From: Dysidea avara
Taxonomy: Eukaryota > Porifera > Demospongiae > Dictyoceratida > Dysideidae
NCBI RefSeq assembly: GCF_963678975.1
Contig: NC_089281.1
Coordinates: 1 to 64,000, forward strand
Direction of reading: 5' to 3'
Length of the DNA stretch: 64,000 nucleotides
Of the stretch, positions 1 through 64,000 are shown piece by piece. The notes beneath the pieces were generated by a model that saw only the letters and a list, made by a program, of their open reading frames with translations, had not been told where the DNA came from and made no database searches. Position 1 is the first letter of the stretch. Each line of letters opens with the position of its first letter. The translations under genes were made by a program, and so were the position numbers.

Positions 1-867
1 CCATCTTCTCAGCATAGAAAGTGAGTTAATGGATGCATGAGCTTCGGATGCATCCGACACATCCATGAGTTCATATGATAGTGAGACAAATGCCAACGGG
101 AAATGCCCTGATGTGTGAGACAAATGCCAACGACAAATGCCCTGATAGTGAGACAAATGCTACCCAAACTTGAAGACCCAAATGAGTTTTTGGAGCATGA
201 AACGGTATGTGTGCATGCATTTCATATTTTGGATTTTTAATAATGTCTGGTCTACAGGTAAAGGAAAGACTCGCAGATGCCTTCACAGATGTTACCAACG
301 GGATCATAACAAAAACCACTGTCAACATCATTACTGCATATGCAGCAGCGGCTGTTCTATATGGAAATGGGCAAAGATCGGGGGTAATAACTAACCTAGC
401 GATAGAGGAATACAACATGCGAGAAGAAGGTGATGATGATTTAATCATCATTCCATGTCTACACCACAAAACAGCTGCACACAAACTAGCTTTGTTGGCC
501 ATCACACAAGATGTCGAAGATGTGCTGGAATACTACTATGAAAACATAAGATCAATGATTACACCAGAGGATCCCTCGTTCCAACACAATTTTTTTTGAC
601 GTACAATGGTGGAGAATATATACAGGTGTATAGACATATCAAATTGTCTCTAGCTCCAAGTGATTGTGTGCCACCACAACCAGGCTTGTATAGGATTCTA
701 GTGTCATCTGAAGCAAGGCGCCACTTGGATGCAAGAAAACACCAGAACATAGTAAAGCATCTGAGCCACTCTATGCAGACCAGCAAAACGTATTATGAAC
801 TCATGGATGTGTCGGATGCATCCGAAGCTCATGCACCATTAACTCACTTTCTATGCTGAGAAGATGG
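1..867. repeat. Inverted repeat flanking a YR fragment (arms 1-75 and 793-867)
   Basis: Bases 1-75 are the reverse complement of 793-867 with one or two differences. The right arm runs from just after the YR catalytic tyrosines into the start of the SANT-like tail. The left arm is cut by the window edge. This may be a foldback rearrangement or an inverted partial duplication of the recombinase gene. Confidence 0.8.
78..166. repeat. Short tandem repeat, about 30-40 bp unit
   Basis: Three imperfect copies of a unit containing 'gtgagacaaatgc' and 'aaatgccctgat' lie between the left inverted arm and the recombinase fragment. No coding sense is seen. Confidence 0.6.
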
Positions 868-1065
868 GGCCGTGATGAAATAGCCAAGATTACAGAGAAG
901 TGGCCGTTGTCTTTGGATACGCCTCCAAACAGCCGGGAATGCAGGGACTTCATTAAAACATCTGGTTTGAAAAGAAACAGTAGAGAAATCATTCTTAAAT
1001 GGCAACAACTTAAAACGTTTATAAAGATGTATGTACACTTGTATGATATTAATGACCTAATCTGA
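167..1065 (+). pseudogene. Tyrosine recombinase (Crypton-like) catalytic domain plus SANT-like tail, broken
   Basis: This is the third and most damaged copy of the YR family seen at 28.4-34.5 and 40.2-43.5 kb. A possible upstream exon ends at a 'gtatgt' donor near 214. The main exon starts after the acceptor 'tctacag' at 258. Motifs visible are YGNGQRSGVI (first catalytic Arg), HHKT (Lys), GLYRILVSS (second Arg) and LSHSMQTSKTYY (His and Tyr nine residues later). The frame breaks in a run of eight T at 590-597; the paralogues suggest one T is missing. A stop near 859 separates the core from a tail beginning RRWGRDEIAKITEKWP, which aligns with the Myb/SANT-like tails of the paralogues. The N-terminal region is absent or lies beyond the window. 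YRs cut and rejoin DNA through a 3'-phosphotyrosine. This copy is probably inactive. Confidence 0.75.
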
Positions 1066-1380
1066 TATGGTATTAGAATGAAATACACTCAACATACTTA
1101 TCTGAATGTTTCGTTCCAAAAAACTTTGAGCATCATCAATCTAAAGCAAGATAACATTTGTTACAACTGAAAAAATAAACAAGTTTAACATAAATTGTAG
1201 TACGGAATTCTAAATAATAATTATCAAAATCACTTTTAGTATTCTACTTCATACGCTTCCACCGAGTACTATACTTTGTGTGTGTGGTATACAAGCAGCA
1301 ACTATGCAGCCAAATACTACACAAGTGAAACACACATACCTTTAGAACACTAATCGGTCACTAGACAAAAGATATGCACA
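1066..1380. other. Unassigned AT-rich sequence
   Basis: No open frame, inverted repeat or recognisable motif was found between the recombinase tail and the satellite. Confidence 0.4.
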
Positions 1381-2850
1381 TACTCGCAAGGTGTCATCCG
1401 ATAAGGTTCACTATGATTCAGTCCTTTCCGATATTCCTGCCCAGGCTTAGCTACTATTCATTCTATGAGGAAATATATCAATTTATACAAACAATGTAAT
1501 TAAGTTGCATCACTTTATTTCATCGTGACCCCTCTATTAGAGTACTTAATTCTCTTAGATGCACTAGTCTACTGATGTGCCACAACTGAACAGAGGTCCA
1601 AAGACTAGGGTGTACATTGAATGAAAGGAATTTTACTAATGGCTGATACCTGAATTAACAAATTTAAATGGGTTCACTCTCTACTATGTCACACTCATAC
1701 ATACGATTTCACTACAAAATGCATGGTCACAAATGGTCAGTGCACAAAAATGTACTTACTTGCATGGTGTCATCCAATAAGGTCCTCTTTTCAAATGACG
1801 TTATCTCCATGATCCAGTCCTTTCCAATACTCCTTCCCAGGCTTAGCTACTATTCATTCTATCAATTTATACAAACAATGTAATTACGTTGCATCACTTT
1901 ATTTCATCATGACACCTCTATTAGAGTACTTAATTCTCTTAGATGCACTAGTCTACTGACGTACCACGACTGAACAGAGGTCCAAAGACTAGGGTGTACA
2001 TTGAATGAATGGAATTTTACTAGTGGGGGAATTAACAAATTTAAATGGGTTTACTCTCTACTATGTCACACTCATACATACGATTTCACTACAAAATGCA
2101 TGGTCACAAATGGTCAGTGCACAAAAATGTACTTACTCGCACGGTGTCATCCAATAAGGTCCTCTTTTCAAATGATGTTATCTCCATGATCCAGTCCTTT
2201 CCAATATTCCTGCCCAGGCTTAGCTACTATTCATTCTATGAGGAAATATATCAATTTATACAAACAATGTAATTAAGTTGCATCACTTTATTTCATCATG
2301 ACCCCTCTATTAGAGTACTTAATTCTCTTAAATGCACTAGTCTACTGACGTACCACGACTGAACAGAGGTCCAAAGACTAGGGTGTACATTGAATGGAAG
2401 GAATTTTACTAGTGGCTTATACCTGAATTAACAAATTTAAATGGGTTTACTCTCTACTATGTTACACTCATACATACGATTACACTACAAAATGCATGGT
2501 CACAAATGGTCAGTGCACAAAAATGTACTTACTCGCACGGTGTCATCCAATAAGGTCCTCTTTTCAAATGACGTTATCTCCATGATCCAGTCCTTTCCAA
2601 TACTCCTTCCCAGGCTTAGCTACTATTCATTCTATGAGGAAATATATCAATTTATACAAACAATGTAATTAAGTTACATCACTTTATTTCATCGTGACCC
2701 CTCTATTAGAGTACTTAATTCTCTTAGATGCACTAGTCTATTGACGTACCACGACTGAACAGAGGTCCAACGGCTAGGGTGTACATTGAATGAAAGGATT
2801 TAACTAGTGGCTTATACCTGAATTAACAAATTTAAATGGGTTTACTCTCC
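1381..2850. repeat. Tandem satellite, about 375-397 bp unit, nearly four copies
   Basis: The marker 'ggtgtcatccaataaggt' or a close variant recurs near 1391, 1767, 2144 and 2541, so units are roughly 373, 377 and 397 bp. The shorter units lack a small block containing 'gaggaaatat' or 'ggcttatacctg'. Small open frames inside the units only reflect periodicity. The array stops at 'ggtttactctcc' near 2849. Divergence between units is only a few percent, suggesting recent amplification or gene conversion. Confidence 0.85.
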
Positions 2851-4860
2851 ACTGTGCGCTGGAATATAAGGGGTAGTGTGTTTATACAATCACGTTCAGT
2901 GTGTATGTGAAACCGTACCTTCGTGTACATTTTTATGCAGCTGTGACGTTTTTTGGTTGTTTATCCCAGTGCGTTATTAACAGGAACCTAAACAAAGCGA
3001 TTTTCACCCATCCGTAACTTTGTGCTGCCTGCTCCAAATGAAACGATTTTTATAGTGCAACTGTCAGCCTGTTTGTTTATTTTTTTATTATTAACACTTT
3101 ACAGTGACCAGCACTGAAGGTCTACAACAACATGTGCTGCAGCCTTAGGATTACCTAACCTAGTTTCAAGGACTTAGACTTAATGACTTATACAGAGCTG
3201 GAAAGGTGTAACAGAAAAGGGGCCAAAGTAAGGAAAAAAATCCCTCCAACCCCAGGAATCGAACTGCAGGTCACCCAATGTCTTTGGGCAGGCTATATAC
3301 CAAATTTGAGCAAAACCACCCCAACTATTTCTGAGATATTTGTGATCGACCACGAATCAGTACAGCCAACTCCGAGGCCAACTCAACAGCAATACTCAAC
3401 GTTGATATTTGTAGCCAACTCCGAATCCCAGAAACTACAATCCTGCCTGCCAACACAGTAAGAAAACTTCTGGTCCTGTAGCTGCTGTGTTGTACACAAT
3501 CACGCATCTCTGTATGTATTCTGGAGCTCAACCATGATGCCCAAAACATCATACGTATTAGAGTGATCGCCACATAACTACGGCCATATTATGCCATACA
3601 GTGGTGTACGGCCGACATTAAAAATGTTACTTATGTACTCACTTGTCTTTCCAACAGTAGAAGACCAAACGTTCTTCACGTTTTGAAATTATATCAACAG
3701 CTGGGGGGGGGGGGGGGGGCACGTGCTTTCTGTTCATGTCGCATCGTGTGACGTCATTGAGAACGCGTGATACATAATAGTACGCTATCTGCTACATAGC
3801 TACGCGTGCCGCATTCTGCTCATTTTGTTCACCTATTGGAGTTCGTTATTAGTCCTAGTTACTTTTAAAGCCGTCAAATCAACTCATCTCTGCTTCTAAA
3901 ACCGTAAGGATCACAAATTGTGGGAAGTCTCCTTGCCATATCAAAACTCATGTCAAATTAACCCATACATTACAATTTTCCGTAAAATATTATTATGCGT
4001 AAAATCAATGTACAGCAGCCATGGAGGTAAGTTAGTTTTAAGTTACATTATTCATCATAACTCTGGTTCTGAAGGCGGTATCAAAATTGTTCGGCCGCCA
4101 TTATACACGCATAACACTCCTCTATCCGATAGTAACAAAATTTATTCGAAGCTAAAGTGTTTACAGCTTGCAAATTTACAACAAACGATGGTAAATAGCA
4201 ACTTACGCAATACAAAATCCATTGGAGAGCAAATCACGAATTTCGCGTTCTAATTAAATAGCGGAATCACGCCGTTATCATAGCGATTACGAATTTTGTT
4301 CGGCCGGAATCGGATAGAGCAATTCATAAGGAGTTGAATGATATTAAGTTTTATGGTATTTGATCGTGTCTAGTGCTTGCAATTATTGAATATACAAAGT
4401 GATGTAAAATGTATGGAGTTTGTATTGGAGAAACTGAAAAAGTGATCCATCCATCCTGAAATCTTTGAAAAAATCAGTGTTTAATCAGTCCATTTCATGA
4501 TCTAAGGGCAGAAAACAAACAAAGGACACTGGTAATGTACAATATTGTTGATAAAATGATTACTGGCTGTAAATTTGATTTAGCCATTTTTGCAATTCTG
4601 ACTTTACAAATCCCAATAACATGTTTTGATATGCAGAAACTAATACCACTGACATAATGCTAGGTGGTTAGCTATAACATGAATAACACACTTACAGGGT
4701 CATAGCAATGGCTTATCCAGGCATCATCCACAATCTATAATGTCCGGGATAACCGTTCCTAAGCATTAATGCCAAGAATTGTTGTGCACTCAAGCGAAAT
4801 TCAATCATTTTTACCAGGGATTCTGAGGGATTAACGCAACATTTATAGGGAACTAAAAGG
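2851..4860. other. Non-coding repeat-like region with poly-G tract
   Basis: No supported gene. A run of 17 G lies at 3703-3719. The stretch 3088-3124 recurs in reverse complement near 48283-48319, so part of this region is a dispersed repeat. 'ttgttcggccg' occurs twice (near 4088 and 4296) and 'ctctatccgat' (4119) is inverted at 4308, hinting at a small palindromic element. Open frames at 3183-3461 and 3918-4253 have no recognisable domain. Confidence 0.5.
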
Positions 4861-4873
4861 ACATAGGTACATG

Positions 4874-4897
4874 CCCTAACCCTAACCCTAACTCTAA
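4874..4897 (+). repeat. Interstitial telomere-type tract (CCCTAA)3
   Basis: Three CCCTAA hexamers followed by a CTCTAA variant. Unlike the tracts at 20-27 and 44-45 kb, no Penelope module was recognised next to this one. Confidence 0.8.
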
Positions 4898-5289
4898 GCT
4901 TACAGAGAAAACAGTGAGTCCCAATTTGCCATGCCAGCTGCCAGTGGATGCGCTCTGTGTCAAGAACAGGAGTAACAGTATGTTCCTGTTTGTTTGTGGC
5001 TTGTTTATATATCTGGCTTCCAAGCCACTTTATCAGTGCTTGGTTGTGTGTTCCGAAGGCCTAGTAATAAAAAGAATATGAACAAAATTGTATATTTCAA
5101 AATCTTGAAAATACGGTTTTTTCAGTTCCTTTAGTCTTCAAACTTACTAGTGGACCTAAAGGCCATCCAAATCCACTTATAAGGCTTCTTTTTGTCATTG
5201 TGGATGATTACTAAGACAGTGTTTAGGTGTGTGTTCTATTAGGATTTTAGCTTAAAACAAGCACAATCTCTATTACGTACCACTACCGT

Positions 5290-5655
5290 GGTACATGATA
5301 CAAGCAAAATGATAACTAGCTACTTTGTTACAACAAAGATGAAAGGTGAGATCGAACATCATCCTTAAAATCATCATATTGCACATAATGTTTAAGACCT
5401 GTTGGTAAAGAGTTCCAATACTGTGTAGCTTTATTTGTTGCAAAAATGACATCATCTCAGCAGGTGTCCAAAACTTTCCTTAGTTTTAATCTTGGTTCTA
5501 GTGTGGTACATATAGATAACTGAGACAGGTAATCCTGAAGCCACCTCAATACAGCATTAGACAATCCTAAACTTGATAATTGAGTCAGCGAGATGCAGTG
5601 ATCAAGACAGTGAAACGCTTTTCTCAAATCCAAAAATGCTGCTATCCAAGTACAA
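5290..5655 (-). pseudogene. LINE reverse transcriptase remnant (CR1/Jockey-like)
   Basis: Read on the minus strand from about 5655, the sequence gives FLDLRKAFHCLDHCISLTQL then SSLGLSNAVLRWLQDYLS, the RT palm region containing the first catalytic Asp. After an internal deletion and stop comes ATQYWNSLPTGLKHY near 5400-5440, resembling the C-terminal 'W..LP' tail of non-LTR RT proteins. The segment holding the second catalytic motif is gone. It is a short, dead, 5'-truncated and internally deleted copy. Confidence 0.65.
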
Positions 5656-6589
5656 AAAAATAAATAAAAATTGTACTAGTTCTTAGTCATGTTTCATAAT
5701 GCGATACATTAATTTTAGTGCGTGATGGTACTCTTTCCTTGTAATGCTGAATTCTAATCTTAAAAATGTTTATGATACATGCATGTACAGTGGTCCCTCA
5801 AACTCATTGGACGCTGGGAAGTGAAAAGTTCGGATAATAGTAGCCCTTTATGTGCCTCCCCTTCTAAAAACACTTAGCTAGTACTTGTGACACAAATAAT
5901 AATAATTAATAACAGCTTCCAGTTCAAGCATTTTCAAATTCAGTAGCTCATAACTTGCCAATTACCCTAAGTAGCAGACAATCACCAAAAGGAATAGTAA
6001 TCAAAGCAGTTTCCCATGCTGTTTGAAAACTTGAATATCGAATATCCTCTTCAGTTGGTAACAAAGGTTTTAGTGTCTGTGGTTGTCCATTGTCCAATGG
6101 TTTTTGTAGCTAACCACAGCATCCTGTATTATGCAATAGCAAATACCACAGCAATTAAAATATTTTCATCTGAAATGATCTGGTCCATTTTTATATACTC
6201 TGCATGATTCAGTGTCAACACAACAAAGTGATATCATCTTAATGAATGTAAATTCCTTGAAATGAACCAATTAACCAGCTAAGCAACCTTACAAAAACTG
6301 TGATGAGTATAATATTATATTTAATGTGTTTTAGCTAGAAGAATTTATAAGAGCTTTAAAGTGAAAACATATTTTTATTATTGCAAAATTTTACTTTTCA
6401 AAAATAATTATCTGCTGTAAGAGACCAAGAATGCTGTCACAATAATGTTAGTCATACCAATGTATATGACAGGTGGATTGTCACTCTAAACATTGATTGT
6501 GCATACAGTGAACGATGACCTTGAACTGCTAAAAGGCTTAAATTACAGGATAATTGCATGACTTTAGGTGCTCTATTCTGTCATAAACT
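5656..6589. other. Unassigned AT-rich sequence
   Basis: No supported gene. 'acagtggtccctcaaactc' near 5799 resembles the ends of short inverted-repeat elements seen at 15.2 and 28.2 kb, but a partner end was not found. Confidence 0.35.
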
Positions 6590-6592
6590 AAT

Positions 6593-6768
6593 GCACTCAC
6601 TCACTCACTCACTCACTCACTCACTCACTGAAATTGTCTGTTTACGCCAGTCAGATGGTCGGTCAGTCAGTCAGTCAGTCAGTCAGTCAGTCAGTCAGTC
6701 AGTCAGTCAGTCAGTCAGTCAGTCAGTCAGTCAGACAGTCAGTCAGTCAGTCAGTCAGTCAGTCAGTA
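6593..6768. repeat. Paired microsatellites (CACT)n and (CAGT)n
   Basis: (CACT)n covers about 6593-6629. (CAGT)n covers about 6661-6768 with one interruption, 'cagacagt'. The long open frame here (Ser/Thr/Gln repeats) is an artefact of the simple repeat. Confidence 0.9.
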
Positions 6769-6880
6769 GAAAATTTCATTAAGTATACATTTTTTAAAAT
6801 TCTGTAGAAACTTTTCAAAAGTGTTTCAGGTCAATCTGAAAGCTTATTTGGGCTTAATTTTACCTAGCCAATACTGACTC
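6769..6880. repeat. Dispersed repeat downstream of CAGT array, second copy at 33430-33560
   Basis: The sequence after the array ('agtagaaaatt', 'ttgggctt', 'ccaatactg') is closely paralleled at 33430-33560, where it also follows a short run of 'gtcag'. The CAGT array therefore seems to be the end of a mobile repeat rather than a free microsatellite. Confidence 0.55.
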
Positions 6881-7207
6881 ATCGTCGTCAGGGAAAATTA
6901 TATTTGGTCAATTTTATTTTGTGGGCCACACCTACTGCTTTATGGTCCCTACTATACAGTACTATCGCTGTATGATATGTGTGTGACCGAGTTTGCGACA
7001 AGGTGCCTTTTCCACACATTTTACATATTAGCAAACAAGCTTTTATAACAGTTGACTCCTTGCACTGATTAGATTTTTTTGTGTCACTATGTAGCCAAAT
7101 AATGTAGCATTATTCATTGAAAATTTCAGGCAATTACATAGAATGGTACAAAAGGTATGAAGCTTTAAATGTCAAATTTTGTGTGTGATAAAGGTACCTT
7201 TTCACAA

Positions 7208-7858
7208 ATCCGGTCACATAAAATATGTGACCGGATCTTGGAAAACCTACCTTTTTGGCACAAGCAAACTGTTTGGGAAAACTCAAATGAAAATTTCAAC
7301 AAATTTTTTAAAATTAATTTTTTTGCACATTTGGATAAAGCAACTATTAAGCCTTCTTGCTGTGAAGTGTCACACCCATAGCTTCTTTTTCCTAGGAGGT
7401 ATGGATGATTATATCAGACTATGTAGTAATTTAACATGCGTGGGATAACAATTAACTTACATATTGGGTGATTTGTTCAGCTGCTGGAATGGCTAAAACT
7501 TTGTCTTAGACAATGATACATGCCATTTAATTGCTGAAAAGTACCAAGAATATTTCATTAAACTATCAAAAATGTCTTTTAAAGTATTTTAGATGGTAAG
7601 AATGAAATTATTGGTAAACAAAGTGATTTGTCACTATTTTTCACCCTTAATCACTCACAGAACTCAATACATTACCATAAAAGTTAGTTTGTAATGTATA
7701 GGACAGAAAATTGGCCATATCTCAGGAATGCTTAAAGATATTAAGCTGAAACTTTAACACAAGATAGATGACTACCCAGTACCTCATTTATGCTATAAAA
7801 CAGAAAATTAACCAATGTGCCAAAGGGTAGGTTTTCCAAGATCAGGTCACATATATGA
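7208..7858. mobile_element. Short inverted-repeat element, TIR about 40 bp
   Basis: Bases 7218-7260 ('atatgtgaccggatcttgg' and onward) are the reverse complement of 7815-7857 with few differences. The left end carries an extra palindrome, 'atccggtcacata' against 'tatgtgaccggat', at 7208-7236. No transposase is encoded. Related fragments with 'ccggtcac' or 'tggtcatg' occur near 15466, 43830 and 44024. This is a non-autonomous DNA element; the superfamily cannot be assigned because no target duplication is clear. Confidence 0.55.
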
Positions 7859-8220
7859 ATACTTAAAACAGGCATTCATGGTGATTATGATGATATCAAT
7901 CCCAGAAACTTAATGAGACCGGGCATATACATGTACAAGACCAGTTGTAATTTGAGGCAATATGGTGATTGAATCACCATCCTCATGCAATAATAGGCAC
8001 TTAACTTTATGATCCTTTACACTCTGCAGATTCACAGCAGTTCAATGATGACTTCAGTCACAATGCAACAAGCTATGTCATCACAATGTGAATTCCTTGA
8101 AATGAACCCATCAAACATATACCTCAACAAAGTTCTGAGTGTATCTTTAAATGTATTTTGCAAGAATTTTATTGTACAAGGAAAGGAAATACTTTACAAG
8201 TAAAGGAAATACTAAAACAG

Positions 8221-8230
8221 TATAAAAGAG
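8221..8230 (+). promoter_or_regulatory. TATA box upstream of the endotoxin-like gene
   Basis: 'tataaaagag' lies about 100 bp before the ATG at 8322. A start about 30 bp downstream would fall near 'tatcaagtt' (8251), giving a 5' leader of roughly 70 nt. No in-frame upstream ATG was noticed in that leader. Confidence 0.55.
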
Positions 8231-8321
8231 ACGCATTCAGTCGTATTTTCTATCAAGTTTGCAGCGTTGACTCATTATCTACTAGTAAACAGCTATATAT
8301 CGTTTCCAAAGAGAAGTCAAT

Positions 8322-9167
8322 ATGGCAGGTGACCTTTTAAACAAGGGTTTAAAGACTTATGCGGCAACCTTCGCTGCTACGTTTGAAGTTCCAGTGATCG
8401 GCAGCTTAGTTAGTACACTGGTGTCTCTCTTTTGGCCTGAATCTGGAGAGGATGTTTGGGATGATATCAAAAAGAAAGTGAAGCAAGAAATAAAACATGC
8501 TTTGGATGAGTATGCCATGAAGGAGTTAAAGGATCTGCTCAATGGCACAAAAATTAATATGAAAGAGTACAGTGGAATTGATAATCCCAATGGAGACGAG
8601 AAGAAAACCCGGTGCAGCGCTATTGATGTGATGCTAAATCAGTTACAGCCAAAGTTTATGAAAGAGGACATCAATGTTTTAGCGTATTTGCCTGAATATG
8701 CTGCAATGCACCTCGCTATTAATATTGATTTATACAGATTTTACAAAACCTCTGAAAACCAAAGAGATGTTCAAAAGCTATATGACAAATACAGCAAACT
8801 ATTACACAAGCTTGTCTCCATGGCTGTTGAAGCTCGATTAAGTGAAATTGACACAGAGCCAACTTTTAATACTGACGACTATGGCTGCAAATCAGAAGTA
8901 CATTCAGATGATGACTTTTCAGTAGTAACTAAAGTAACACAGTGCGCTGAAGCCCGCGATCATCACACAGGTAAAACCATAAAGCTTGCAGCATTTGAAT
9001 ATCACACTAGGTGGGCAACCGCCATGTTTTATTCCCATAAACATAAAGTTGCAATACCTGGAGGACGTGAAAAAGTTGGCAAATGTTGGCAGCATACAGG
9101 AAAAGTGTGCGACAGCAATCTACACAATACTGGGAGGAAAATGCTATTAAACCAATTGCTTCAATGA
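8322..9167 (+). CDS. Delta-endotoxin domain I-like protein, intronless
   Basis: Single-exon frame of 281 codons starting 'caatatggc'. Residues about 22-75 read EVPVIGSLVSTLVSLFWP, then an acidic-Trp segment (DVWDDI) and an amphipathic helix ending KELKDLLNG. This order, hydrophobic central helix, WP turn, 'W..I...V...I' and a small-residue break before NMKEY, is characteristic of the N-terminal helical bundle of Bacillus Cry-type proteins. The remainder is mostly helical (LAYLPEYAAMHLAINIDLYR matches the long helix region). No domain II or III follows and no signal peptide is seen. Known Cry domain I inserts into membranes. Such domain-I-only proteins in eukaryotes are usually attributed to lateral transfer (inference). 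The last 28 or so codons look out of frame: the neighbouring frame at 9083 continues the expected helix, so a one-base shift near 9080 is likely. Confidence 0.7.
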   Translation: MAGDLLNKGLKTYAATFAATFEVPVIGSLVSTLVSLFWPESGEDVWDDIKKKVKQEIKHALDEYAMKELKDLLNGTKINMKEYSGIDNPNGDEKKTRCSAIDVMLNQLQPKFMKEDINVLAYLPEYAAMHLAINIDLYRFYKTSENQRDVQKLYDKYSKLLHKLVSMAVEARLSEIDTEPTFNTDDYGCKSEVHSDDDFSVVTKVTQCAEARDHHTGKTIKLAAFEYHTRWATAMFYSHKHKVAIPGGREKVGKCWQHTGKVCDSNLHNTGRKMLLNQLLQ

Positions 9168-9355
9168 AACATTTCATACCTTCTGATGACCATAATCCAT
9201 ACAACACAGAAGGTGCCAACAATCACCCGACATCTACCCCACCTGCTACTGATCATAACCCAGGAGGTGCCAACAATTACCCGACATCTACCCCACCTGC
9301 TACTGATCATAACCCAGGAGGTGCCAACAATTACCCGACTAATCATGTGCATTAG
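9083..9355 (+). CDS. Out-of-frame C-terminal continuation of the endotoxin-like gene
   Basis: Overlaps the end of the previous frame by 85 bp. It begins with a helix ending in 'YWEENAIKP', typical of the close of a Cry-like helical bundle, then becomes a Pro/Thr/Asn-rich tail made of an 18-residue repeat (GGANNYPTSTPPATDHNP) present about 2.7 times. The tail is probably an extended linker. The offset relative to the upstream frame implies a frameshift mutation, a sequencing error or an unrecognised splice; no convincing GT..AG pair spans the overlap. Confidence 0.55.
   Translation: MLAAYRKSVRQQSTQYWEENAIKPIASMKHFIPSDDHNPYNTEGANNHPTSTPPATDHNPGGANNYPTSTPPATDHNPGGANNYPTNHVH
9211..9345 (+). repeat. 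54-bp coding minisatellite
   Basis: Unit contains 'ggtgccaacaat', 'cccgacatctacccc' and 'gctactgatcataaccc'; two full copies and a partial third. Being a multiple of three it keeps the Pro/Thr-rich frame. Confidence 0.8.
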
Positions 9356-9492
9356 TTTTTTCCCAGAGGAGTTCAAGATGAATTTCCAAAGTACCAGTAG
9401 CCTAGAACTGTTAACTACTTAGTCACGTCTTTTTAGCTATGTACTTAGGACTTTTGTTAATTGCTGCATATTTATATTAAGTCAGTCAGGAA

Positions 9493-9833
9493 TAATGCAC
9501 CTATCAATATTATCCCCCACCTCCCCACTCCCGGGCGTAGTGTGGAAATGGGGGTGGGGATTTGACTTTTTCAAAAATCAAATTCTCCACCCTGACGGCA
9601 CAACTAGTGGTCAAATCCCCGCATAGTATGGCTGGAATACACTTTAGGAAACATGTTAATTCTTATGTAGATCGCGATTTAAAAATCGCCAAAAACTGAT
9701 TTCGAACGATCAAATGCCCCACTAGTGGGGCAGAATCTGAATTTGAGATCAAATCGCGCTATGCAAAATCCCCCACTAATCCCCTAGTAAGCGGGGAGGG
9801 GGGTAGTGGGGATTAACATTGATAGGTGCATAA
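9493..9833. mobile_element. MITE, PIF/Harbinger type (TAA target duplication)
   Basis: Ends 'tgcacctatcaat' at 9496-9508 and 'attgataggtgca' at 9818-9830 are exact inverted repeats, extending imperfectly to about 22 bp. TAA at 9493-9495 and 9831-9833 matches the 3-bp TWA duplication typical of PIF/Harbinger. The interior is a partial palindrome rich in G- and C-runs ('cccccacctcccc', 'atgggggtgggg', 'ccccactagtgggg'). No coding capacity. Confidence 0.75.
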
Positions 9834-10329
9834 CTATCGACTGTCGGCTCAATCATCAGTGCTAGGCAGATATAGTGCTAGGTAGTTCTATACCACTGCG
9901 GCGCTGCAGGCCACAGCGCAATGAGAGCCATAGACTGATCAGTAGAGCAACGTCTACAACAACCTATATAAACAAAGCCTATCATATTGGTGCAGCGTCA
10001 TCCCAAGCGTATGTAGCTAGTCAGTCTAGCCCGAACCTCAGTGGACTCTTATAATTAACTTAGACGGACTGCTGTATAAGCCAGGTGTACAATCGGCGTA
10101 TTATAGACCCACATTGAGTTATGCATACCTCAATGCGGCTGCATACTATCCTCTATTCGCTATATACGTTTCTCCTCTGCCGGCCTCTCGTAAATGACCC
10201 TGCTTTGTCCCATCCAATTAATCAATGACGTTTCTGTAATATTTTTGTTATTTCACGTGAGTCAATTGGAATAAAGTGACATCAACAATTATCTTGAGAA
10301 AGGAAAACAGTAAAAATCCCTCAACCAAA
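9834..10329. other. Unassigned sequence
   Basis: Mixed composition, slightly higher GC near 9890-9930. No open frame, repeat or motif was supported. Confidence 0.35.
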
Positions 10330-10680
10330 TCAAGAAAGAGAGTCAATCAGTTTTGTCTTAGACCACTCCTCTTCATGATCTGCATCTGAGTGAGCTGCAG
10401 AGCTAATGAGCTTGATGACATCACTATACTCAGTGTCCTTGCCTTCTAGGGATAGAACTTGGAAATTGTCGAGCACAATGACCATGTTGCTGCATCGATA
10501 TCTGTGTAAACAGTAACATTAATGTTCATGCTTTACATTTTATGCGTACATACCAATGCCATTGTTAAAGGGTGGGTAGATGTACCACTGGTTTGAACTT
10601 GTGGTATTAATTGACGACACTGACCCAGGAGACTGTTTGTCAGATATAAAAAGACATTCTTTTAGTACACTCTGCTTACT
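10330..10680 (-). CDS. Candidate terminal exons of an unknown host gene
   Basis: On the minus strand, an exon could run from an acceptor 'tttacacag' (exon start 10501) to a TGA at 10330-10332. It reads NMVIVLDNFQVLSLEGKDTE and on through an acidic, Lys-containing tail ending DSLS, with protein-like composition. A preceding open stretch, about 10680 to 10554, ends at a 'gtatgt' donor. The phases of the two candidates do not join cleanly in the frame I prefer, so the pair is uncertain. No domain is recognised. Confidence 0.3.
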
Positions 10681-10915
10681 TTGGTATCTCTCAAAACTGT
10701 TGGAGTGTTCTACATACACACATGTGACTAGCAAGGCACCCTGTATGTATACCACCCTGTCAGTGTGATCATCGGCACTCGTCTGTAGTACTACTCGTCT
10801 GCAAACTTTAGTCTAGAAGTACAAGGTAAAAGTTGCACAAATAACTAACATGGCTTACTGGAGTATGTTACTAAGTAGCTGTTCACGTCCTCAGCTATTA
10901 AAAGAATATGTATCC

Positions 10916-10932
10916 AATCTTGCACTATCATT
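10916..10932. repeat. Target-site duplication, LINE 3' side
   Basis: 'aatcttgcactatcatt' (17 bp) is repeated exactly at 14400-14416 on the far side of the LINE. It is followed on the plus strand by a T-rich run, the complement of a poly-A tail. Confidence 0.85.
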
Positions 10933-11041
10933 TTTCTTTTTTTTCCCGGGGTAACCAGCACCCCTTGCCACCACCCCTAGCACTAGATGTTGAAGTGCTA
11001 GACAAAAATTGGACTGAGAATAAAGGGAGCAATTTAAATAA

Positions 11042-12643
11042 TTAGGGGGAAGGCACCCGACCCTCTGATAGTACAAGGTCAAGTGCCCTATGGCTGATGG
11101 GACAACCACTGTGGGAGCGTGCCCCCCTAAGGCACGCAATCGCTGAGCGGAGCAACGAGAAGCTGATGCGACAACGTAGCCAAGACATCGCGCTGCTGTA
11201 GGGAACTTCTCTCTTCAGGGACAGTAAGTAGGCTAAACGTTTGTAAAAGATGCTGGTACATCCACTGATTCCACCAAACGTTGAAAAGACTAATGGGGTA
11301 AATGAACCCATCTCAACCTCCCTAATCCTCTGCTCATATTTCCTACGTTTCTCCTTTTCAAATCTCCGATACAATGAAGCCACTGGTGTAGCACGGTATG
11401 ACGAAGCAGTTGGATTAAACACCTTAACATCAAAGAAAGCCCGTTGGTGGTGACCACCCCAGAACCCAACAGCTGAAACATCCAATCGTGCTCCATCCTC
11501 ACGATTTGCAGTAGCGTATGTGAGTGTTTCACCAGAGAGAGACTGTAAAGGGGGCTCAACACACACATCAGTACAGACTTCTGACAGGATGGCAGCAGTA
11601 AAATCCCTAAGTTCGTTGTGCCAAAGGGTGGGGTAGCCACCTGTAGGGCAGTTCATGGAGTGGTCCACAGAGAATCCTTGACCACAAACACACTGGGTTG
11701 GCAATCCAGATGGGAGCCACCCATAGCGTAAGCAGAGAGCATCACGGAAGGCACCCTTATGCAGAGCAAAACCATGCTCCTCTACAGGCAAAGCGGAAAG
11801 CCAAGAGGAGGCCCCTTTCTCGCTAGACAGTGCCACAATCCTCTGCAGACCAACTGGTAATGATCGACACAAAGTGGCAGCGACCTCATCATACGCTCGA
11901 TGCTTCATTCGTACAACTTCACACTTAGCCGAGCGTTGGGCCTCCAAGGTGTCAATGCTAAATGTTAGCTCCTGCTGAACAATCAAAGCAACAAGCGCAG
12001 AGGTAATCTTCACAGAAGAATCAAACTCAGCATCAGAATGAGATTTGGGATCACAGATACCAAGACCACCCAGTCTAACAGGTAAGGAAAAAAGAGCCCT
12101 CTCCACATCACTAATAGATCTCCCAGTCAGTGCGGGCAAAAGTTGAAGAGAGATGATGTCTTCCAGTGGTCCGAGAAGGGAGGAGATTGCTGGGATGGTA
12201 CGCACAAAATAGGTCCACTTGCTACACAAGCCATGCGTAAATGCAGCATACGCAGCATGAGGGTGAGTTTTTGCAATATTAACCAGCCGGCGAACACAAC
12301 GGGACCATGACTCGACTTTCTCAGTAATGTATGCCTCAGTAAAGGCGCGGGAACCAAGAGCAGCTCTAAGATGACGTTTGCCCTCTACAGTGATGCTCAC
12401 TCCCGTGCCAGCAAACTGTTGTTTGGCTTCATCTAAACGTTCTGGTTTAACAATCAACCATGTCTTCGCAGCATTAGGAAAATACCCATACATGAAGCCA
12501 AGGTCCTTGAGCTTACACCACCAGTCATGCAGGCCCCGCAGAGTTCCCCCAGCCGTCGCATCATCGGCAAACCAGACTTGTGCCACATGGGGATCCTGCA
12601 GTGAGGCAATTAATGGTGTAACGCTGATGGAGTACATAGCCAT
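11042..12643 (-). pseudogene. LINE RT C-terminal half and restriction-like endonuclease
   Basis: Open for 533 codons. The RT active site is VWFADDATAGG about 23 residues in. Just upstream in this frame, before the Met, the sequence reads EGTTQGDPLAMAMY, the conserved RT motif that precedes the active site, so the true protein continues from the 12646-13263 frame through a one-base shift near a C-run at about 12707. Further on, CVCGQGFSVDHSMNC is the Cys/His motif that precedes the nuclease in R2-like elements. RLDVSAVGF and then FFDVKVFNP supply the Asp and Asp-x-Lys of a PD-(D/E)xK fold. Such proteins nick target DNA and prime cDNA synthesis from it. Confidence 0.75.
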
Positions 12644-12645
12644 GG

Positions 12646-13263
12646 CTAAAGGATCGCCTTGTGTGGTTCCCTCAGAAGAAAGTATATGGCAACCATCAAT
12701 GAACAGGGGATGTCTTTCCGGTAAGTGTTAATGAGAATGTTGGCAAGAGGAGGGCACAATGACTGCATATTATGGAGTGACACCTGACGATTAAGACAAT
12801 TGAATGCATTTGAAGCATCCACTAACAATACCCCTTTTGTTGATGGATCAGAATAGATGGATCTCATGGTATGGACAGCCGCCTCACAGCCCGCATCCTG
12901 CCCCGCACACAGCTGAAGTGACCCAGCTGCCTCCAAAATGTCCAGCTTAATGATCAGCAAAACAGCCTTGGCAATGATCCGTCTCACCACTTCGCCTATT
13001 CCAATAGGACGTACTCCGGGGCATTTGTTGAGGGCAATGAGACGACATGCCACCAAAGCATCGATACCACCAGTATCAACACAGGAGATGCACAAACGGC
13101 GAGCAACCAGTGCCAGAGAGTTACACAGATCATCAGATGCCCGCTGGAATGAGGTACAAAGGTGTCTCCATCCATAGGCATCCAGTCCAGATGGGCCTGC
13201 AGAACCCTGAGTTCGAAGGGCAGCACGACGAATCACAGTCCCATCCAGGGCATCAAAAATCAC
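12646..13263 (-). pseudogene. LINE RT N-terminal half (fingers and first palm Asp)
   Basis: Contains LIALNKCPGVRPIGIGEVVR, the fingers motif, and VLLVDASNAFNCLNR, in which Asp is the first catalytic metal ligand. The final 20 or so codons are out of frame because of the shift noted near 12707. Sense and position make it the middle of the same polyprotein. Confidence 0.75.
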
Positions 13264-13321
13264 TGGATGAAATTTTTCATCATTATTTTGACAATGGCTT
13301 GAGGATATCAGGGTGAGCAGG

Positions 13322-14219
13322 CTAACACTGAGGATGTTTCTTCAAAAGTTCATTATAAACGGTCCAAGAAGGAGAGTCTGGATCCAGAGGTGTATCTAGT
13401 TTCATCGGAGCGCCGGAACGCTCGGTGGAATCAATGAGATCGATAGCAGCCTTCACATTGCCACGCAACATGTGGTTAACGGCACAAATGTTCAGTGTTA
13501 TCTGTAGAGTTCTTAGATTGTGCACAAAGACGTTGCTGTATAACTGTTCCTTCATTCAGCAACTCAGCAATCTGGCCTTGCTTCCACAAATCAAGACGAC
13601 GTTCCAAACAAGCAATAAAATCCTTTGACTTAGCAGATCGATGTGGTTTCTGCAGTAAAAGAGCACACATTACCATAGCAGCCTTAATAGCAATACACTC
13701 AAGAGAACTACCCTCCCCATATGCAGCATATAATCTGGCCAATTCCTGAACAAAGGCTTTGCCAACCCTCCCAAATGGGACCACAAACAGGTTACAGCGC
13801 CAGTGCACTAATATATTGTATGCGGATGAAATCTCCTGCACAAAAACCTCACCTTCAACTTCATTCCACTCAAAGGAGGGGGAGGACATACTTAAAAACT
13901 GAGGCAGCTGGGCCACCACGGAGGGGACAGGCTCCACTCCCTCCTCTGCTACCTCAGAGGTGGCAGAAAAGAACGGCAAACAAATTGGACAGATATATTG
14001 CTCTCCATTTCGCACTATTCGCCTCCCTTGAGCCTTGGTAATCCCTATACAGTCTCCATGGTACCAAATCTTACAAGCCTCACTACGAATATCACACGAA
14101 ATCATAAAACGATTGTTCTCTGGTTGTTGGCAAGAACACCACAGCTTGTCTGGAGCGTTGTTCACCTCCGCAGCAGCAGCCACAGCAGCTTTACGTCGTG
14201 ACGAGCGACGCATTTCCAA
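13322..14219 (-). pseudogene. LINE N-terminal region with PHD finger
   Basis: The 247-codon frame 14219-13476 starts with a basic stretch (RRSSRRKAAVAAAAE) and then WCSCQQPENNRFMISCD, IWYHGDCIG and YICPICLPFF. This Cys4-His-Cys3 pattern is a PHD zinc finger. A second overlapping frame (13555-13322) carries the region on towards the RT, implying a frameshift near 13500. PHD fingers read histone tails, so a role in choosing chromatin targets is plausible but inferred. Confidence 0.75.
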
Positions 14220-14399
14220 TCAATGCCTCCTACAACCCTGCAGAAAAGCGACAAACGAGAAACCACGCGACAACAAAGCATTGGCCAACCTTTCGTAACA
14301 CCGTGCGTCGGTGAAGGCAGTCGAACAGCGTGCCTAGTAGCTCGCAGGACGCGGCAAGACAGGAGGCACTGAAGAGCCAATCACTCGAAATCACGTGAG

Positions 14400-14416
14400 A
14401 ATCTTGCACTATCATT
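14400..14416. repeat. Target-site duplication, LINE 5' side
   Basis: Exact copy of 10916-10932, marking the 5' end of the LINE. Confidence 0.85.
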
Positions 14417-14477
14417 ATAACGCCATACTAACTGTATGGGCTTGCAAAAGGCTCAACACACATCCAATGCTTTGAAA

Positions 14478-15005
14478 TACCATAGATCGGGAAATGTTCG
14501 ACAATAAGAATATTTCGTGGTTGCCTAAACCAACGAAAATAAATTACACGAAATATTTACGCTTGTGAATATTTTCTACTTAAGAAAAATTGCTTGGCAG
14601 CGGATAGTGCACCTGGCCATGCACATAACAACAGCAATTCAGTTCCCACCATCACGGAGCAATTGTATCGAAGGGTGTTATGTATCTTGTCATTTATTTC
14701 TGGCGCACGAGACAGGTCACTGGCAGGTTAATTTAGCAGCGCGGAGCTGTATGGCAGTATGCGCTTCTAAAATTAGCTAGATAATCCAGCTTTGAGAGAT
14801 GCAGTAAAGTATTCAACTTCTAAGCAAACTCCGAAAACGGCCGGTGTGCTGACCGTCGAGGTAAGTCTACATGTTTAATTATTTGTTGTGTAGAAAAATT
14901 CGCTAGTAAAATATTTTCGTGGTTTAGGTCGTCCACGAAAATAAAACACATCGAAAATATTTTACAACTAATTTATCTCGAACGAAAATTTCCCGATCTA
15001 CGGTA
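14478..15005. mobile_element. MITE with TACCGTAGAT-type ends
   Basis: 'taccatagatcgggaaat' at 14478 is mirrored by 'atttcccgatctacggta' ending at 15005. Subterminal blocks 'aatatttcgtgg' and 'atattttcgtgg' recur inside. The TA at each outer end could be the target duplication. No coding potential. Its first ten bases match the ends of the 50.95-kb element. Confidence 0.65.
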
Positions 15006-15189
15006 ACACATGATACAATATGAAGTTTCCTTAAACTTCTGCTTTGCTTGCCAAATGGCTTACACTCCTTTTTCTGTGTCATTACTGATCTAATATCTCG
15101 AGCCTTATGCTTTTTTCATCAAATTTGGTAATTAGAATGTATTAGATGTCTTTGGCAAATTGTTGACGCAGCCACATATTAGACCAGAG

Positions 15190-15372
15190 CAAATACTATT
15201 ACAGAGGAACGTCTCTATTACGGACAATTTGGGACCCAGAATTTTTATATAGAAGTTTTCCTCTGTCAGAGGACCAGACCTGTTGGGACCAAAATATTTG
15301 TCCTTATTATGGAGGCTTTTAATGTTGTGTCCTTAATTTGGAGAGTTCGTTAAGAGAGGTTCCACTGTATTT
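15190..15372. repeat. Dispersed repeat ending 'gaggttccactgtat'
   Basis: Contains repeating phrases 'attacagaggaacgtctc', 'gtccttattatggagg' and 'aagagaggttccactgta'. The terminal phrase recurs at 28211-28226, and a diverged relative ('tcctgattatcaaggtgttc') lies at 15855-15925. Probably a non-autonomous element with degenerate ends. Confidence 0.45.
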
Positions 15373-17384
15373 CTAGTGCAACTAAACCTTATGCACAATT
15401 TAAGAACACAAATAATATTGTATTTTGTTGGAAATCTATGTAGATACACACACACAAGAAAATATGTGACCGTATCAGCAAAAACCATACCTGTTCGCAC
15501 CAGCATGCATATTGAGAAATTACCCATGTTACAAAGACAAATACGCCATTTTTCATTGGCATAATTTTCATCGGGATATTATTTTGAGAAGGAAGACTCA
15601 AGTCAATTAAAAGTATATTATACCTTCTTATTTGCCTGCACATGGAGTGTTCAAAAATATTTTGTTCCACTTTTGCAGCCCCAACTGTATGCATGTCACA
15701 TGCATTTGCTTATGATGTGGTGAACATTAGCAAGATTGTCATTTCTTCACTAGAATGATTTCCTATAATCCACGGTGAAAATATATTTTAGGCCGACTTG
15801 CAGTGTTGTAAACTAATACAAATGGGAGGTACGACTGTGAATGTAAATACCTAAGTGAAACCTGTATATTAACGACACCTTGGACCAACAAAAAGTGTCC
15901 TGATTATCAAGGTGTTCTGGTTTTCCAGGTCAGTTTACATGCAAAGGTACCATTTACTAGGGGTCCAAGCATCCTCATTTTAGTTTGCTTCAAGACTTCC
16001 CACTATTTTAGTGGCAGATTTAGGGGGGTTTCAAGGTTTCCACGGAACCCCCTTTGAAAATATGTGTGCACCGCATTTAATTAACGAGTGGATGGGTGGG
16101 AGATATGTTACTAGTGGTGGATCCTGAGAAGGAGTTGTTGAGTGGTGATAGGTCGATTTTCAGCCTCAGAATACCTCTTGAAATTGCTGAGACCTTCTTT
16201 TTTTGGTCTCAGTTTTATAAGTGTGGAGACATCTGTATAAAATGGAAACCCCTCTGAAAATTTCTAGATCCACCACTGTGTTTAGTACTATCATTCCAAC
16301 CTATCATACTGCAGAAGGTAGAAACTTTGGCGATCAATTCCTTGGATAGTGCCGAGAAATAAATTTCTGTAGGAAGTTGTGAGGTTTTTGCTCAGACAGA
16401 ACACATAACTCACTGGTATGTATGAAGAATAGGCTTTTCTTTCATGTCTTTCCTAAAGTCAGTTAACAGTATACACAAAACAGTGTAACTAACTCACGTT
16501 AGCAGTACACATTGCAGAGATGCTGAAGGTATTGCCGATCAACAGGACTGTGATCCTCCTTACATTGGTATCTAACTGGTGTTGAATTTCTCTATAATAT
16601 ATATCAAGAGATTGATGTCTATGAGCACAGGTTGAAAAGTCGACGTACTCTAATAATAGAATGTTCAACTACTCTAATAGAGCAGTCAAACAGTGACGTC
16701 ATCAACTTACTGTAGGAGTGCACTCATGTGATTGCCTAATATCGTGGTCGCACTTTTAGCATGAATATTAAAATAATCTTGAGCTACAGCAGCATGCAAT
16801 GGCTAACAATGAGAATCAGTAGATTATTTGTGACATAATACATAAGAAGGCCCTCCAAGCAGTAATACAACAGTCTATGGCAATTTAGAAATATTCTAGT
16901 CCTAAAGCTGCTTATCAAGCAATCAGTTACTCTCAATAGATCTTTTTGGCATGTGATTGTGTAGATTGGAACATTTACTTTGCCTTTGTAGTTTGTGTGT
17001 GTGTTGTACTATAGCTTATTTTATTTTTGTAGCTTCCTACATCTCTATTGTTGCATGTGTCCGAGGTGTTGTACTTATCTGTTTTGAACATGTTTACTTT
17101 CTCTCATACAGTATAATTATCTACACCACTAGTACAATCAATCTAATAACATGTGCACGTACACATGCACCAAATACACACAGACACACTGCTCCTGATT
17201 AATTCAATATGGAACAATAAAAACATAGTTTAAAATCATGGCTAAATAGACATATATTTGACTATACACAATAAAAAAAATCAAGTTTAGTTTGTTCATT
17301 TCAAATGGCTACCTGCAACAAAAGCAAAATATGTGTAGTGACGTAGAGGCTTATGCGAGACAGTGACACACTCATCACAATACA
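15373..17384. other. Unassigned repeat-rich sequence
   Basis: No supported gene. Short dispersed 'ctctaatagagcagtca' motifs lie near 16648-16690. Open frames in this interval show no domain. Confidence 0.4.
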
Positions 17385-18057
17385 CATCGAGACACACTAC
17401 ACAGGTAGACTCACACACTACACTACACAGGTAGTAGACACACACTACACTACACAGGTAGTCACATACAACACTACACAGGTAGACTCACACACTACAC
17501 TGCACAGGTAGTAGACACACACTACACTACACAAATAGACTCACACACTACACTACACAGGTAGACTCACACACTACACAGGTAGTAGACACACACTACA
17601 CTACACAGGTAGTAGACACACACTACACTACACAGGTAGACTCACACACTACACTACACAGGTAGTAGACACACACTACACTACACAGGTAGACTCACAC
17701 ACTACACAGGTAGTAGACACACACTACACTACACAGGTAGTAGACACACACTACACTACACAGGTAGACTCACACACTACACTACACAGGTAGTAGACAC
17801 ACACTACACTACACAGGTAGACTCACACACTACACTACACAGGTAGTAGACACACACTACACTACACAGGTAGACTCACACACTACACTACACAGGTAGT
17901 AGACACACACTACACTACACAGGTAGTCACATACAACACTACACAGGTAGACTCACACACTACACTACACAGGTAGTAGACACACACTACACTACACTAC
18001 ACAGGTAGTCACATACAACTACACAGGTAGACTCACACACTACACTACACAGGTAGT
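17385..18057. repeat. Minisatellite 'cactacactacacaggtag'
   Basis: About 25-30 copies of a 20-28 bp unit alternating two linkers, 'tagacacacac' and 'actcacacac', in higher-order pairs. Fragments of the same array reappear at 18301-18375 and 20220-20310, so the locus has been split by later insertions. Confidence 0.9.
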
Positions 18058-18062
18058 ATGTA

Positions 18063-18248
18063 TCAGAAGCCATTAACAAAGTTTCCAAGTGTTTTAATCT
18101 TGAAACTCCAAATGCCACAATCCATTGCAAAGTTGTATCCACGGAAACCAAGAAGCGCAAGACAAGTTGCATAGATGAGGTATGTGATCAGATGAGCCAC
18201 AGCAGGGCAACCTGTGAACGGTTTTACCAGGGAACATCCAACGAGCAA
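18063..18248 (-). CDS. Candidate exon of an unknown membrane protein
   Basis: Unique sequence embedded between minisatellite blocks. On the minus strand it reads AVAHLITYLIYATCLALLGF, a good membrane helix, then RGYNFAMDCGIWSFKIK and ends FVNGF-stop. The composition looks protein-like but I cannot name the family, and an upstream in-frame stop means it would need a splice acceptor close to 18250. Confidence 0.3.
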   Translation of the reverse strand: MLVGCSLVKPFTGCPAVAHLITYLIYATCLALLGFRGYNFAMDCGIWSFKIKTLGNFVNGF

Positions 18249-18300
18249 TCATTTGCAGCACAAGAAACCATATAAGAGCTATGCTCTAATAAATACTTTA

Positions 18301-19660
18301 GAGTCACATACAACACTACACAGGTAAACTCACACACTACACTACACAGGTAGTCACATGCAACACTACACTACACAAGAATATCTCAATCTGGTAGCTG
18401 TGTTAGAATGACCATTCTATTTAGAGTATCTCAATCTGGTGGCTGTAATAGAGTGACTGTTCTATTAGAGTATCTTGATCTAATGGCTGCATTAGAGTGA
18501 CTGCTCTATAAGAATAAGAGTACCTTGATATGTCGGCTGCATTAGAGTGACTGTTCTATTCACCATCACTTTAGAGTACATACTAAACACACACACACAC
18601 AGAGGACAGATACTAAATTCGTACCTGCATTTTCAAACAACTCAAATCCGATACGTCTCCGCTTCACTGCTACAGTAGGGTACCACCTGTAAGTACACAT
18701 CAACAGTACAAATTTCAGATATACAGAATCACTTTAAAATACATACCAAACACACATAAATATCAATACAGTACAGTATAGTGTAACACTATCATGTACC
18801 TTTATTTAGAAATAACTCCAACCCCCAAATATCTTCACATGGCTCCGACTCAATACCAATACCTGTAAAATTATAAAGCAACATGAATCATTGATCCAAC
18901 ATTTAGATGCATATATTATCCCTGCAGAGAATATTAAACACACATATACCATTTTCACACCTCAGATCAAAGGGAAAAGCCAGTGTATATATCACATATT
19001 GCACTAGTTCTGGAATGTTAATGAGATATACGCTGTGCAATAACATTGATATTGCACAGTTAAGTGTGCATATATCTCATAAAACTTTCCTAAAATTCAT
19101 CAGATTTCTTTGATGCACCATTGTGCTCCCTTCTGTTATATATGGAACCAAAAGTATGGTGATTGTGGGATTGAATTTTCCAGTTCTCCTGTGGTTTACA
19201 ATTGAGTCTCCTGTGGCTCCCAATTGAGACCAACTGAATCGCACAATCAAAACTGTCTCTTGGTGATGTAGGTTTGTTAAAAACATTACATAGTATAGTT
19301 GGAACTAATAAACTTTGATATAGTAACCATAATAATATATTAAGCCACTTCAAAGGAGTTTGACATAATACCAGACCAAATCAAAGGCACTCTCAAATAC
19401 ATCAAAGGAAAGTGGTATATTTATTTATTATTTATTAGTTTTACAACCACACCGTACATGTACAAAATTATAGTTGATTACAAGAGTGTCGATGATAATT
19501 GGTGATTGGAGTGGGGTGGCTGATAGCTAAAGGCACGAACTGCCAATAGCTAATTACAAAAACTAACTACCTACTTAAATATACTACTTAATTACATATA
19601 GAGTAAAAAGGGGTAGTGTGTGTGTTGTTTGTACATGAAGAACAGGGACAGCAAAAATAT
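18301..19660. other. Minisatellite remnants and short dispersed motifs
   Basis: 18301-18375 is residual minisatellite. 18385-18560 carries four variants of 'attagagtgactgttctat'. 19414-19610 starts with 'tttatttattatttattag' and resembles a LINE 3' untranslated tail, but no RT was found beside it. No gene supported. Confidence 0.45.
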
Positions 19661-19662
19661 TA

Positions 19663-19724
19663 GCTATACCACAGGCACAAGTACATTTGCCTCATATATA
19701 CGCACTCGTGCCTGTGGTATAACT
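19663..19724. repeat. Hairpin-forming inverted repeat
   Basis: 'ctataccacaggcac' is answered by 'gtgcctgtggtata' after a loop of about 25 bp. Confidence 0.6.
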
Positions 19725-19786
19725 ATTACATATACGTGTAATTAATAAAATTGGACACCACAGCTAGACACACACTACGCTACACA

Positions 19787-20225
19787 AGTGTAGGCTTGCA
19801 CCAATTATGCTGGTATACTTTTGACCATAATAGGCTAGCAAAAGCATCAAGCATTATGCCAGCATAATAGGAAAAATTGTAATTAAAATGTGCAATGCGC
19901 ACTCCAAAAATACTGCACAACATGAACACACTGCACCTTATTACTGCATTTCATATCAAAAACCTTGTAGTGTTATTATTTTTACCATTTCTTGTCTGAT
20001 TATTCACACTTCATGGCAATAAGATCGAGGTACTCTAATACAGCAGTCACTTACTCTAATACAGCAGTCAGGAAATGCAGATATACTCTAATAAAACAGT
20101 CAGTGCTTGAGCATAATCTAGATTTTGATTGAGAGTATAATTTTTAGCATAATAGGCTGGATTTTTGAGCACTGCTCAAAAGCATAATAGGCAATTTTCA
20201 AAGTATAATTGGCTCAAGCCTACAC
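19787..20225. mobile_element. MITE with 'gtgtaggcttg' ends
   Basis: 'gtgtaggcttgcaccaatta' at the left is the inverse of 'taattggctcaagcctacac' at the right. Inner phrases 'gcataatagg' and 'cctattatg' repeat in both orientations. It lies inside the minisatellite domain. 'actctaatacagcagtca' motifs occur within it at about 20033 and 20053. Confidence 0.55.
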
Positions 20226-20378
20226 AGGTGGACACACATCACACTATATACACAGGTGGACACACATTACACTACACGGGTACACACACACACACTACAC
20301 TACACACTGCGAAATGTTTACACAAGAAAGAGCCAAAATAACAGATAAAAATCCGCTTTTGAGGGACACCAGTTACAG

Positions 20379-20389
20379 CCCTAACCCTT
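20379..20389 (+). repeat. Telomere-type junction before ORF1 copy 1
   Basis: 'ccctaaccctt' directly precedes 'accaactattttata', the ORF1 leader. In the second copy (21735-21756) the same leader is preceded by a different, longer sequence. Copy 1 is therefore truncated and capped at a CCCTAA tract. Confidence 0.6.
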
Positions 20390-20404
20390 ACCAACTATTT
20401 TATA

Positions 20405-21478
20405 ATGAGTAGAAGACTGACATGGAGAGAGAGACACAAGAAAATGGATTTGCCAGAAGAAATACCAAAACTAGTGTTTGCCTCAGATGTGTTTAGAAAG
20501 TCAGAGACCACAGAACAGACACAGACTATAGCTACAAAAGGAAAACAACCTCAGAAAGAACTAAGCACAGAAGAACAGACCCCAATGGAAATGACCCAGA
20601 GTGAAGATGTAGTAAAGGCGAAGGAAGCAACCAGGACAGATGACATCAACCTCCCTAACCATAACCCTTCTCACACGATTGTTATCCCTGAAAGCTCTGC
20701 CTCAAATACCACCAACTATCCAGAATTACAAACCATGTCAACTGACCAACTATTTGAATCCTACAGAATTAACCAAAGCAAATTATTTAAGATAGCCCAC
20801 CACCTAGACTTTTTGAGAGAATCCCTGAAGAAATGCAAAATACCTAAAGGACTGCAAATTAACAAGGAGTACCAAGTGATAGATGAAACAGAAGACTTCA
20901 GAACAGCAATAAGGAACATACTGATGAATGCAGAAATTGACACAACGACAGCCATTATTGAACATTATGAAGAACTTGAACAAACAATTAAGCACAAAAC
21001 ACAAGCCCTTATGGATAGAATCAAACAACTAGAATCTAATATCGCTAACTACAAAGAGAAAATTGAAGCAACTGATAAACCCATTGAAGCAATGAATAAT
21101 AAACTTACACAAAGAAGAGGAAAGAAACTGACAGAACTAGAAACACACATTCAAAGAACAGAGAAATACGTTACAAAGAAGAAAGAACCTAGTAAGCAGA
21201 AATACAATAAACAAAGAAGTCAACCTCAACACCATCAATTCCATTATAAAGCAAGATATCAACCACCACGTCAATCACTAGAACAACAACCTCAAGAATA
21301 TCCCTTAGCCAAAACTTATGCAGCCACTGTAGCAGCAAAGCCAAGCACCACCCAACATGTCCCCCCCCTTCAAACATCCCTGGATCCTAAACAAAATGAT
21401 TTAAACCTTGTGGAATTGATAACAAACATTGTTAAAAGTGTAATGACTCAAATGCTGCCATCAACAACCCCATCATAG
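20405..21478 (+). CDS. Penelope-associated ORF1, coiled-coil protein (full copy)
   Basis: 357 codons, no interruptions. The start MSRRLTWRERHKKMDLPEEI is shared with the truncated copy at 21757; a diverged relative at 27179 shares LTWRERAERI. An acidic, Gln/Glu-rich N-terminal third ends at TRTDDINLPNHNP. Residues about 105-260 form a predicted coiled coil (LFKIAHHLDFLRESLKK; MDRIKQLESNIANYKEKIEA). A basic Gln-rich segment follows (KKKEPSKQKYNKQRSQPQHH), and the C-terminus is VELITNIVKSVMTQML. No RT is in this frame. By position it is the first protein of a Penelope-like element; I know of no named family. A basic coiled-coil protein could bind element RNA (inference). Confidence 0.65.
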   Translation: MSRRLTWRERHKKMDLPEEIPKLVFASDVFRKSETTEQTQTIATKGKQPQKELSTEEQTPMEMTQSEDVVKAKEATRTDDINLPNHNPSHTIVIPESSASNTTNYPELQTMSTDQLFESYRINQSKLFKIAHHLDFLRESLKKCKIPKGLQINKEYQVIDETEDFRTAIRNILMNAEIDTTTAIIEHYEELEQTIKHKTQALMDRIKQLESNIANYKEKIEATDKPIEAMNNKLTQRRGKKLTELETHIQRTEKYVTKKKEPSKQKYNKQRSQPQHHQFHYKARYQPPRQSLEQQPQEYPLAKTYAATVAAKPSTTQHVPPLQTSLDPKQNDLNLVELITNIVKSVMTQMLPSTTPS

Positions 21479-21587
21479 ACAGGATTAAACATGCCCTAAC
21501 TGACTAAGCCAAAGAAATGATGACTAAGCTGACAAGCTACAGAAAACGTTTTTTTTAAACCCACAATCAAACCCTACATGTACACAT

Positions 21588-21597
21588 ATATAAGCAA
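21588..21597 (+). promoter_or_regulatory. TATA-like element in Penelope pLTR
   Basis: 'atatataagc' lies about 27 bp before the hammerhead-like motif. The same spacing and 'tatataag' core recur before the motifs at 26553 and 27044, suggesting a promoter inside the pseudo-LTR. Confidence 0.45.
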
Positions 21598-21614
21598 TGC
21601 ATACACAAACACTG

Positions 21615-21657
21615 ACACAAACTGAAGAAGGCGATAGGCCGAAACCGGTATCTGTAG
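21615..21657 (+). ncRNA. Hammerhead-like ribozyme motif A1
   Basis: Core CTGAAGA at 21622-21628, stem II GGC/GCC around loop 'gatag', GAAA at 21641-21644, then the palindrome-forming CCGG and a TA cleavage site. Stem I pairs imperfectly. Minimal hammerheads of this kind are known in Penelope-like elements. There is one extra A between the core and stem II. Confidence 0.55.
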
Positions 21658-21756
21658 ATTAGTTTAAAGTTTTGCTTTATTGTTGTTTTGTTGTTGCTGT
21701 TATTGTTAATCACTATTATTTGTTATTAAGTACCTTTTGTTACCAACTATTTTATA

Positions 21757-22024
21757 ATGAGTAGAAGACTGACATGGAGAGAGAGACACAAGAAAATGGA
21801 TTTGCCAGAAGAAATACCAAAACTAGTGTTTGCCTCAGATGTGTTTAGAAAGTCAGAGACCACAGAACAGACACAGGCTATAGCTACAAAAGGAAAACAA
21901 CCTCAGAAAGAACTAAGCACAGAAGAACAGACCCCAATGGAAATGACCCAGAGTGAAGATGTAGTAAAGGCGAAGGAAGCAACCAGGACAGATGACATCA
22001 ACCTCCCTAACCATAACCCTAACC
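21757..22024 (+). pseudogene. ORF1 copy 2, truncated at a telomere-type tract
   Basis: Nearly identical to the first 87 or so codons of 20405-21478, then leaves ORF1 at 'aaccataaccctaacc' and enters module B ('actactctggcaatac'). The lost 3' part is not deleted to a random point: the break is exactly where ORF1 encodes a CCCTAACC-like sequence. Confidence 0.75.
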
Positions 22025-22618
22025 ACTACTCTGGCAATACTAAATGCACGTCTAAGGTTGCATGATGAGTTTCCGGCGTAAAGCTGAAACGAAACCGGTC
22101 GTGACCAGTACGATGGATATTTATAATGGGAAATTCTCAACCCATTTGGTCTCCGTGTAGCTATTACACGACGAATTAAACTTGCCAGTCAAATAATACA
22201 ACTACACATATGGCCATACAGCTATAAACCACAATAGTGAAGATTGTGTGAGTGGCACTCCCACTTGGTGAGACTATATATAATAGCCACCAGCACACAG
22301 TTACATACCATAACCCAGGATAGGTACATAGTTGCCTATACCCACTGTGAGCTACAATTACAATACCACAATCTGAGGTGTATATATATATATATATATA
22401 TATGTATATGTGTATATATCAAAACAACATTGAGCTACTAAAGAAATACAATCTTTGTTACTATACAGCTACCAAGCTCAAGCTTTGGTCAACAACTGAC
22501 TAATGCATCTGTGCAATATGGTTCCTTTGCCACTTCAGCTGAGCACAACTGAATGTCTCCACTGTTTGGAGCCTATGGGACGAGCCCTTATTTTACTGTA
22601 TTATAACCCTCTTAACCA
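22025..22618 (+). mobile_element. Module B, copy 1
   Basis: About 590 bp, collinear with 23928-24476 and 44325-44896. It includes a degenerate hammerhead (22056-22106), a (TA)n stretch at 22380-22403 and a short frame starting MHLCNMVPLPLQLSTTECLH at 22503. It ends at 'tgtattataaccct' and then diverges from the other copies. This copy lacks about 90 bp of the 5' end and is fused to ORF1 copy 2. Confidence 0.7.
22056..22106 (+). ncRNA. Hammerhead ribozyme motif B1 (core mutated)
   Basis: Same layout as the 23954 copy, but the invariant first base of CTGATGA is A (ATGATGA at 22062). Stem II GTTTC/GAAAC, GAAA and CCGGTC are kept. Cleavage is expected to be lost. Confidence 0.65.
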
Positions 22619-23835
22619 AGGGTCTCACCGGGGCTTCTCTCAGTGTGAGACTTCACCTGTAACAGTGCATGTCCCACTTTGGCACAGACAAACTGTGAAT
22701 AAAAACCCGACACTCCAGAGCACTATGTCTGGTACCAAGCTGATGAAAGCTAGCACAGTTAGCAATTCCCACATCGGTAGCTCTCTCCTATCACAAATAA
22801 AACACACATATATACCCATACATACAATACACAAAACAGAGCTCACTGTAACTGTTTTACTTTACAATCTCTATATAGCTGTAGCTATACACATACTGAA
22901 GTAAACTGCACGTCAACTGGGACTATATGCTCAGTAGTGTGCTATATAGCTATATGCTATGTTACTATAAACTCCTGAAACACCGCAGGCAGAATAAAAA
23001 CATCACAATAAAATGGCAGTTAACACAAACTCCTGAAACACTGCAGGCAGAATAAAAATGGCACTTACATAATTCTACAAATGACACTCCTTGACTATAT
23101 CTATGCTGCAACTGCCCTACCGCACTCTGAACTTATACAGATGTGCATTATTTTGGCAGTGAATACAACCAGTATTATATGTCTGACAATGACATTGTTG
23201 CTTTCGTTTACATACTACACTATCAAGTCAACTGACATGCATAGCATTCTAACGTGTAGAGGTGCACCTATCATTGCTGCTACATAACAATGGGTAGCTA
23301 CCCGTGACACCATAAGCATGTCATACTTACAATGTAACAAAACAACAATACGATGCAACACTTCTCTCACTGCAATTCAGACCATAGGCAACTCAGCACA
23401 CAGCAAAATAATTCACTGCTCAGCTCTAACCCTAGCTCTAAGAGTGTCTCATGTGACCACTGTCTAATCCAAACCCTACACCTAACTCTAACTTAGTAAT
23501 CACGTGATCTGCCTTCACACAGTCCTAACCTAACTTGTACTCGCGTGATCTGTCTACTCACTGCCCTAACATAATCTCCAGACCCCCTGTGTTCTAACCT
23601 AACTATAACTATACCTAGCTAGCTATACACAGTCAGGCTAGCTCATACAAAGGTGTTTCATTCTAATTCTATAGCTAACACACTGAGTATATTGACGCTA
23701 TAACAAAGTAAACCCCCAATCTTGCGATACAAACTACAATTCTACATATTCCAAAACTTGGAATAAGTGTTATCAACAAGTGTCACCATATCACGTGGTA
23801 TTCACACTTCAAAACACTCAGAAACAATAGCGTCC
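22619..23835. other. Unassigned sequence between module B copies
   Basis: No gene supported. 'cctgaaacaccgcaggcagaat' type sequence is duplicated at 22974 and 23031. Scattered 'ctaaccctagctctaa'-like degenerate telomeric phrases occur near 23425-23490. Confidence 0.4.
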
Positions 23836-24475
23836 CCACGCCGTGACGTCAGACGCTACCTAACGCGTCGGCCCGAGTATCTCATACCGGGCTACCAATT
23901 CTTCACCATAAAGTAGTACAACACTACTCTGGCAATACTAAATCCGCGTCTAAGGTTGCCTGATGAGTTTCCGGCGTAGAGCTGAAACGAAACCGGTCGT
24001 GACCAGTACGATGGATATTTATAATGGGAAATTCTCAACCCATTTGGTCTCCGTGTAGCTATTACACGACGAATTAAACTTGCCAGTCAAATAATACAAC
24101 TACACATATGGCCATACAGCTATAAACCAAATAGTGAAGATTGTGTGAGTGGCACTCCCACTTGGTGAGACTATAATAGCCACCAGCACACAGTTACAGG
24201 ATAGGTACATAGTTGCCTATACCCACTGTGAGCTACAATTACAATACCACAATCTGAGGTGTATATATATATGTGTATATGTATATATATCAAAACAACA
24301 TTGAGCTACTAAAGAAATACAATCTTTGTTACTATACAGCTACCAAGCTCATGCTTTGGTCAACAACTGACTAATGCATCTGTGCAATATGGTTCCTTTG
24401 CCACTTCAGCTGAGCACAACTGAATGTCTCCACTGTTTGGAGCCTATGGGACGAGCCCTTATTTTACTGTATTAT
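23836..24475 (+). mobile_element. Module B, copy 2 (complete)
   Basis: Begins near 'ccacgccgtgacgtcag' and ends 'actgtattat' just before a telomere-type tract. Contains the only hammerhead of the B type with an intact core. The copy at 44233 starts at the same base and is preceded there by (CCCTAA)n, so this start looks like a genuine 5' end. It directly precedes the RT, whose frame it enters through MHLCNMV at 24374. Confidence 0.7.
23954..24004 (+). ncRNA. Hammerhead ribozyme motif B2 (intact core)
   Basis: Stem I GGTTGC (23954-23959) pairs with GTGACC (23999-24004) using two G-T wobbles. Core CTGATGA is at 23960-23966. Stem II GTTTC/GAAAC closes a 12-nt loop. GAAA is at 23989-23992. Minimal stem III is ACCGGT, self-complementary, so a dimer is the likely active form. 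The cleavage site is after C23998 (GTC). Every invariant hammerhead position that I can name is present. Confidence 0.75.
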
Positions 24476-24495
24476 AACCCTAACCCTAACCCTAA
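24476..24495 (+). repeat. Telomere-type tract joining module B to the Penelope RT
   Basis: 'aaccctaaccctaaccctaa', read in frame as Asn-Pro repeats between module B and the RT domain. Confidence 0.85.
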
Positions 24496-25549
24496 GAACC
24501 TCACCATCGTTGAAAGAACAACACTAAACAAACTGAAGAAGAGAACTGATATTGTTATTAAAAAGGCAGACAAAGGAGACACCATTGTAGTTGAGACAGT
24601 TGAACGTTACACTGTAGACGGAATGAAACACCTGAATGACCCAACAACCTACCTACCAATCCCAGAGGACATCAATCCAAGAATTAGTGCAGCCATTGAC
24701 AAGTACCTGAAAGAAGCAATAGACAAAGGACTACTAGACAGAGACACCTACCATGCCATTAAACCTCCGACCAACCCAAGAACCCCTATCATTTACTTTC
24801 TGAAGAAGCTTCACAAAAATCCAATCTCAGTGAGACCAATTGTTTCCTCAGTACAATCACCGACTAGTAATCTATCCCACTTTATGGACCTACTGCTTAA
24901 ACCTATTGTGAAGAACATCCCTCAAATCCTGACAAATTCAACTGAACTTCTCCGAGAATTACAAGCCATTACCATTCCCGACAATACCATTCTAGCCTCC
25001 CGTGATGTAAGCTCACTGTATACCAATATTCCAACAGATGAAGCAATTGACATTGTCCTAAAGTATCTAGAAGAAACCCAATCACCGCAACAACCACCGA
25101 ATCAGCTACTCAGAGAATTATTAAACTTTATCCTCAAGTGCAACTGTTTCACCTTCTGTAACCTTTTCTATCTACAAATACAAGGCGTAGCAATGGGTAC
25201 AAAGATGGCACCCAACTTTGCGAACATCTTTATGGCAAACTTTGAAGAAAAACACATCCTACAACGACCAGACAAGCCTTACTTTTATAGAAGATACCTG
25301 GACGACATCTTTATCATTTGGACTGACACCACCTCAAAACTACAACAACTTGTCACTGACATCAACAATTGCCACCCTACGATCAAACTAACAAGTGAAA
25401 CATCTACCGAATCCATAAACTATTTAGACTTAACAATCACTATCAACAGCAAGCAATTGACAACCAGCACTTACTTTAAACCAACCAAAACACATTTAGC
25501 TACCTACCAGCAAACTCTCACCACCCAAACTCTACCAAACAAGGAATAG
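24496..25549 (+). CDS. Penelope-like reverse transcriptase (5'-truncated)
   Basis: The frame opens at 24374 inside module B, but RT homology starts at LTIVERTTLNKLKKRTDIVI directly after the telomere-type tract. Motifs in order: VRPIVSSVQSPTSNLSHFMD (fingers), ASRDVSSLYTNIP (first Asp), QGVAMGTKMAPNFANIFMA and RRYLDDIFIIW (catalytic Asp pair). This set is diagnostic of Penelope-like elements, which are related to telomerase RT. The reading frame shifts by one near 25500; the other frame continues NSHHPNSTKQGIVKGE into the endonuclease. The N-terminal domain expected before the RT is missing. Confidence 0.9.
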
Positions 25550-25560
25550 TTAAAGGAGAA

Positions 25561-26400
25561 ATGATCAGAATGTTACGTAATAACTCGGACCAAACAGGCT
25601 TTACAGAACAATCAGACTTCATCAAATACAAACTTGTACAAAGAAACTACAGTAACACCACCATCCAACAGCAAACACCTGATTACAGCCAGAGGACAAA
25701 TTACCTTACTACAACCAGCAAGAAATCATCAGAACACAGAGTCACCTTTATCACAAACTTTGACCCATCCATACCAACAGCAAACATCATCAGAGAACAC
25801 TGGCCCCAGTTACTATGTGAAGACAATCTCAGACGTAGACTTACCACTGGACCGCAAGTATGCTACAGAGCCCCACCTACAATTGGAAAATTATTGACAA
25901 GAGCAGCAATTAACACCACACTTCCAAACAATGAAGCTTCAGTAACGCCTACAATTTGGAAACCACCATCGCTACCAGCAAGAAACATCAAATGCAGAAC
26001 TACAAACTGTGCCACCTGCCCAACACTGACGAATAAAAGCCACTTTACTAGCTACCAGAGAAAGTCTTACCACACATTTGATAACATCTACTCCTGCGAC
26101 ACAACAAATGCTATTTACCTACTTGAATGCTCTATTTGTCAAAAGCAATACATTGGAGAAACAGGTACCACTGTTAGAATAAGAATGAGACACCATCGAA
26201 ACAAATTTACAGCTAAAACTGACCTACCGATCTACCGCCACCCCTTAATACACAACAAAGATTTTTCCATCTACAAACTTACCATAATTGACAAACATGA
26301 TGACAGAAGCACAAGAAAGAAGAATGAAATGGACTGGATCACAACATTAAAGACAAAGATACCCTTTGGACTCAACATCATAGCAAAAAAGCCACCTTGA
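25561..26400 (+). CDS. Penelope-like RT thumb/linker and GIY-YIG endonuclease
   Basis: Continues the RT through one frameshift (about 25500). After a linker with NCATC within a Cys cluster (KCRTTNCATC, the CxxxxCxxC motif typical of EN-containing Penelope elements) comes NAIYLLECSICQKQYIGETG, the GIY-YIG nuclease core, and TVRIRMRHHRNKF with the helix Arg and His residues. The C-terminus NEMDWITTLKTKIPFGLNII is also conserved in the family. The domain nicks target DNA. No internal stop, so damage to this copy seems limited to the frameshift and 5' truncation. Confidence 0.88.
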   Translation: MIRMLRNNSDQTGFTEQSDFIKYKLVQRNYSNTTIQQQTPDYSQRTNYLTTTSKKSSEHRVTFITNFDPSIPTANIIREHWPQLLCEDNLRRRLTTGPQVCYRAPPTIGKLLTRAAINTTLPNNEASVTPTIWKPPSLPARNIKCRTTNCATCPTLTNKSHFTSYQRKSYHTFDNIYSCDTTNAIYLLECSICQKQYIGETGTTVRIRMRHHRNKFTAKTDLPIYRHPLIHNKDFSIYKLTIIDKHDDRSTRKKNEMDWITTLKTKIPFGLNIIAKKPP

Positions 26401-26552
26401 TCAAAGTAATTAGGATCAAACAATTATTGACTACATAAGCTCTTTCCTGACTGATCATGTTTTTGATGACTAGGCAACTTCAAGATTAATCATGCCCCTA
26501 CTGACTCAGCCATTCCCCACCTATATAAGAAACACACATTGCACACAATCTC

Positions 26553-26593
26553 ACAGAATTGAAGAAGGCTTTAGGCCGAAACCAGTTTTCTGT
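26553..26593 (+). ncRNA. Hammerhead-like motif A2 (core mutated)
   Basis: Stem I ACAGAA/TTCTGT, stem II GGC/GCC and GAAA are intact. The core begins TTGAAGA instead of CTGAAGA and the stem III palindrome is CCAG. It lies 150 bp after the endonuclease stop, behind a 'tatataag' box at 26522. Confidence 0.6.
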
Positions 26594-26730
26594 TTGAGTT
26601 TAGTTTAGTTTATTTTAGTTTGTTTTATTTTACCTGCTATTTTTGCTATTGTTATTGTTATCGTTTGTTTATTGTTCATTATTAGTATCTTAAACAGATA
26701 GTTACACTAAGTTTATTAGTTACTTTTAAG

Positions 26731-26913
26731 ATGAGCTCAGAAGAAGAGACTGGAGAACAGAGAGAGAGGAATAAAAGGGATAGATCAGAAGAGTGTGAAG
26801 ATGATGTAAGTAAGAAAGCCAAGGTAGCTGAAAGGTCAGATGACAACCACAACTCTAACAATAACCCTAACCCTAACCCTAAGGTCAAATGTTACCAGCC
26901 ACTGCAGATTTGA
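26731..26913 (+). pseudogene. ORF1-like N-terminal fragment, second subfamily
   Basis: Short Glu/Arg/Ser-rich frame (MSSEEETGEQRERNKRDRSE) ending SKKAKVAERSDDNHNSNNNP and then Asn-Pro repeats encoded by a telomere-type tract (26863-26882). Beyond the tract the sequence becomes a Penelope 3' untranslated region and a new hammerhead. Body of ORF1 absent. Confidence 0.6.
26863..26882 (+). repeat. Telomere-type tract (AACCCT)3
   Basis: Marks the joint between an ORF1 5' fragment and a 5'-truncated 3' end of another Penelope copy. Confidence 0.85.
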
Positions 26914-27043
26914 GAACACTTCCAGCAAAGTAAGCCATTTCTTGATCAAACACGTTCTGATGACTAAGCCAGTTCCTGATTTGACATGCTCCTAATGACT
27001 CAGCCACTTCATACCTATATAAGAAACACACACACACATACAC

Positions 27044-27086
27044 AACAGAACTGAAGAAGGCTTTAGGCCGAAACCGGTTTTCTGTT
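27044..27086 (+). ncRNA. Hammerhead-like ribozyme motif A3 (best A copy)
   Basis: Perfect 7-bp stem I AACAGAA/TTCTGTT, core CTGAAGA (27051-27057), one extra A, stem II GGC/GCC with 5-nt loop, GAAA (27070-27073), CCGG and a TT cleavage site after 27079. A 'ctatataag' box lies about 30 bp upstream. Confidence 0.65.
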
Positions 27087-27178
27087 ATTAGAGTGTTTTT
27101 ATTGCTGTTATTTAAGTATTTTGTCTTTGTTGTATTGTTATTCTTCATCACTATTTGTTCTAACTGTGAGTACTCAAG

Positions 27179-27556
27179 ATGGATAAGTATGTGACAAAAC
27201 TAACTTGGAGAGAAAGAGCAGAAAGAATACAGAGAGTATCTACAGACAGGTCGCCTGCCCTTATGGAGATCCCTTGGGCATCAAGTATAATGGCTACTAA
27301 AGAGAAACCCACTGAAGAACAGAAACAATCACAGATCCCAGAAGAACACCCCCCAGAAGTTAAGATGCCACACGAACAGCCCCAAGAAGAGCAACCCCCA
27401 CAGAGACAGATTGACAGAAGCAAAAGAGATAGATCAAATTCAGTAGAATGTCTAGAAGATGAAATAAGTAAGAAGGCCAAACTAGCAACCAGGACAGATG
27501 ATAGCCACACCCCTAACAATAACCCTAACCCTAACCTAACCCTAAAGATTGATTGA
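27179..27556 (+). pseudogene. ORF1-like N-terminal fragment, third subfamily
   Basis: Starts MDKYVTKLTWRERAERIQRV, sharing the LTWRER motif with the 20405 ORF1. A Gln/Glu/Pro-rich region (HEQPQEEQPPQRQ) follows, then SKKAKLATRTDDSHTPNNNP, ending in a telomere-type tract (27519-27545) and a GATT repeat. The coiled-coil body is missing. The frame sits 90 bp after hammerhead A3, matching the A1-to-ORF1 spacing at 21657-21757. Confidence 0.6.
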
Positions 27557-27810
27557 TTGATTGATTGTGAAAAGTTTGTATGTACTGTATGTACTGTATG
27601 TACTGTATGTACTGTATGTATGTATGTATGCATGTATGCATATAAAACTGAATATGTATGTAGAAAAGTTTGAAAGGCCATAACTCGGTCATCTTTGATC
27701 CGATGACTTGAAACTATGTATCAAACAACTCAGCTCGATGAGCTGAATCAGATGATGTGTAGAAAAGTGGGTGTCGATTGTTGAGGACGTATGGAACCCC
27801 CTTGTAACCC
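27546..27810. repeat. GATT/TACTGTATG microsatellite and dispersed repeat
   Basis: (GATT)n, then (tgtatgtac)n, then a block with 'aaaggccataactcggtc' and 'gatgatgtgtagaaa'. The same block follows an ORF1 fragment at 45236-45485 and recurs at 45600-45800. Confidence 0.75.
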
Positions 27811-27831
27811 CGTACATTTTGGCTCAACCAC

Positions 27832-28170
27832 TAATTTTTGTGCAAGTTATAGGCACCCCACAGCTGGCCTGTCATTATTATTTCCAAATATTGATAGTTG
27901 GGCTTAAAATAGGTTGTCTGAACTTCATCGGGGTCATAATGTGATACCAATGGGTGATTGCTATTTAGAGTTACACCCACCGAAGCCCGTGGCTAGATCC
28001 CAAACTTGCACAAGTTACAGGCACCCCACAGCTGGCTTGTCATTATTATTTCCAAATATTGATACTTGGGCTTAAAATAGGTTGTCTGAACTTCATCGGG
28101 GTCATAATGTGATACCAATGGGTGATCGCTATTTAGAGTTACATCCACCGAAGTTTGTGGCTAGACCCGC
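27832..28170. repeat. Tandem duplication, unit about 173 bp
   Basis: The segment with 'caccccacagctgg', 'catcggggtcataatgtgat' and 'gatacc aatgggtgat' occurs at about 27838-28003 and 28011-28170 with few differences. Followed by an MITE-like 'gaggttccactgtatg' end. Confidence 0.8.
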
Positions 28171-28378
28171 TTTGGCATATTTAACATACTCTACTTGTAG
28201 CCTTTAATATCAGGATAAGGGAGGTTCCACTGTATGATGAAATATTTCCAGGCTATCTACACTACACACATAGTGTTGGGGTGCTAGTTGCCTTTATCAT
28301 AAAATAACCAATGTGTGTGCTGTATGTATACAATTACTGCTAACTCTGTAACTACATGCATCTTTACCAATTCATTTG

Positions 28379-31300
28379 ATGGCAGGCTCTCCTTCAGTGA
28401 CAGCCATAGGAGATTGCAGTACATTGAATGAAGGTATGTTTGTATTAACACATGCAACCTGATATACATGTACTGTACAAGATTTGTTGATCATTTGGTT
28501 AGATGAAACTGATAGATGTCTCACTGACAATACTTGTGCCATACCCCACAGCCAGGTTTCACTTGGGTTATATATTATATCCATTTTGATTCTTGCACAC
28601 AATAAAATTAGGTTCAGAGCAAAAGCTATATAACAACTAGCAAGAAGCATAGAAGATTTAACATTGACTACTAAAACATAAGTGTCCACAAGGTGCATCA
28701 TGTGCATGTGTTTGTTTTCAGATGGTGACTCTGATTCTGGCCCTAGAGAGGACATGACTGATTCAGACTCTTCGCCTGCACCATATGCCACAACAAAGGA
28801 GAAATATTTGAACGGATTATTGAAAGGACCTGCCCTATCAAGAAGAAATGTAGATGTTGGATATGTACATGGCAGGGGTCGGACTGCATATGCTGCTAAG
28901 CATTTCCACGCAGGAGATTTTGTGTGTGAATATGGTGCAGTGTGAAGGGTCTACAAGAGTGGACAGGTAGACGAAGGAGAAGAGAGAAATGCCGAACTTG
29001 GGTTGGGCTGTTACTGCCTGGATGCACCATACAAAGGTGTAATGTACACGTTTGATGCAGCACCAAAGTGCAATGACCCTGGCAGGTATCAATGTAGAGT
29101 GTATTCTCTTTTGCTATAGTAGGTCTCTCTAAATAGCATCAAAAACATTTAAACTGTCACACAAATTAGGCTCCACCAGGGTTTCATGCATTGACTGGGT
29201 TTGGTTCAGCCAGTTTGTTTTGTGGCCGTGAGAAGTAAGGTCTATTTTAACTGATAATCTCCTGTGATAATACTCAATTGACGAGACAGTTAGTCTATAA
29301 CCATCACTACATGTACTTTCACAGTGTGAAGTGTTTACATACCTGCATGTATAGGAAGCTAGCCTGTGAGTTCCTCCATCTGTAGCTGCCAGCAAAACGC
29401 AGCTACTTGAACAGTTCACACCACTACCTACACGTAGAAGTGGATATAGCTTTACTTACAACAATTAACCTTAGTACAATACATGAAACATGGAAATCAC
29501 AGTTTATTGCGTGGTATAGCTGACCGTCGATCAGTATAGTTGTTGCAAACAGATTTTTAGTTTCAACATAGGTCCCTATTTCACTATTTAAATTCTCACA
29601 ATGTATTTGTGTAGAAATATATTTCTACATAGAGCATGACATTGTATGTACATGTAATATACATGCATATGTTGTTTTAATGTACATAGGTACATAAACC
29701 ATGCAAGCCACCACCCAAATCTCCGCCTCATGCAGCCAGTTTTGATTGGACAGCAATTGAGAATAGGATTTATTGCTCTGAAAATGATTCAGAAAGGGGA
29801 TGAGCTATTCTTTAATTACCACATCAAAGATAAAGACATCGAGTGGAGGAACGCAGATGCTAAGAAAATTGGAACAACACTGCAAGATGGTAAATGCAAA
29901 AACAAGGAAATCACGTATACTTACACTTTGTTTAAAACCGTGTAGCTGACTTGGGGCCATCCTCAACTAGGAGCGAATGGGCAAAAGCAATAGACATAGA
30001 TGAAGGGCTGACAGAAGGTAATGGTTACAATTATACATGGTGCATGACTACTAGAAAACAAATATTCTATGTTTTAACATTTAGCTAAATACTCCTAAGC
30101 CAACCCTTGTAATACATAACAATGAAATACTCATGGTCTAACCTAACAGCTGTCCTGACACCATCCTCCACTGCAGCTGAATGGCAAAAGAGAATAGAGC
30201 CAGAAGAAGGTAAAGCTAAACAGAGAATTTATGTATATTGTACTTTTTCTATTTGCCATGGGGTTACCTGTGCATTGTAGTTATCAATACCTTGATCTTG
30301 TGTTGGGGTTTTACAGCATAACAATAATTATATACCTGTACCTGAAGTACTATACACCTGTATTTCTTCTGTGGCAGAAGCATTACAGACAGAAGAAGGG
30401 ACAGAAGAAGGGATAGAAGAAGGGATTGAAGAAGGTAATGGTTACATGTAAAAGATATTTGACATCTTTCCGCGACTATATATAGCTCAACCAGGACCAC
30501 TACTAACAGAAGAGATCCATGGTCAATATGAATATAGAAATAAGTCAGAAAACAGTGAGACACTGAAGATGGCATGCTTTTACATTTGTAATACATATTT
30601 TTCAAGATAAAAGATTGACACGGAAAAGACAGAGATTTCGTAAATATTGTCCACTAGAACAGTGCCAGAAGACCCCTTTGAAACTATCTCAACATTTAAT
30701 ACAGTTCCACAAAATAATGGACGCAGATCTAAGACACAGATTATGTAAATCTGCATTGAAAGTTAGTTAGCATGATTTACATTGTTAATCATATACATAC
30801 ATACTGTAGGTAGAAAGTGATACAGAAGAAGATAGTGCTGATGATAAAACATCGTGGTCTTCTAGGAAGGTAACTATACTTAAAATGAATTATAGGCAAT
30901 GCAAAAAAAATTGCATAGTGGTGCCTATAACAACCACCCCAACATGTTAGACCATTATTATAGCAAGCAAGTTCAGATGAATTTTACAGTAGACACTTAT
31001 GCAAATAACTGAATGTATGGTTTAATTAATGTGCCTACGTAGTATGCATGAAAATACATGTTAATGCATGTATATTCCTGCAATCTATAATCATAAATTC
31101 AATAATTCATCATGTGTTTTCTTTTTTAGGTGAGACAGAAATTGTCCCGACATGATTACAGTGATAAGGTCAGCTTAAATTTATTCTGAGTTATAAAAAC
31201 TTGCATGTAAAACAGGAAACCATGAGTCCACCAACAAAAAAGTACAAGGTATGTCGATAAAAGTATTATGCATACACTACAGTATAAGAGGGCCATATTC

Positions 31301-34300
31301 ACACATCGTGTATACTTAACAAATAAAGTTAGCAATTTGACAGACTTTGAAAAGGCAGTATAAGTACATAGAGGGCCTCAGAAAACCTTACATTTAGCTA
31401 TACATGTAATTTAATTACAGAGAGAAAAGGATGACAGCGATAGTGACTATGACGGTGACTACAATGAGTTTACAATTAATGAGGTACAACGTATTACTAC
31501 AATATTGATTACACATACACTATCATAATAGGATCATAGCAAGAACACAGATATCACATGATAATACATGTGACTGTTCTATTAGAGCATATTGATCGTC
31601 AATTACTTTTCCATAACAATTAGCTATAATATTTCTTGTATGACTGTTCTATTAGAGTATCTCAATCTTTTTTTGTGCAAATTTTATTTTTCCAAATGTC
31701 CAATTCACACAAATTTCACCTATTTAGCCAGCATTTTGCTCATTGCTTTTACTCACCTATTATTCTAATTAATTTGCTGGCAAAATTGATGCATCTCTAG
31801 TATTAGACACCAATTTTCATTTTGATGTGACTTAAGTCTTTTGCTCGTGTACCAATTTGTTTCTGTACTATATTGTACATGTGTAATCATTTTAATGACA
31901 AGCAGTAGTAGTATAGTAATTGGTGTACCTGTGTCATTTTCTTTATTAGTGTTTCTTTATACTTTAATTCTCTGCATATGTAGGCACAGCAAGATGAGTT
32001 GCTTTTGGTTGAGCAATACCACCTTGGAACATGTTTTGCAACCGACTTTTGTCAAGATAGCTTTTTTGAATATTTAACGAGTGAGGGAAGAAATCCAGAT
32101 ACCGCAAAAACTGCAGCACGTAGTGTGAATTATTTTTTTACTTACAAACAATATATGCAAAAGACACCACTAAATATCATATTGAATAAAGCAAATATAC
32201 GGGAGTACATTAATCATTTACAGAAAGTAAAGATGTATGCAGGAACAACAGTGCTAGAGAGGGTCGGATGGCTGAAAGCTGCTGTAGATTATCTAACTGA
32301 GGACAACAGTGACAACATCAGACTACATCTAAGGGTTCAGGAGGTCCATAAAACAATAGCCAGGCTGAAGTCAACTATAAGTAAGAAAACCATCAGGGAA
32401 CAGCGTGCTACACAGGCAAGGCTATCAGATGCAAAGGTAAAATAATTATAGAGCTGTACCTAAGGTGTGCTTAAATGTAACTTTATAGCAATGAGATAGT
32501 ATTATAAGTACAGTGTACATAGGCAAGCATGTGGGCATACATGTACTCTTTGAAATTTTCATAACTCACAAAGTTTCATTATTATACATTGTTACACAAT
32601 TCATCTATTTATTGGCTTTATTTTAAAAGCTACAGATTGTACATATTCTGCTTAATGCAATATTGTGCTTATTTGTAGTTTGTACTCACGTGCCCAGTTT
32701 TCATGGGTTCAGTCACTAATACAAGCACAATGAAAATTTTGGAATTTCAAGTTTGATTAGGGATTGTAGAAATAAAAAGTAAGGAAACAAGAGAGGTTGC
32801 TTATACCTGCAGGTATACAAGTGGACATTTACTCCCTAATTCACTCTGTATACCCATGACTAAATTAGGGATTAAATATCCAATTATATACCTGCAGGTA
32901 TAGGCAACCTCCCTTGTTTCCTTACTTTTTATTTATGATCCTTAATTGAACTTGAAATTCCTAATTTTTCATTGCACTTGTTTGTTTACATTTTTGCAAC
33001 ATAATTATGACTAGTGCACCTGCACATACCACATCAAAAGAATGAATGATGTCTGACATCAGCATTAACGTACAAATATTAATTAACGAAAAGTGAAGTA
33101 TCTGTTATGCTTCGTTCAAGCTATGTTCAGCATGTTACACAGCATTTCAAATGAAAACGATACAACAACTGCTCCTACAAGCAATCCACTCACTATGGAA
33201 AATACGGATGATTTTTGCATAGCAAACTATCGAGAACCCATCATGTGCTACCGCGAATTGACATCTTGCAGTACGAAATAGGACACATAGGAGCACAAAG
33301 GTATGCCTACGATGCACTAAATTGTAGCTTCTGCGGTTGACAAAAAGGCACATCTCGGGAAGAAGCGATGTCAAATAGTAAAGAAACCAGTCACGTTATG
33401 CTTGGCTGAAAGCATCAGTCAGGTAGTCAGGTAGTCAGTTAGTAGAAAATTCTGCTAAATACATTTTTTTTTAATTCATAGCAACTTGTATGAAGGGTTT
33501 AGAGTGGCTCTGAAAACATGTTTGGGCTTGGCTATGTCTAACCAATACTGCCAAGCTGTTATGGATATGAAGAGAGGCTGGTTTTGGGGTGATATTAATG
33601 GGCAAAAAACCCTATTCTCCATGATACCTAATATTCAGTAGTACCATATGATATAGTACAATATAACAAAGCTATATGCATTGTTTTATAGATACAGACT
33701 GAAGAATCACCTAAAGTGTTTATAGAAAGTGATGAAGTGGTCAATGCTGTCAATAACGCTATCAGAAGAGCACAAACAACAACTTTATCTTCCCATGATC
33801 ACAAACTAGTGATTGGATATTTGGCTGCGAATCTCATATATGATAATGGACAAAGGCCTGGTGTAATCCAGTACATGGAGATAAATGAATACCTGGAGAG
33901 AAGATCTATTGATGGGCACGAGATAACGTTAGTTTGCAAACACAAAACAGGAATTCAGAGAGGTCCAGCCAAAGTTGTAGTGAGTAACCAAATGATCATC
34001 AGCCTCCTACAGGCATACTACGAAAACATTAGAATGAAACTGGAGGCTGTTAATCAACAGATGACAAAACGATTTTTCTTGTTACCTAGTGGCAATGAAT
34101 TTCGTAAAGTTTACGAATTGATGAATGCCATCGCACTTGAATTTAACATTTCACTACCAACACCTACATCACACCGTAAGCTTATCAGTACTGATGCTAG
34201 TGAGCACTTAAGCGCAGAAGAAATGGCACTCCTTCACAAGTATATGAGCCACTCAAGCCAGACCTCTGACAAGTACTATCAGAAAACAACATTTACGGCA

Positions 34301-34513
34301 GCAATAAAATCCCATAAAAACATAGAAGTTTTATCTCAAAAAAGAAGAGGGTTTACCGCAAAACAAGACAAAGACCTCCTGATGGAGTGGCCTAACACAA
34401 ACACACCTCCTCTATCTGTGTGCAGACTGATTGCTACAAAGTATAGAATTTCTAAGGATGCACAACAAATTCAGGATAGACTGAAATATCTATTAAAGAA
34501 AAATATGTCATAA
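28379..34513 (+). CDS. SET methyltransferase - C2H2 - tyrosine recombinase - SANT fusion gene (14 exons)
   Basis: Exons I infer: 28379-28433, 28722-29085, 29690-29889, 29946-30017, 30150-30209, 30378-30434, 30486-30554, 30607-30761, 30810-30869, 31130-31168, 31216-31248, 31421-31483, 31984-32436, 33692-34513. All introns are GT..AG and all phases agree, giving 834 codons. Order: acidic leader, KMT5A-like SET (about 65-190), two related short repeats and Glu-rich linker, C2H2 finger (Cys307, Cys312, His322, His327), acidic/basic linkers, YR N-terminal helical domain, YR catalytic domain (Arg615, Lys645, Arg722, His747, Tyr756) and SANT-like tail. Codon 93 is TGA (28943-28945). A histone-lysine methyltransferase joined to a DNA recombinase is unexpected; it may be an element protein or a domesticated gene. 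The splice model is by eye. Confidence 0.7.
28722..29889 (+). CDS. SET domain exons (KMT5A/SETD8-like)
   Basis: Exon 28722-29085 encodes GRGRTAYAAKHFHAGDFVCE, the SET opening with 'G.G..A...F..GDFV.EY', and GCYCLDAPYKGVMYTFDAAP. Exon 29690-29889 begins YINHASHHPNLRL, the 'R.INHS' cofactor-pocket motif completed across the junction (Gly139-Arg140), and ends GDELFFNYHIKDKD, the 'GEEL..DYG' motif, with Phe-Asn-Tyr at 181-183. The residues needed for S-adenosylmethionine binding and Lys transfer appear kept; the post-SET cysteines are not seen, as in KMT5A. An in-frame TGA at 28943 interrupts the domain just after CEYGAV. Confidence 0.75.
28943..28945 (+). other. In-frame TGA inside the SET domain
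   Basis: Between CEYGAV and RVYKSGQVDEGEERN the codon is TGA. It is the only stop in the 834-codon model. It may be a TGG or CGA mutation, an allele, a read-through codon or a sequence error. Confidence 0.7.
29946..30209 (+). repeat. Duplicated linker exons
   Basis: Exons 29946-30017 and 30150-30209 encode related peptides (LGPSSTRSEWAKAID and LTPSSTAAEWQKRIE), with the same phase-1 borders and similar donors. They look like a recent exon duplication. Confidence 0.6.
30607..30761 (+). CDS. C2H2 zinc-finger exon of the SET-YR gene
   Basis: RKYCPLEQCQKTPLKLSQHL then IQFHKI gives Cys-x4-Cys-x9-His-x4-His. The paralogue at 40734-40996 has the same finger (CPVKNC...HLIQVHH). It probably provides sequence recognition for the recombinase. 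Confidence 0.65.
31984..32436 (+). CDS. YR N-terminal (core-binding) domain exon
   Basis: Helical domain with SFFEYLTSEGRNPDTAKTAA and NKANIREYINHLQKVKMYAG, ending before a 'gtaaaa' donor. The paralogue at 41443 reads FIDYLQSLSGGNKSYDAAKA and YNYINHLQNNKQFTAST at the same places. Length and layout fit the SAM-like domain that precedes tyrosine recombinase catalytic domains. Confidence 0.7.
32724..32983. mobile_element. Foldback MITE inside a SET-YR gene intron
   Basis: Arms of about 90 bp: 'aaaaagtaaggaaacaagag' with 'cctgcaggtata' on the left and the inverse on the right, ending at 'gcacttg'. The transcript would form a long hairpin between the two YR exons. No coding potential. Confidence 0.75.
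33405..33600. repeat. Dispersed repeat, second copy of the 6.77-kb family
   Basis: 'gtcaggtagtcagttagtag' then sequence matching 6765-6880. Lies in the last intron of the SET-YR gene. Confidence 0.55.
33692..34513 (+). CDS. YR catalytic domain and Myb/SANT-like tail
   Basis: Starts after acceptor 'ttttatag'. Catalytic pieces: DNGQRPGVIQYM (Arg I), CKHKTG (Lys), PTSHRKLISTDA (Arg II), MSHSSQTSDKYYQ (His and Tyr, nine residues apart). The canonical His three residues before Arg II is a Thr. The last 55 residues (FTAKQDKDLLMEWP ... CRLIATKYRI ... IQDRLKYLLKK) have the Trp and helix spacing of a Myb/SANT fold and match the tails of both paralogues. The exon is intact and runs to a TAA. Confidence 0.8.
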   Translation: MQTEESPKVFIESDEVVNAVNNAIRRAQTTTLSSHDHKLVIGYLAANLIYDNGQRPGVIQYMEINEYLERRSIDGHEITLVCKHKTGIQRGPAKVVVSNQMIISLLQAYYENIRMKLEAVNQQMTKRFFLLPSGNEFRKVYELMNAIALEFNISLPTPTSHRKLISTDASEHLSAEEMALLHKYMSHSSQTSDKYYQKTTFTAAIKSHKNIEVLSQKRRGFTAKQDKDLLMEWPNTNTPPLSVCRLIATKYRISKDAQQIQDRLKYLLKKNMS

Positions 34514-36029
34514 CTATCAATATAAATTACATTGTCATTGTATTTATGATGAAACAAAATTATCATGTTATTAGTAAATTTTTTTTATCAATGCTTTACA
34601 GCACAAGTGCTGCGGTCTGTAGGACACCTGGCTCTACAAGTATGATTTGGTGGCCTTATTTGGTGGCATTTCTATGGTCAGTTACTTTGACATGTTCAAC
34701 ATACCTGAGAAATATACTTGATTGATGTAAGAGTTATAAATAGTCACTCATCATTCTTGGCCCTGGTCTGGTTTTATTGGAACACATACGTATGCGACAT
34801 CATATTCCGGAATTGTCCACTTGTCTGTCATCAGAGTACGAAAAGTGGCTTAATCTTCCAGCTGCACATGTATGTTGAGTGTAGTCTGTGGATATCTACA
34901 ATTATAGTACGTATAACAATAATATTATGCAATATAGATGACAAGATTTTGGAAAACCAATTCTGTATTAGTAGTCCCCATCAGCCCTTTTGACCAATGT
35001 CCATTATTCCCAACATTGTTCCAATAATGCTGCATTACACTTTGGATTCAAGTGTAATACTACTTCTCTATTTTCCTTTATTAGAATACTATATTTAAGT
35101 GTGTGATGAGTATTCTGACCATTATATTAGAGTACTATGAGTGTGTTTAATGGACGTGTGCAAATTTTGAAACTGCTGAAGCTTTCTATTTTTAAATAAT
35201 GCCCACATAGTGCCAGATTCCTACTACCATATTGGTATTATGCCGTGATGTGTTTAACGTTCCAAAATAAATTCTTAGAATGATACTCCATCACTCGTAG
35301 TTTTAATTTGTGAATGCTGTATTAGAAATAATTTATTACTGCCTAAATTTGGCTTTCCAATATCTTTAATATTGCTTGAAGTTATGATAATAGAAAGGCA
35401 GCTCTGGATCCAGCCTTTTGCTATATATACAGCGAAGCCTGCCTTAATGGCTACATCAACAACACTTTTCAATTACATATTCACTTAGAAAATGCATCGC
35501 TACTAAACCATAAGTGCATTAACGTATCAACTGATTTGTCACCAAGGACTGTGCTTGATGTATAATACATTACTACAATTTTTATGTACATACATTGCCA
35601 TATAGCTGGCCAGAAATCAAACACTCAAGAGTACAGAGGTAACCCCTTAAAAGTGTTGATATCTGGGACTATATAAGACAATGTCTATTCAGACTGCTAT
35701 AAGATAAACAACCAATGTGGTAATTGATGCAAAAACTTATAAAAGTGCATTGAGCAGCCTCCTTACTAGACAAAGGCAAACAAAAACTATAAATTGAATG
35801 AGCCAACTCTTCATTGTGACCACCCTGCAGAAGCAAGTCAAGAATGATGACAAACCAACACATTATGTTGACAGTGAAGTAGAGAAAATTTTGTGAGATG
35901 TTGAAAGGTATTCCCAAGCAGGTAGTAGGAACAGTGTTTTGTTTAAGCAGACTAGCTTTCGGTGGCTTTATTGACTGGCATAGTAAAGAAAATAAGGCAC
36001 ATGACTTCACGTATTGAAAATGTGTTACG
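34514..36029. other. Unassigned AT-rich sequence downstream of the SET-YR gene
   Basis: No gene supported. 'attagaatactatattta' and 'attagagtactatgag' near 35083-35130 belong to the short CTCTAAT motif family. A minus-strand frame at 35669-36010 has an isolated CLGIPFNIS string only. Confidence 0.4.
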
Positions 36030-36310
36030 TTTCTAGGAGACTAGGATTTCTTTATGTGGAGCTGTACTTTACTGCAACAGACTGTTATTAATGCAACAGC
36101 AAGCATAGTTGCTTTGATTGGATCTATGTGCTCTGCTACCCAGGACAGTGCATAATAATGTCTATAAAAATAATTTGATTTTTATTTTATCCTCGTGCTA
36201 TTCGGCAATAGTCATTCTTCCATAGGCAAGCAATTACAAAGAGATTGTAAAAGGTAAGTGGAGATACAAGAAGTAAGTATTTGTCCACACACCACACAAG
36301 CAGTATATTA
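36030..36310. repeat. Dispersed repeat, second copy at 38395-38680
   Basis: About 250 bp sharing 'caacagactgttattaatgc', 'attcggcaatag' and 'agtggagatacaagaag', roughly 90 percent identical. The copies lie 2.36 kb apart in the same orientation, with the LINE and hAT-type MITE between them. Blocks 'ctacgtttctaggag' (36028, 38108) belong to the same duplication. Confidence 0.8.
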
Positions 36311-36783
36311 TGTGACATGAACCTGAACTATCTAGCTATGGATTTATGTGTTTTTAATGCGAGACCTGATAATGACTTTGACAGTGATTGAAGAAGATGA
36401 ACAACAGATGATTGGCTTTTATTGCAGATGCATCAAGTTGCAAGTTATTGAAGTGGAGTTCACTTTACGTCATAATGAATGTTATCTATGTGAAGATTAT
36501 GATTTTAACTGGTTGATACTGGGTCATTTTCCAGCTGTTGAGTATGTATACTCTCATGGCAGACTTGTACGTACATGTCAGTTAACTCTGTATCTACTAA
36601 TGGGATTACCAGTCTTGTTATGATTCAACTGGACTGCTGACACTGCACATTTTCCTTGGTAAACACAATGTGGATGACAATTTAAGATTAGGTACTGGGC
36701 AGTCAGCTCAGCTGGTTTGCCCAGGGGGTGAAAACCCCAAATGGTACAATCAAATACATACATACATACATGCAATTTGATAA

Positions 36784-37296
36784 TTAATTACAGTAGTGAA
36801 GGTTAAGTACGTAAATAAATTCATCCAAGTTTCTTGATTCTATTATATTAATTGTCAACTCATTCCAGTCTTTAATAGTTCTAGGATAATAACTATATTT
36901 ATAGGTGTTGAGGGTTGCTTGTGGCAGAATGAAATGATTAGGGTGATGTTGCCTGGTACAAAATTGAGTTCTTTGATAATGTGAGGGGATGGAGATCGGT
37001 AGTGTATTATTAATTATTTTATAGAATAGTGTTAATCTTGATGACTGACGGCGTTGTTGTAATGTAGGTATACTAAGAGAGGACAATAATGACGTAACAC
37101 TATTTCTGGAGTAATCTGATAAAATCCATCGAGCAGCTCTTCTTTGCACCTTTTCTAACTTATAAATGTCAGTGTTATAATACGGATCCCAAACTGGGGC
37201 GGCATATTCCATAATTGGTCGAACTAATGTTAAATACGCTGTTCTTTTAGTATCAGATGGGCAGTTGTTTAGGTTTCGTTTAATAAAATTTAGCAC
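36784..37296 (-). pseudogene. LINE RT C-terminal fragment (CR1/Jockey-like)
   Basis: 170 codons: FIKRNLNNCPSDTKRTAYLT, LVRPIMEYAAPVWDPYY, LEKVQRRAARWILSDYSRNS, RTIKDWNEL. These are the thumb and C-terminal 'YA..VW.P' and 'W..L' motifs of non-LTR retrotransposons. The active-site half is missing, so it is 5'-truncated. In element sense the 3' end reaches a (TATG)n stretch at 36755-36770 and a small hairpin at 36698-36742. Confidence 0.8.
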
Positions 37297-37444
37297 TTTG
37301 GTTACTCTGCTATTTAAGGAATAGACTGGAGCAGAAGTTTCCTACCAGAAATCTTTCCATGCTGGAAGTTGGAAAATAGAACAGAAATTTTATCATTTGC
37401 GTAGCTGTGAGTTTATACAAGGGATGGAACTCTCTCCATTATGG

Positions 37445-38027
37445 CCACTATACAGAGTTGGGGTAGTTACTTCAGAAAAGTAACTAGTTACTCGTTACTC
37501 GTTACCTTTATCCCAAGTAACTTAGTTACAGTTACAGTTAATTTTCAAAAGGTAACTAAGTATTCTAGTTACTAGTTACTTTCGTAGTATAAATTATGAC
37601 TTGTTTTTAGCTTTTTTAACATGAATTTTGCTCAGATACGCATCAGTAAGGGATGCAATACATGTACATATGTTCACTTAAAATAACAATTCTGTGGCTA
37701 TTTCAGGTCAGTTTTAATTATTGCTACATCTGTTACTCAAGCTGAATCATAGAGAACAGTACACAGAATCCGTCTATTTAATGTGGCTGTAGTATATGTG
37801 GCACAAAAATTGAAGGTACTTGCTTTTAAACCATAATTACCTATAATTAAATGTAACTATTGTAACTAGTTGCTATTGTAACTTAGTTACTTTTCAGACA
37901 ATTACTTCCAGTTACAAGTTACTAGTTACAAAGCATGTAACTAGTATTGTTACTAGTTACTATAAAAGTAACTAGTTACATAACTTAGTTACAAAAGTAA
38001 CTAGTTACCCCCAACTCTGCCACTATA
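37445..38027. mobile_element. hAT-type MITE with 8-bp target duplication
   Basis: Element 37453-38019 begins CAGAGTTGGGG and ends CCCCAACTCTG. 'ccactata' flanks it at 37445-37452 and 38020-38027. The interior is packed with 'gtaactagttac' palindromes. The CAGAGTTGGG end and 8-bp duplication fit non-autonomous hAT elements known in many animals. Confidence 0.85.
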
Positions 38028-38040
38028 TAAATTGAGTAAA

Positions 38041-38187
38041 CATATACAACACATGCAGCATATAGAGAAATTGAAAGTTCATAGATTTGTCGCGTAGTGA
38101 AAATGTTCTACGTTTCTAGGAGGCTAGGAGCTGTGAGTGGAATTAAAACTATACAACACATGCAGCATATAGAGAAATTGAAAGTTA
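38041..38187. repeat. Short direct repeat
   Basis: 'catgcagcatatagagaaat' with flanks occurs at about 38041-38078 and 38151-38188. Confidence 0.7.
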
Positions 38188-38394
38188 CATAGCTTATATT
38201 GGACTTAGAATGAGAATTTCATTCAGGGACCTGGAGGAGCTAGAAATGGCATGTCCTAGTTTAATTTGAAAGTATGTAGTTTAGTACGTAGGCTGCTACG
38301 TACCATGGTGTATAGCCTAAATGGTTAAATGGTTACTGCAGATGTGCCAGGTTACAAAATTCTGAAGTTAATTTGAAGTCGATATTCAAAGGTC

Positions 38395-38680
38395 TGAGAC
38401 ATTGCTTTCTGTGGAGCTGTAACTTACTACAACAGACTGTTATTAATGCAACAGCAAGCTGGGAACAGCACACACAGTCGCTTTGAGTGGATCTATGTGA
38501 TCTGCTACCCAGGACAGTGCATAATAATGTCTATAAGAGATAGTTTTTAATTTTTATTTTATCCTCGCACTATTCGGCAATAGCCATTCTTCCATAGACA
38601 AGCAGTTACAAAAAGATCGTAAAAGGTAAGTGGAGATACAAGAAGCAAGTATTTGTCGACACACCACACAAACGGTATGT
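38395..38680. repeat. Second copy of the 36.03-kb repeat
   Basis: Matches 36030-36310 in the same orientation, with a small insertion ('gggaacagcacac') near 38461. Confidence 0.8.
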
Positions 38681-38985
38681 GTATAGGTGAATGTAACACT
38701 GTAGTATCTAAGTTATCCGTACTTGTGTTGTGGCAGTAGAATCGAATACGCACTTTTCATGCATTGTAACAATGGATTCTTGCCAAACGCTTTTAAGCAC
38801 GTCTAATGTAATTATTTGTGCAACCACTCTATGCAGATATGGTCACATTCAATATACATACAAATTAAGTGACTTATCTTATATGTCTCATCTCTAGTTC
38901 AGCACCTTAGGTAGCTAACCCTAAGAAATAAGCTGTATATAGAAAAGAAGAATGTAACATAAAGGTGAAAAAGAAACCAAAGCTG

Positions 38986-39000
38986 AACCCTAACCCTAAC
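38986..39000 (+). repeat. Telomere-type tract (AACCCT)2
   Basis: Isolated 'aaccctaaccctaac' with no recognised Penelope module on either side. Confidence 0.6.
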
Positions 39001-39161
39001 GGTAATACTCACCCCCACACCCTAAAATTAATGCTTGGGGTAACTACTAGACATGTGCCCTAAAGTCGAATACTGCAACTACTATGTGTGCCCTTTATGT
39101 GTCATCCGCAAAAATAAAACCTTTCGGTTCAGTAACCCCTTACTGGATAAGGCTTTGTGGT

Positions 39162-39549
39162 TATAGCACGTTCACGTTGAGCTGAATCCTCAAAAACATT
39201 TAATAACTCATGGATGCAATTACATACGATCTTGAAATTTGGCTCATTTGTAGTACTGCTTGATCCGCTAAAAATATTTCTAAATCTTTTTGTTCAAATG
39301 TTTGACATAATATTTATGGCCAATCAAAATTTTCACAATACATTTCCTATGAGGAAGCCATATAAGTACAGTGTCCATTACAGCCCTTTCCCGAACTTGT
39401 AATGGAGCCAAACCATACGTGTCTGTTGTTGACACCTTTGCTGTTACCAATAATCATCTGGTTAGCAGAAATGTTAACTCGGTTGAGAAAAAATCCACTT
39501 TTAATTTTTAGCTGTTTTTCAGGATTCAGCTCAACATGAACATACTATA
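39162..39549. mobile_element. MITE with 35-bp terminal inverted repeats
   Basis: 'tatagcacgttcacgttgag' at the left and 'ctcaacatgaacatactata' at the right are inverses, continuing through 'ctgaatcct'. Possible TA target site at the ends. No coding potential. Confidence 0.7.
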
Positions 39550-40022
39550 ATATACTTCTTTAACTTATCACGTCACGTAATACCTTCAGTAGCGGTCATG
39601 CGACTTCAAAACTTCTGTGAAGCCAGATCGAATGATCGGCACGCACGACCCGCGCACACAACCACCTGAAAAAAGAAACAGTCAAGTTATTACGACTCTC
39701 TTTCATAATCATCAACATCATTAATACCTCAGTCGACCTATCCGTCACACGGCTTGCAGCTGCTGCACCTGTAAGGTTCCTTCCTATAATAAGAGAAAAT
39801 AAATAAAAGGTATGCGGCGCGCTCTCCAACATAATGGGCCGCTTTGTTCAGCTGCACACCAAGTTATTAAGATGCTGAATGCAAAAACACACACAATCCA
39901 ACACTGGTATTATATCCCCCCAATATATTAGCTGCACGGATGATTATGGTTTGTTTCTACAGCCTGGAATCATAACAATCACCAGAGCCGCCATAGCTAC
40001 ATAATATTACCACATATCTTTG

Positions 40023-40066
40023 ATACGCATCACGCCGCGGCACGCGTCACGCCGCGGCACGCGTCA
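40023..40066. repeat. GC-rich tandem repeat upstream of the second YR gene
   Basis: 'cacgccgcggcacgcgt' occurs twice in tandem, the most CpG-rich spot nearby, about 135 bp before the ATG at 40199. It may be part of the promoter. Confidence 0.6.
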
Positions 40067-40198
40067 CTATAGCTAGCTTTCTATTCCCCTATTATAGTAA
40101 AGCACAGAATTGAATACGAATGTAACGTACGAGATAAGATAGTCCTAAAAAAAGATTAGCTACTGTAGTACTAACTCAGTATATAAGATTGCGACTCG

Positions 40199-43100
40199 AT
40201 GGAAAGGAACCCTTTCGAGTCTAACATACATTGTCATGACTTGATCGATTATGCTGATGATCAGAGCTCTACCAATGTTTACTGTACAACTGATCATTCC
40301 CTTACCAGTGTTGAGCAATCCCTTACCAATGTTGCGGAGAGTCCAACTACTACTGCTAATGTAATAATTGCTGTTCAATCTCTTACCAATGTTGAGAGTC
40401 CAACTAGTACTGCTACTAATGCTCAGAATCCAATAACTGCTGTCCATGATCAATCCCTTACCACCGATACACAGAGTCCTATGGCTTTTCAATCTCTTAT
40501 CAGTGTTGATAGCCTTGCTACCAATGTTCACATTCCTATGGCTGTTGAGAGCCCTACTACAGTTAATAATAATGTACAGAGTCCAATGGCTGTTCAAACC
40601 CCTGCCAATGTTGAGAGCCCTACTGTTACCAATGTTCAGAGTCCTACAAGTGTTGCAGCCTGTTGCACACATAAGAGTAAGATGTGTTAGCCTAACATTA
40701 CACATTAGCATAATATGTATGTAGCTATTTTAGGCACATCAATTATTCATTGCAAGATTACAGCACCTTGTGATATTCTACATGGAGACAAAATAGTGCT
40801 AGAGTGCAATCCAGTACTTATGCAATGTACAATGAAGTTACAAGCCAATCAGAGGTTGTCAATGGTTAAAACACTAGATTGCCCTGTGAAGAATTGCCTT
40901 TCATCCAACTTGAAAAAACTTTCCAACCACTTGATTCAAGTACACCACATTAAAAGTAAAGCAAAACGAAAAAAACTGCAGCAGAAAGCGAAAAGAGTAA
41001 GCTCCAAACCCAATCCATGTGAGTAGCTACATATTATTTTCTTATAGAAAAGAAGAAACTTGGAATTATGCAGTGACAAACACCAATGTGCAACCGTTGT
41101 TAGTAAAAATATGCCAGCATAATTGTATACATATTCATACTTTATTACAGGTGCCTCAACTGCAATTGGCAAATGATATCAGCATTCACAACACTACAAT
41201 TGACAGAAGAAGTGATATGGTAAATGTATATAATATATATTCAGTGTATGTATCAATGTAATTCCTCAAGAATGCAGCTGTTGAATCATCACCTGAAATA
41301 CCTTACCGCAAACCAGTTTGCCATGCACGTATCCTTGATTCTGGAAGTGAATCTGACTGTTGTGTAAGTACTCATCACTGCATCATGTATTATTGCACAA
41401 CAGATTTACACACCTTTGACATGGTATATTATCATCTTGTAGGGTAATGGAGGAGAAATACAGACGTCATCGCCATCTGTCTTCGATATAGATGGATTCA
41501 TCGATTACCTACAGAGCTTATCTGGTGGCAATAAATCTTATGATGCAGCAAAAGCAATTGCAGCAGATATTTCATCATTTTTTGAACAAACAAGCCACTC
41601 ATCAACCAACACATATTATGATATTCTGCTTGATTCCAGCAATCTTTACAACTACATTAACCATTTGCAAAACAACAAACAATTTACAGCAAGCACTGTT
41701 TCTGAGAAGCTAAGAAGACTGCGTCAAGCTATTGAGTACACCGAGGCTAGGGAAAACAACCTTAAAGTTAACCAAGAATTGTTTAGTAGGTGTCAACTGA
41801 TTTCAAACCTTTTGGTTAAGTGGGGTAAATCCCTACACAAGGACATAGCAAAACAGAGGAGAAAACAAAATGTAATTTCACAAGAAGGGTTAGGAAAAGA
41901 AAATGTAATTTCACCCTAAGTGTAATTTCATACACTTAGGGTGTTCAATCACTGAAGAAAACAAAATGTAATTTCACCCTAAGTGTAATTTCATACACTT
42001 AGGGTGTTCAATCACTGAATGAACACCCTAAGTGTATGTATCAATGTAATTCCTCAAGAATGCAGCTGTTGAATCATCACCTGAAATACCTTACCGCAAA
42101 CCAGTTTGCCATGCACGTATCCTTGATTCTGGAAGTGAATCTGACTGTTGTGTAAGTACTCATCACTGCATCATGTATTATTGCACAACAGATTTACACA
42201 CCTTTGACATGGTATATTATCATCTTGTAGGGTAATGGAGGAGAAATACAGACGTCATCGCCATCTGTCTTCGATATAGATGGATTCATCGATTACCTAC
42301 AGAGCTTATCTGGTGGCAATTAATCTTATGATGCAGCAAAAGCAATTGCAGCAGATATTTCATCATTTTTTGAACAAACAAGCCACTCATCAACCAACAC
42401 ATATTATGATATTCTGCTTGATTCCAGCAATCTTTACAACTACATTAACCATTTGCAAAACAACAAACAATTTACAGCAAGCACTGTTTCTGAGAAGCTA
42501 AGAAGACTGCGTCAAGCTATTGAGTACACCGAGGCTAGGGAAAACAACCTTAAAGTTAACCAAGAATTGTTTAGTAGGTGTCAACTGATTTCAAACCTTT
42601 TGGTTAAGTGGGGTAAATCCCTACACAAGGACATAGCAAAACAGAGGAGAAAACAAAATGTAATTTCACAACAGCAAGTAAGAGTTGCTCACAATCCAAA
42701 TGAATTCCTGGAGAGCCCTACAATCAATGTCAGTGTAAGAGAAATTTTAGCCAAAGCTGAATCCTCAGAAATCACCAGTTTCGAGCATCTTACAGTAATA
42801 ACCTTCCTGGCAGCAAATGTGATTTTCTCTAATGCACAACGTCCAGGTGTTGTTCAGTATATGACAGTTGAGGAGTTTGAACAGAGAATAGAAACAGGAA
42901 ATAAGCAGATTTTAATAGCAGTTATGGAACACAAAACAGCCGTGCTGGGACCAGCACATATTGTCATTAGTAGTGAAGTAGAAAAACTGATGATCGGGTA
43001 CCTAAACAATGTGAGAGTGCGGGTGCATGCTTCACAACACAGTACAAGATTTTTTCTAACCTACACCGGAAATGAATTCTGCAAAATCAGCGAGAAGATA

Positions 43101-43508
43101 GCTCATGTAGCTAAACAATTCAATGTTAAAACACCAACTGCTTGCTTGCATCGTAAAGTTATATCAACAGTTGGATATGAGGAGCTCAATCCAAAGGATT
43201 ATCAATCACTGAATGAACACATGTCTCACTCACCACATATGGCATACAAATACTATCAGTTTCCAGAAATGGCAACAAAAGCAGCCACAATGCATGATCA
43301 TATAGTAAAACTGACAAAAAAGCAATACTTTACTAAAGAAGAGGATGACTTACTACTGGCAGAGTGGCCGCTAACAGTTTCCAACACTCCATCATTGGCA
43401 GTATGCAGAGAAATAATATCAAGACATAATATCAAGAAATCTGACAAACAGCTACAAGATCATTGGAGAAGTTTAAAAAAGTGTTGTCAGGATGTACAGA
43501 TGGAGTAA
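40199..43508 (+). CDS. C2H2 - tyrosine recombinase - SANT gene with internal duplication
   Basis: Exons inferred: 40199-40676, 40734-40996, 41151-41219, 41271-41363, 41443 onward, with phases agreeing. Exon 1 encodes a low-complexity Ser/Thr/Pro/Val-rich region with repeated NVESPT or NVQSP units and no SET domain. Exon 2 carries the C2H2 finger (DCPVKNCLSSNLKKLSNHL). A 640-bp segment (41244-41883) holding exons 4 and 5 is repeated at 42032-42671. In the first copy the frame dies after VISQEGLGKENVISP. The second copy leads into the full catalytic domain but has a TAA at 42321. One uninterrupted copy of the segment would give about 726 residues. As it stands, no simple splice path gives a full protein unless part of exon 5 is skipped. 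Confidence 0.65.
40734..40996 (+). CDS. C2H2 zinc-finger exon of the second YR gene
   Basis: Borders: acceptor 'gctattttag', donor 'gtaagc'. Finger Cys-x4-Cys-x10-His-x4-His (CPVKNC ... HLIQVHH) followed by a Lys/Arg/Gln-rich stretch (KSKAKRKKLQQKAKR) that may be a nuclear localisation signal. Confidence 0.65.
41244..42671 (+). repeat. Tandem segmental duplication (640 bp copies, 788-bp offset)
   Basis: 41244-41883 and 42032-42671 are almost identical; the clear difference is A41533 to T42321, creating a stop in the second copy. A 148-bp unique junction lies between them. Confidence 0.9.
41884..42031. repeat. Palindromic junction sequence inside the duplication
   Basis: 'caccctaagtgta' and 'tacacttagggtg' form an exact inverted repeat around 'atttca', present twice, and a third half-copy closes the junction. 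'caatcactgaatgaacac' also occurs in the gene's own coding sequence at 43204. It may be a filler made by template switching during the duplication. Confidence 0.65.
42231..43508 (+). CDS. YR core-binding, catalytic and SANT-like exon of the second gene
   Basis: Unlike the 28-34 kb gene, core-binding and catalytic parts are in one exon. Catalytic motifs: SNAQRPGVVQYM, MEHKTA, ACLHRKVISTVG, MSHSPHMAYKYYQ. Tail: FTKEEDDLLLAEWP ... CREIISRHNI ... LQDHWRSLKKC, a clear SANT-like pattern with two Trp. All catalytic residues present in the paralogue are kept. The TAA at 42321 lies before the core-binding domain is complete; translation from the Met at 42453 would still include the catalytic part. Confidence 0.75.
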
Positions 43509-44213
43509 CTGTATTGGAATACCAGTATTATATACCAAAACATGATAATAACATACTAAATTATCTGATTTAATTGATTTGTATAAAGGAGTTATCTACT
43601 GTGACCAGATCTGCAAAAATTAAGAAGTCTTATAGCCTTTCTAATATTCCATGTTTAACGAGTCATCACTCATCATGTGTTTAACGTATTGTCTTACAAT
43701 TACACTCAGAAATAGTGCTACATTGAGAGTGTAAGGTGACCAAAGTTTAGGCTGGTACCATGCTCACAATTCAAGTTATAGATTGCGAATTACATGCAAT
43801 TGGGAAGGCTTTAAGACCCCTTTTGCAGATCCGGTCACAAAATTCTATGAGCTTGGAGGACCATAACTTAGTGTTCAAAAAATATGATGATGTTCACAGC
43901 ATATATTAAACTATGTTGGTGCTAAGCACTGCCAAAATTTCCATTCAATTCTATTATCCAAGTTAAAACTATAAATTGTAAAAATTGGTAAATGGAACAT
44001 GCATGCTTTTTGCAAATCTGGTCATGTATACTATTCTTTGCTTATATATAAGTACTATTATACCATGAGTATACATGCCTTTTGCAAAATTTATCTACAA
44101 TAATTATATAAGGCTTATATGCAAGTGCAAACTATACAAATACAGGCATAGTTGCATACATTATTGAGAGGTAAACACAAGGGATTTTCAGGGTAAAGAC
44201 ACCAGGTTGAAAC
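43509..44213. other. Unassigned AT-rich sequence
   Basis: Contains fragments related to the 7.2-kb inverted-repeat element ('gcagatccggtcac' at 43825; 'gcaaatctggtcatg' at 44014). No gene. Confidence 0.45.
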
Positions 44214-44232
44214 CCTAACCCTAACCCTAACC
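44214..44232 (+). repeat. Telomere-type tract before module B copy 3
   Basis: 'ccctaaccctaaccctaac' abuts 'ccacgccatgacgtcag', the 5' end of module B. Confidence 0.85.
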
Positions 44233-44895
44233 CACGCCATGACGTCAGACGCTACCTAACACGTCGGCCCGAGTATCTCATACCGGGCTACCAATTCTTC
44301 ACCATAAAGTAGTACAACACTACTCTGGCAATACTAAATCCGCGTCTAAGGTTGCCTGATGAGTTTCCGGCGTAGAGCTGAAACAAAACCGGTCGTGACC
44401 AGTACGATGGATATTTATAATGGGAAATTCTCAACCCATTCGGTCTCCGTGTAGCTATTACACGACGAATTAAACTTGCCAGTCAAATAATACAACTACA
44501 CATATGGCCATACAGCTATAAACCAAATAGTGAAGATTGTGTGAGTGGCACTCCCACTTGGTGAGACTATAATAGCCACCAGCACACAGTTACATACCAT
44601 AACCCAGGATAGGTACATAGTTGCCTATACCCACTGTGAGCTACAATTACAATACCACAATCTGAGGTGTGTATATATATATATATATATATATGTATAT
44701 GTATATATATCAAAACAACATTGAGCTACTAAAGAAATACAATCTTTGTTACTATACAGCTACCAAGCTCATGCTTTGGTCAACAACTGACTAATGCATC
44801 TGTGCAATATGGTTCCTTTGCCACTTCAGCTGAGCACAACTGAATGTCTCCACTGTTTGGAGCCTATGGGACGAGCCCTTATTTTACTGTATTAT
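44233..44895 (+). mobile_element. Module B, copy 3 (flanked by telomere-type tracts on both sides)
   Basis: Collinear with 23836-24475 with small indels, mainly in the (TA)n region. Starts and ends at the same bases as copy 2, and carries CCCTAA tracts at both ends. Confidence 0.8.
44350..44400 (+). ncRNA. Hammerhead ribozyme motif B3 (core mutated)
   Basis: CTGATGA, stems I and II and CCGGTC are kept, but GAAA is AAAA (G to A at 44385), an invariant catalytic base. Confidence 0.65.
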
Positions 44896-44911
44896 AACCC
44901 TAACCCTAAGA
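44896..44911 (+). repeat. Telomere-type tract joining module B to an ORF1 fragment
   Basis: 'aaccctaaccctaag', at the position where copy 2 has the tract preceding the RT. Confidence 0.85.
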
Positions 44912-45209
44912 GAAGCCCATTGAAGAGCACACTCAATCACAGATCCCAGAAGAACACCCCCCAGAAGTTAAGATGCCACAAGAACAGCCCCAAGAAGAAC
45001 AACCCTCAGAGAGACAGATTGACAGAAGCAAAAGAGATAGATCAACTTCAGTAGAATGTATAGAAGATGAAGTAAGTAAGAAGGCCAAACAAGCAACCAG
45101 GACAGATGATAGCCACACCCCTAACAATAACCCTAAGGCGGCCACCACCACTCAAGATAACCCTAACCCTCACCAGATGGACATTAATTATAACTTGATC
45201 TACACATAA
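44912..45209 (+). pseudogene. ORF1-like fragment (5'-truncated, third subfamily)
   Basis: From about 44912 the sequence matches 27302-27545. The correct frame (44973 on) reads QPQEEQPSERQIDRSKRDRS and ATRTDDSHTPNNNP, then two broken telomere-type tracts (45128, 45160). It lacks both the ORF1 start and the coiled coil, so both ends sit at telomere-type sequence. Confidence 0.65.
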
Positions 45210-45820
45210 TAGTTTGCATGATGTAAGTGACTGACTGATTGATTGATTGTGAAAAGTTTGTATGTACTGTATGTATGTATGTGTGTATGCATGTATGTAT
45301 GTGTATGTGTATGCATATAAAAATAATATGTATGTAGAAAACTTTGAAAGGCCATAACTTGGTCATCTTTGATCCAATGACTCGAAACTATGTATCAAAT
45401 GACTCAACTCGATGAACTGAATCAGATGATGTGTAGAAATATGGGTGTCAATGGTTGAGGACATATGGAACCCCCTTGTAACCCTATTCTAATTAATGTC
45501 CACCATGGGGTTACGTAACAATGTCTAATTAATATTCGAAATCACCAGATAGACATTAATTATAAATTTACACATAATACTTTGCATGATGTAACTAACT
45601 GACCGACTGTGATGTGCAAAGTTTGTATGTAATGTATGTATGTATGCTACCATGTATGTAGAAAACTTTGAAAGGCCATAACTTGGTCATCTTTGATCCA
45701 ATGACTCGAAACTACGTATCAAACGACTCAGCTCGATGAGCCGAATCAGATGATGTGTAGAAAAGTGGGTGTCAATTGTTGAGGACGTATGGAACCCCTT
45801 GTAAGCTTGTGGCACTTATG
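45172..45820. repeat. Two tandem copies of a 3' repeat
   Basis: 'gacattaattataa', 'tttgcatgatgtaa', 'gtatgta' microsatellite and 'aaggccataacttggtcatc' occur in order at 45180-45485 and 45548-45800. The second half also follows the ORF1 fragment at 27546. Confidence 0.75.
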
Positions 45821-46934
45821 ACCTCCTGATTATAGTAAGTGCCTGTAACTTGTTTTCCTTTTAACTATTGTGCTTCTATGTGTTTCATGCACAAGCAATC
45901 ACTAAATATAACAATCTAGAGTGGTCAATTATTACCAATGTTATACATGCTTTTACAAACACATTATTTTTAATGAAACAAAAAAATATTTAATTCAATT
46001 GATTTTGCAGTGAGGCAGATGTTCTTGGAGTTCCTTAATCATCTTCATTCCATCGTTTCCCTCAATTATCAGACATTTCAAATTCCTAAATATGTAAATG
46101 AATAATTTGTGCTATTTAATTAACCCTTTAAAAACCCCACAAAAATTCAATTTGTGATTAAAACCAGTTACTTAAATAAATTAGAGTTAACCTATTAGCA
46201 CGTGTTGCATAATGTAAAAAGAATGACCTGTTCTTACTAAGAATGAAAATTTAGGTATTCTTATTCACTGTGATCATGAACATACAAAGCATTTTGTTCG
46301 CATATTCATGCTACCATTTTTTTTGACAACATCCATCTACCATATTAGATTGCACAACAGTATCACATGATAGAATAGATTACCAGATGCAGAATTTAAC
46401 AGAGTCCGATGGTTTTTACCATTTCTCAATCAATAATACAGCATTTTTGAAAGGTGTGCATCCTTCTCCATTATAGTATAGTAACTTAGATTACTTATGG
46501 TGTTGTTTCTAGGGCTCTCAGTTTCGATTAGTTTATTAATCTACTAATCATTGATTACTATTTTGATTAATTGATTAATCTATATGTAGTGAACACCATG
46601 CATATAGCATCAGCTGCCCTTAATCAATACTGTATACACAGTATAGTAGTGGTAGTCTATGTACCAGTGCTGTTTTAGTAATGCACTTGACTTTTAGCTG
46701 TAGTTATAGCTGCAAATAGAAAAATGTTTTATTTAAAGTTTTAGTTTCCATCATTAATATATAACATATTTTAGTTATACGTTTAGTTATGGATGCTAGA
46801 TTTTTATAGTTAAAAGTTTTAGTTTTAGTTGCCATCTTCATCTTAGCTTTATGAAATTTTAGATGTTACATTTCAAGAGTTTTAGTTTCAGTTATGATAG
46901 TATCTATCATGAACCATGATAGTGGGTTCATAGT
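45821..46934. other. Unassigned; 'gattaatc' and 'agttttagtt' repeats
   Basis: 46505-46590 is a cluster of 'gattaat' palindromes after 'agggctctcag'. 46680-46900 is rich in 'ttttagtt'. Both look like decayed MITEs. No gene. Confidence 0.4.
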
Positions 46935-47590
46935 AGGGATCGCCCATGTTTTTTGCAAAAATCCTAATAGAACGCACACCTAAAAACCACCTTGAAAAGC
47001 ATCCTTCAACTCAAAACAACCCTCTGGTGGTTCTTTGCAATGAGTATAGGTCCACTAGTAAGTATCAAGTGAAAAGGAAACAGTACGTGTATTTGGGACA
47101 AAACTGAAATTTGCCATTTTGAACCACGATAGTGGGTTCATAATAGGGATCGTAGTGGAATTTTTGAAAATCCTAATAGAGCAGTCACCTAAAACCAGCC
47201 TTAGAAAGCAGACTCGAGCATAAAATAACCCTCAGAAGGCTTATTATCAAACACTGAACTCAGAAAAATTGTGATATAGCAGTAAAAATGGTCTAGATGA
47301 AATTTGGAACATTCAAAAATTGCGAATATTACATGAATTGTTCATATCATGAACCACAATAGTGGGTTCATACAATAGTGGGTTCATAATAGGGATCCCC
47401 CATGTTTTTTTGCAAAAACTCTAATAGAACGCACACCTAAAAACCACCTTGGAAAGCATCCTCCAACTCAAAACAACCCTCTGGTGGTTATTTTCAATTA
47501 GTATTGGTCCACTAGTAAGTATCAAGTGAAAAGGAAACAGTATGTGCGTTTGGGACAAAACTGAAATTTGCCGTTTTGTTCATATTATTA
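46935..47590. repeat. Dispersed repeat 'agggatcgcccatgttttt', two copies plus variant
   Basis: Copies at 46935-47092 and 47389-47560, a diverged one at 47145-47280, and a further copy at 52774-52925. Shared phrases: 'cctaatagaacgca', 'ccctctggtggtt', 'ggtccactagtaagtatc'. Confidence 0.8.
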
Positions 47591-47629
47591 TTATTCTTAT
47601 TATTCATAATATTATTTTGTTTCACTCAT

Positions 47630-47860
47630 GTACAGCAAAAGTTATCCACTTTTTCGCTCTAAAAACTATATAGCCATGCTTACTGAGTCCTTCCGCGTGT
47701 CCATGACCTATTAATAAGTCCGTATTCCACAGATCGCCAACCATCTTACACCTCAAAAATTTTCTAAGTTCTCTTCGCCATTACACTATTGGCAGCAGCT
47801 CCGTATACTAAAGAAGATGTATAACAATAAAATTACAGGATTCCATTGTGTGAGCTTCTT
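47630..47860. repeat. Dispersed repeat, second copy at 49240-49460
   Basis: Shares 'actgagtccttccgcgtgtc', 'catgacc', 'aaaattacagga' with 49240-49460. Both follow 'ttattcataatattatt'-like sequence. Short open frames here are not conserved between copies. Confidence 0.7.
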
Positions 47861-48947
47861 TGGGTTTTGTTGCAGAGTTAATCAAGTACTCAACAGCACT
47901 TCTTAGACTTAGATCGCGCATAGCGTCTCTGCGTGGTGAGTATAGTCTACTTCCTGTAAGCACAGTCGCGATTCGCTACGAGCGACCATACAAGCGCTCT
48001 CTCAGAGACGTAAAGAAGTGATAGCGCTGACACCAGAGATTATTCATTGTTATGAATATAGTTTCTATAAACCATATTTCCTTTCCACGTAAAGCCTAAA
48101 GTTGGGTGGAGTCAGTATTAGTGTTAATTAAAATAGTCGTGAGTGCCATAATTGTCTGAACACATTGTGTAAACAACATGGCTTCATGCTGTTGATAACC
48201 CATGGTTTACAATAGGCATTGCAGCTATACACAGTACCTGACTGTTGTTATGAATGATGTGTGTGCATGCACATTAGCTTCAGACCTTCAGTGCTGGTCA
48301 CTGTAAAGTGTTAATAACACATAATGTTTGTGGGAAGTCATGCATTCATATATACATTTCAGCATAGATTTCTTCACTGTGGTATACTCAATGAATACAA
48401 TACTCACATGAACAACAAACTCTAGCTACACAAACTATATACTACTGTGCACCAGTGAGCCAATGTTGTAGTCCATGCACCTATGGAAAATCTGTATATG
48501 ATTCTTCTTATTGTGTACGGTCTTGGCTGAAATAATAAATGCACAGCCACTGACTATTTTAACTTACAATTATATGCTTGTCAGAGTTCCATGTCTTCAA
48601 TTGCCTTATGACAGGTAGCTATAGCTCAGTATCATACCATTTGGTGTGTGTATATTCATGAACACTGCATTAGGATGCTAATGTGAGTAAGAGACTAGAG
48701 TCCTGACACATGCAGTAAGACAAGTTAGACAACAGCTGCTCACTGTTGTGTGTAATGTATAGTCTCGTCCACAGTCAAGAGCAGTCAGGTAAATACTCTA
48801 ATAATGCAATCAAGTGTGTCTGATAACAACAAAGCTTACACTGAACTTGACAGCCACTAATTGTAAACTGCTCTACGTATATCTACAACAATTATCATTA
48901 TCAGTAAAACAAATCCATTACTGGATTAATAAAAAGTACACAAGCTA
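47861..48947. other. Unassigned sequence
   Basis: Includes the reverse-complement relative (48283-48319) of the 3.09-kb repeat and a CTCTAAT motif near 48798. No gene. Confidence 0.4.
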
Positions 48948-49214
48948 GATGAATAAAAATTGGAAATTTTAAAGTGGGAATAGGGATCGCTGAAAAGTCA
49001 CCAAACAAGAAGGGATCGCTGGGGTGGTAATGCAAACCACAATTCCCTATTTTGACTCCGTCATAAATATTTAGTTACATGCTCCCCTGAGTCATTTTAA
49101 AATGAGTCAAAATAGGGATTTGTGGTTTGCATTACCACCCCAGCAATCCCTTCTTGTTTGGTGACTTTTCAGCGATCCCTATTCCCATTTTAAAATTTCC
49201 AATTTTTATTCATC
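48948..49214. mobile_element. Foldback element, 111-bp arms
   Basis: Arms 48948-49058 and 49104-49214 are near-perfect inverses, with markers 'gaatagggatcgctg', 'gaagggatcgctgggg' and 'aaaccacaa'. The loop is 45 bp. Related to the larger pair at 51962-52263. Confidence 0.85.
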
Positions 49215-49460
49215 TTTATTATTCATACTATTATTATTTTGTTTCACTCGTGTACAGCCCAAGGCTTCCATTTTTTCGCGATAAAAACTACACAGCCTTA
49301 CTCACTGAGTCCTTCCGCGTGTCCATGACCCATTAATTAACCCGTACTCCACAGATCACTAACCGGCCTCCACCTCGATAAATTTCTAAATTCTTTGCCA
49401 TCGCCTGCTGTTCTGTATACGGAAGAAGCCGTAAAAGAACAAAATTACAGGATCTTGTGT

Positions 49461-50953
49461 GCTCAGGATGCGTATTGTTCAACTATGGTGTTTATAACGT
49501 TAATAGATGGCAGATTGAAGTTGTGCAGCACTCTTTTACCTTACAAGATCGCCATAATAGGGTCTCTAGTGAGCTGCCCGTCTTTGCTACAAGCTGTTCA
49601 AGCAGGCATCCAGTTTATTCTTCTTCCTAGCCATCACAGTGAGTGCTTTGTTTGTCCATTATAGGTGGAAGATAAATGGTAGCGCTGATATCATGGCTGC
49701 TTTTCACACGCAAAAAAGGTTGGGTGGGGTGTTTATTACAACCCTACCATTTAAAATATTTTGTGGTCTAACCACATATCATCAACAACTCTCCCATATG
49801 GTATCCATGTCATAAATCCATGTCATAAACAACTTACAGAGTGTGAAGCCTGACAGTCTTATATGGGAGGATTGTGTGCTACTGTGCTTATGTCACTGTA
49901 ACTACCTACTATGTACTTATTTTAGCACATTCTCCGATCAGCTAGTGACATTGACAGTTGCAAACATTTAGCTATGACCGCATGCTAACCAGACTTTGCT
50001 GACTATACCTATGGTGTTCCACTTTATGACACACTGCTGCTAGCAGGCTACACCTAGGCTTTCCAGGGCTAGAGCCCAGTCTAATTCCTGGCAATTAAAA
50101 CTCAATATGCCAGTTTAAAGTATTCCTGCATGGGTAATGACTGCCAAATCCCTGGTAATCATGCAAGACTGGCTACGCCATGCACTGGCCACTAGTAGTG
50201 ACATTGTGATTTGTACATGCAGACACCGGCATAGGAAGACTTTTCGGCCAAGCCTAGCCATCTCCTATTTGCTTGATTAATACCAACTCACAGTGTTGCT
50301 GCTGTATTCAGCCCTGTTCATACGTGCATTTATACAAAGGTGCTGTAAAGCGTCATCGCTACAATAATAGCACTACAGCTACAATGTATAGCTATCTCTT
50401 CACTACCTATTCTGCTAGACAACTCTACACTTATAATGCACATGCTTGATGTATACATCGTTCTTCTCTTTTTTTTTAAAAATGGACTCTACAGGAATTA
50501 TAACACTAACAGTTACCATTCTTATAAATTGTATCATAGAGTTTCATTCTTGTCTTTCTGTTAGAATAAACACCTAAGACATCTTGTTCTTCTTCAAGTC
50601 TCCTGTGCTGTCATGAACACTGTCTCCTGTATGATAGGTGCACAATCAGTAATTCTTCTGACAGATAGGTAGCTCACATAGTAGTGTGTTTTCAGCAATG
50701 GCACCAAGTGTGACGATGATGGCTCAAACACTGAGTATAGACTAGGAATTAATGTATCCTGCCTTATATTTTGTGTGTGTACAAATCAGGATGAAAATAC
50801 AGTCTTTATCATAGATTACAAAATTAATATTGCATTAACATATCTAATGAGTTAGCCTTTTAAACTAAGGAATCTCTGTTAGCTTACTGCACTAATGTAT
50901 CAATTAACTTATAATCTGTAAATGGATTTGGAATAAAGTACACAAACTAGACA
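49461..50953. other. Unassigned sequence
   Basis: No supported gene; the frame at 49395-49664 has no domain. Ends with sequence ('ggatttggaataaagtacac') repeated at 51938 beside the second foldback. Confidence 0.4.
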
Positions 50954-51148
50954 TACCGTAGATTCCCTAAAAATTCGGCAGAAATAAATTAATTTCGTTC
51001 GTGTCTGGCCGAACAATTAGGAAAAAATGTACCAACCCAGTGCTATTGTCGAATTTTTAGGGATCTATCCCTAATACAGTCTGCACACTTCATGGCTATG
51101 TTATTTGCGATCCATTTACTGCTTACTTTATGAATTCTTTCTACAGGA

Positions 51149-51296
51149 ACCAACAGGAATGCCTTGAGGCTGAGCTGACGATACCACAACACTCACTTGG
51201 CCGCAGCGCTATATACTATGATTGCCTACATTATCCAGGAGGGATGGTCAATGTCAATACTACATCGCTTTTGAATGCAATCACCCAAACGTAATA
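51149..51296 (+). pseudogene. Captured exon-like fragment, unknown
   Basis: After a good acceptor ('ttctttctacag') an open stretch reads NQQECLEAELTIPQHSLGRS ... YPGGMVNVNTTSLLNAITQT to a TAA. Family not recognised. Confidence 0.35.
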
Positions 51297-51348
51297 TTAA
51301 GGATTTCAACAAGTAATAAAAAATAGAAACCACAATCAATAATATTAT

Positions 51349-51625
51349 TAAACTATCTCGTGATAAATCTCGCTATCAGATGCTGCATAAAGTGTTCCAT
51401 GGCTTAACAAAGCGTTATCTGTGGGGGTATCATGTTAAAAGGAGATGTGGGGCCAGGAGAGCTGTGAACAGAAACGAAGATCGTTTTGCAGTAGCCATGA
51501 TGTCTCACGATGATATCATTGAGTACGTTCCCTGAACAATCTCACACTTGGTACTTCATCCAGCATCGAGGTAGCATATCGTGTGAAGTCACAGGGAATC
51601 CTCAGTACTCAAGAGACCTTCGTTA
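51349..51625 (+). pseudogene. HIRAN-like domain fragment inside the MITE
   Basis: Reads YLWGYHVKRRCGARRAVNRN, then EDRFAVAMMSHDDIIEYVP. After a one-base shift at the TGA near 51532 it continues SHTWYFIQHRGSISCEVTGN. The 'N..D..AVAV' core, 'I...VP' and 'G.I.CEVTG' order is that of HIRAN domains, which bind DNA 3' ends or stalled forks in helicases and occur as stand-alone proteins in sponges and cnidarians (from memory). The frameshift suggests a dead captured copy. Confidence 0.5.
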
Positions 51626-51961
51626 ACTAGTACTCCAAGTGCCGAAAAATTAGCACGCTTATAATTAGAAACTATCCTGCGCTTGCCGAAATTTAGAGCA
51701 CATTGCGTTCAAAGCATGGGGAGTGCCGAATATTTAGAGATGCCGAAATTTTAGGGAATCTACGGTATTAAAAATTTCGCAGGGATGGTAATGTAAACCA
51801 CAAATCCCTATTTTGACTCTATAAATACAAAATTAATAATGCGTTAAGATATCTAGTTATTGAGTTAACCTTTTAAACTGAGGAATGTCTGTTAGCTTAC
51901 TACACTAATGTGCCAATTAACTTATAATCCATAAATGGATTTGGAAAAAAGTACACAAACT

Positions 51962-52263
51962 AAACATATTAAAAATTTAAAATAAGAAATAGGGATTGCT
52001 AAAAAAAAGCCACGAAACAAGAAGGGATCGCTGGGGGTGGTAATGTAAACCACAAATCCCTATTTTGACTCTCTGTTGGTGGTAATGTAAACCACAAACT
52101 CCTATTTTGACTCACTTCAAATTGACAGAGCATGTAACTAAAAAATTATGACAGAGAGTCAAAATAGGGATTTGTGGTTTACATTACCACCCCCAGCAAT
52201 CCCTTCTTGTTTCGTGGCTTTTTTCAGCGATCCTTATTTCTTATTTTAAATTTTTAATATGTC
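51962..52263. mobile_element. Foldback element, about 113-bp arms
   Basis: Arms 51962-52074 and 52151-52263 share the 48.9-kb family markers. The loop holds a third, partial copy ('aatgtaaaccacaaactcc'). A solo fragment lies at 51780-51815. Confidence 0.85.
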
Positions 52264-52289
52264 TAGTATTATTATTCTTATTATTCATA

Positions 52290-52620
52290 ATATTATTCTT
52301 TCACAGGCATAGCGAAGTTTACAAGGAGAATCCTGGATAAAGGGTAGCAAGGCTTGCTGAATGGATCATTGTGCATGTCCATGACCTATTTTGATTTCGT
52401 TTTCAAATGGAAACAGCCCAAACCAGGCCGTTTCTTCTTGCCAAAATGCCATTACACTCGAGAAGCCATATAAGATCACGCTCAAAGTTTGGTTTTTTGG
52501 TGTGCGCTGCTTGTGGCTAATAGAATCTGTCTTTATTAAACTCAGTATGGGCCAGAAAACTTAATCTTGGCTGATGACTTAGTTGCAAGGTGGCTTTTTC
52601 ACTCCGTGATTATTGTACGT
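52290..52620. repeat. Dispersed repeat, second copy at 54035-54370
   Basis: Shares 'tttacaaggagaatcctgg', 'aaggcttgctgaatggatca' and 'ggccgtttcttcttgcc'-type sequence with the 54-kb copy at about 93 percent. Same orientation. Confidence 0.8.
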
Positions 52621-54034
52621 GGGCGGGTTATCCAGAATAAGAAGAGCAGTCATGTAAATACTCTAATAATGCAGTCAAGTGTATAACAACAATCCTTGCA
52701 CTTAATTTGACAGCTATTAAAGGCACCAGTAATGTAAATTGTAGCTCATATTAGGAGACTCTCAGTCTGTATAATAGGGATCGCCCATGTTTTTTGCAAA
52801 AATCCTAATAGAACGCATACCTAAAAACCACCTTGAAAAGCATCCTTCAACTCAAAACAACCCTCTAGTGGTTCTTTGCAATGTGTATAGGTCCACTAGT
52901 AAGTATCAAGTGAAAAGTATGTGTATTTCAGACAAAACTGAAATATGCCCATTTGTTTATATTAATATTATTATTATTCCTAGGACCGCGTCACATACAA
53001 CCAAGTACATACACCAACGTGACAGCCCCCCGGTGAGGCTATTAGGTGGTGAATGCATTATCCCCAAATCAACTCAATATGTCACAGTAGTGACAGATAT
53101 AACACAATAGTGGTATCGTAACTAAAGGCCACCAGTAGCTAAGTGCCAGTACATCATTGGTGTGGTAATGGCACAGTGATGTGTACAAAGTATATGTATA
53201 CAAAACATACAGGAGAGAACTATACATTATTGCAGTATTGTATGCAGCAATACATTATAGGCAACATCACCATGCAGATAAAAATTATTAGCCAATATAC
53301 AGCAATGCATATCAACATCAACTAGAGCTAAGTAAGGTTCATCAGTGATGTAGCAATGGCACAGTGATGGGTGACACACTATAGTTATGCATACACAACT
53401 TTCAGGAGATAGCTACACAATGCTGTAGGAGTATGCAAACCAGATGAACCAGATAAAGGAAGATAGCCAAGCCACTAGAGCCTAGTAGCTACGCCAGGTA
53501 AGGCAAAAAAGATTAAGCACGTATTGAATTGCCTGACACCAACACAAAGAAAGTTCGCCATGCCAGCTGCACAAGACAAAATTGTTTACTTGTAATTTAT
53601 ATGTAACTGTAAGCTTATTGTAAAGAGCGTGGCATATGTCAGTTTAATGTTTTCTTGTATTGTTTATTTACGTGAACGAATCCACTGGCAGCTGGCATGG
53701 AGACTTGAGATGTTACAAACATAAAAACTTACTTGTAATCTTCTTGTTTACACAAGTGGCTTCTGGCTCTCCTGCATGGGCATCACTAATCTTCTTCGGC
53801 AATATGTAAGTAATTAAGCAAAGGTGTGGTACTGGGCATTATATAGAATTACACGTATGATCAAGTCATCAGCACAAACAGGAGCGACGATTATACGTTT
53901 GTGCCTTCATTCACAGGCGAATCTATCCCCGGTTAGTTCATGTCTCTAGGCCTCGTAGTTTTCTCAAACATTATTATTAATTATTTATGACATAATTTTA
54001 ACCGCGTTTCGTATTATTCTTAGTACTTGGTTGT
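52621..54034. other. Repeat remnants, no gene
   Basis: Includes the 52774-52925 copy of the 46.9-kb repeat. 'gccatgccagctgc' (53557) and 'ggcagctggcatgg' (53687) are inverted; the same word occurs at 4928. Confidence 0.45.
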
Positions 54035-54420
54035 ATAATTATTATTCATAATATTATTATTCTTTCACAGGCATAACGAGTTTACAAGGAGAATCCTGGG
54101 ATAAAAAGTAGCAAGGCTTGCTGAATGGATCATTGTGCGTGTCCATGACCTATTTTTGATTTCGGATGGAAACAGCCCAAACCGGGCCATTTCTTCTTGC
54201 CAAAACGCCATTACGCTCGAGAAGCCATACAAGATCGTGCTCAAAGTTAGGTTTTTTGGTGTGCACTGTTAGTGGCAATAGAATCTGTCTTTATTAAACT
54301 CAGTATAGGCCAGGAAGCTTAATCTGGGCTGATGACTTTGTTGCAAGGTGGTTTTTTCCGTTCCGTGATTTGGTATAGGGGAAAGCTTGAGCTAAATTCC
54401 TATCAAAAACCACGAACAAA

Positions 54421-54493
54421 CAGCCAAAGCGTTAGCGCATAGAACTGTTAACCCAGAGGTCCAGGGTTCAATTCCTGCCCATGACAACTTTTT
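54421..54493 (+). tRNA. tRNA-like Pol III unit 1 (degenerate)
   Basis: 'gttagcgca' resembles a D-arm/A box. 'actgttaaccca' resembles a tRNA-Asn anticodon arm (GTT). 'gggttcaattcc' is a good B box, and T7 follows at 54487. The 5' half and acceptor stem do not pair well, so this is a pseudo-tRNA or SINE head. Confidence 0.4.
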
Positions 54494-54722
54494 TTCTTCT
54501 CAGTGCCACCTTTTCGTGAGACACTTTTTCATGTGTCAATTGTTGATGATGATTACTCGGCAATCTATGCACATATCAACATGATTCACACGCAAAATGA
54601 AACGCTCACCATCTGGCTATGTCGCAAAATTTATTGCAAACTTCTACATGCATTCCTTTGTCCGCTACAGCACCTTGAAGGCCATGATGTAGAGAAACTT
54701 CAGCCATTGCTAACTACATGAT

Positions 54723-54819
54723 AAACAGCTCAGCTGGTAAAACACTTCCCTGAAGTTGTTGTGGCTACTGCTGTGTAGGGTGTGGGTTTGAATCCCATCA
54801 GTGACAAAACTTTTTTTTT
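54723..54819 (+). tRNA. tRNA-like Pol III unit 2 (degenerate)
   Basis: A box 'agctcagctggtaa', B box 'gggtttgaatccc', T9 terminator at 54811. Spacing between boxes is about 59 bp, so an intron, long variable arm or decay must be assumed. The sequence after the T-run is related to that after unit 1 ('caccttttcgtg' and 'caccttttt ggtg'), suggesting two copies of one SINE. Confidence 0.4.
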
Positions 54820-54839
54820 CTTCATTTTATACACCTTTT

Positions 54840-56822
54840 TGGTGCATACTTTTTCTAACTGAACTTTTTTTTCTCATAGTAAGTTCATAGCATCCAGGTA
54901 TTGCTACACCACATATGGACTGTTGGAAAAAATACAGTAGCACATTTGATAAGTATAGGGCAGGCATGGGCAGGCCAATTAGGTGCAGTCTGTATGTTTG
55001 TCCCATGTGTTCTATTAGAGTAAGAGCATCCTTTTTGTTACTTCAATTCTTTGTGATGTGATGAAGTGTGTACCTGTGTATTTGCTCAAACCTTCAGTTC
55101 TTTGCAGTATACAGGGCTACAACTTGCTTTAAATACTGTTGACCACGTTATTGCAGTGACTGAATGATAGGATAGCACCACATAATTCTGCTGTTTAGTT
55201 ACATGTTCACATCACTTTAATTATTAGGCTTGCATGGTGGTGAAATCAGGTTCATGATATCACCGTGCATGCTACTCAGAAATGGTCCTGCACATAGGGC
55301 AGGTACCATGAATATAGGTATACGTATTGGTTTGTCTGTGTGTTTGTCCCATGCACAGTAAGTGTCTTCTCTTTGTAACTCCAATTCTTTGTTATGTTAA
55401 TTCCTAAATTATAGCCAGTGAGTGTGTACCTGTGCGTTAAGTTTGCTCAAACCTTTGCTTGCAGTATAGCTACAACTGCTTTAAACTCTTTGTTGACCAC
55501 GTTATTACAGTGCCTGCATGATAAGGACAATACCACATAATTTGCATGTATGTCTTGATAATTATTGGTTTAGCAATTCTGCTGTTTAGTTAACCCCATG
55601 TTCATATCATTTTAATTAGTGCTTGCATGATGGTCAAATAAGGTTTATACAAGAAATCACCATGCATGCATGCTACTTTAGGACATGATCTTTAATGTTT
55701 CATTCCCAATGTAGTTCATGCTATTGTGGTTAATGTGGAATGTGAAATGGTCCTGCACATAGGGTAGGTACCAATGCTAGTACTATGATATAGGGATCAT
55801 GAACATTTGGGCTTTTCTGGGAAAAATTGCACCATTGCAACTAAAATTCAACTTACATATTTGTACCAAAACTATAAATCCTAAAGCCATGTTGGTATAT
55901 TAAGTGCTACAAATAACACAGCTGCAAATTGAAAAGCATTATAATATTGTTTGTTGTGGTAAAATATATACAAAATGTTTCAATTGGTACTCAAATAATA
56001 CAAGATACACAGTGTGACAATTAAGGTGCCAAGATAAACATGGTAAAAACAAGACCAACAGAATGCTCCAAGGTACAAAAATAAAAATGATCAAGTACAA
56101 AAAATAATTGTAGACCGGTCTTCAGTATATGAAGAACAATTTAGCAGTCAGTGCATTCAAAAATTTGATGCACAGTTACATACTTTCAACCCACCATGTT
56201 TGGTTTATGCAATAATGAATGCAACTACCTACATGATTCTTTTTAAAGAACAAGTATAATACAGTGCATGTGATTTCACTATAAAGAGCTAATGAACAGT
56301 CAATTCACCAATCGTGGCTCGGTTTACCACTGCAACACGAAACAACAAACTTCACAATAGCCAAAGAAAAATCACAACATATTCCAGTGCACTTATTTAT
56401 TAATATAAATTTAAAGGAATTTGTTTAAGACAGAAACAACTACAAGCTCCTCTATTATCTCTGGACATACTCACCTAGTTTTGTGTGGCTAGACCGCTTT
56501 TTTCCCCTTTTTTGAGTGATGGTAGGCAGAAAAAAACGATCTGGTGTAACTTCAAATAGTCGTTCGGTTCTGGCTACTATCAGGGGCGGAGAAGAAGGGG
56601 CAAAGGGGGCTGTAACCCCTGTCAAAAAGATTATGGAGGGGCTTGGCCCCCATAAAATTATCTATAGCTGTCATTGAAAGCCTATAACAATAGCATCAAT
56701 AATTCGAGATACTCTAATAGAGCAGTCAAGATCAAGATACACTGAATAGAGCATGTACTGTAGCAAGCTATTGTTACCTGGTAGTTACCTTTTTTTTGGT
56801 CTTTGACTTAAAACTAAGTCAT
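54840..56822. other. Unassigned AT-rich sequence
   Basis: 'ctttgttatg', 'gcagtatagctacaac' and 'cacataattctgctgtttag' phrases recur at about 55040-55200 and 55375-55590, an old tandem duplication. CTCTAAT motifs lie near 55014 and 56712. No gene. Confidence 0.45.
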
Positions 56823-57523
56823 GGTATCACTAGAGGTGTACCGCTAAGGATTTTTCAGTTGTACTGATATCCGATTAACCTGTACCTAAAAGAGCCGATA
56901 CCGAATATACCGTTCCGATTATTGTATATTCTGTAACATGTAAACCAAATAGAACTACAGGTGTAGCTGATGCATATCATTCTAATGATTTTTAGAGAAT
57001 ACAGAAGTGATGTATCTATAGGGCTGTTAAGGCACAGCAATACCTGGTTACCTATAGGGTGTTGCCTCTAATACACAACCCAGACAATTAGGCACCACAA
57101 ATATTTTAATACACGCTCCCTTGTCCAGATTACTCTGTGTTTTGATTGGTTTTCAAGATGGCTACTATACACAGATTATCAATTCAACTTTCCTGTGGTG
57201 CAGTTCTTTATTCTTAAAGTGTAACAGCTACCGTTTTCAGAAGATCTGGGTAAGAATATTCTAACACAAATAGCACTACTTACACACACAGTCATACGGC
57301 TTCTCGTCACTTAGCGTTTTCATGAAATAGTATAGAGAGACTTTCTACTTGTTTGTAGTGAGTAAAAAGGCTTTTCATTGCTTTGCTGGTATTAGCCATG
57401 CAAACTATCGGTAGCGATATTGGTTCTCAGAGCATTTGTGCCGATTATTGATATAGTAGAAATTGCCATATCGGCAGCCGATCTGATCACCGATCCAATT
57501 ATCAGTACATCTCTAGGTATCAC
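56823..57523. mobile_element. hAT-type MITE 'tagaggtgtacc' with 8-bp target duplication
   Basis: Element 56831-57515 starts TAGAGGTGTACC and ends GTACATCTCTA. 'ggtatcac' flanks it at 56823-56830 and 57516-57523. Inner sequences 'gatatccgatta', 'gccgataccga' and 'tatcggcagccgat' are the palindromic 'ATCGG' words typical of this widespread family. Confidence 0.85.
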
Positions 57524-58221
57524 CAAGCTAGACCCTCAGCCCCTACCTTAAAGAAAGGTGTCTCCACTGACTCTGGCTACTATCCAATTTTTAAAGATGT
57601 TGATTGGCCAGAATGGCAAATAAAGAAAGAAGTAGTGACCAGCTATGAATCATTTAATGGCTGCTCTTTTAGTTAGTGTGTGCTAGAAACCTTAAAGACG
57701 TCTCGTCAATACTTCTTTATTCGCCAATCTGGCCAAACATCATCTTCAAACACTGGATAGTATAGCCAGAACCAAACAGCTATTGGAGTTACACCAGACC
57801 CTTTTTTCTGCCAATCATCACTCAAAAAAGAAAAGAGTGCTTTGGCCATGTGAGACTAGTACTCACCATTTTCTCTACCTTTCAATTCTTTTAACAAGAG
57901 CTGGTACTGTAGTATAGGCAGTGGCGTGGCTCCTCCACTTCAATTAGTCAAGGCTTGAAATAGATCAAGACACTCTAATAGAGCAGCCAATCACTCTAAT
58001 AGAACGAACAGTCACGTTTCTACAAGTGTTGTGTTTTTATATTGTAAAGTCCGTAAGTAGCTAGCAATTTAACTTCCTGTAACAACACAATGCAATGCTA
58101 GCCAGAAGTTATAACTAAACTGTAACTTTGATTGCTTTAATAGAGCTGCTTTGTTACTGCTCTATTTACCACTGGAGTATTTTGATCGTTCTTCATAAAT
58201 GCCACTCAAATTTGAAGCAAA
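57524..58221. other. Unassigned; CTCTAAT motifs
   Basis: 'cactctaatagagcagcc' and 'cactctaatagaacga' near 57968 and 57990. The segment 'ctggccaaac...catcactcaaaaa' near 57730-57830 resembles 56515-56580 in inverse. No gene. Confidence 0.4.
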
Positions 58222-58345
58222 AAAGTGTATAGATTCTCTGATATCAATAAATAGTTCAAGTTTTGCCGCCTTTCCTTTGTTCATAGCATTGTCGTATAGC
58301 AGCCAAACTCGAACTATTTATTGCTGTCAAAGAATCTATACACTT
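58222..58345. repeat. Inverted repeat, about 42-bp arms
   Basis: 'aagtgtatagattct' and 'aataaatagttcaagttt' are mirrored by 'aaactcgaactattta' and 'agaatctatacactt' across a 40-bp loop. Confidence 0.75.
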
Positions 58346-58492
58346 CGATCATTACTTTTTGTTACAGTTAACTCTGCTTTACTTGGACGCTTTTTTACAG
58401 CTGGTGTTTTAGATGGGATTATTGTTACAGATGCACATGATGATATGATGAAGACGGAGTGTCCAACACTTATGCATCACTCTCATGAATGT

Positions 58493-58614
58493 TGTTAGAT
58501 ACTTTAGGAACTTTAATTATTTGTAGGAAAATTTTGTAATCAATCACGTGATAATATAGTTAAAAAACACGTGTTAATCGAGTTGGTGTGAAATTCGTCT
58601 AATGAAAATGAACA
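58493..58614 (+). repeat. Possible 5' LTR of BEL/Pao element
   Basis: Begins TGTTAG and ends AACA two bases before the primer-binding site. A matching 3' LTR was not found at 63.85-64.0 kb, so the boundaries rest only on TG..CA-type ends and position. Confidence 0.35.
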
Positions 58615-58616
58615 TT

Positions 58617-58634
58617 TGGTGCCCAACGTGGGGC
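58617..58634 (+). other. Primer-binding site, tRNA-Lys type
   Basis: 'tggtgcccaacgtggggc' differs by one base from the TGGCGCCCAACGTGGGGC site complementary to tRNA-Lys used by many retroelements. Confidence 0.75.
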
Positions 58635-58900
58635 CCAAAGATAGCTACGAAGTAAAAACAAGTCAAAGACTGAGCTACCATACTTATTGGAAGTGTTATT
58701 TGTTTCATTCCTTTTACAAAATAATCCAAGAAAAGAGACACTCAAATTATTGGGAGGTTGTGAAACATGGCGGATGAAGAAGCAGCATGTGAGCTCGAGA
58801 GAGCACACACTATTAGAGGTGGCCATCAAGGTGTCGTGACCAAACTTATCCGCGAAGCTGAGAAAGTATAACTGCTGCAACAGAGCCTTTAGATGCTTCA

Positions 58901-59894
58901 GTGAAAAACAGACTGAATGTCATTAAACAACAGTTAGAAGGAAAGCTTAGCACATTAGATGGTATGAACAAGGATATTTTAGAACATTGTGATCCTGGTG
59001 TTATTGTCACTGAGATTGAAAAATCAGATGCTATTGTGACCAAGGTGATCAGTTGTAAATTGAAAATAGATGAACTTCTAGCTGTAACTTCAAGTAGTAC
59101 AAGTGCCCACCCATCTACAACTCCTGTTGCTCCAACTACCATCCCAGTGGTAACCTCTAAACCTTGTCTGCCCAAGCTGACCTTGCCCAAATTCAGTGGA
59201 GATGTAGCAAGATGGACTACCTTTTGGGACTCTTTTAAGTCGGCTGTTGATGAAAATACACAACTTACTAAGATTGATAAATTCAATTACTTGTATAATC
59301 TACTAGAGGGTAGTGCCTTTCGATGTATAAAGGGTTTGCCCTTAAGTGAAGACAATTATGACACTGCGTTAGACCTTCTTAAGCAGAGATTTGGTAAGAA
59401 GCTACAAATTATTTGTGCACACATGGATGAGATTGTCAAATTGCCAAAGTGTGCAAATTATCTTCACCATGGCTTGCGTTCCTTGTATGACCAAATAACT
59501 GTGCATATAAGAGGTCTTGAGGCACTCTAAGACCTACTTAAATCAGTATAGAATTTTGCTGATTCCTATTGTAATGGCGAAATTACCTAAAGAAGTCAGA
59601 CTCAGAATAGCTCGGGATAGTCAAGATGAAGTTTGGAACATCAATGACTTAATGAAGGTGGTACTATCTGAAGCAGAGGCCAGGGAGGCTAGCGAAAACA
59701 CCAAGCTTAAGCCAGCTATGCCAGGAACTGGAAGACATTCTCATGGAGGCCATAATTATACCGCAAGTGCCTTTGTGTCTCAGAATTACCACATCAGATG
59801 TGTATACTGCAATACACCACATTACTCGGCTTCTTGTGATAAAGTTTGTGATGTGAAGGAACATAAGGACAATTTGATAAAGACTGGACGTTGA
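58901..59894 (+). pseudogene. BEL/Pao Gag
   Basis: Frame 58901-59530 carries the conserved Gag block KLTLPKFSGDVARWTTFWDS and KFNYLYNLLEGSAFRCIKGL. A frameshift near 59520 leads to 59517-59894, with ILLIPIVMAKLPKEVRLRIA and the first zinc knuckle CVYCNTPHYSASC. A TGA at 59892 precedes FNCLRANHKTRECL, the second knuckle. Confidence 0.8.
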
Positions 59895-60385
59895 TTTAAC
59901 TGTCTAAGGGCCAACCACAAGACAAGGGAATGCTTGAGTACAAGGACGTGCAGACTGTGTCAGCAGAAACACCATCAGTCAATATGTAGTTCACTCTCGC
60001 AGAAGATAGAGCCATTCATCCCTTCTTCAGTGTCACCAACTTCTCCAAATGCAGATGATGGTGTTGAAACCTCCAACAATACCAGCAGTAACAAGAATAC
60101 GGAGACTATTTTATTGCAGACTGCTAGAGCCATTGCCTACAATCCTGAAACTGGTTCCTCCTCCAGAGTCTGAATCCTTTTTGATAGTGGAAGCCAGCTG
60201 TCATACGTCAGTGAGCAATCGTGTTCTAGACTCAAGTTGAGACCTGTTCATACTGAAAAATTGCAAGTTAATACATTTGGTGGTGAGCATTTTAAGACTA
60301 GAAGCTGCAAGCTGGTCTGATTTGAATTGTGTAAGCCTGGATTGACTGAACGCCATTCAGTAACTGCTGTAAGCTATCCTATGAT
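59895..60385 (+). pseudogene. BEL/Pao zinc knuckle and aspartic protease
   Basis: CLSTRTCRLCQQKHHQSIC is a Cys/His knuckle. After a TGA at 60171 comes LFDSGSQLSYVSEQSCSRL, in which Asp-Ser-Gly is the protease active site. A further TGA near 60318 breaks the remainder. Confidence 0.75.
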
Positions 60386-61989
60386 ATGTTCACCTTGCCT
60401 TCAGCAACAGCAGTGAGAGAGTATGCTCACTTGTCCGGCTTAGAGCTGGTGGATTACTCTGGAGGAACAGACAATGATGGGATAAATGTGTTGATCGGCT
60501 CTGATTTTTATTGGAAGCTTGTAACTGGAGAGGTACGTCATGGAGTTGTTGGTTCTGTAGCCATATATAGTAAACTAGGGTGGCTTTTGTCTGGCTCAAA
60601 TGGTCCCTCACAATTTGCTGGAGATACCTGTACACATCTGATCTTAACTAAACCCAATATGACAAGTATTCCTGAAGTTCAGGATCTTGTTCAAGACATG
60701 CTACGCAAGTTTTGGGACACTGAAGCAATTGGAATTGTAGACACTGAGCCAGAGGTGACAAAAGAATTTTTGAATCACATACAATTTCATGACAATCATT
60801 ATGAAGTATCTCTACCATGGAAGGAAGGACAATTTAACCTCCCTAACCATTTTTTTATCAGTATGAATCGTTTGAGGCACCTTCAACATAAACTCCTGAA
60901 AGATCCAGATCTACTCACAGAATACAATCATATCATACAGGAACAACTACAGAAGGGCATAATTGAACAAGTTGACTCATCAATGCCAGGACCATTGGAG
61001 AAGTGCACCATTAATGAGAGAGGTGAGTCAGTACATTACTTACCACACCACGCCATCATTCGCCGGGAGAGAGCCACCACTAAAATTCGTATCGTTTATG
61101 ATGGCTCTGCCAAGCTCAGCAATTCAAATCTCTCTCTCAACGATTGTCTCCAGACTAGCCCCAACTTAATTCCGAAGTTGTTTGATGTGCTAGTTCAATT
61201 TAGATCTCATCCTGTAGCCATCACTGCAGACATTCAGAAGGCCTTCCTTATGATAGGCATAGTTCCTGCTGATCGCACATACTTAGATTTTTGTGGTTTC
61301 AGGATCCAAGTAAGCTAGATAATCCCATATGTCAATTCCGTTTCACTAGAGTTGTGTTTGGCCTGAAACCATCCCCTGCAATATTGGGAGCGGTAATTCT
61401 TCACCACCTTGACAAGTACAGTGGTGAACAAACTCAGTTAATTGAACAAATGAGGAAGGCACTTTACATTGATGACCTTATTACTGGCACTGACAATGTT
61501 GCCTCAGCCTTTCAGATATATTCTAGAGCTAAGCAAATTATGAGTGAAGGTGGCATGAATTTGAGGAAATAGAATAGCAATTCTCCAGAACTGCTTCAGC
61601 AAATAAGACAAGTAGAGATGTCACATGACGATGGTCCTAGTTGTAACTTGACACCAGTATCTGAGGAAGAGCAAACTTATGCTCAGTTCCACACTGGTTT
61701 GTTGAACCCTGCAGAAGGTCAGCCACACAAACTGTTGGGTGTCTTGTGGGATAGTCTACTTTTAGTTGACCTTGCAGAGTTGTTGAACTATGCTATCAGT
61801 CTTCCTGTTTCTAAACGATCCATTCTTAAAAGTAAGTGCAAAATATTTGACCCTTTAGGACTGCTCAGTCCATTTGTTGTTAAGCTGAAGCTGTTGTTTA
61901 GATCCTTGTGTTCTGATGGAGTCAATTGGAATGACCCAGTAGGATCAGAAACCATAAACCATGGAGACAGTATGTTAGTCATAGGGTGA
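60386..61989 (+). pseudogene. BEL/Pao reverse transcriptase
   Basis: 60386-61318: LIGSDFYWKLVTGEVRHG and LGWLLSGSNGP (protease/RT linker), then YLPHHAIIRRERATTKIRIV, VYDGSAKLSNSNLSLNDCLQ, ITADIQKAFLMIGI (first Asp). Frame shifts near 61305. 61291-61572 has FRFTRVVFGLKPSPAILGAV and ALYIDDLITG (catalytic pair). A TAG at 61570 separates the connection domain FDPLGLLSPFVVKLKLLFR. Confidence 0.85.
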
Positions 61990-62085
61990 ATGAGATCAGA
62001 CATTACTCACTTCCAGAAGAATGGAATCATTGTCCAGGGACGATCAATCCAGCAGATATGCCATCAAGAGGACTTACAGGTTGTT

Positions 62086-62450
62086 ACAGTGGAGTTGTTC
62101 CAATAGTGACTGGATAAGTTAGGGAGATAGTCAAGCGATTTCTTCACGGTTGAGACTAATCTGGTGAGTATTAATGCTGCCGACAATTCAAGTCTGGGGA
62201 TTGTCTGAGTCTTCAGTGGGGCTACGCGCGTCTTAGAAACAACAATAGTTGAAGATATGCCCCTATTTTCATAAAAGGTTCTCAAATAAACTACAGCTCC
62301 GTATGCTTGGGCCGATGCATCACTAAAACCATGTAATTCAAACAATACTGGTTTACGGGAACTGTCAAAGTAACACCTGGGCACTCTTATCTGGCCAAGG
62401 GATTTGAACTCATGAATTAGCGACCTCCACTTGATAAGAATTTCTCTTCA
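62086..62450 (-). pseudogene. BEL/Pao RNase H segment, inverted
   Basis: On the minus strand: IKWRSLIHEFKSLGQIRVPR, LHGFSDASAQAYGAVVYLRT (first RNase H Asp), TIPRLELSAALILTRLV (Glu) and HYWNNSTVTTCKSS. This belongs between RT and the NPAD segment on the plus strand. The plus-strand NPAD piece (HCPGTINPADMPSRGLTG, 62030-62085) sits before it, so the block was both inverted and displaced. Confidence 0.8.
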
Positions 62451-63639
62451 AGCCTGAGACTGAATGGCCAGCTACTGCAGATGTTGACAATGTAGAAGAT
62501 GCTAAGCTAGAATTGATCAAAGATGTGCCTATTTTTTCACATTCCTTTGCTGTTTTGAACACTCAATTTAGACTACAGGAGGTCATTGACCTTAAGAGAT
62601 TCAGCAATTCGCGTAAACTGTTTAAACACTACTGCTTACGCATTTTGTTTTATCAAGGCATTACAAACTCAAAGTGACGACAATGGTTCTTCCATGTCAC
62701 CAAGAGGTAGTTTTTGTTCTTTGCCTACTGGTGAGGAGATTAAGGAGTCAGAACTGTATTGGATAAAGTCGGTTCAGGGAGACTCATTTTCAAACGAAAT
62801 CAAACATCTCGCTGCTAGTCACCATAGCAAAGGTTCTACTCATGTTAGACAATTTGGACTGTTCCTTGAAGGAGGAATCTTGAGATGTACAGGAAGACTA
62901 ATTCAACATTATCCCTCAGTGCTAAGAACCCAATTCTCTTACCTCATAATCATCTATTTGTAAACTTGCTGATTCAAGAGTACCATGAGAGATCAAAACA
63001 TAGTGGGGTAAATGATACTATGACGCTGCTGAGGGAAAATTATTGGATTCTCAAGGGTAGACAAGCAGTGAAACAGGTGATAAATAAAAGTGTGACGTGC
63101 TTGAAATGCGAAGGACTACCTTACAATGTTACCACTACACCTGACTTACCTGCAGAGGGTGTCTGATGACCCTCCTTTCGCTCATATCGGTATTGACTTT
63201 GCTGGTCCTCTCTATGTCAAGGATAAGTCATCAGATCTATCAAAGGTGTATGTTTGCTTATTCACCTGTTGTTCAACCAGAGCACTCCACCTGGAGCTTA
63301 CTAATCTACTTTCAGCTGAGTCATTCTTGTTAGCATTCCAACGTTTTGTAGGAAGAAGAGGGTTACCATCTATTATATGGTGAAACAATTAGCACTAGTG
63401 AAAGTTTGTCAAAACGTAATAAGTGCCATCAAACCCTGCTTAGACAATTCACCAATCAGTGGAGACGTCAGTTCTTATTGAACTTACAAGAGGCTCTTTC
63501 CACTACTTCTAGATCATCAGTAGCCAAACCAGTGAAAGTTGGTGCGGTTGTGATACTACAAAACGAATTGACAAAGCGTGCATTTTGGAAATTAGGCATT
63601 GTGACAGAACTTCTTACTGGAAGAGAAAATGTACTGTAA
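62451..63639 (+). pseudogene. BEL/Pao integrase
   Basis: HHCC zinc region YHERSKHSGVNDTMTLL and VTCLKCEGLP; catalytic start AHIGIDFAGPLYVKD; TCCSTRALHLELTNLLSAES and FLLAFQRFVGRRGLPSIIW, where the expected Ser-Asp-Asn (second Asp) is replaced by a stop (63381). The catalytic Glu region is deleted. The C-terminal part VKVGAVVILQNELTKRAFWK follows. Frameshifts occur near 62640, 62900 and 63160. Confidence 0.8.
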
Positions 63640-63914
63640 CCAGGGCAGCAATTGTTAAGACAATGAATTCAGAAAGAACTCAATTCCTCCACCGCAGCAT
63701 CAAACATCTTATTCCAGTTAAGTTGAACATTAATATTGAAACTTCTGATGATAGTTCTGTGCCAGTAACTAACAATGAGCATCAAGATCCCTCTTCCAGT
63801 TCCCAACTTACTCAAAGATGAGCCACAGCTATTAGTGGAGAGAAACGAAGACGACTTAACTGTAACAATTAGTTGTTTTTTTTGTATACATGTGTGCTTT
63901 TAGGCCAACTTTTT

Positions 63915-63971
63915 AAACCAGGTGCACACCCACAGCCGGCCAAAGGCCGGCTGTGGGCGCGTGCCTGGTTT
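63915..63971. mobile_element. 57-bp near-perfect palindrome (foldback MITE end)
   Basis: 'aaaccagg' pairs with 'cctggttt', and 'cccacagccggcc' with 'ggccggctgtggg' around AAA. One of the GC-richest hairpins in the window, placed where the BEL 3' LTR would be expected. Confidence 0.8.
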
Positions 63972-64000
63972 ACTGAAATTGTTTTCGTAAAAGTGTGTGT

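Follow-up and report, generated by a model that had tools for sequence, protein, structure and literature searches.

Gene models joining a KMT5A-like SET domain in phase to a predicted tyrosine recombinase in a multicopy family from the sponge Dysidea avara

The stretch of DNA analysed here (the window) is the 64,000-nucleotide left end of C10, a contig of Dysidea avara. A gene at 28379-34513 was rebuilt from 14 GT..AG exons whose joins keep an unbroken frame of 833 codons plus the stop (Table 1). The original prediction had described 14 exons in coherent phase and 834 codons; its joins were rebuilt exactly, but it overlooked that codon 93, in the middle of a SET exon, is an in-frame TGA. The window also contains a second member of the same family, and no SET match is found between 34513 and that gene.

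Table 1. Features of the SET-recombinase gene and of its neighbourhood in the window.
Feature	Position	Strand	Basis or remark
Exon 1, start codon, 19 codons begun	28379..28433	+	Splice signals and phase; absent from P0001
Exon 2, N-terminal half of KMT5A-like SET	28722..29085	+	Pfam SET over both halves
In-frame TGA, codon 93	28943..28945	+	Sense codon here in the C14 copy, itself broken elsewhere
Exon 3, C-terminal SET half, NDPGRYINHA and GDELFFNY	29690..29889	+	Pfam SET alone; present in P0001
Exons 4-7, acidic repeat-rich linker	29946-30017, 30150-30209, 30378-30434, 30486-30554	+	
Exon 8, C2H2-like finger C-x4-C-x9-H-x4-H	30607..30761	+	Pattern
Exons 9-12, small, phase-0	30810-30869, 31130-31168, 31216-31248, 31421-31483	+	
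Exon 13, helical core-binding (SAM-like) domain	31984..32436	+	Phage_int_SAM_1 and SAM_4 below cut-off
Exon 14, YR catalytic domain and SANT/Myb-like tail	33692..34513	+	Stop 34511-34513
YR active-site codons	R 33854-33856, K 33944-33946, R 34175-34177, H 34250-34252, Y 34277-34279	+	
Second family member	40880..43508	+	Finger 40880-40951; core-binding matches 41482-41862 and 42246-42650; YR and tail 42678-43481
(CCCTAA)3	44213..44230	+	~10 bases past 44202, where the block of the second gene stops matching the C15:116-kb copy

Because of the TGA at codon 93 the window gene as written cannot make the whole protein. The SET domain of this copy is incomplete, its front lost to the stop, while the frame of the tyrosine recombinase (YR) is still open. 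The NCBI protein annotated at the locus (P0001, 704 amino acids) starts downstream of the TGA and carries half a SET domain, the C2H2-like finger, the core-binding domain, the YR domain and the SANT-like tail in this order; its joins are those of the rebuilt exons, the one difference being a repeat unit of 4 residues in exon 6. The TGA, together with the broken state of the close copies of this gene on C14 and C15, makes it a serious possibility, towards which we do not lean, that the window copy is no more than a pseudogene derived from the fusion, without any product. Against this, the 704-codon frame that follows the TGA is open and codes for all five YR active-site residues, and five clustered protein-database sequences correspond to it.

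The SET domain is recognised above the Pfam cut-off (1.5e-12 when the stop is read as X; 1e-8 for the exon 3 half alone). In PDB searches the window SET matches the SET-domain protein 4ldg (1.1e-8), SETD8/KMT5A (1.3e-8) and KMT2A (5e-8), and the SET of the related gene at the right end of C10 matches SETD8 at 1.7e-13 versus 4.3e-6 for EZH2. KMT5A/SETD8, which methylates H4K20, ranks first or nearly so among the PDB matches of SET in this family, and this SET is predicted on these comparisons to be of the KMT5A type. The proposal of a KMT5A-like SET stands in this sense, though not as an intact domain in the window. At the position of the Y in the ELLYDYG of unmutated KMT5A the alignment has F in the sponge proteins. 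SET is the most conserved part of the fusion, with 61.5% identity between the window and C10-right genes, compared to 20.9% for the core-binding domain and 28.4% for YR plus tail; its dN is 0.38 for a dS of 2.06, which is near saturation.

The domains between SET and YR and the tail are less well covered by profiles. HMM searches placed SET above the Pfam cut-off, the core-binding domain and SANT-like tail below threshold, and gave no match for the finger or for YR. The finger of exon 8 was assigned by its cysteine/histidine pattern, which recurs at the equivalent place in the C10-right gene and in a C4 locus, although Pfam gives no match for it in the window. For the core-binding exon the matches, Phage_int_SAM_1 (9e-4) and SAM_4 (0.013), both lie below cut-off, and the corresponding region of the relative P0003 is predicted to be all-helical with moderate confidence, so that the helical core-binding domain originally proposed is a candidate assignment. 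The Myb/SANT-like tail has a three-helix prediction (block pLDDT 85-92), with Pfam matches in relatives that remain below cut-off (best 0.0023). Weak PDB profile matches of the tail to the TRF2 Myb domain (E 0.95-1.7) were discounted as evidence.

The predicted YR catalytic domain is identified by its active site. The YR family profile aligns with XerD, XerC, FimB, FimE, lambda Int and Cre over 144 columns with R-K-R-H-Y in register, so that Arg I, beta Lys, Arg II, His III and Tyr correspond to those of known YRs, in line with the YR domain first proposed; hhalign gives E values of 6e-4 and 1.5e-4 with modest probabilities (29% and 51%). The five residues are invariant in alignments A3 (12 rows, 11 distinct YRs) and A5 (7 rows), whose rows were chosen for open frames. 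Among the 18 family ORFs extracted, 11 have the complete set and 5 are truncated or do not include this region; in the other two, R replaces H (L025) and N replaces K (L031). The His of the HxxR motif is absent: the R is kept, position -3 is T or another residue, and H or Y immediately precedes the R. This His varies among YRs. No YR match was found in Pfam for the window exon, and the members scanned gave neither a DUF3504 match at E 1 nor an integrase match above threshold; 1 of 12 matched Phage_integrase below cut-off (0.0036, profile positions 25-166 of 172). PDB profile searches returned no YR, and PHROGs and NCBIfam gave chance-level matches only for the four proteins submitted. The AlphaFold models of the YR part are poor (mean pLDDT 53.5 and 55.5) and Foldseek found nothing significant with them; XerA, the top row for the second model at E 2.3, was not counted as evidence of structural relationship.

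The fusion recurs elsewhere in the genome. The C10-right gene has 12 exons, no stop and the same in-phase order of SET, finger, core-binding domain, YR and tail, with small phase-0 exons at the place matching exons 9-12 of the window gene, while the YR parts of the two genes are only 28% identical. NCBI annotates it as a single protein of 925 amino acids (P0004), whose joins agree with the rebuilt ones except for one internal stretch and for a longer start omitted from the rebuilt model. The NCBI model of the window locus, which shares all joins but for the repeat unit, and this independent paralogue, with its identical domain order and in-phase joins, speak against chance as the source of the joins in the window gene. 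A near-copy of the C10-right gene, close to the right end of C6, has no stop and differs by 3 amino acids in 829 codons; with P0004 it provides homologues that combine SET and YR, which answers one of the refuting conditions set with the original prediction. A further copy (C15:79-82 kb) has the same domain order but misses half of the front SET exon, and decayed copies lie at C15:485-489 kb and C14:670-671 kb.

The YR family as a whole is larger, with at least 44 loci in the genome. No SET match was detected at E 0.01 in the 6.0-8.2 kb of DNA upstream of 10 YR loci, showing that SET is dispensable to the family, and the protein database includes the YR relatives P0002 and P0003 without SET. 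Another companion is the C48 protease, whose exons are found upstream of finger, core-binding domain and YR on C4 and which shares one ORF with SET in P0005. Viral contigs and prokaryote genome contigs yielded no confirmed relative. One of the protein searches found a single protein among the 7985 candidates with the most words in common; eukaryote relatives with few common words would escape searches of this kind.

We assign a probability of about 0.6 to the reading that the locus belongs to a multicopy family of Crypton-like YR genes, and that the members of one branch acquired a KMT5A-like SET upstream of the recombinase, with in-phase splicing between the two. What is observed is that SET and YR are joined in the gene models, that these joins recur in divergent copies, that R-K-R-H-Y align with known YRs and that SET is the best conserved part. 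The family core would consist of finger, core-binding domain, YR catalytic domain and Myb/SANT-like tail. Finger and tail would most likely bind DNA, the YR tyrosine would cut and rejoin it so that the element moves or repeats are exchanged, and SET would methylate histones wherever the protein sits. Mobility, DNA target and histone target are inferred.

The family could instead be a subtelomeric host gene family, in which a domesticated recombinase fused to SET would influence recombination or chromatin near the telomeres and copies spread by subtelomeric duplication, not transposition. Its placement is in line with this reading: 15 of the 18 YR loci outside C15 lie at most 50 kb from a contig end, the C10-right gene starts ~5.3 kb from a real telomere, and the copies at the right ends of C10 and C6 and the left end of C11 sit within end blocks 99.5-99.6% identical. 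The strong constraint on SET points in the same direction. We nevertheless consider a host family unlikely. The domesticated Crypton genes KCTD1, ZMYM2/3/4, QRICH1 and KIAA1958 have lost most R-H-R-Y residues according to the available part of their description (PMC3212892), whereas 11 of the 18 ORFs here keep the full active site; 27 of the 54 matched YR stretches contain at least one stop, one truncated copy is internal to C2 (27.1 of 54.7 Mb), and the association with C48 likewise speaks against a host family.

A more specific and improbable proposal is a chromosome-end recombinase family whose Myb-like tail and YR direct it to telomere-type repeats, where its own SET or SUMO-type C48 protease would shape the chromatin. 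Four copies have one common 3' end joined to (CCCTAA)2-4 and followed by four different sequences, a fifth block (that of the second window gene) ends likewise at a telomere-type repeat, and on C11 a telomere directly abuts a truncated SET-YR gene whose SET is cut off there. Exchange of subtelomeric blocks at telomere-type repeats accounts for the same facts without targeting, and the compared copies moved as such larger blocks. YR-targeted insertion was dropped as the sole reading of these junctions since a 5' truncation is capped by the same (CCCTAA) repeats. No terminal repeat, common 5' end, target duplication or empty site was defined among the copies compared, which, like their movement in larger blocks, counts against the Crypton-like reading.

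Two adjacent genes, KMT5A-like and YR, fused by annotation only, are the least credible alternative: NCBI models may be partly ab initio, and a stop right after the splice donor of the C10-right SET ORF makes an unspliced SET-only product possible, but the introns are short between SET and finger (48 bp in the C10-right gene, 51-168 bp from exon 3 to exon 8 in the window) and between finger and core-binding exon (47-500 bp in the window), which renders separate genes unlikely, no Met codon stands in frame close to where the core-binding exons begin, and the in-phase order is shared by two genes so divergent in YR.

In the preferred reading, that of a Crypton-like family with a captured SET, one protein combines a predicted histone-mark writer with a site-specific recombinase, in a family located mostly near chromosome ends, a setting of importance for both recombination and chromatin. 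The stop-free annotated copy makes it testable whether mobile DNA marks its own landing site. A search of a mostly open-access literature collection listed no paper recognisable as describing a fusion of SET to a tyrosine recombinase. To our knowledge SETMAR is the one other case in which a SET domain is paired with an enzyme that moves DNA. SETMAR, reportedly a single gene of primates, joins SET to a mariner DDE transposase while the partner here is a YR; the window protein has no transposase match in Pfam and the mariner partner is absent.

Cryptons (CryptonA/I of animals, CryptonF/S of fungi and oomycetes) are likewise multicopy YR genes with a preserved active site. In the part of PMC3212892 available, oomycete CryptonF/S elements have a C48 protease, the companion also found on C4 and in P0005, and published animal Cryptons are given no C-terminal domain. 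The sponge genes differ from Cryptons by their N-terminal SET, finger and SANT-like tail; they have no DUF3504 match and no ends were defined for them. The domesticated Crypton genes resemble the fusion in that, as far as that source describes them, a host gene combines a YR-derived domain with further domains. The canonical KMT5A/SETD8 has a C-terminal SET (PMC10368294), whereas SET is N-terminal here. The part of that source available describes in Hydractinia and sea urchin expanded, divergent KMT5A-like genes whose longer proteins carry SET towards the N-terminus, as in the sponge; it leaves the conserved C-terminal part of these proteins unnamed, and the words integrase and recombinase do not appear in its main text as available. 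These SET-first genes, likened by description and not by sequence, may be relatives of the sponge family, which might then explain the crowds of such KMT5A-like genes in hydrozoans and sea urchins.

The gene at 28379..34513 of the window (bases 1-64000 of its contig) lies on contig C10, part of a 550.8-Mb assembly in 108 contigs of D. avara, a sponge reported to have 15 chromosomes (PMC12909245). Rebuilding from splice signals recovers the originally predicted 14 exons, whose phases agree throughout, with all joins 3' of the finger in phase 0, and which amount to 2,502 bases or 834 codons including the final stop; the original prediction had, however, overlooked a TGA in frame at 28943-28945 (codon 93), inside the SET domain. 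Because it is cut at this codon, the window copy should be devoid of methyltransferase activity, as far as the sequence predicts; its YR frame stays open. A copy on C14 with 95% identity has a sense codon in place of the TGA and is itself damaged by one indel and one missing stretch, and the match of the 485-kb copy on C15 to the window starts only at 28946. The window gene copy is half broken and the interest rests in the family.

With the conceptual protein as query, the search yielded a sole protein, P0001, the NCBI protein of the window gene (704 amino acids, 99% identity across 85% of the query), which is named 'uncharacterized protein' at NCBI and isoform X2 in UniRef and belongs to a cluster of 5 sequences from one contig. 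Its start methionine is located after the TGA, from where the protein runs through the remainder of exon 2 and then all of exons 3 to 14, differing from the rebuilt model downstream of this methionine only by four residues missing from the exon 6 repeat. As it follows exons 2 to 14, this independent annotation, which like other NCBI models may be ab initio in parts, joins half a SET domain to the recombinase. A divergent gene on the minus strand at the C10 right end is composed of 12 GT..AG exons in phase (829 codons plus stop) coding for SET, all in one exon, then after 48 bp a C2H2-like finger, small phase-0 exons, the core-binding domain, YR and the tail. Its NCBI protein P0004 (925 amino acids, cluster of 13 sequences), returned by the SET-region search, is identical to the rebuilt model apart from one additional internal stretch and a longer amino terminus. 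The divergent gene supports the domain order of the window gene. The SET-tyrosine-recombinase fusion, annotated at NCBI as a single protein in each of the two genes, is very probably an evolved gene.

The two genes share 61.5% identity in SET versus 20.9% in the core-binding domain and 28.4% in YR plus tail, and SET is therefore the slowest-changing part (dN 0.38 and dS 2.06, the latter near saturation). Such slow change is a sign of purifying selection through most of SET history. The C6 right copy, in a block 99.5% identical to C10 right, keeps SET and YR in the window order, is stop-free and has 3 amino-acid differences in 829 codons; among the loci extracted, the other SET-YR copies are incomplete or decayed (see table). 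At the C11 left end a telomere array (bases 1-1188) abuts the finger exon of a C10-right type gene (L056, L048), whose SET is cut off because the array joins that exon directly; C11:1-2000 and on is a truncated, healed chromosome end captured in the assembly. Ten YR loci (C15 at 529k, 1.73M, 116k, 1.79M, 1.80M and 13.12M; C4; C7; C6:246k; window 42.7 kb) have no SET match at E 0.01 in the 6.0-8.2 kb of DNA upstream of each, so that SET marks one branch of the family. The upstream stretch of C15:1.79M contains another YR gene.

No domain-library model was found above threshold over the carboxyl-terminal half. The phage-integrase and Myb/SANT domains of the original prediction do have Pfam matches, yet all are sub-threshold: Phage_integrase in one of 12 members (positions 25-166 of 172, 0.0036) and, for the tail, Myb models PF00249 in five (best 0.058) and PF13837 in three of the 12 (best 0.0023). 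The core-binding exon likewise has sub-threshold matches to Phage_int_SAM_1 and SAM_4, and the matches of exon, YR and tail all lean in the same direction. Residues R486, K516, R593, H618 and Y627 of P0001 are among the invariant positions in an alignment of 12 rows, all selected as open, which, with the C4 YR present in two rows, represent 11 distinct YRs. All five active-site residues are retained in 11 of the 18 extracted ORFs; five are shortened or lack the active-site stretch (L013, L014, L015, L023, L024), and two have substitutions (R for H in L025, N for K in L031). In profile-profile alignment with XerD, XerC, FimB, FimE, lambda Int and Cre (144 columns, E 1.5e-4 in a single comparison, probability 51%; E 6e-4 and 29% with a seven-row set) the five residues fall on R, K, R, H and Y of these recombinases. 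The active-site register is convincing for a putative YR, although the alignment probability is modest. Structure predictions are poor for YR (pLDDT 53.5 and 55.5), and the tail is confidently predicted as three helices.

The YR-exon search of the genome gave at least 54 matches, 27 of these 54 with at least one stop; merging those less than 3 kb apart yields 44 loci, a lower bound. C15 holds 26 of the 44, 24 of them in its first 2.6 Mb, a crowding that reaches much further than at other contig ends with matches. Fifteen of the 18 loci elsewhere lie no more than 50 kb from the end of their contig; one truncated locus is internal (C2, 27.1 of 54.7 Mb). The C10 right end is a real telomere, ~5.3 kb from the NCBI start of the SET-YR gene. 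Several block ends fall at short telomere-type repeats: the matching among the YR copies L016, L017, L021 and L033 ends at one common point, a (CCCTAA)2-4 run, past which the sequence differs in each. Chromosome ends that break, heal and exchange sequence with one another account for these joins; conceivably, YR itself targets telomere-type repeats.

Other elements were observed in the window. The minus-strand ORFs with a PHD finger look like a retroelement, a reverse-transcriptase reading made by eye, with no Pfam reverse-transcriptase match in these ORFs. Inverted arms in the window gene's last intron look like a small foldback element.

Coordinates of family copies, junction loci and other window features
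Feature	Position	Remarks
SET + YR in window order	C15:79-82 kb	front SET exon half missing
Decayed SET + YR	C15:485-489 kb	lacks SET front and most of YR
Decayed SET + YR	C14:670-671 kb	lacks finger and core-binding parts; YR tail merely 42-56% identical
Additional SET match	C14:668 kb	
Second YR family member	window 40880-43508	two tandem core-binding matches; copy at C15:116 kb, 90-95%
L016	C15:1.76 Mb	
L017	C7 right end	
L021	C6:246 kb	
L033	C11:10.5 kb	
Foldback inner inverted arms	window 32770-32846 and 32858-32934	77 nt, 90%
Whole foldback	window 32721-32981	outer arms of 56 nt (79%) flank the inner pair
292-aa ORF	window 8289-9167	Pfam Endotoxin_N match (3.8e-7), on a sponge chromosome
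Large ORFs, minus strand	window 11042-14219	PHD finger (8.4e-7) in most upstream ORF
Reverse transcriptase, then GIY-YIG ORF	window 24371-26400	RVT_1 1.7e-8, GIY-YIG 3e-5; presumably a Penelope-like arrangement
(CCCTAA)3-type repeats near the preceding	window 24478, 26865, 27523	
DUF1759 ORF, then further ORFs	window 58862-62447	6e-32, ORF 58862-59530; by appearance taken to be a BEL/Pao-type element

SET is not the sole partner of the family. Exons with Ulp1/C48 motifs (tblastn 5.5e-5) precede finger, core-binding and YR exons close to the C4 left end, where locus L044 (C4:16-25.9 kb) has C48 exons, a minisatellite of ~3 kb and then the finger/core-binding/YR exons on one strand; these are likely one predicted gene. 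P0005, a 535-amino acid ORF, carries a C48 protease (2.1e-14) together with a SET domain; the latter matches the C10-right query at 69% identity across 75% of that query. Swappable front modules (C48, SET) before a YR core are more in keeping with a mobile element than with a settled host gene, and a Crypton-like mobile family is favoured with a probability of about 0.6. A domesticated subtelomeric family is the less likely reading.

In the fusion protein the finger and SANT-like tail would most likely hold DNA, YR would cut and rejoin it via its tyrosine, and SET would methylate histones at the position of the protein. F replaces Y of the ELLYDYG of unmutated KMT5A in all three SETs compared (window, P0004, P0005); work on SETD8 mutants reportedly indicates that F for Y could favour di- or trimethylation. 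Among the titles and abstracts retrieved from an open library, in which most subscription journals are absent, none describes a SET/tyrosine-recombinase fusion. Hydractinia has 65 KMT5A-like genes and a sea urchin has 61; most have SET first, and the longer ones are described as having a common, unnamed conserved carboxyl-terminal end (PMC10368294), the main text of which has neither 'integrase' nor 'recombinase'. Likened by description, these SET-first genes may be of the same kind. Animal Cryptons are described as lacking a carboxyl-terminal domain and terminal repeats (PMC3212892). The C48 exons near the family YR on C4 resemble the arrangement in oomycete CryptonF and CryptonS elements, in which a C48 peptidase is present (PMC3212892).
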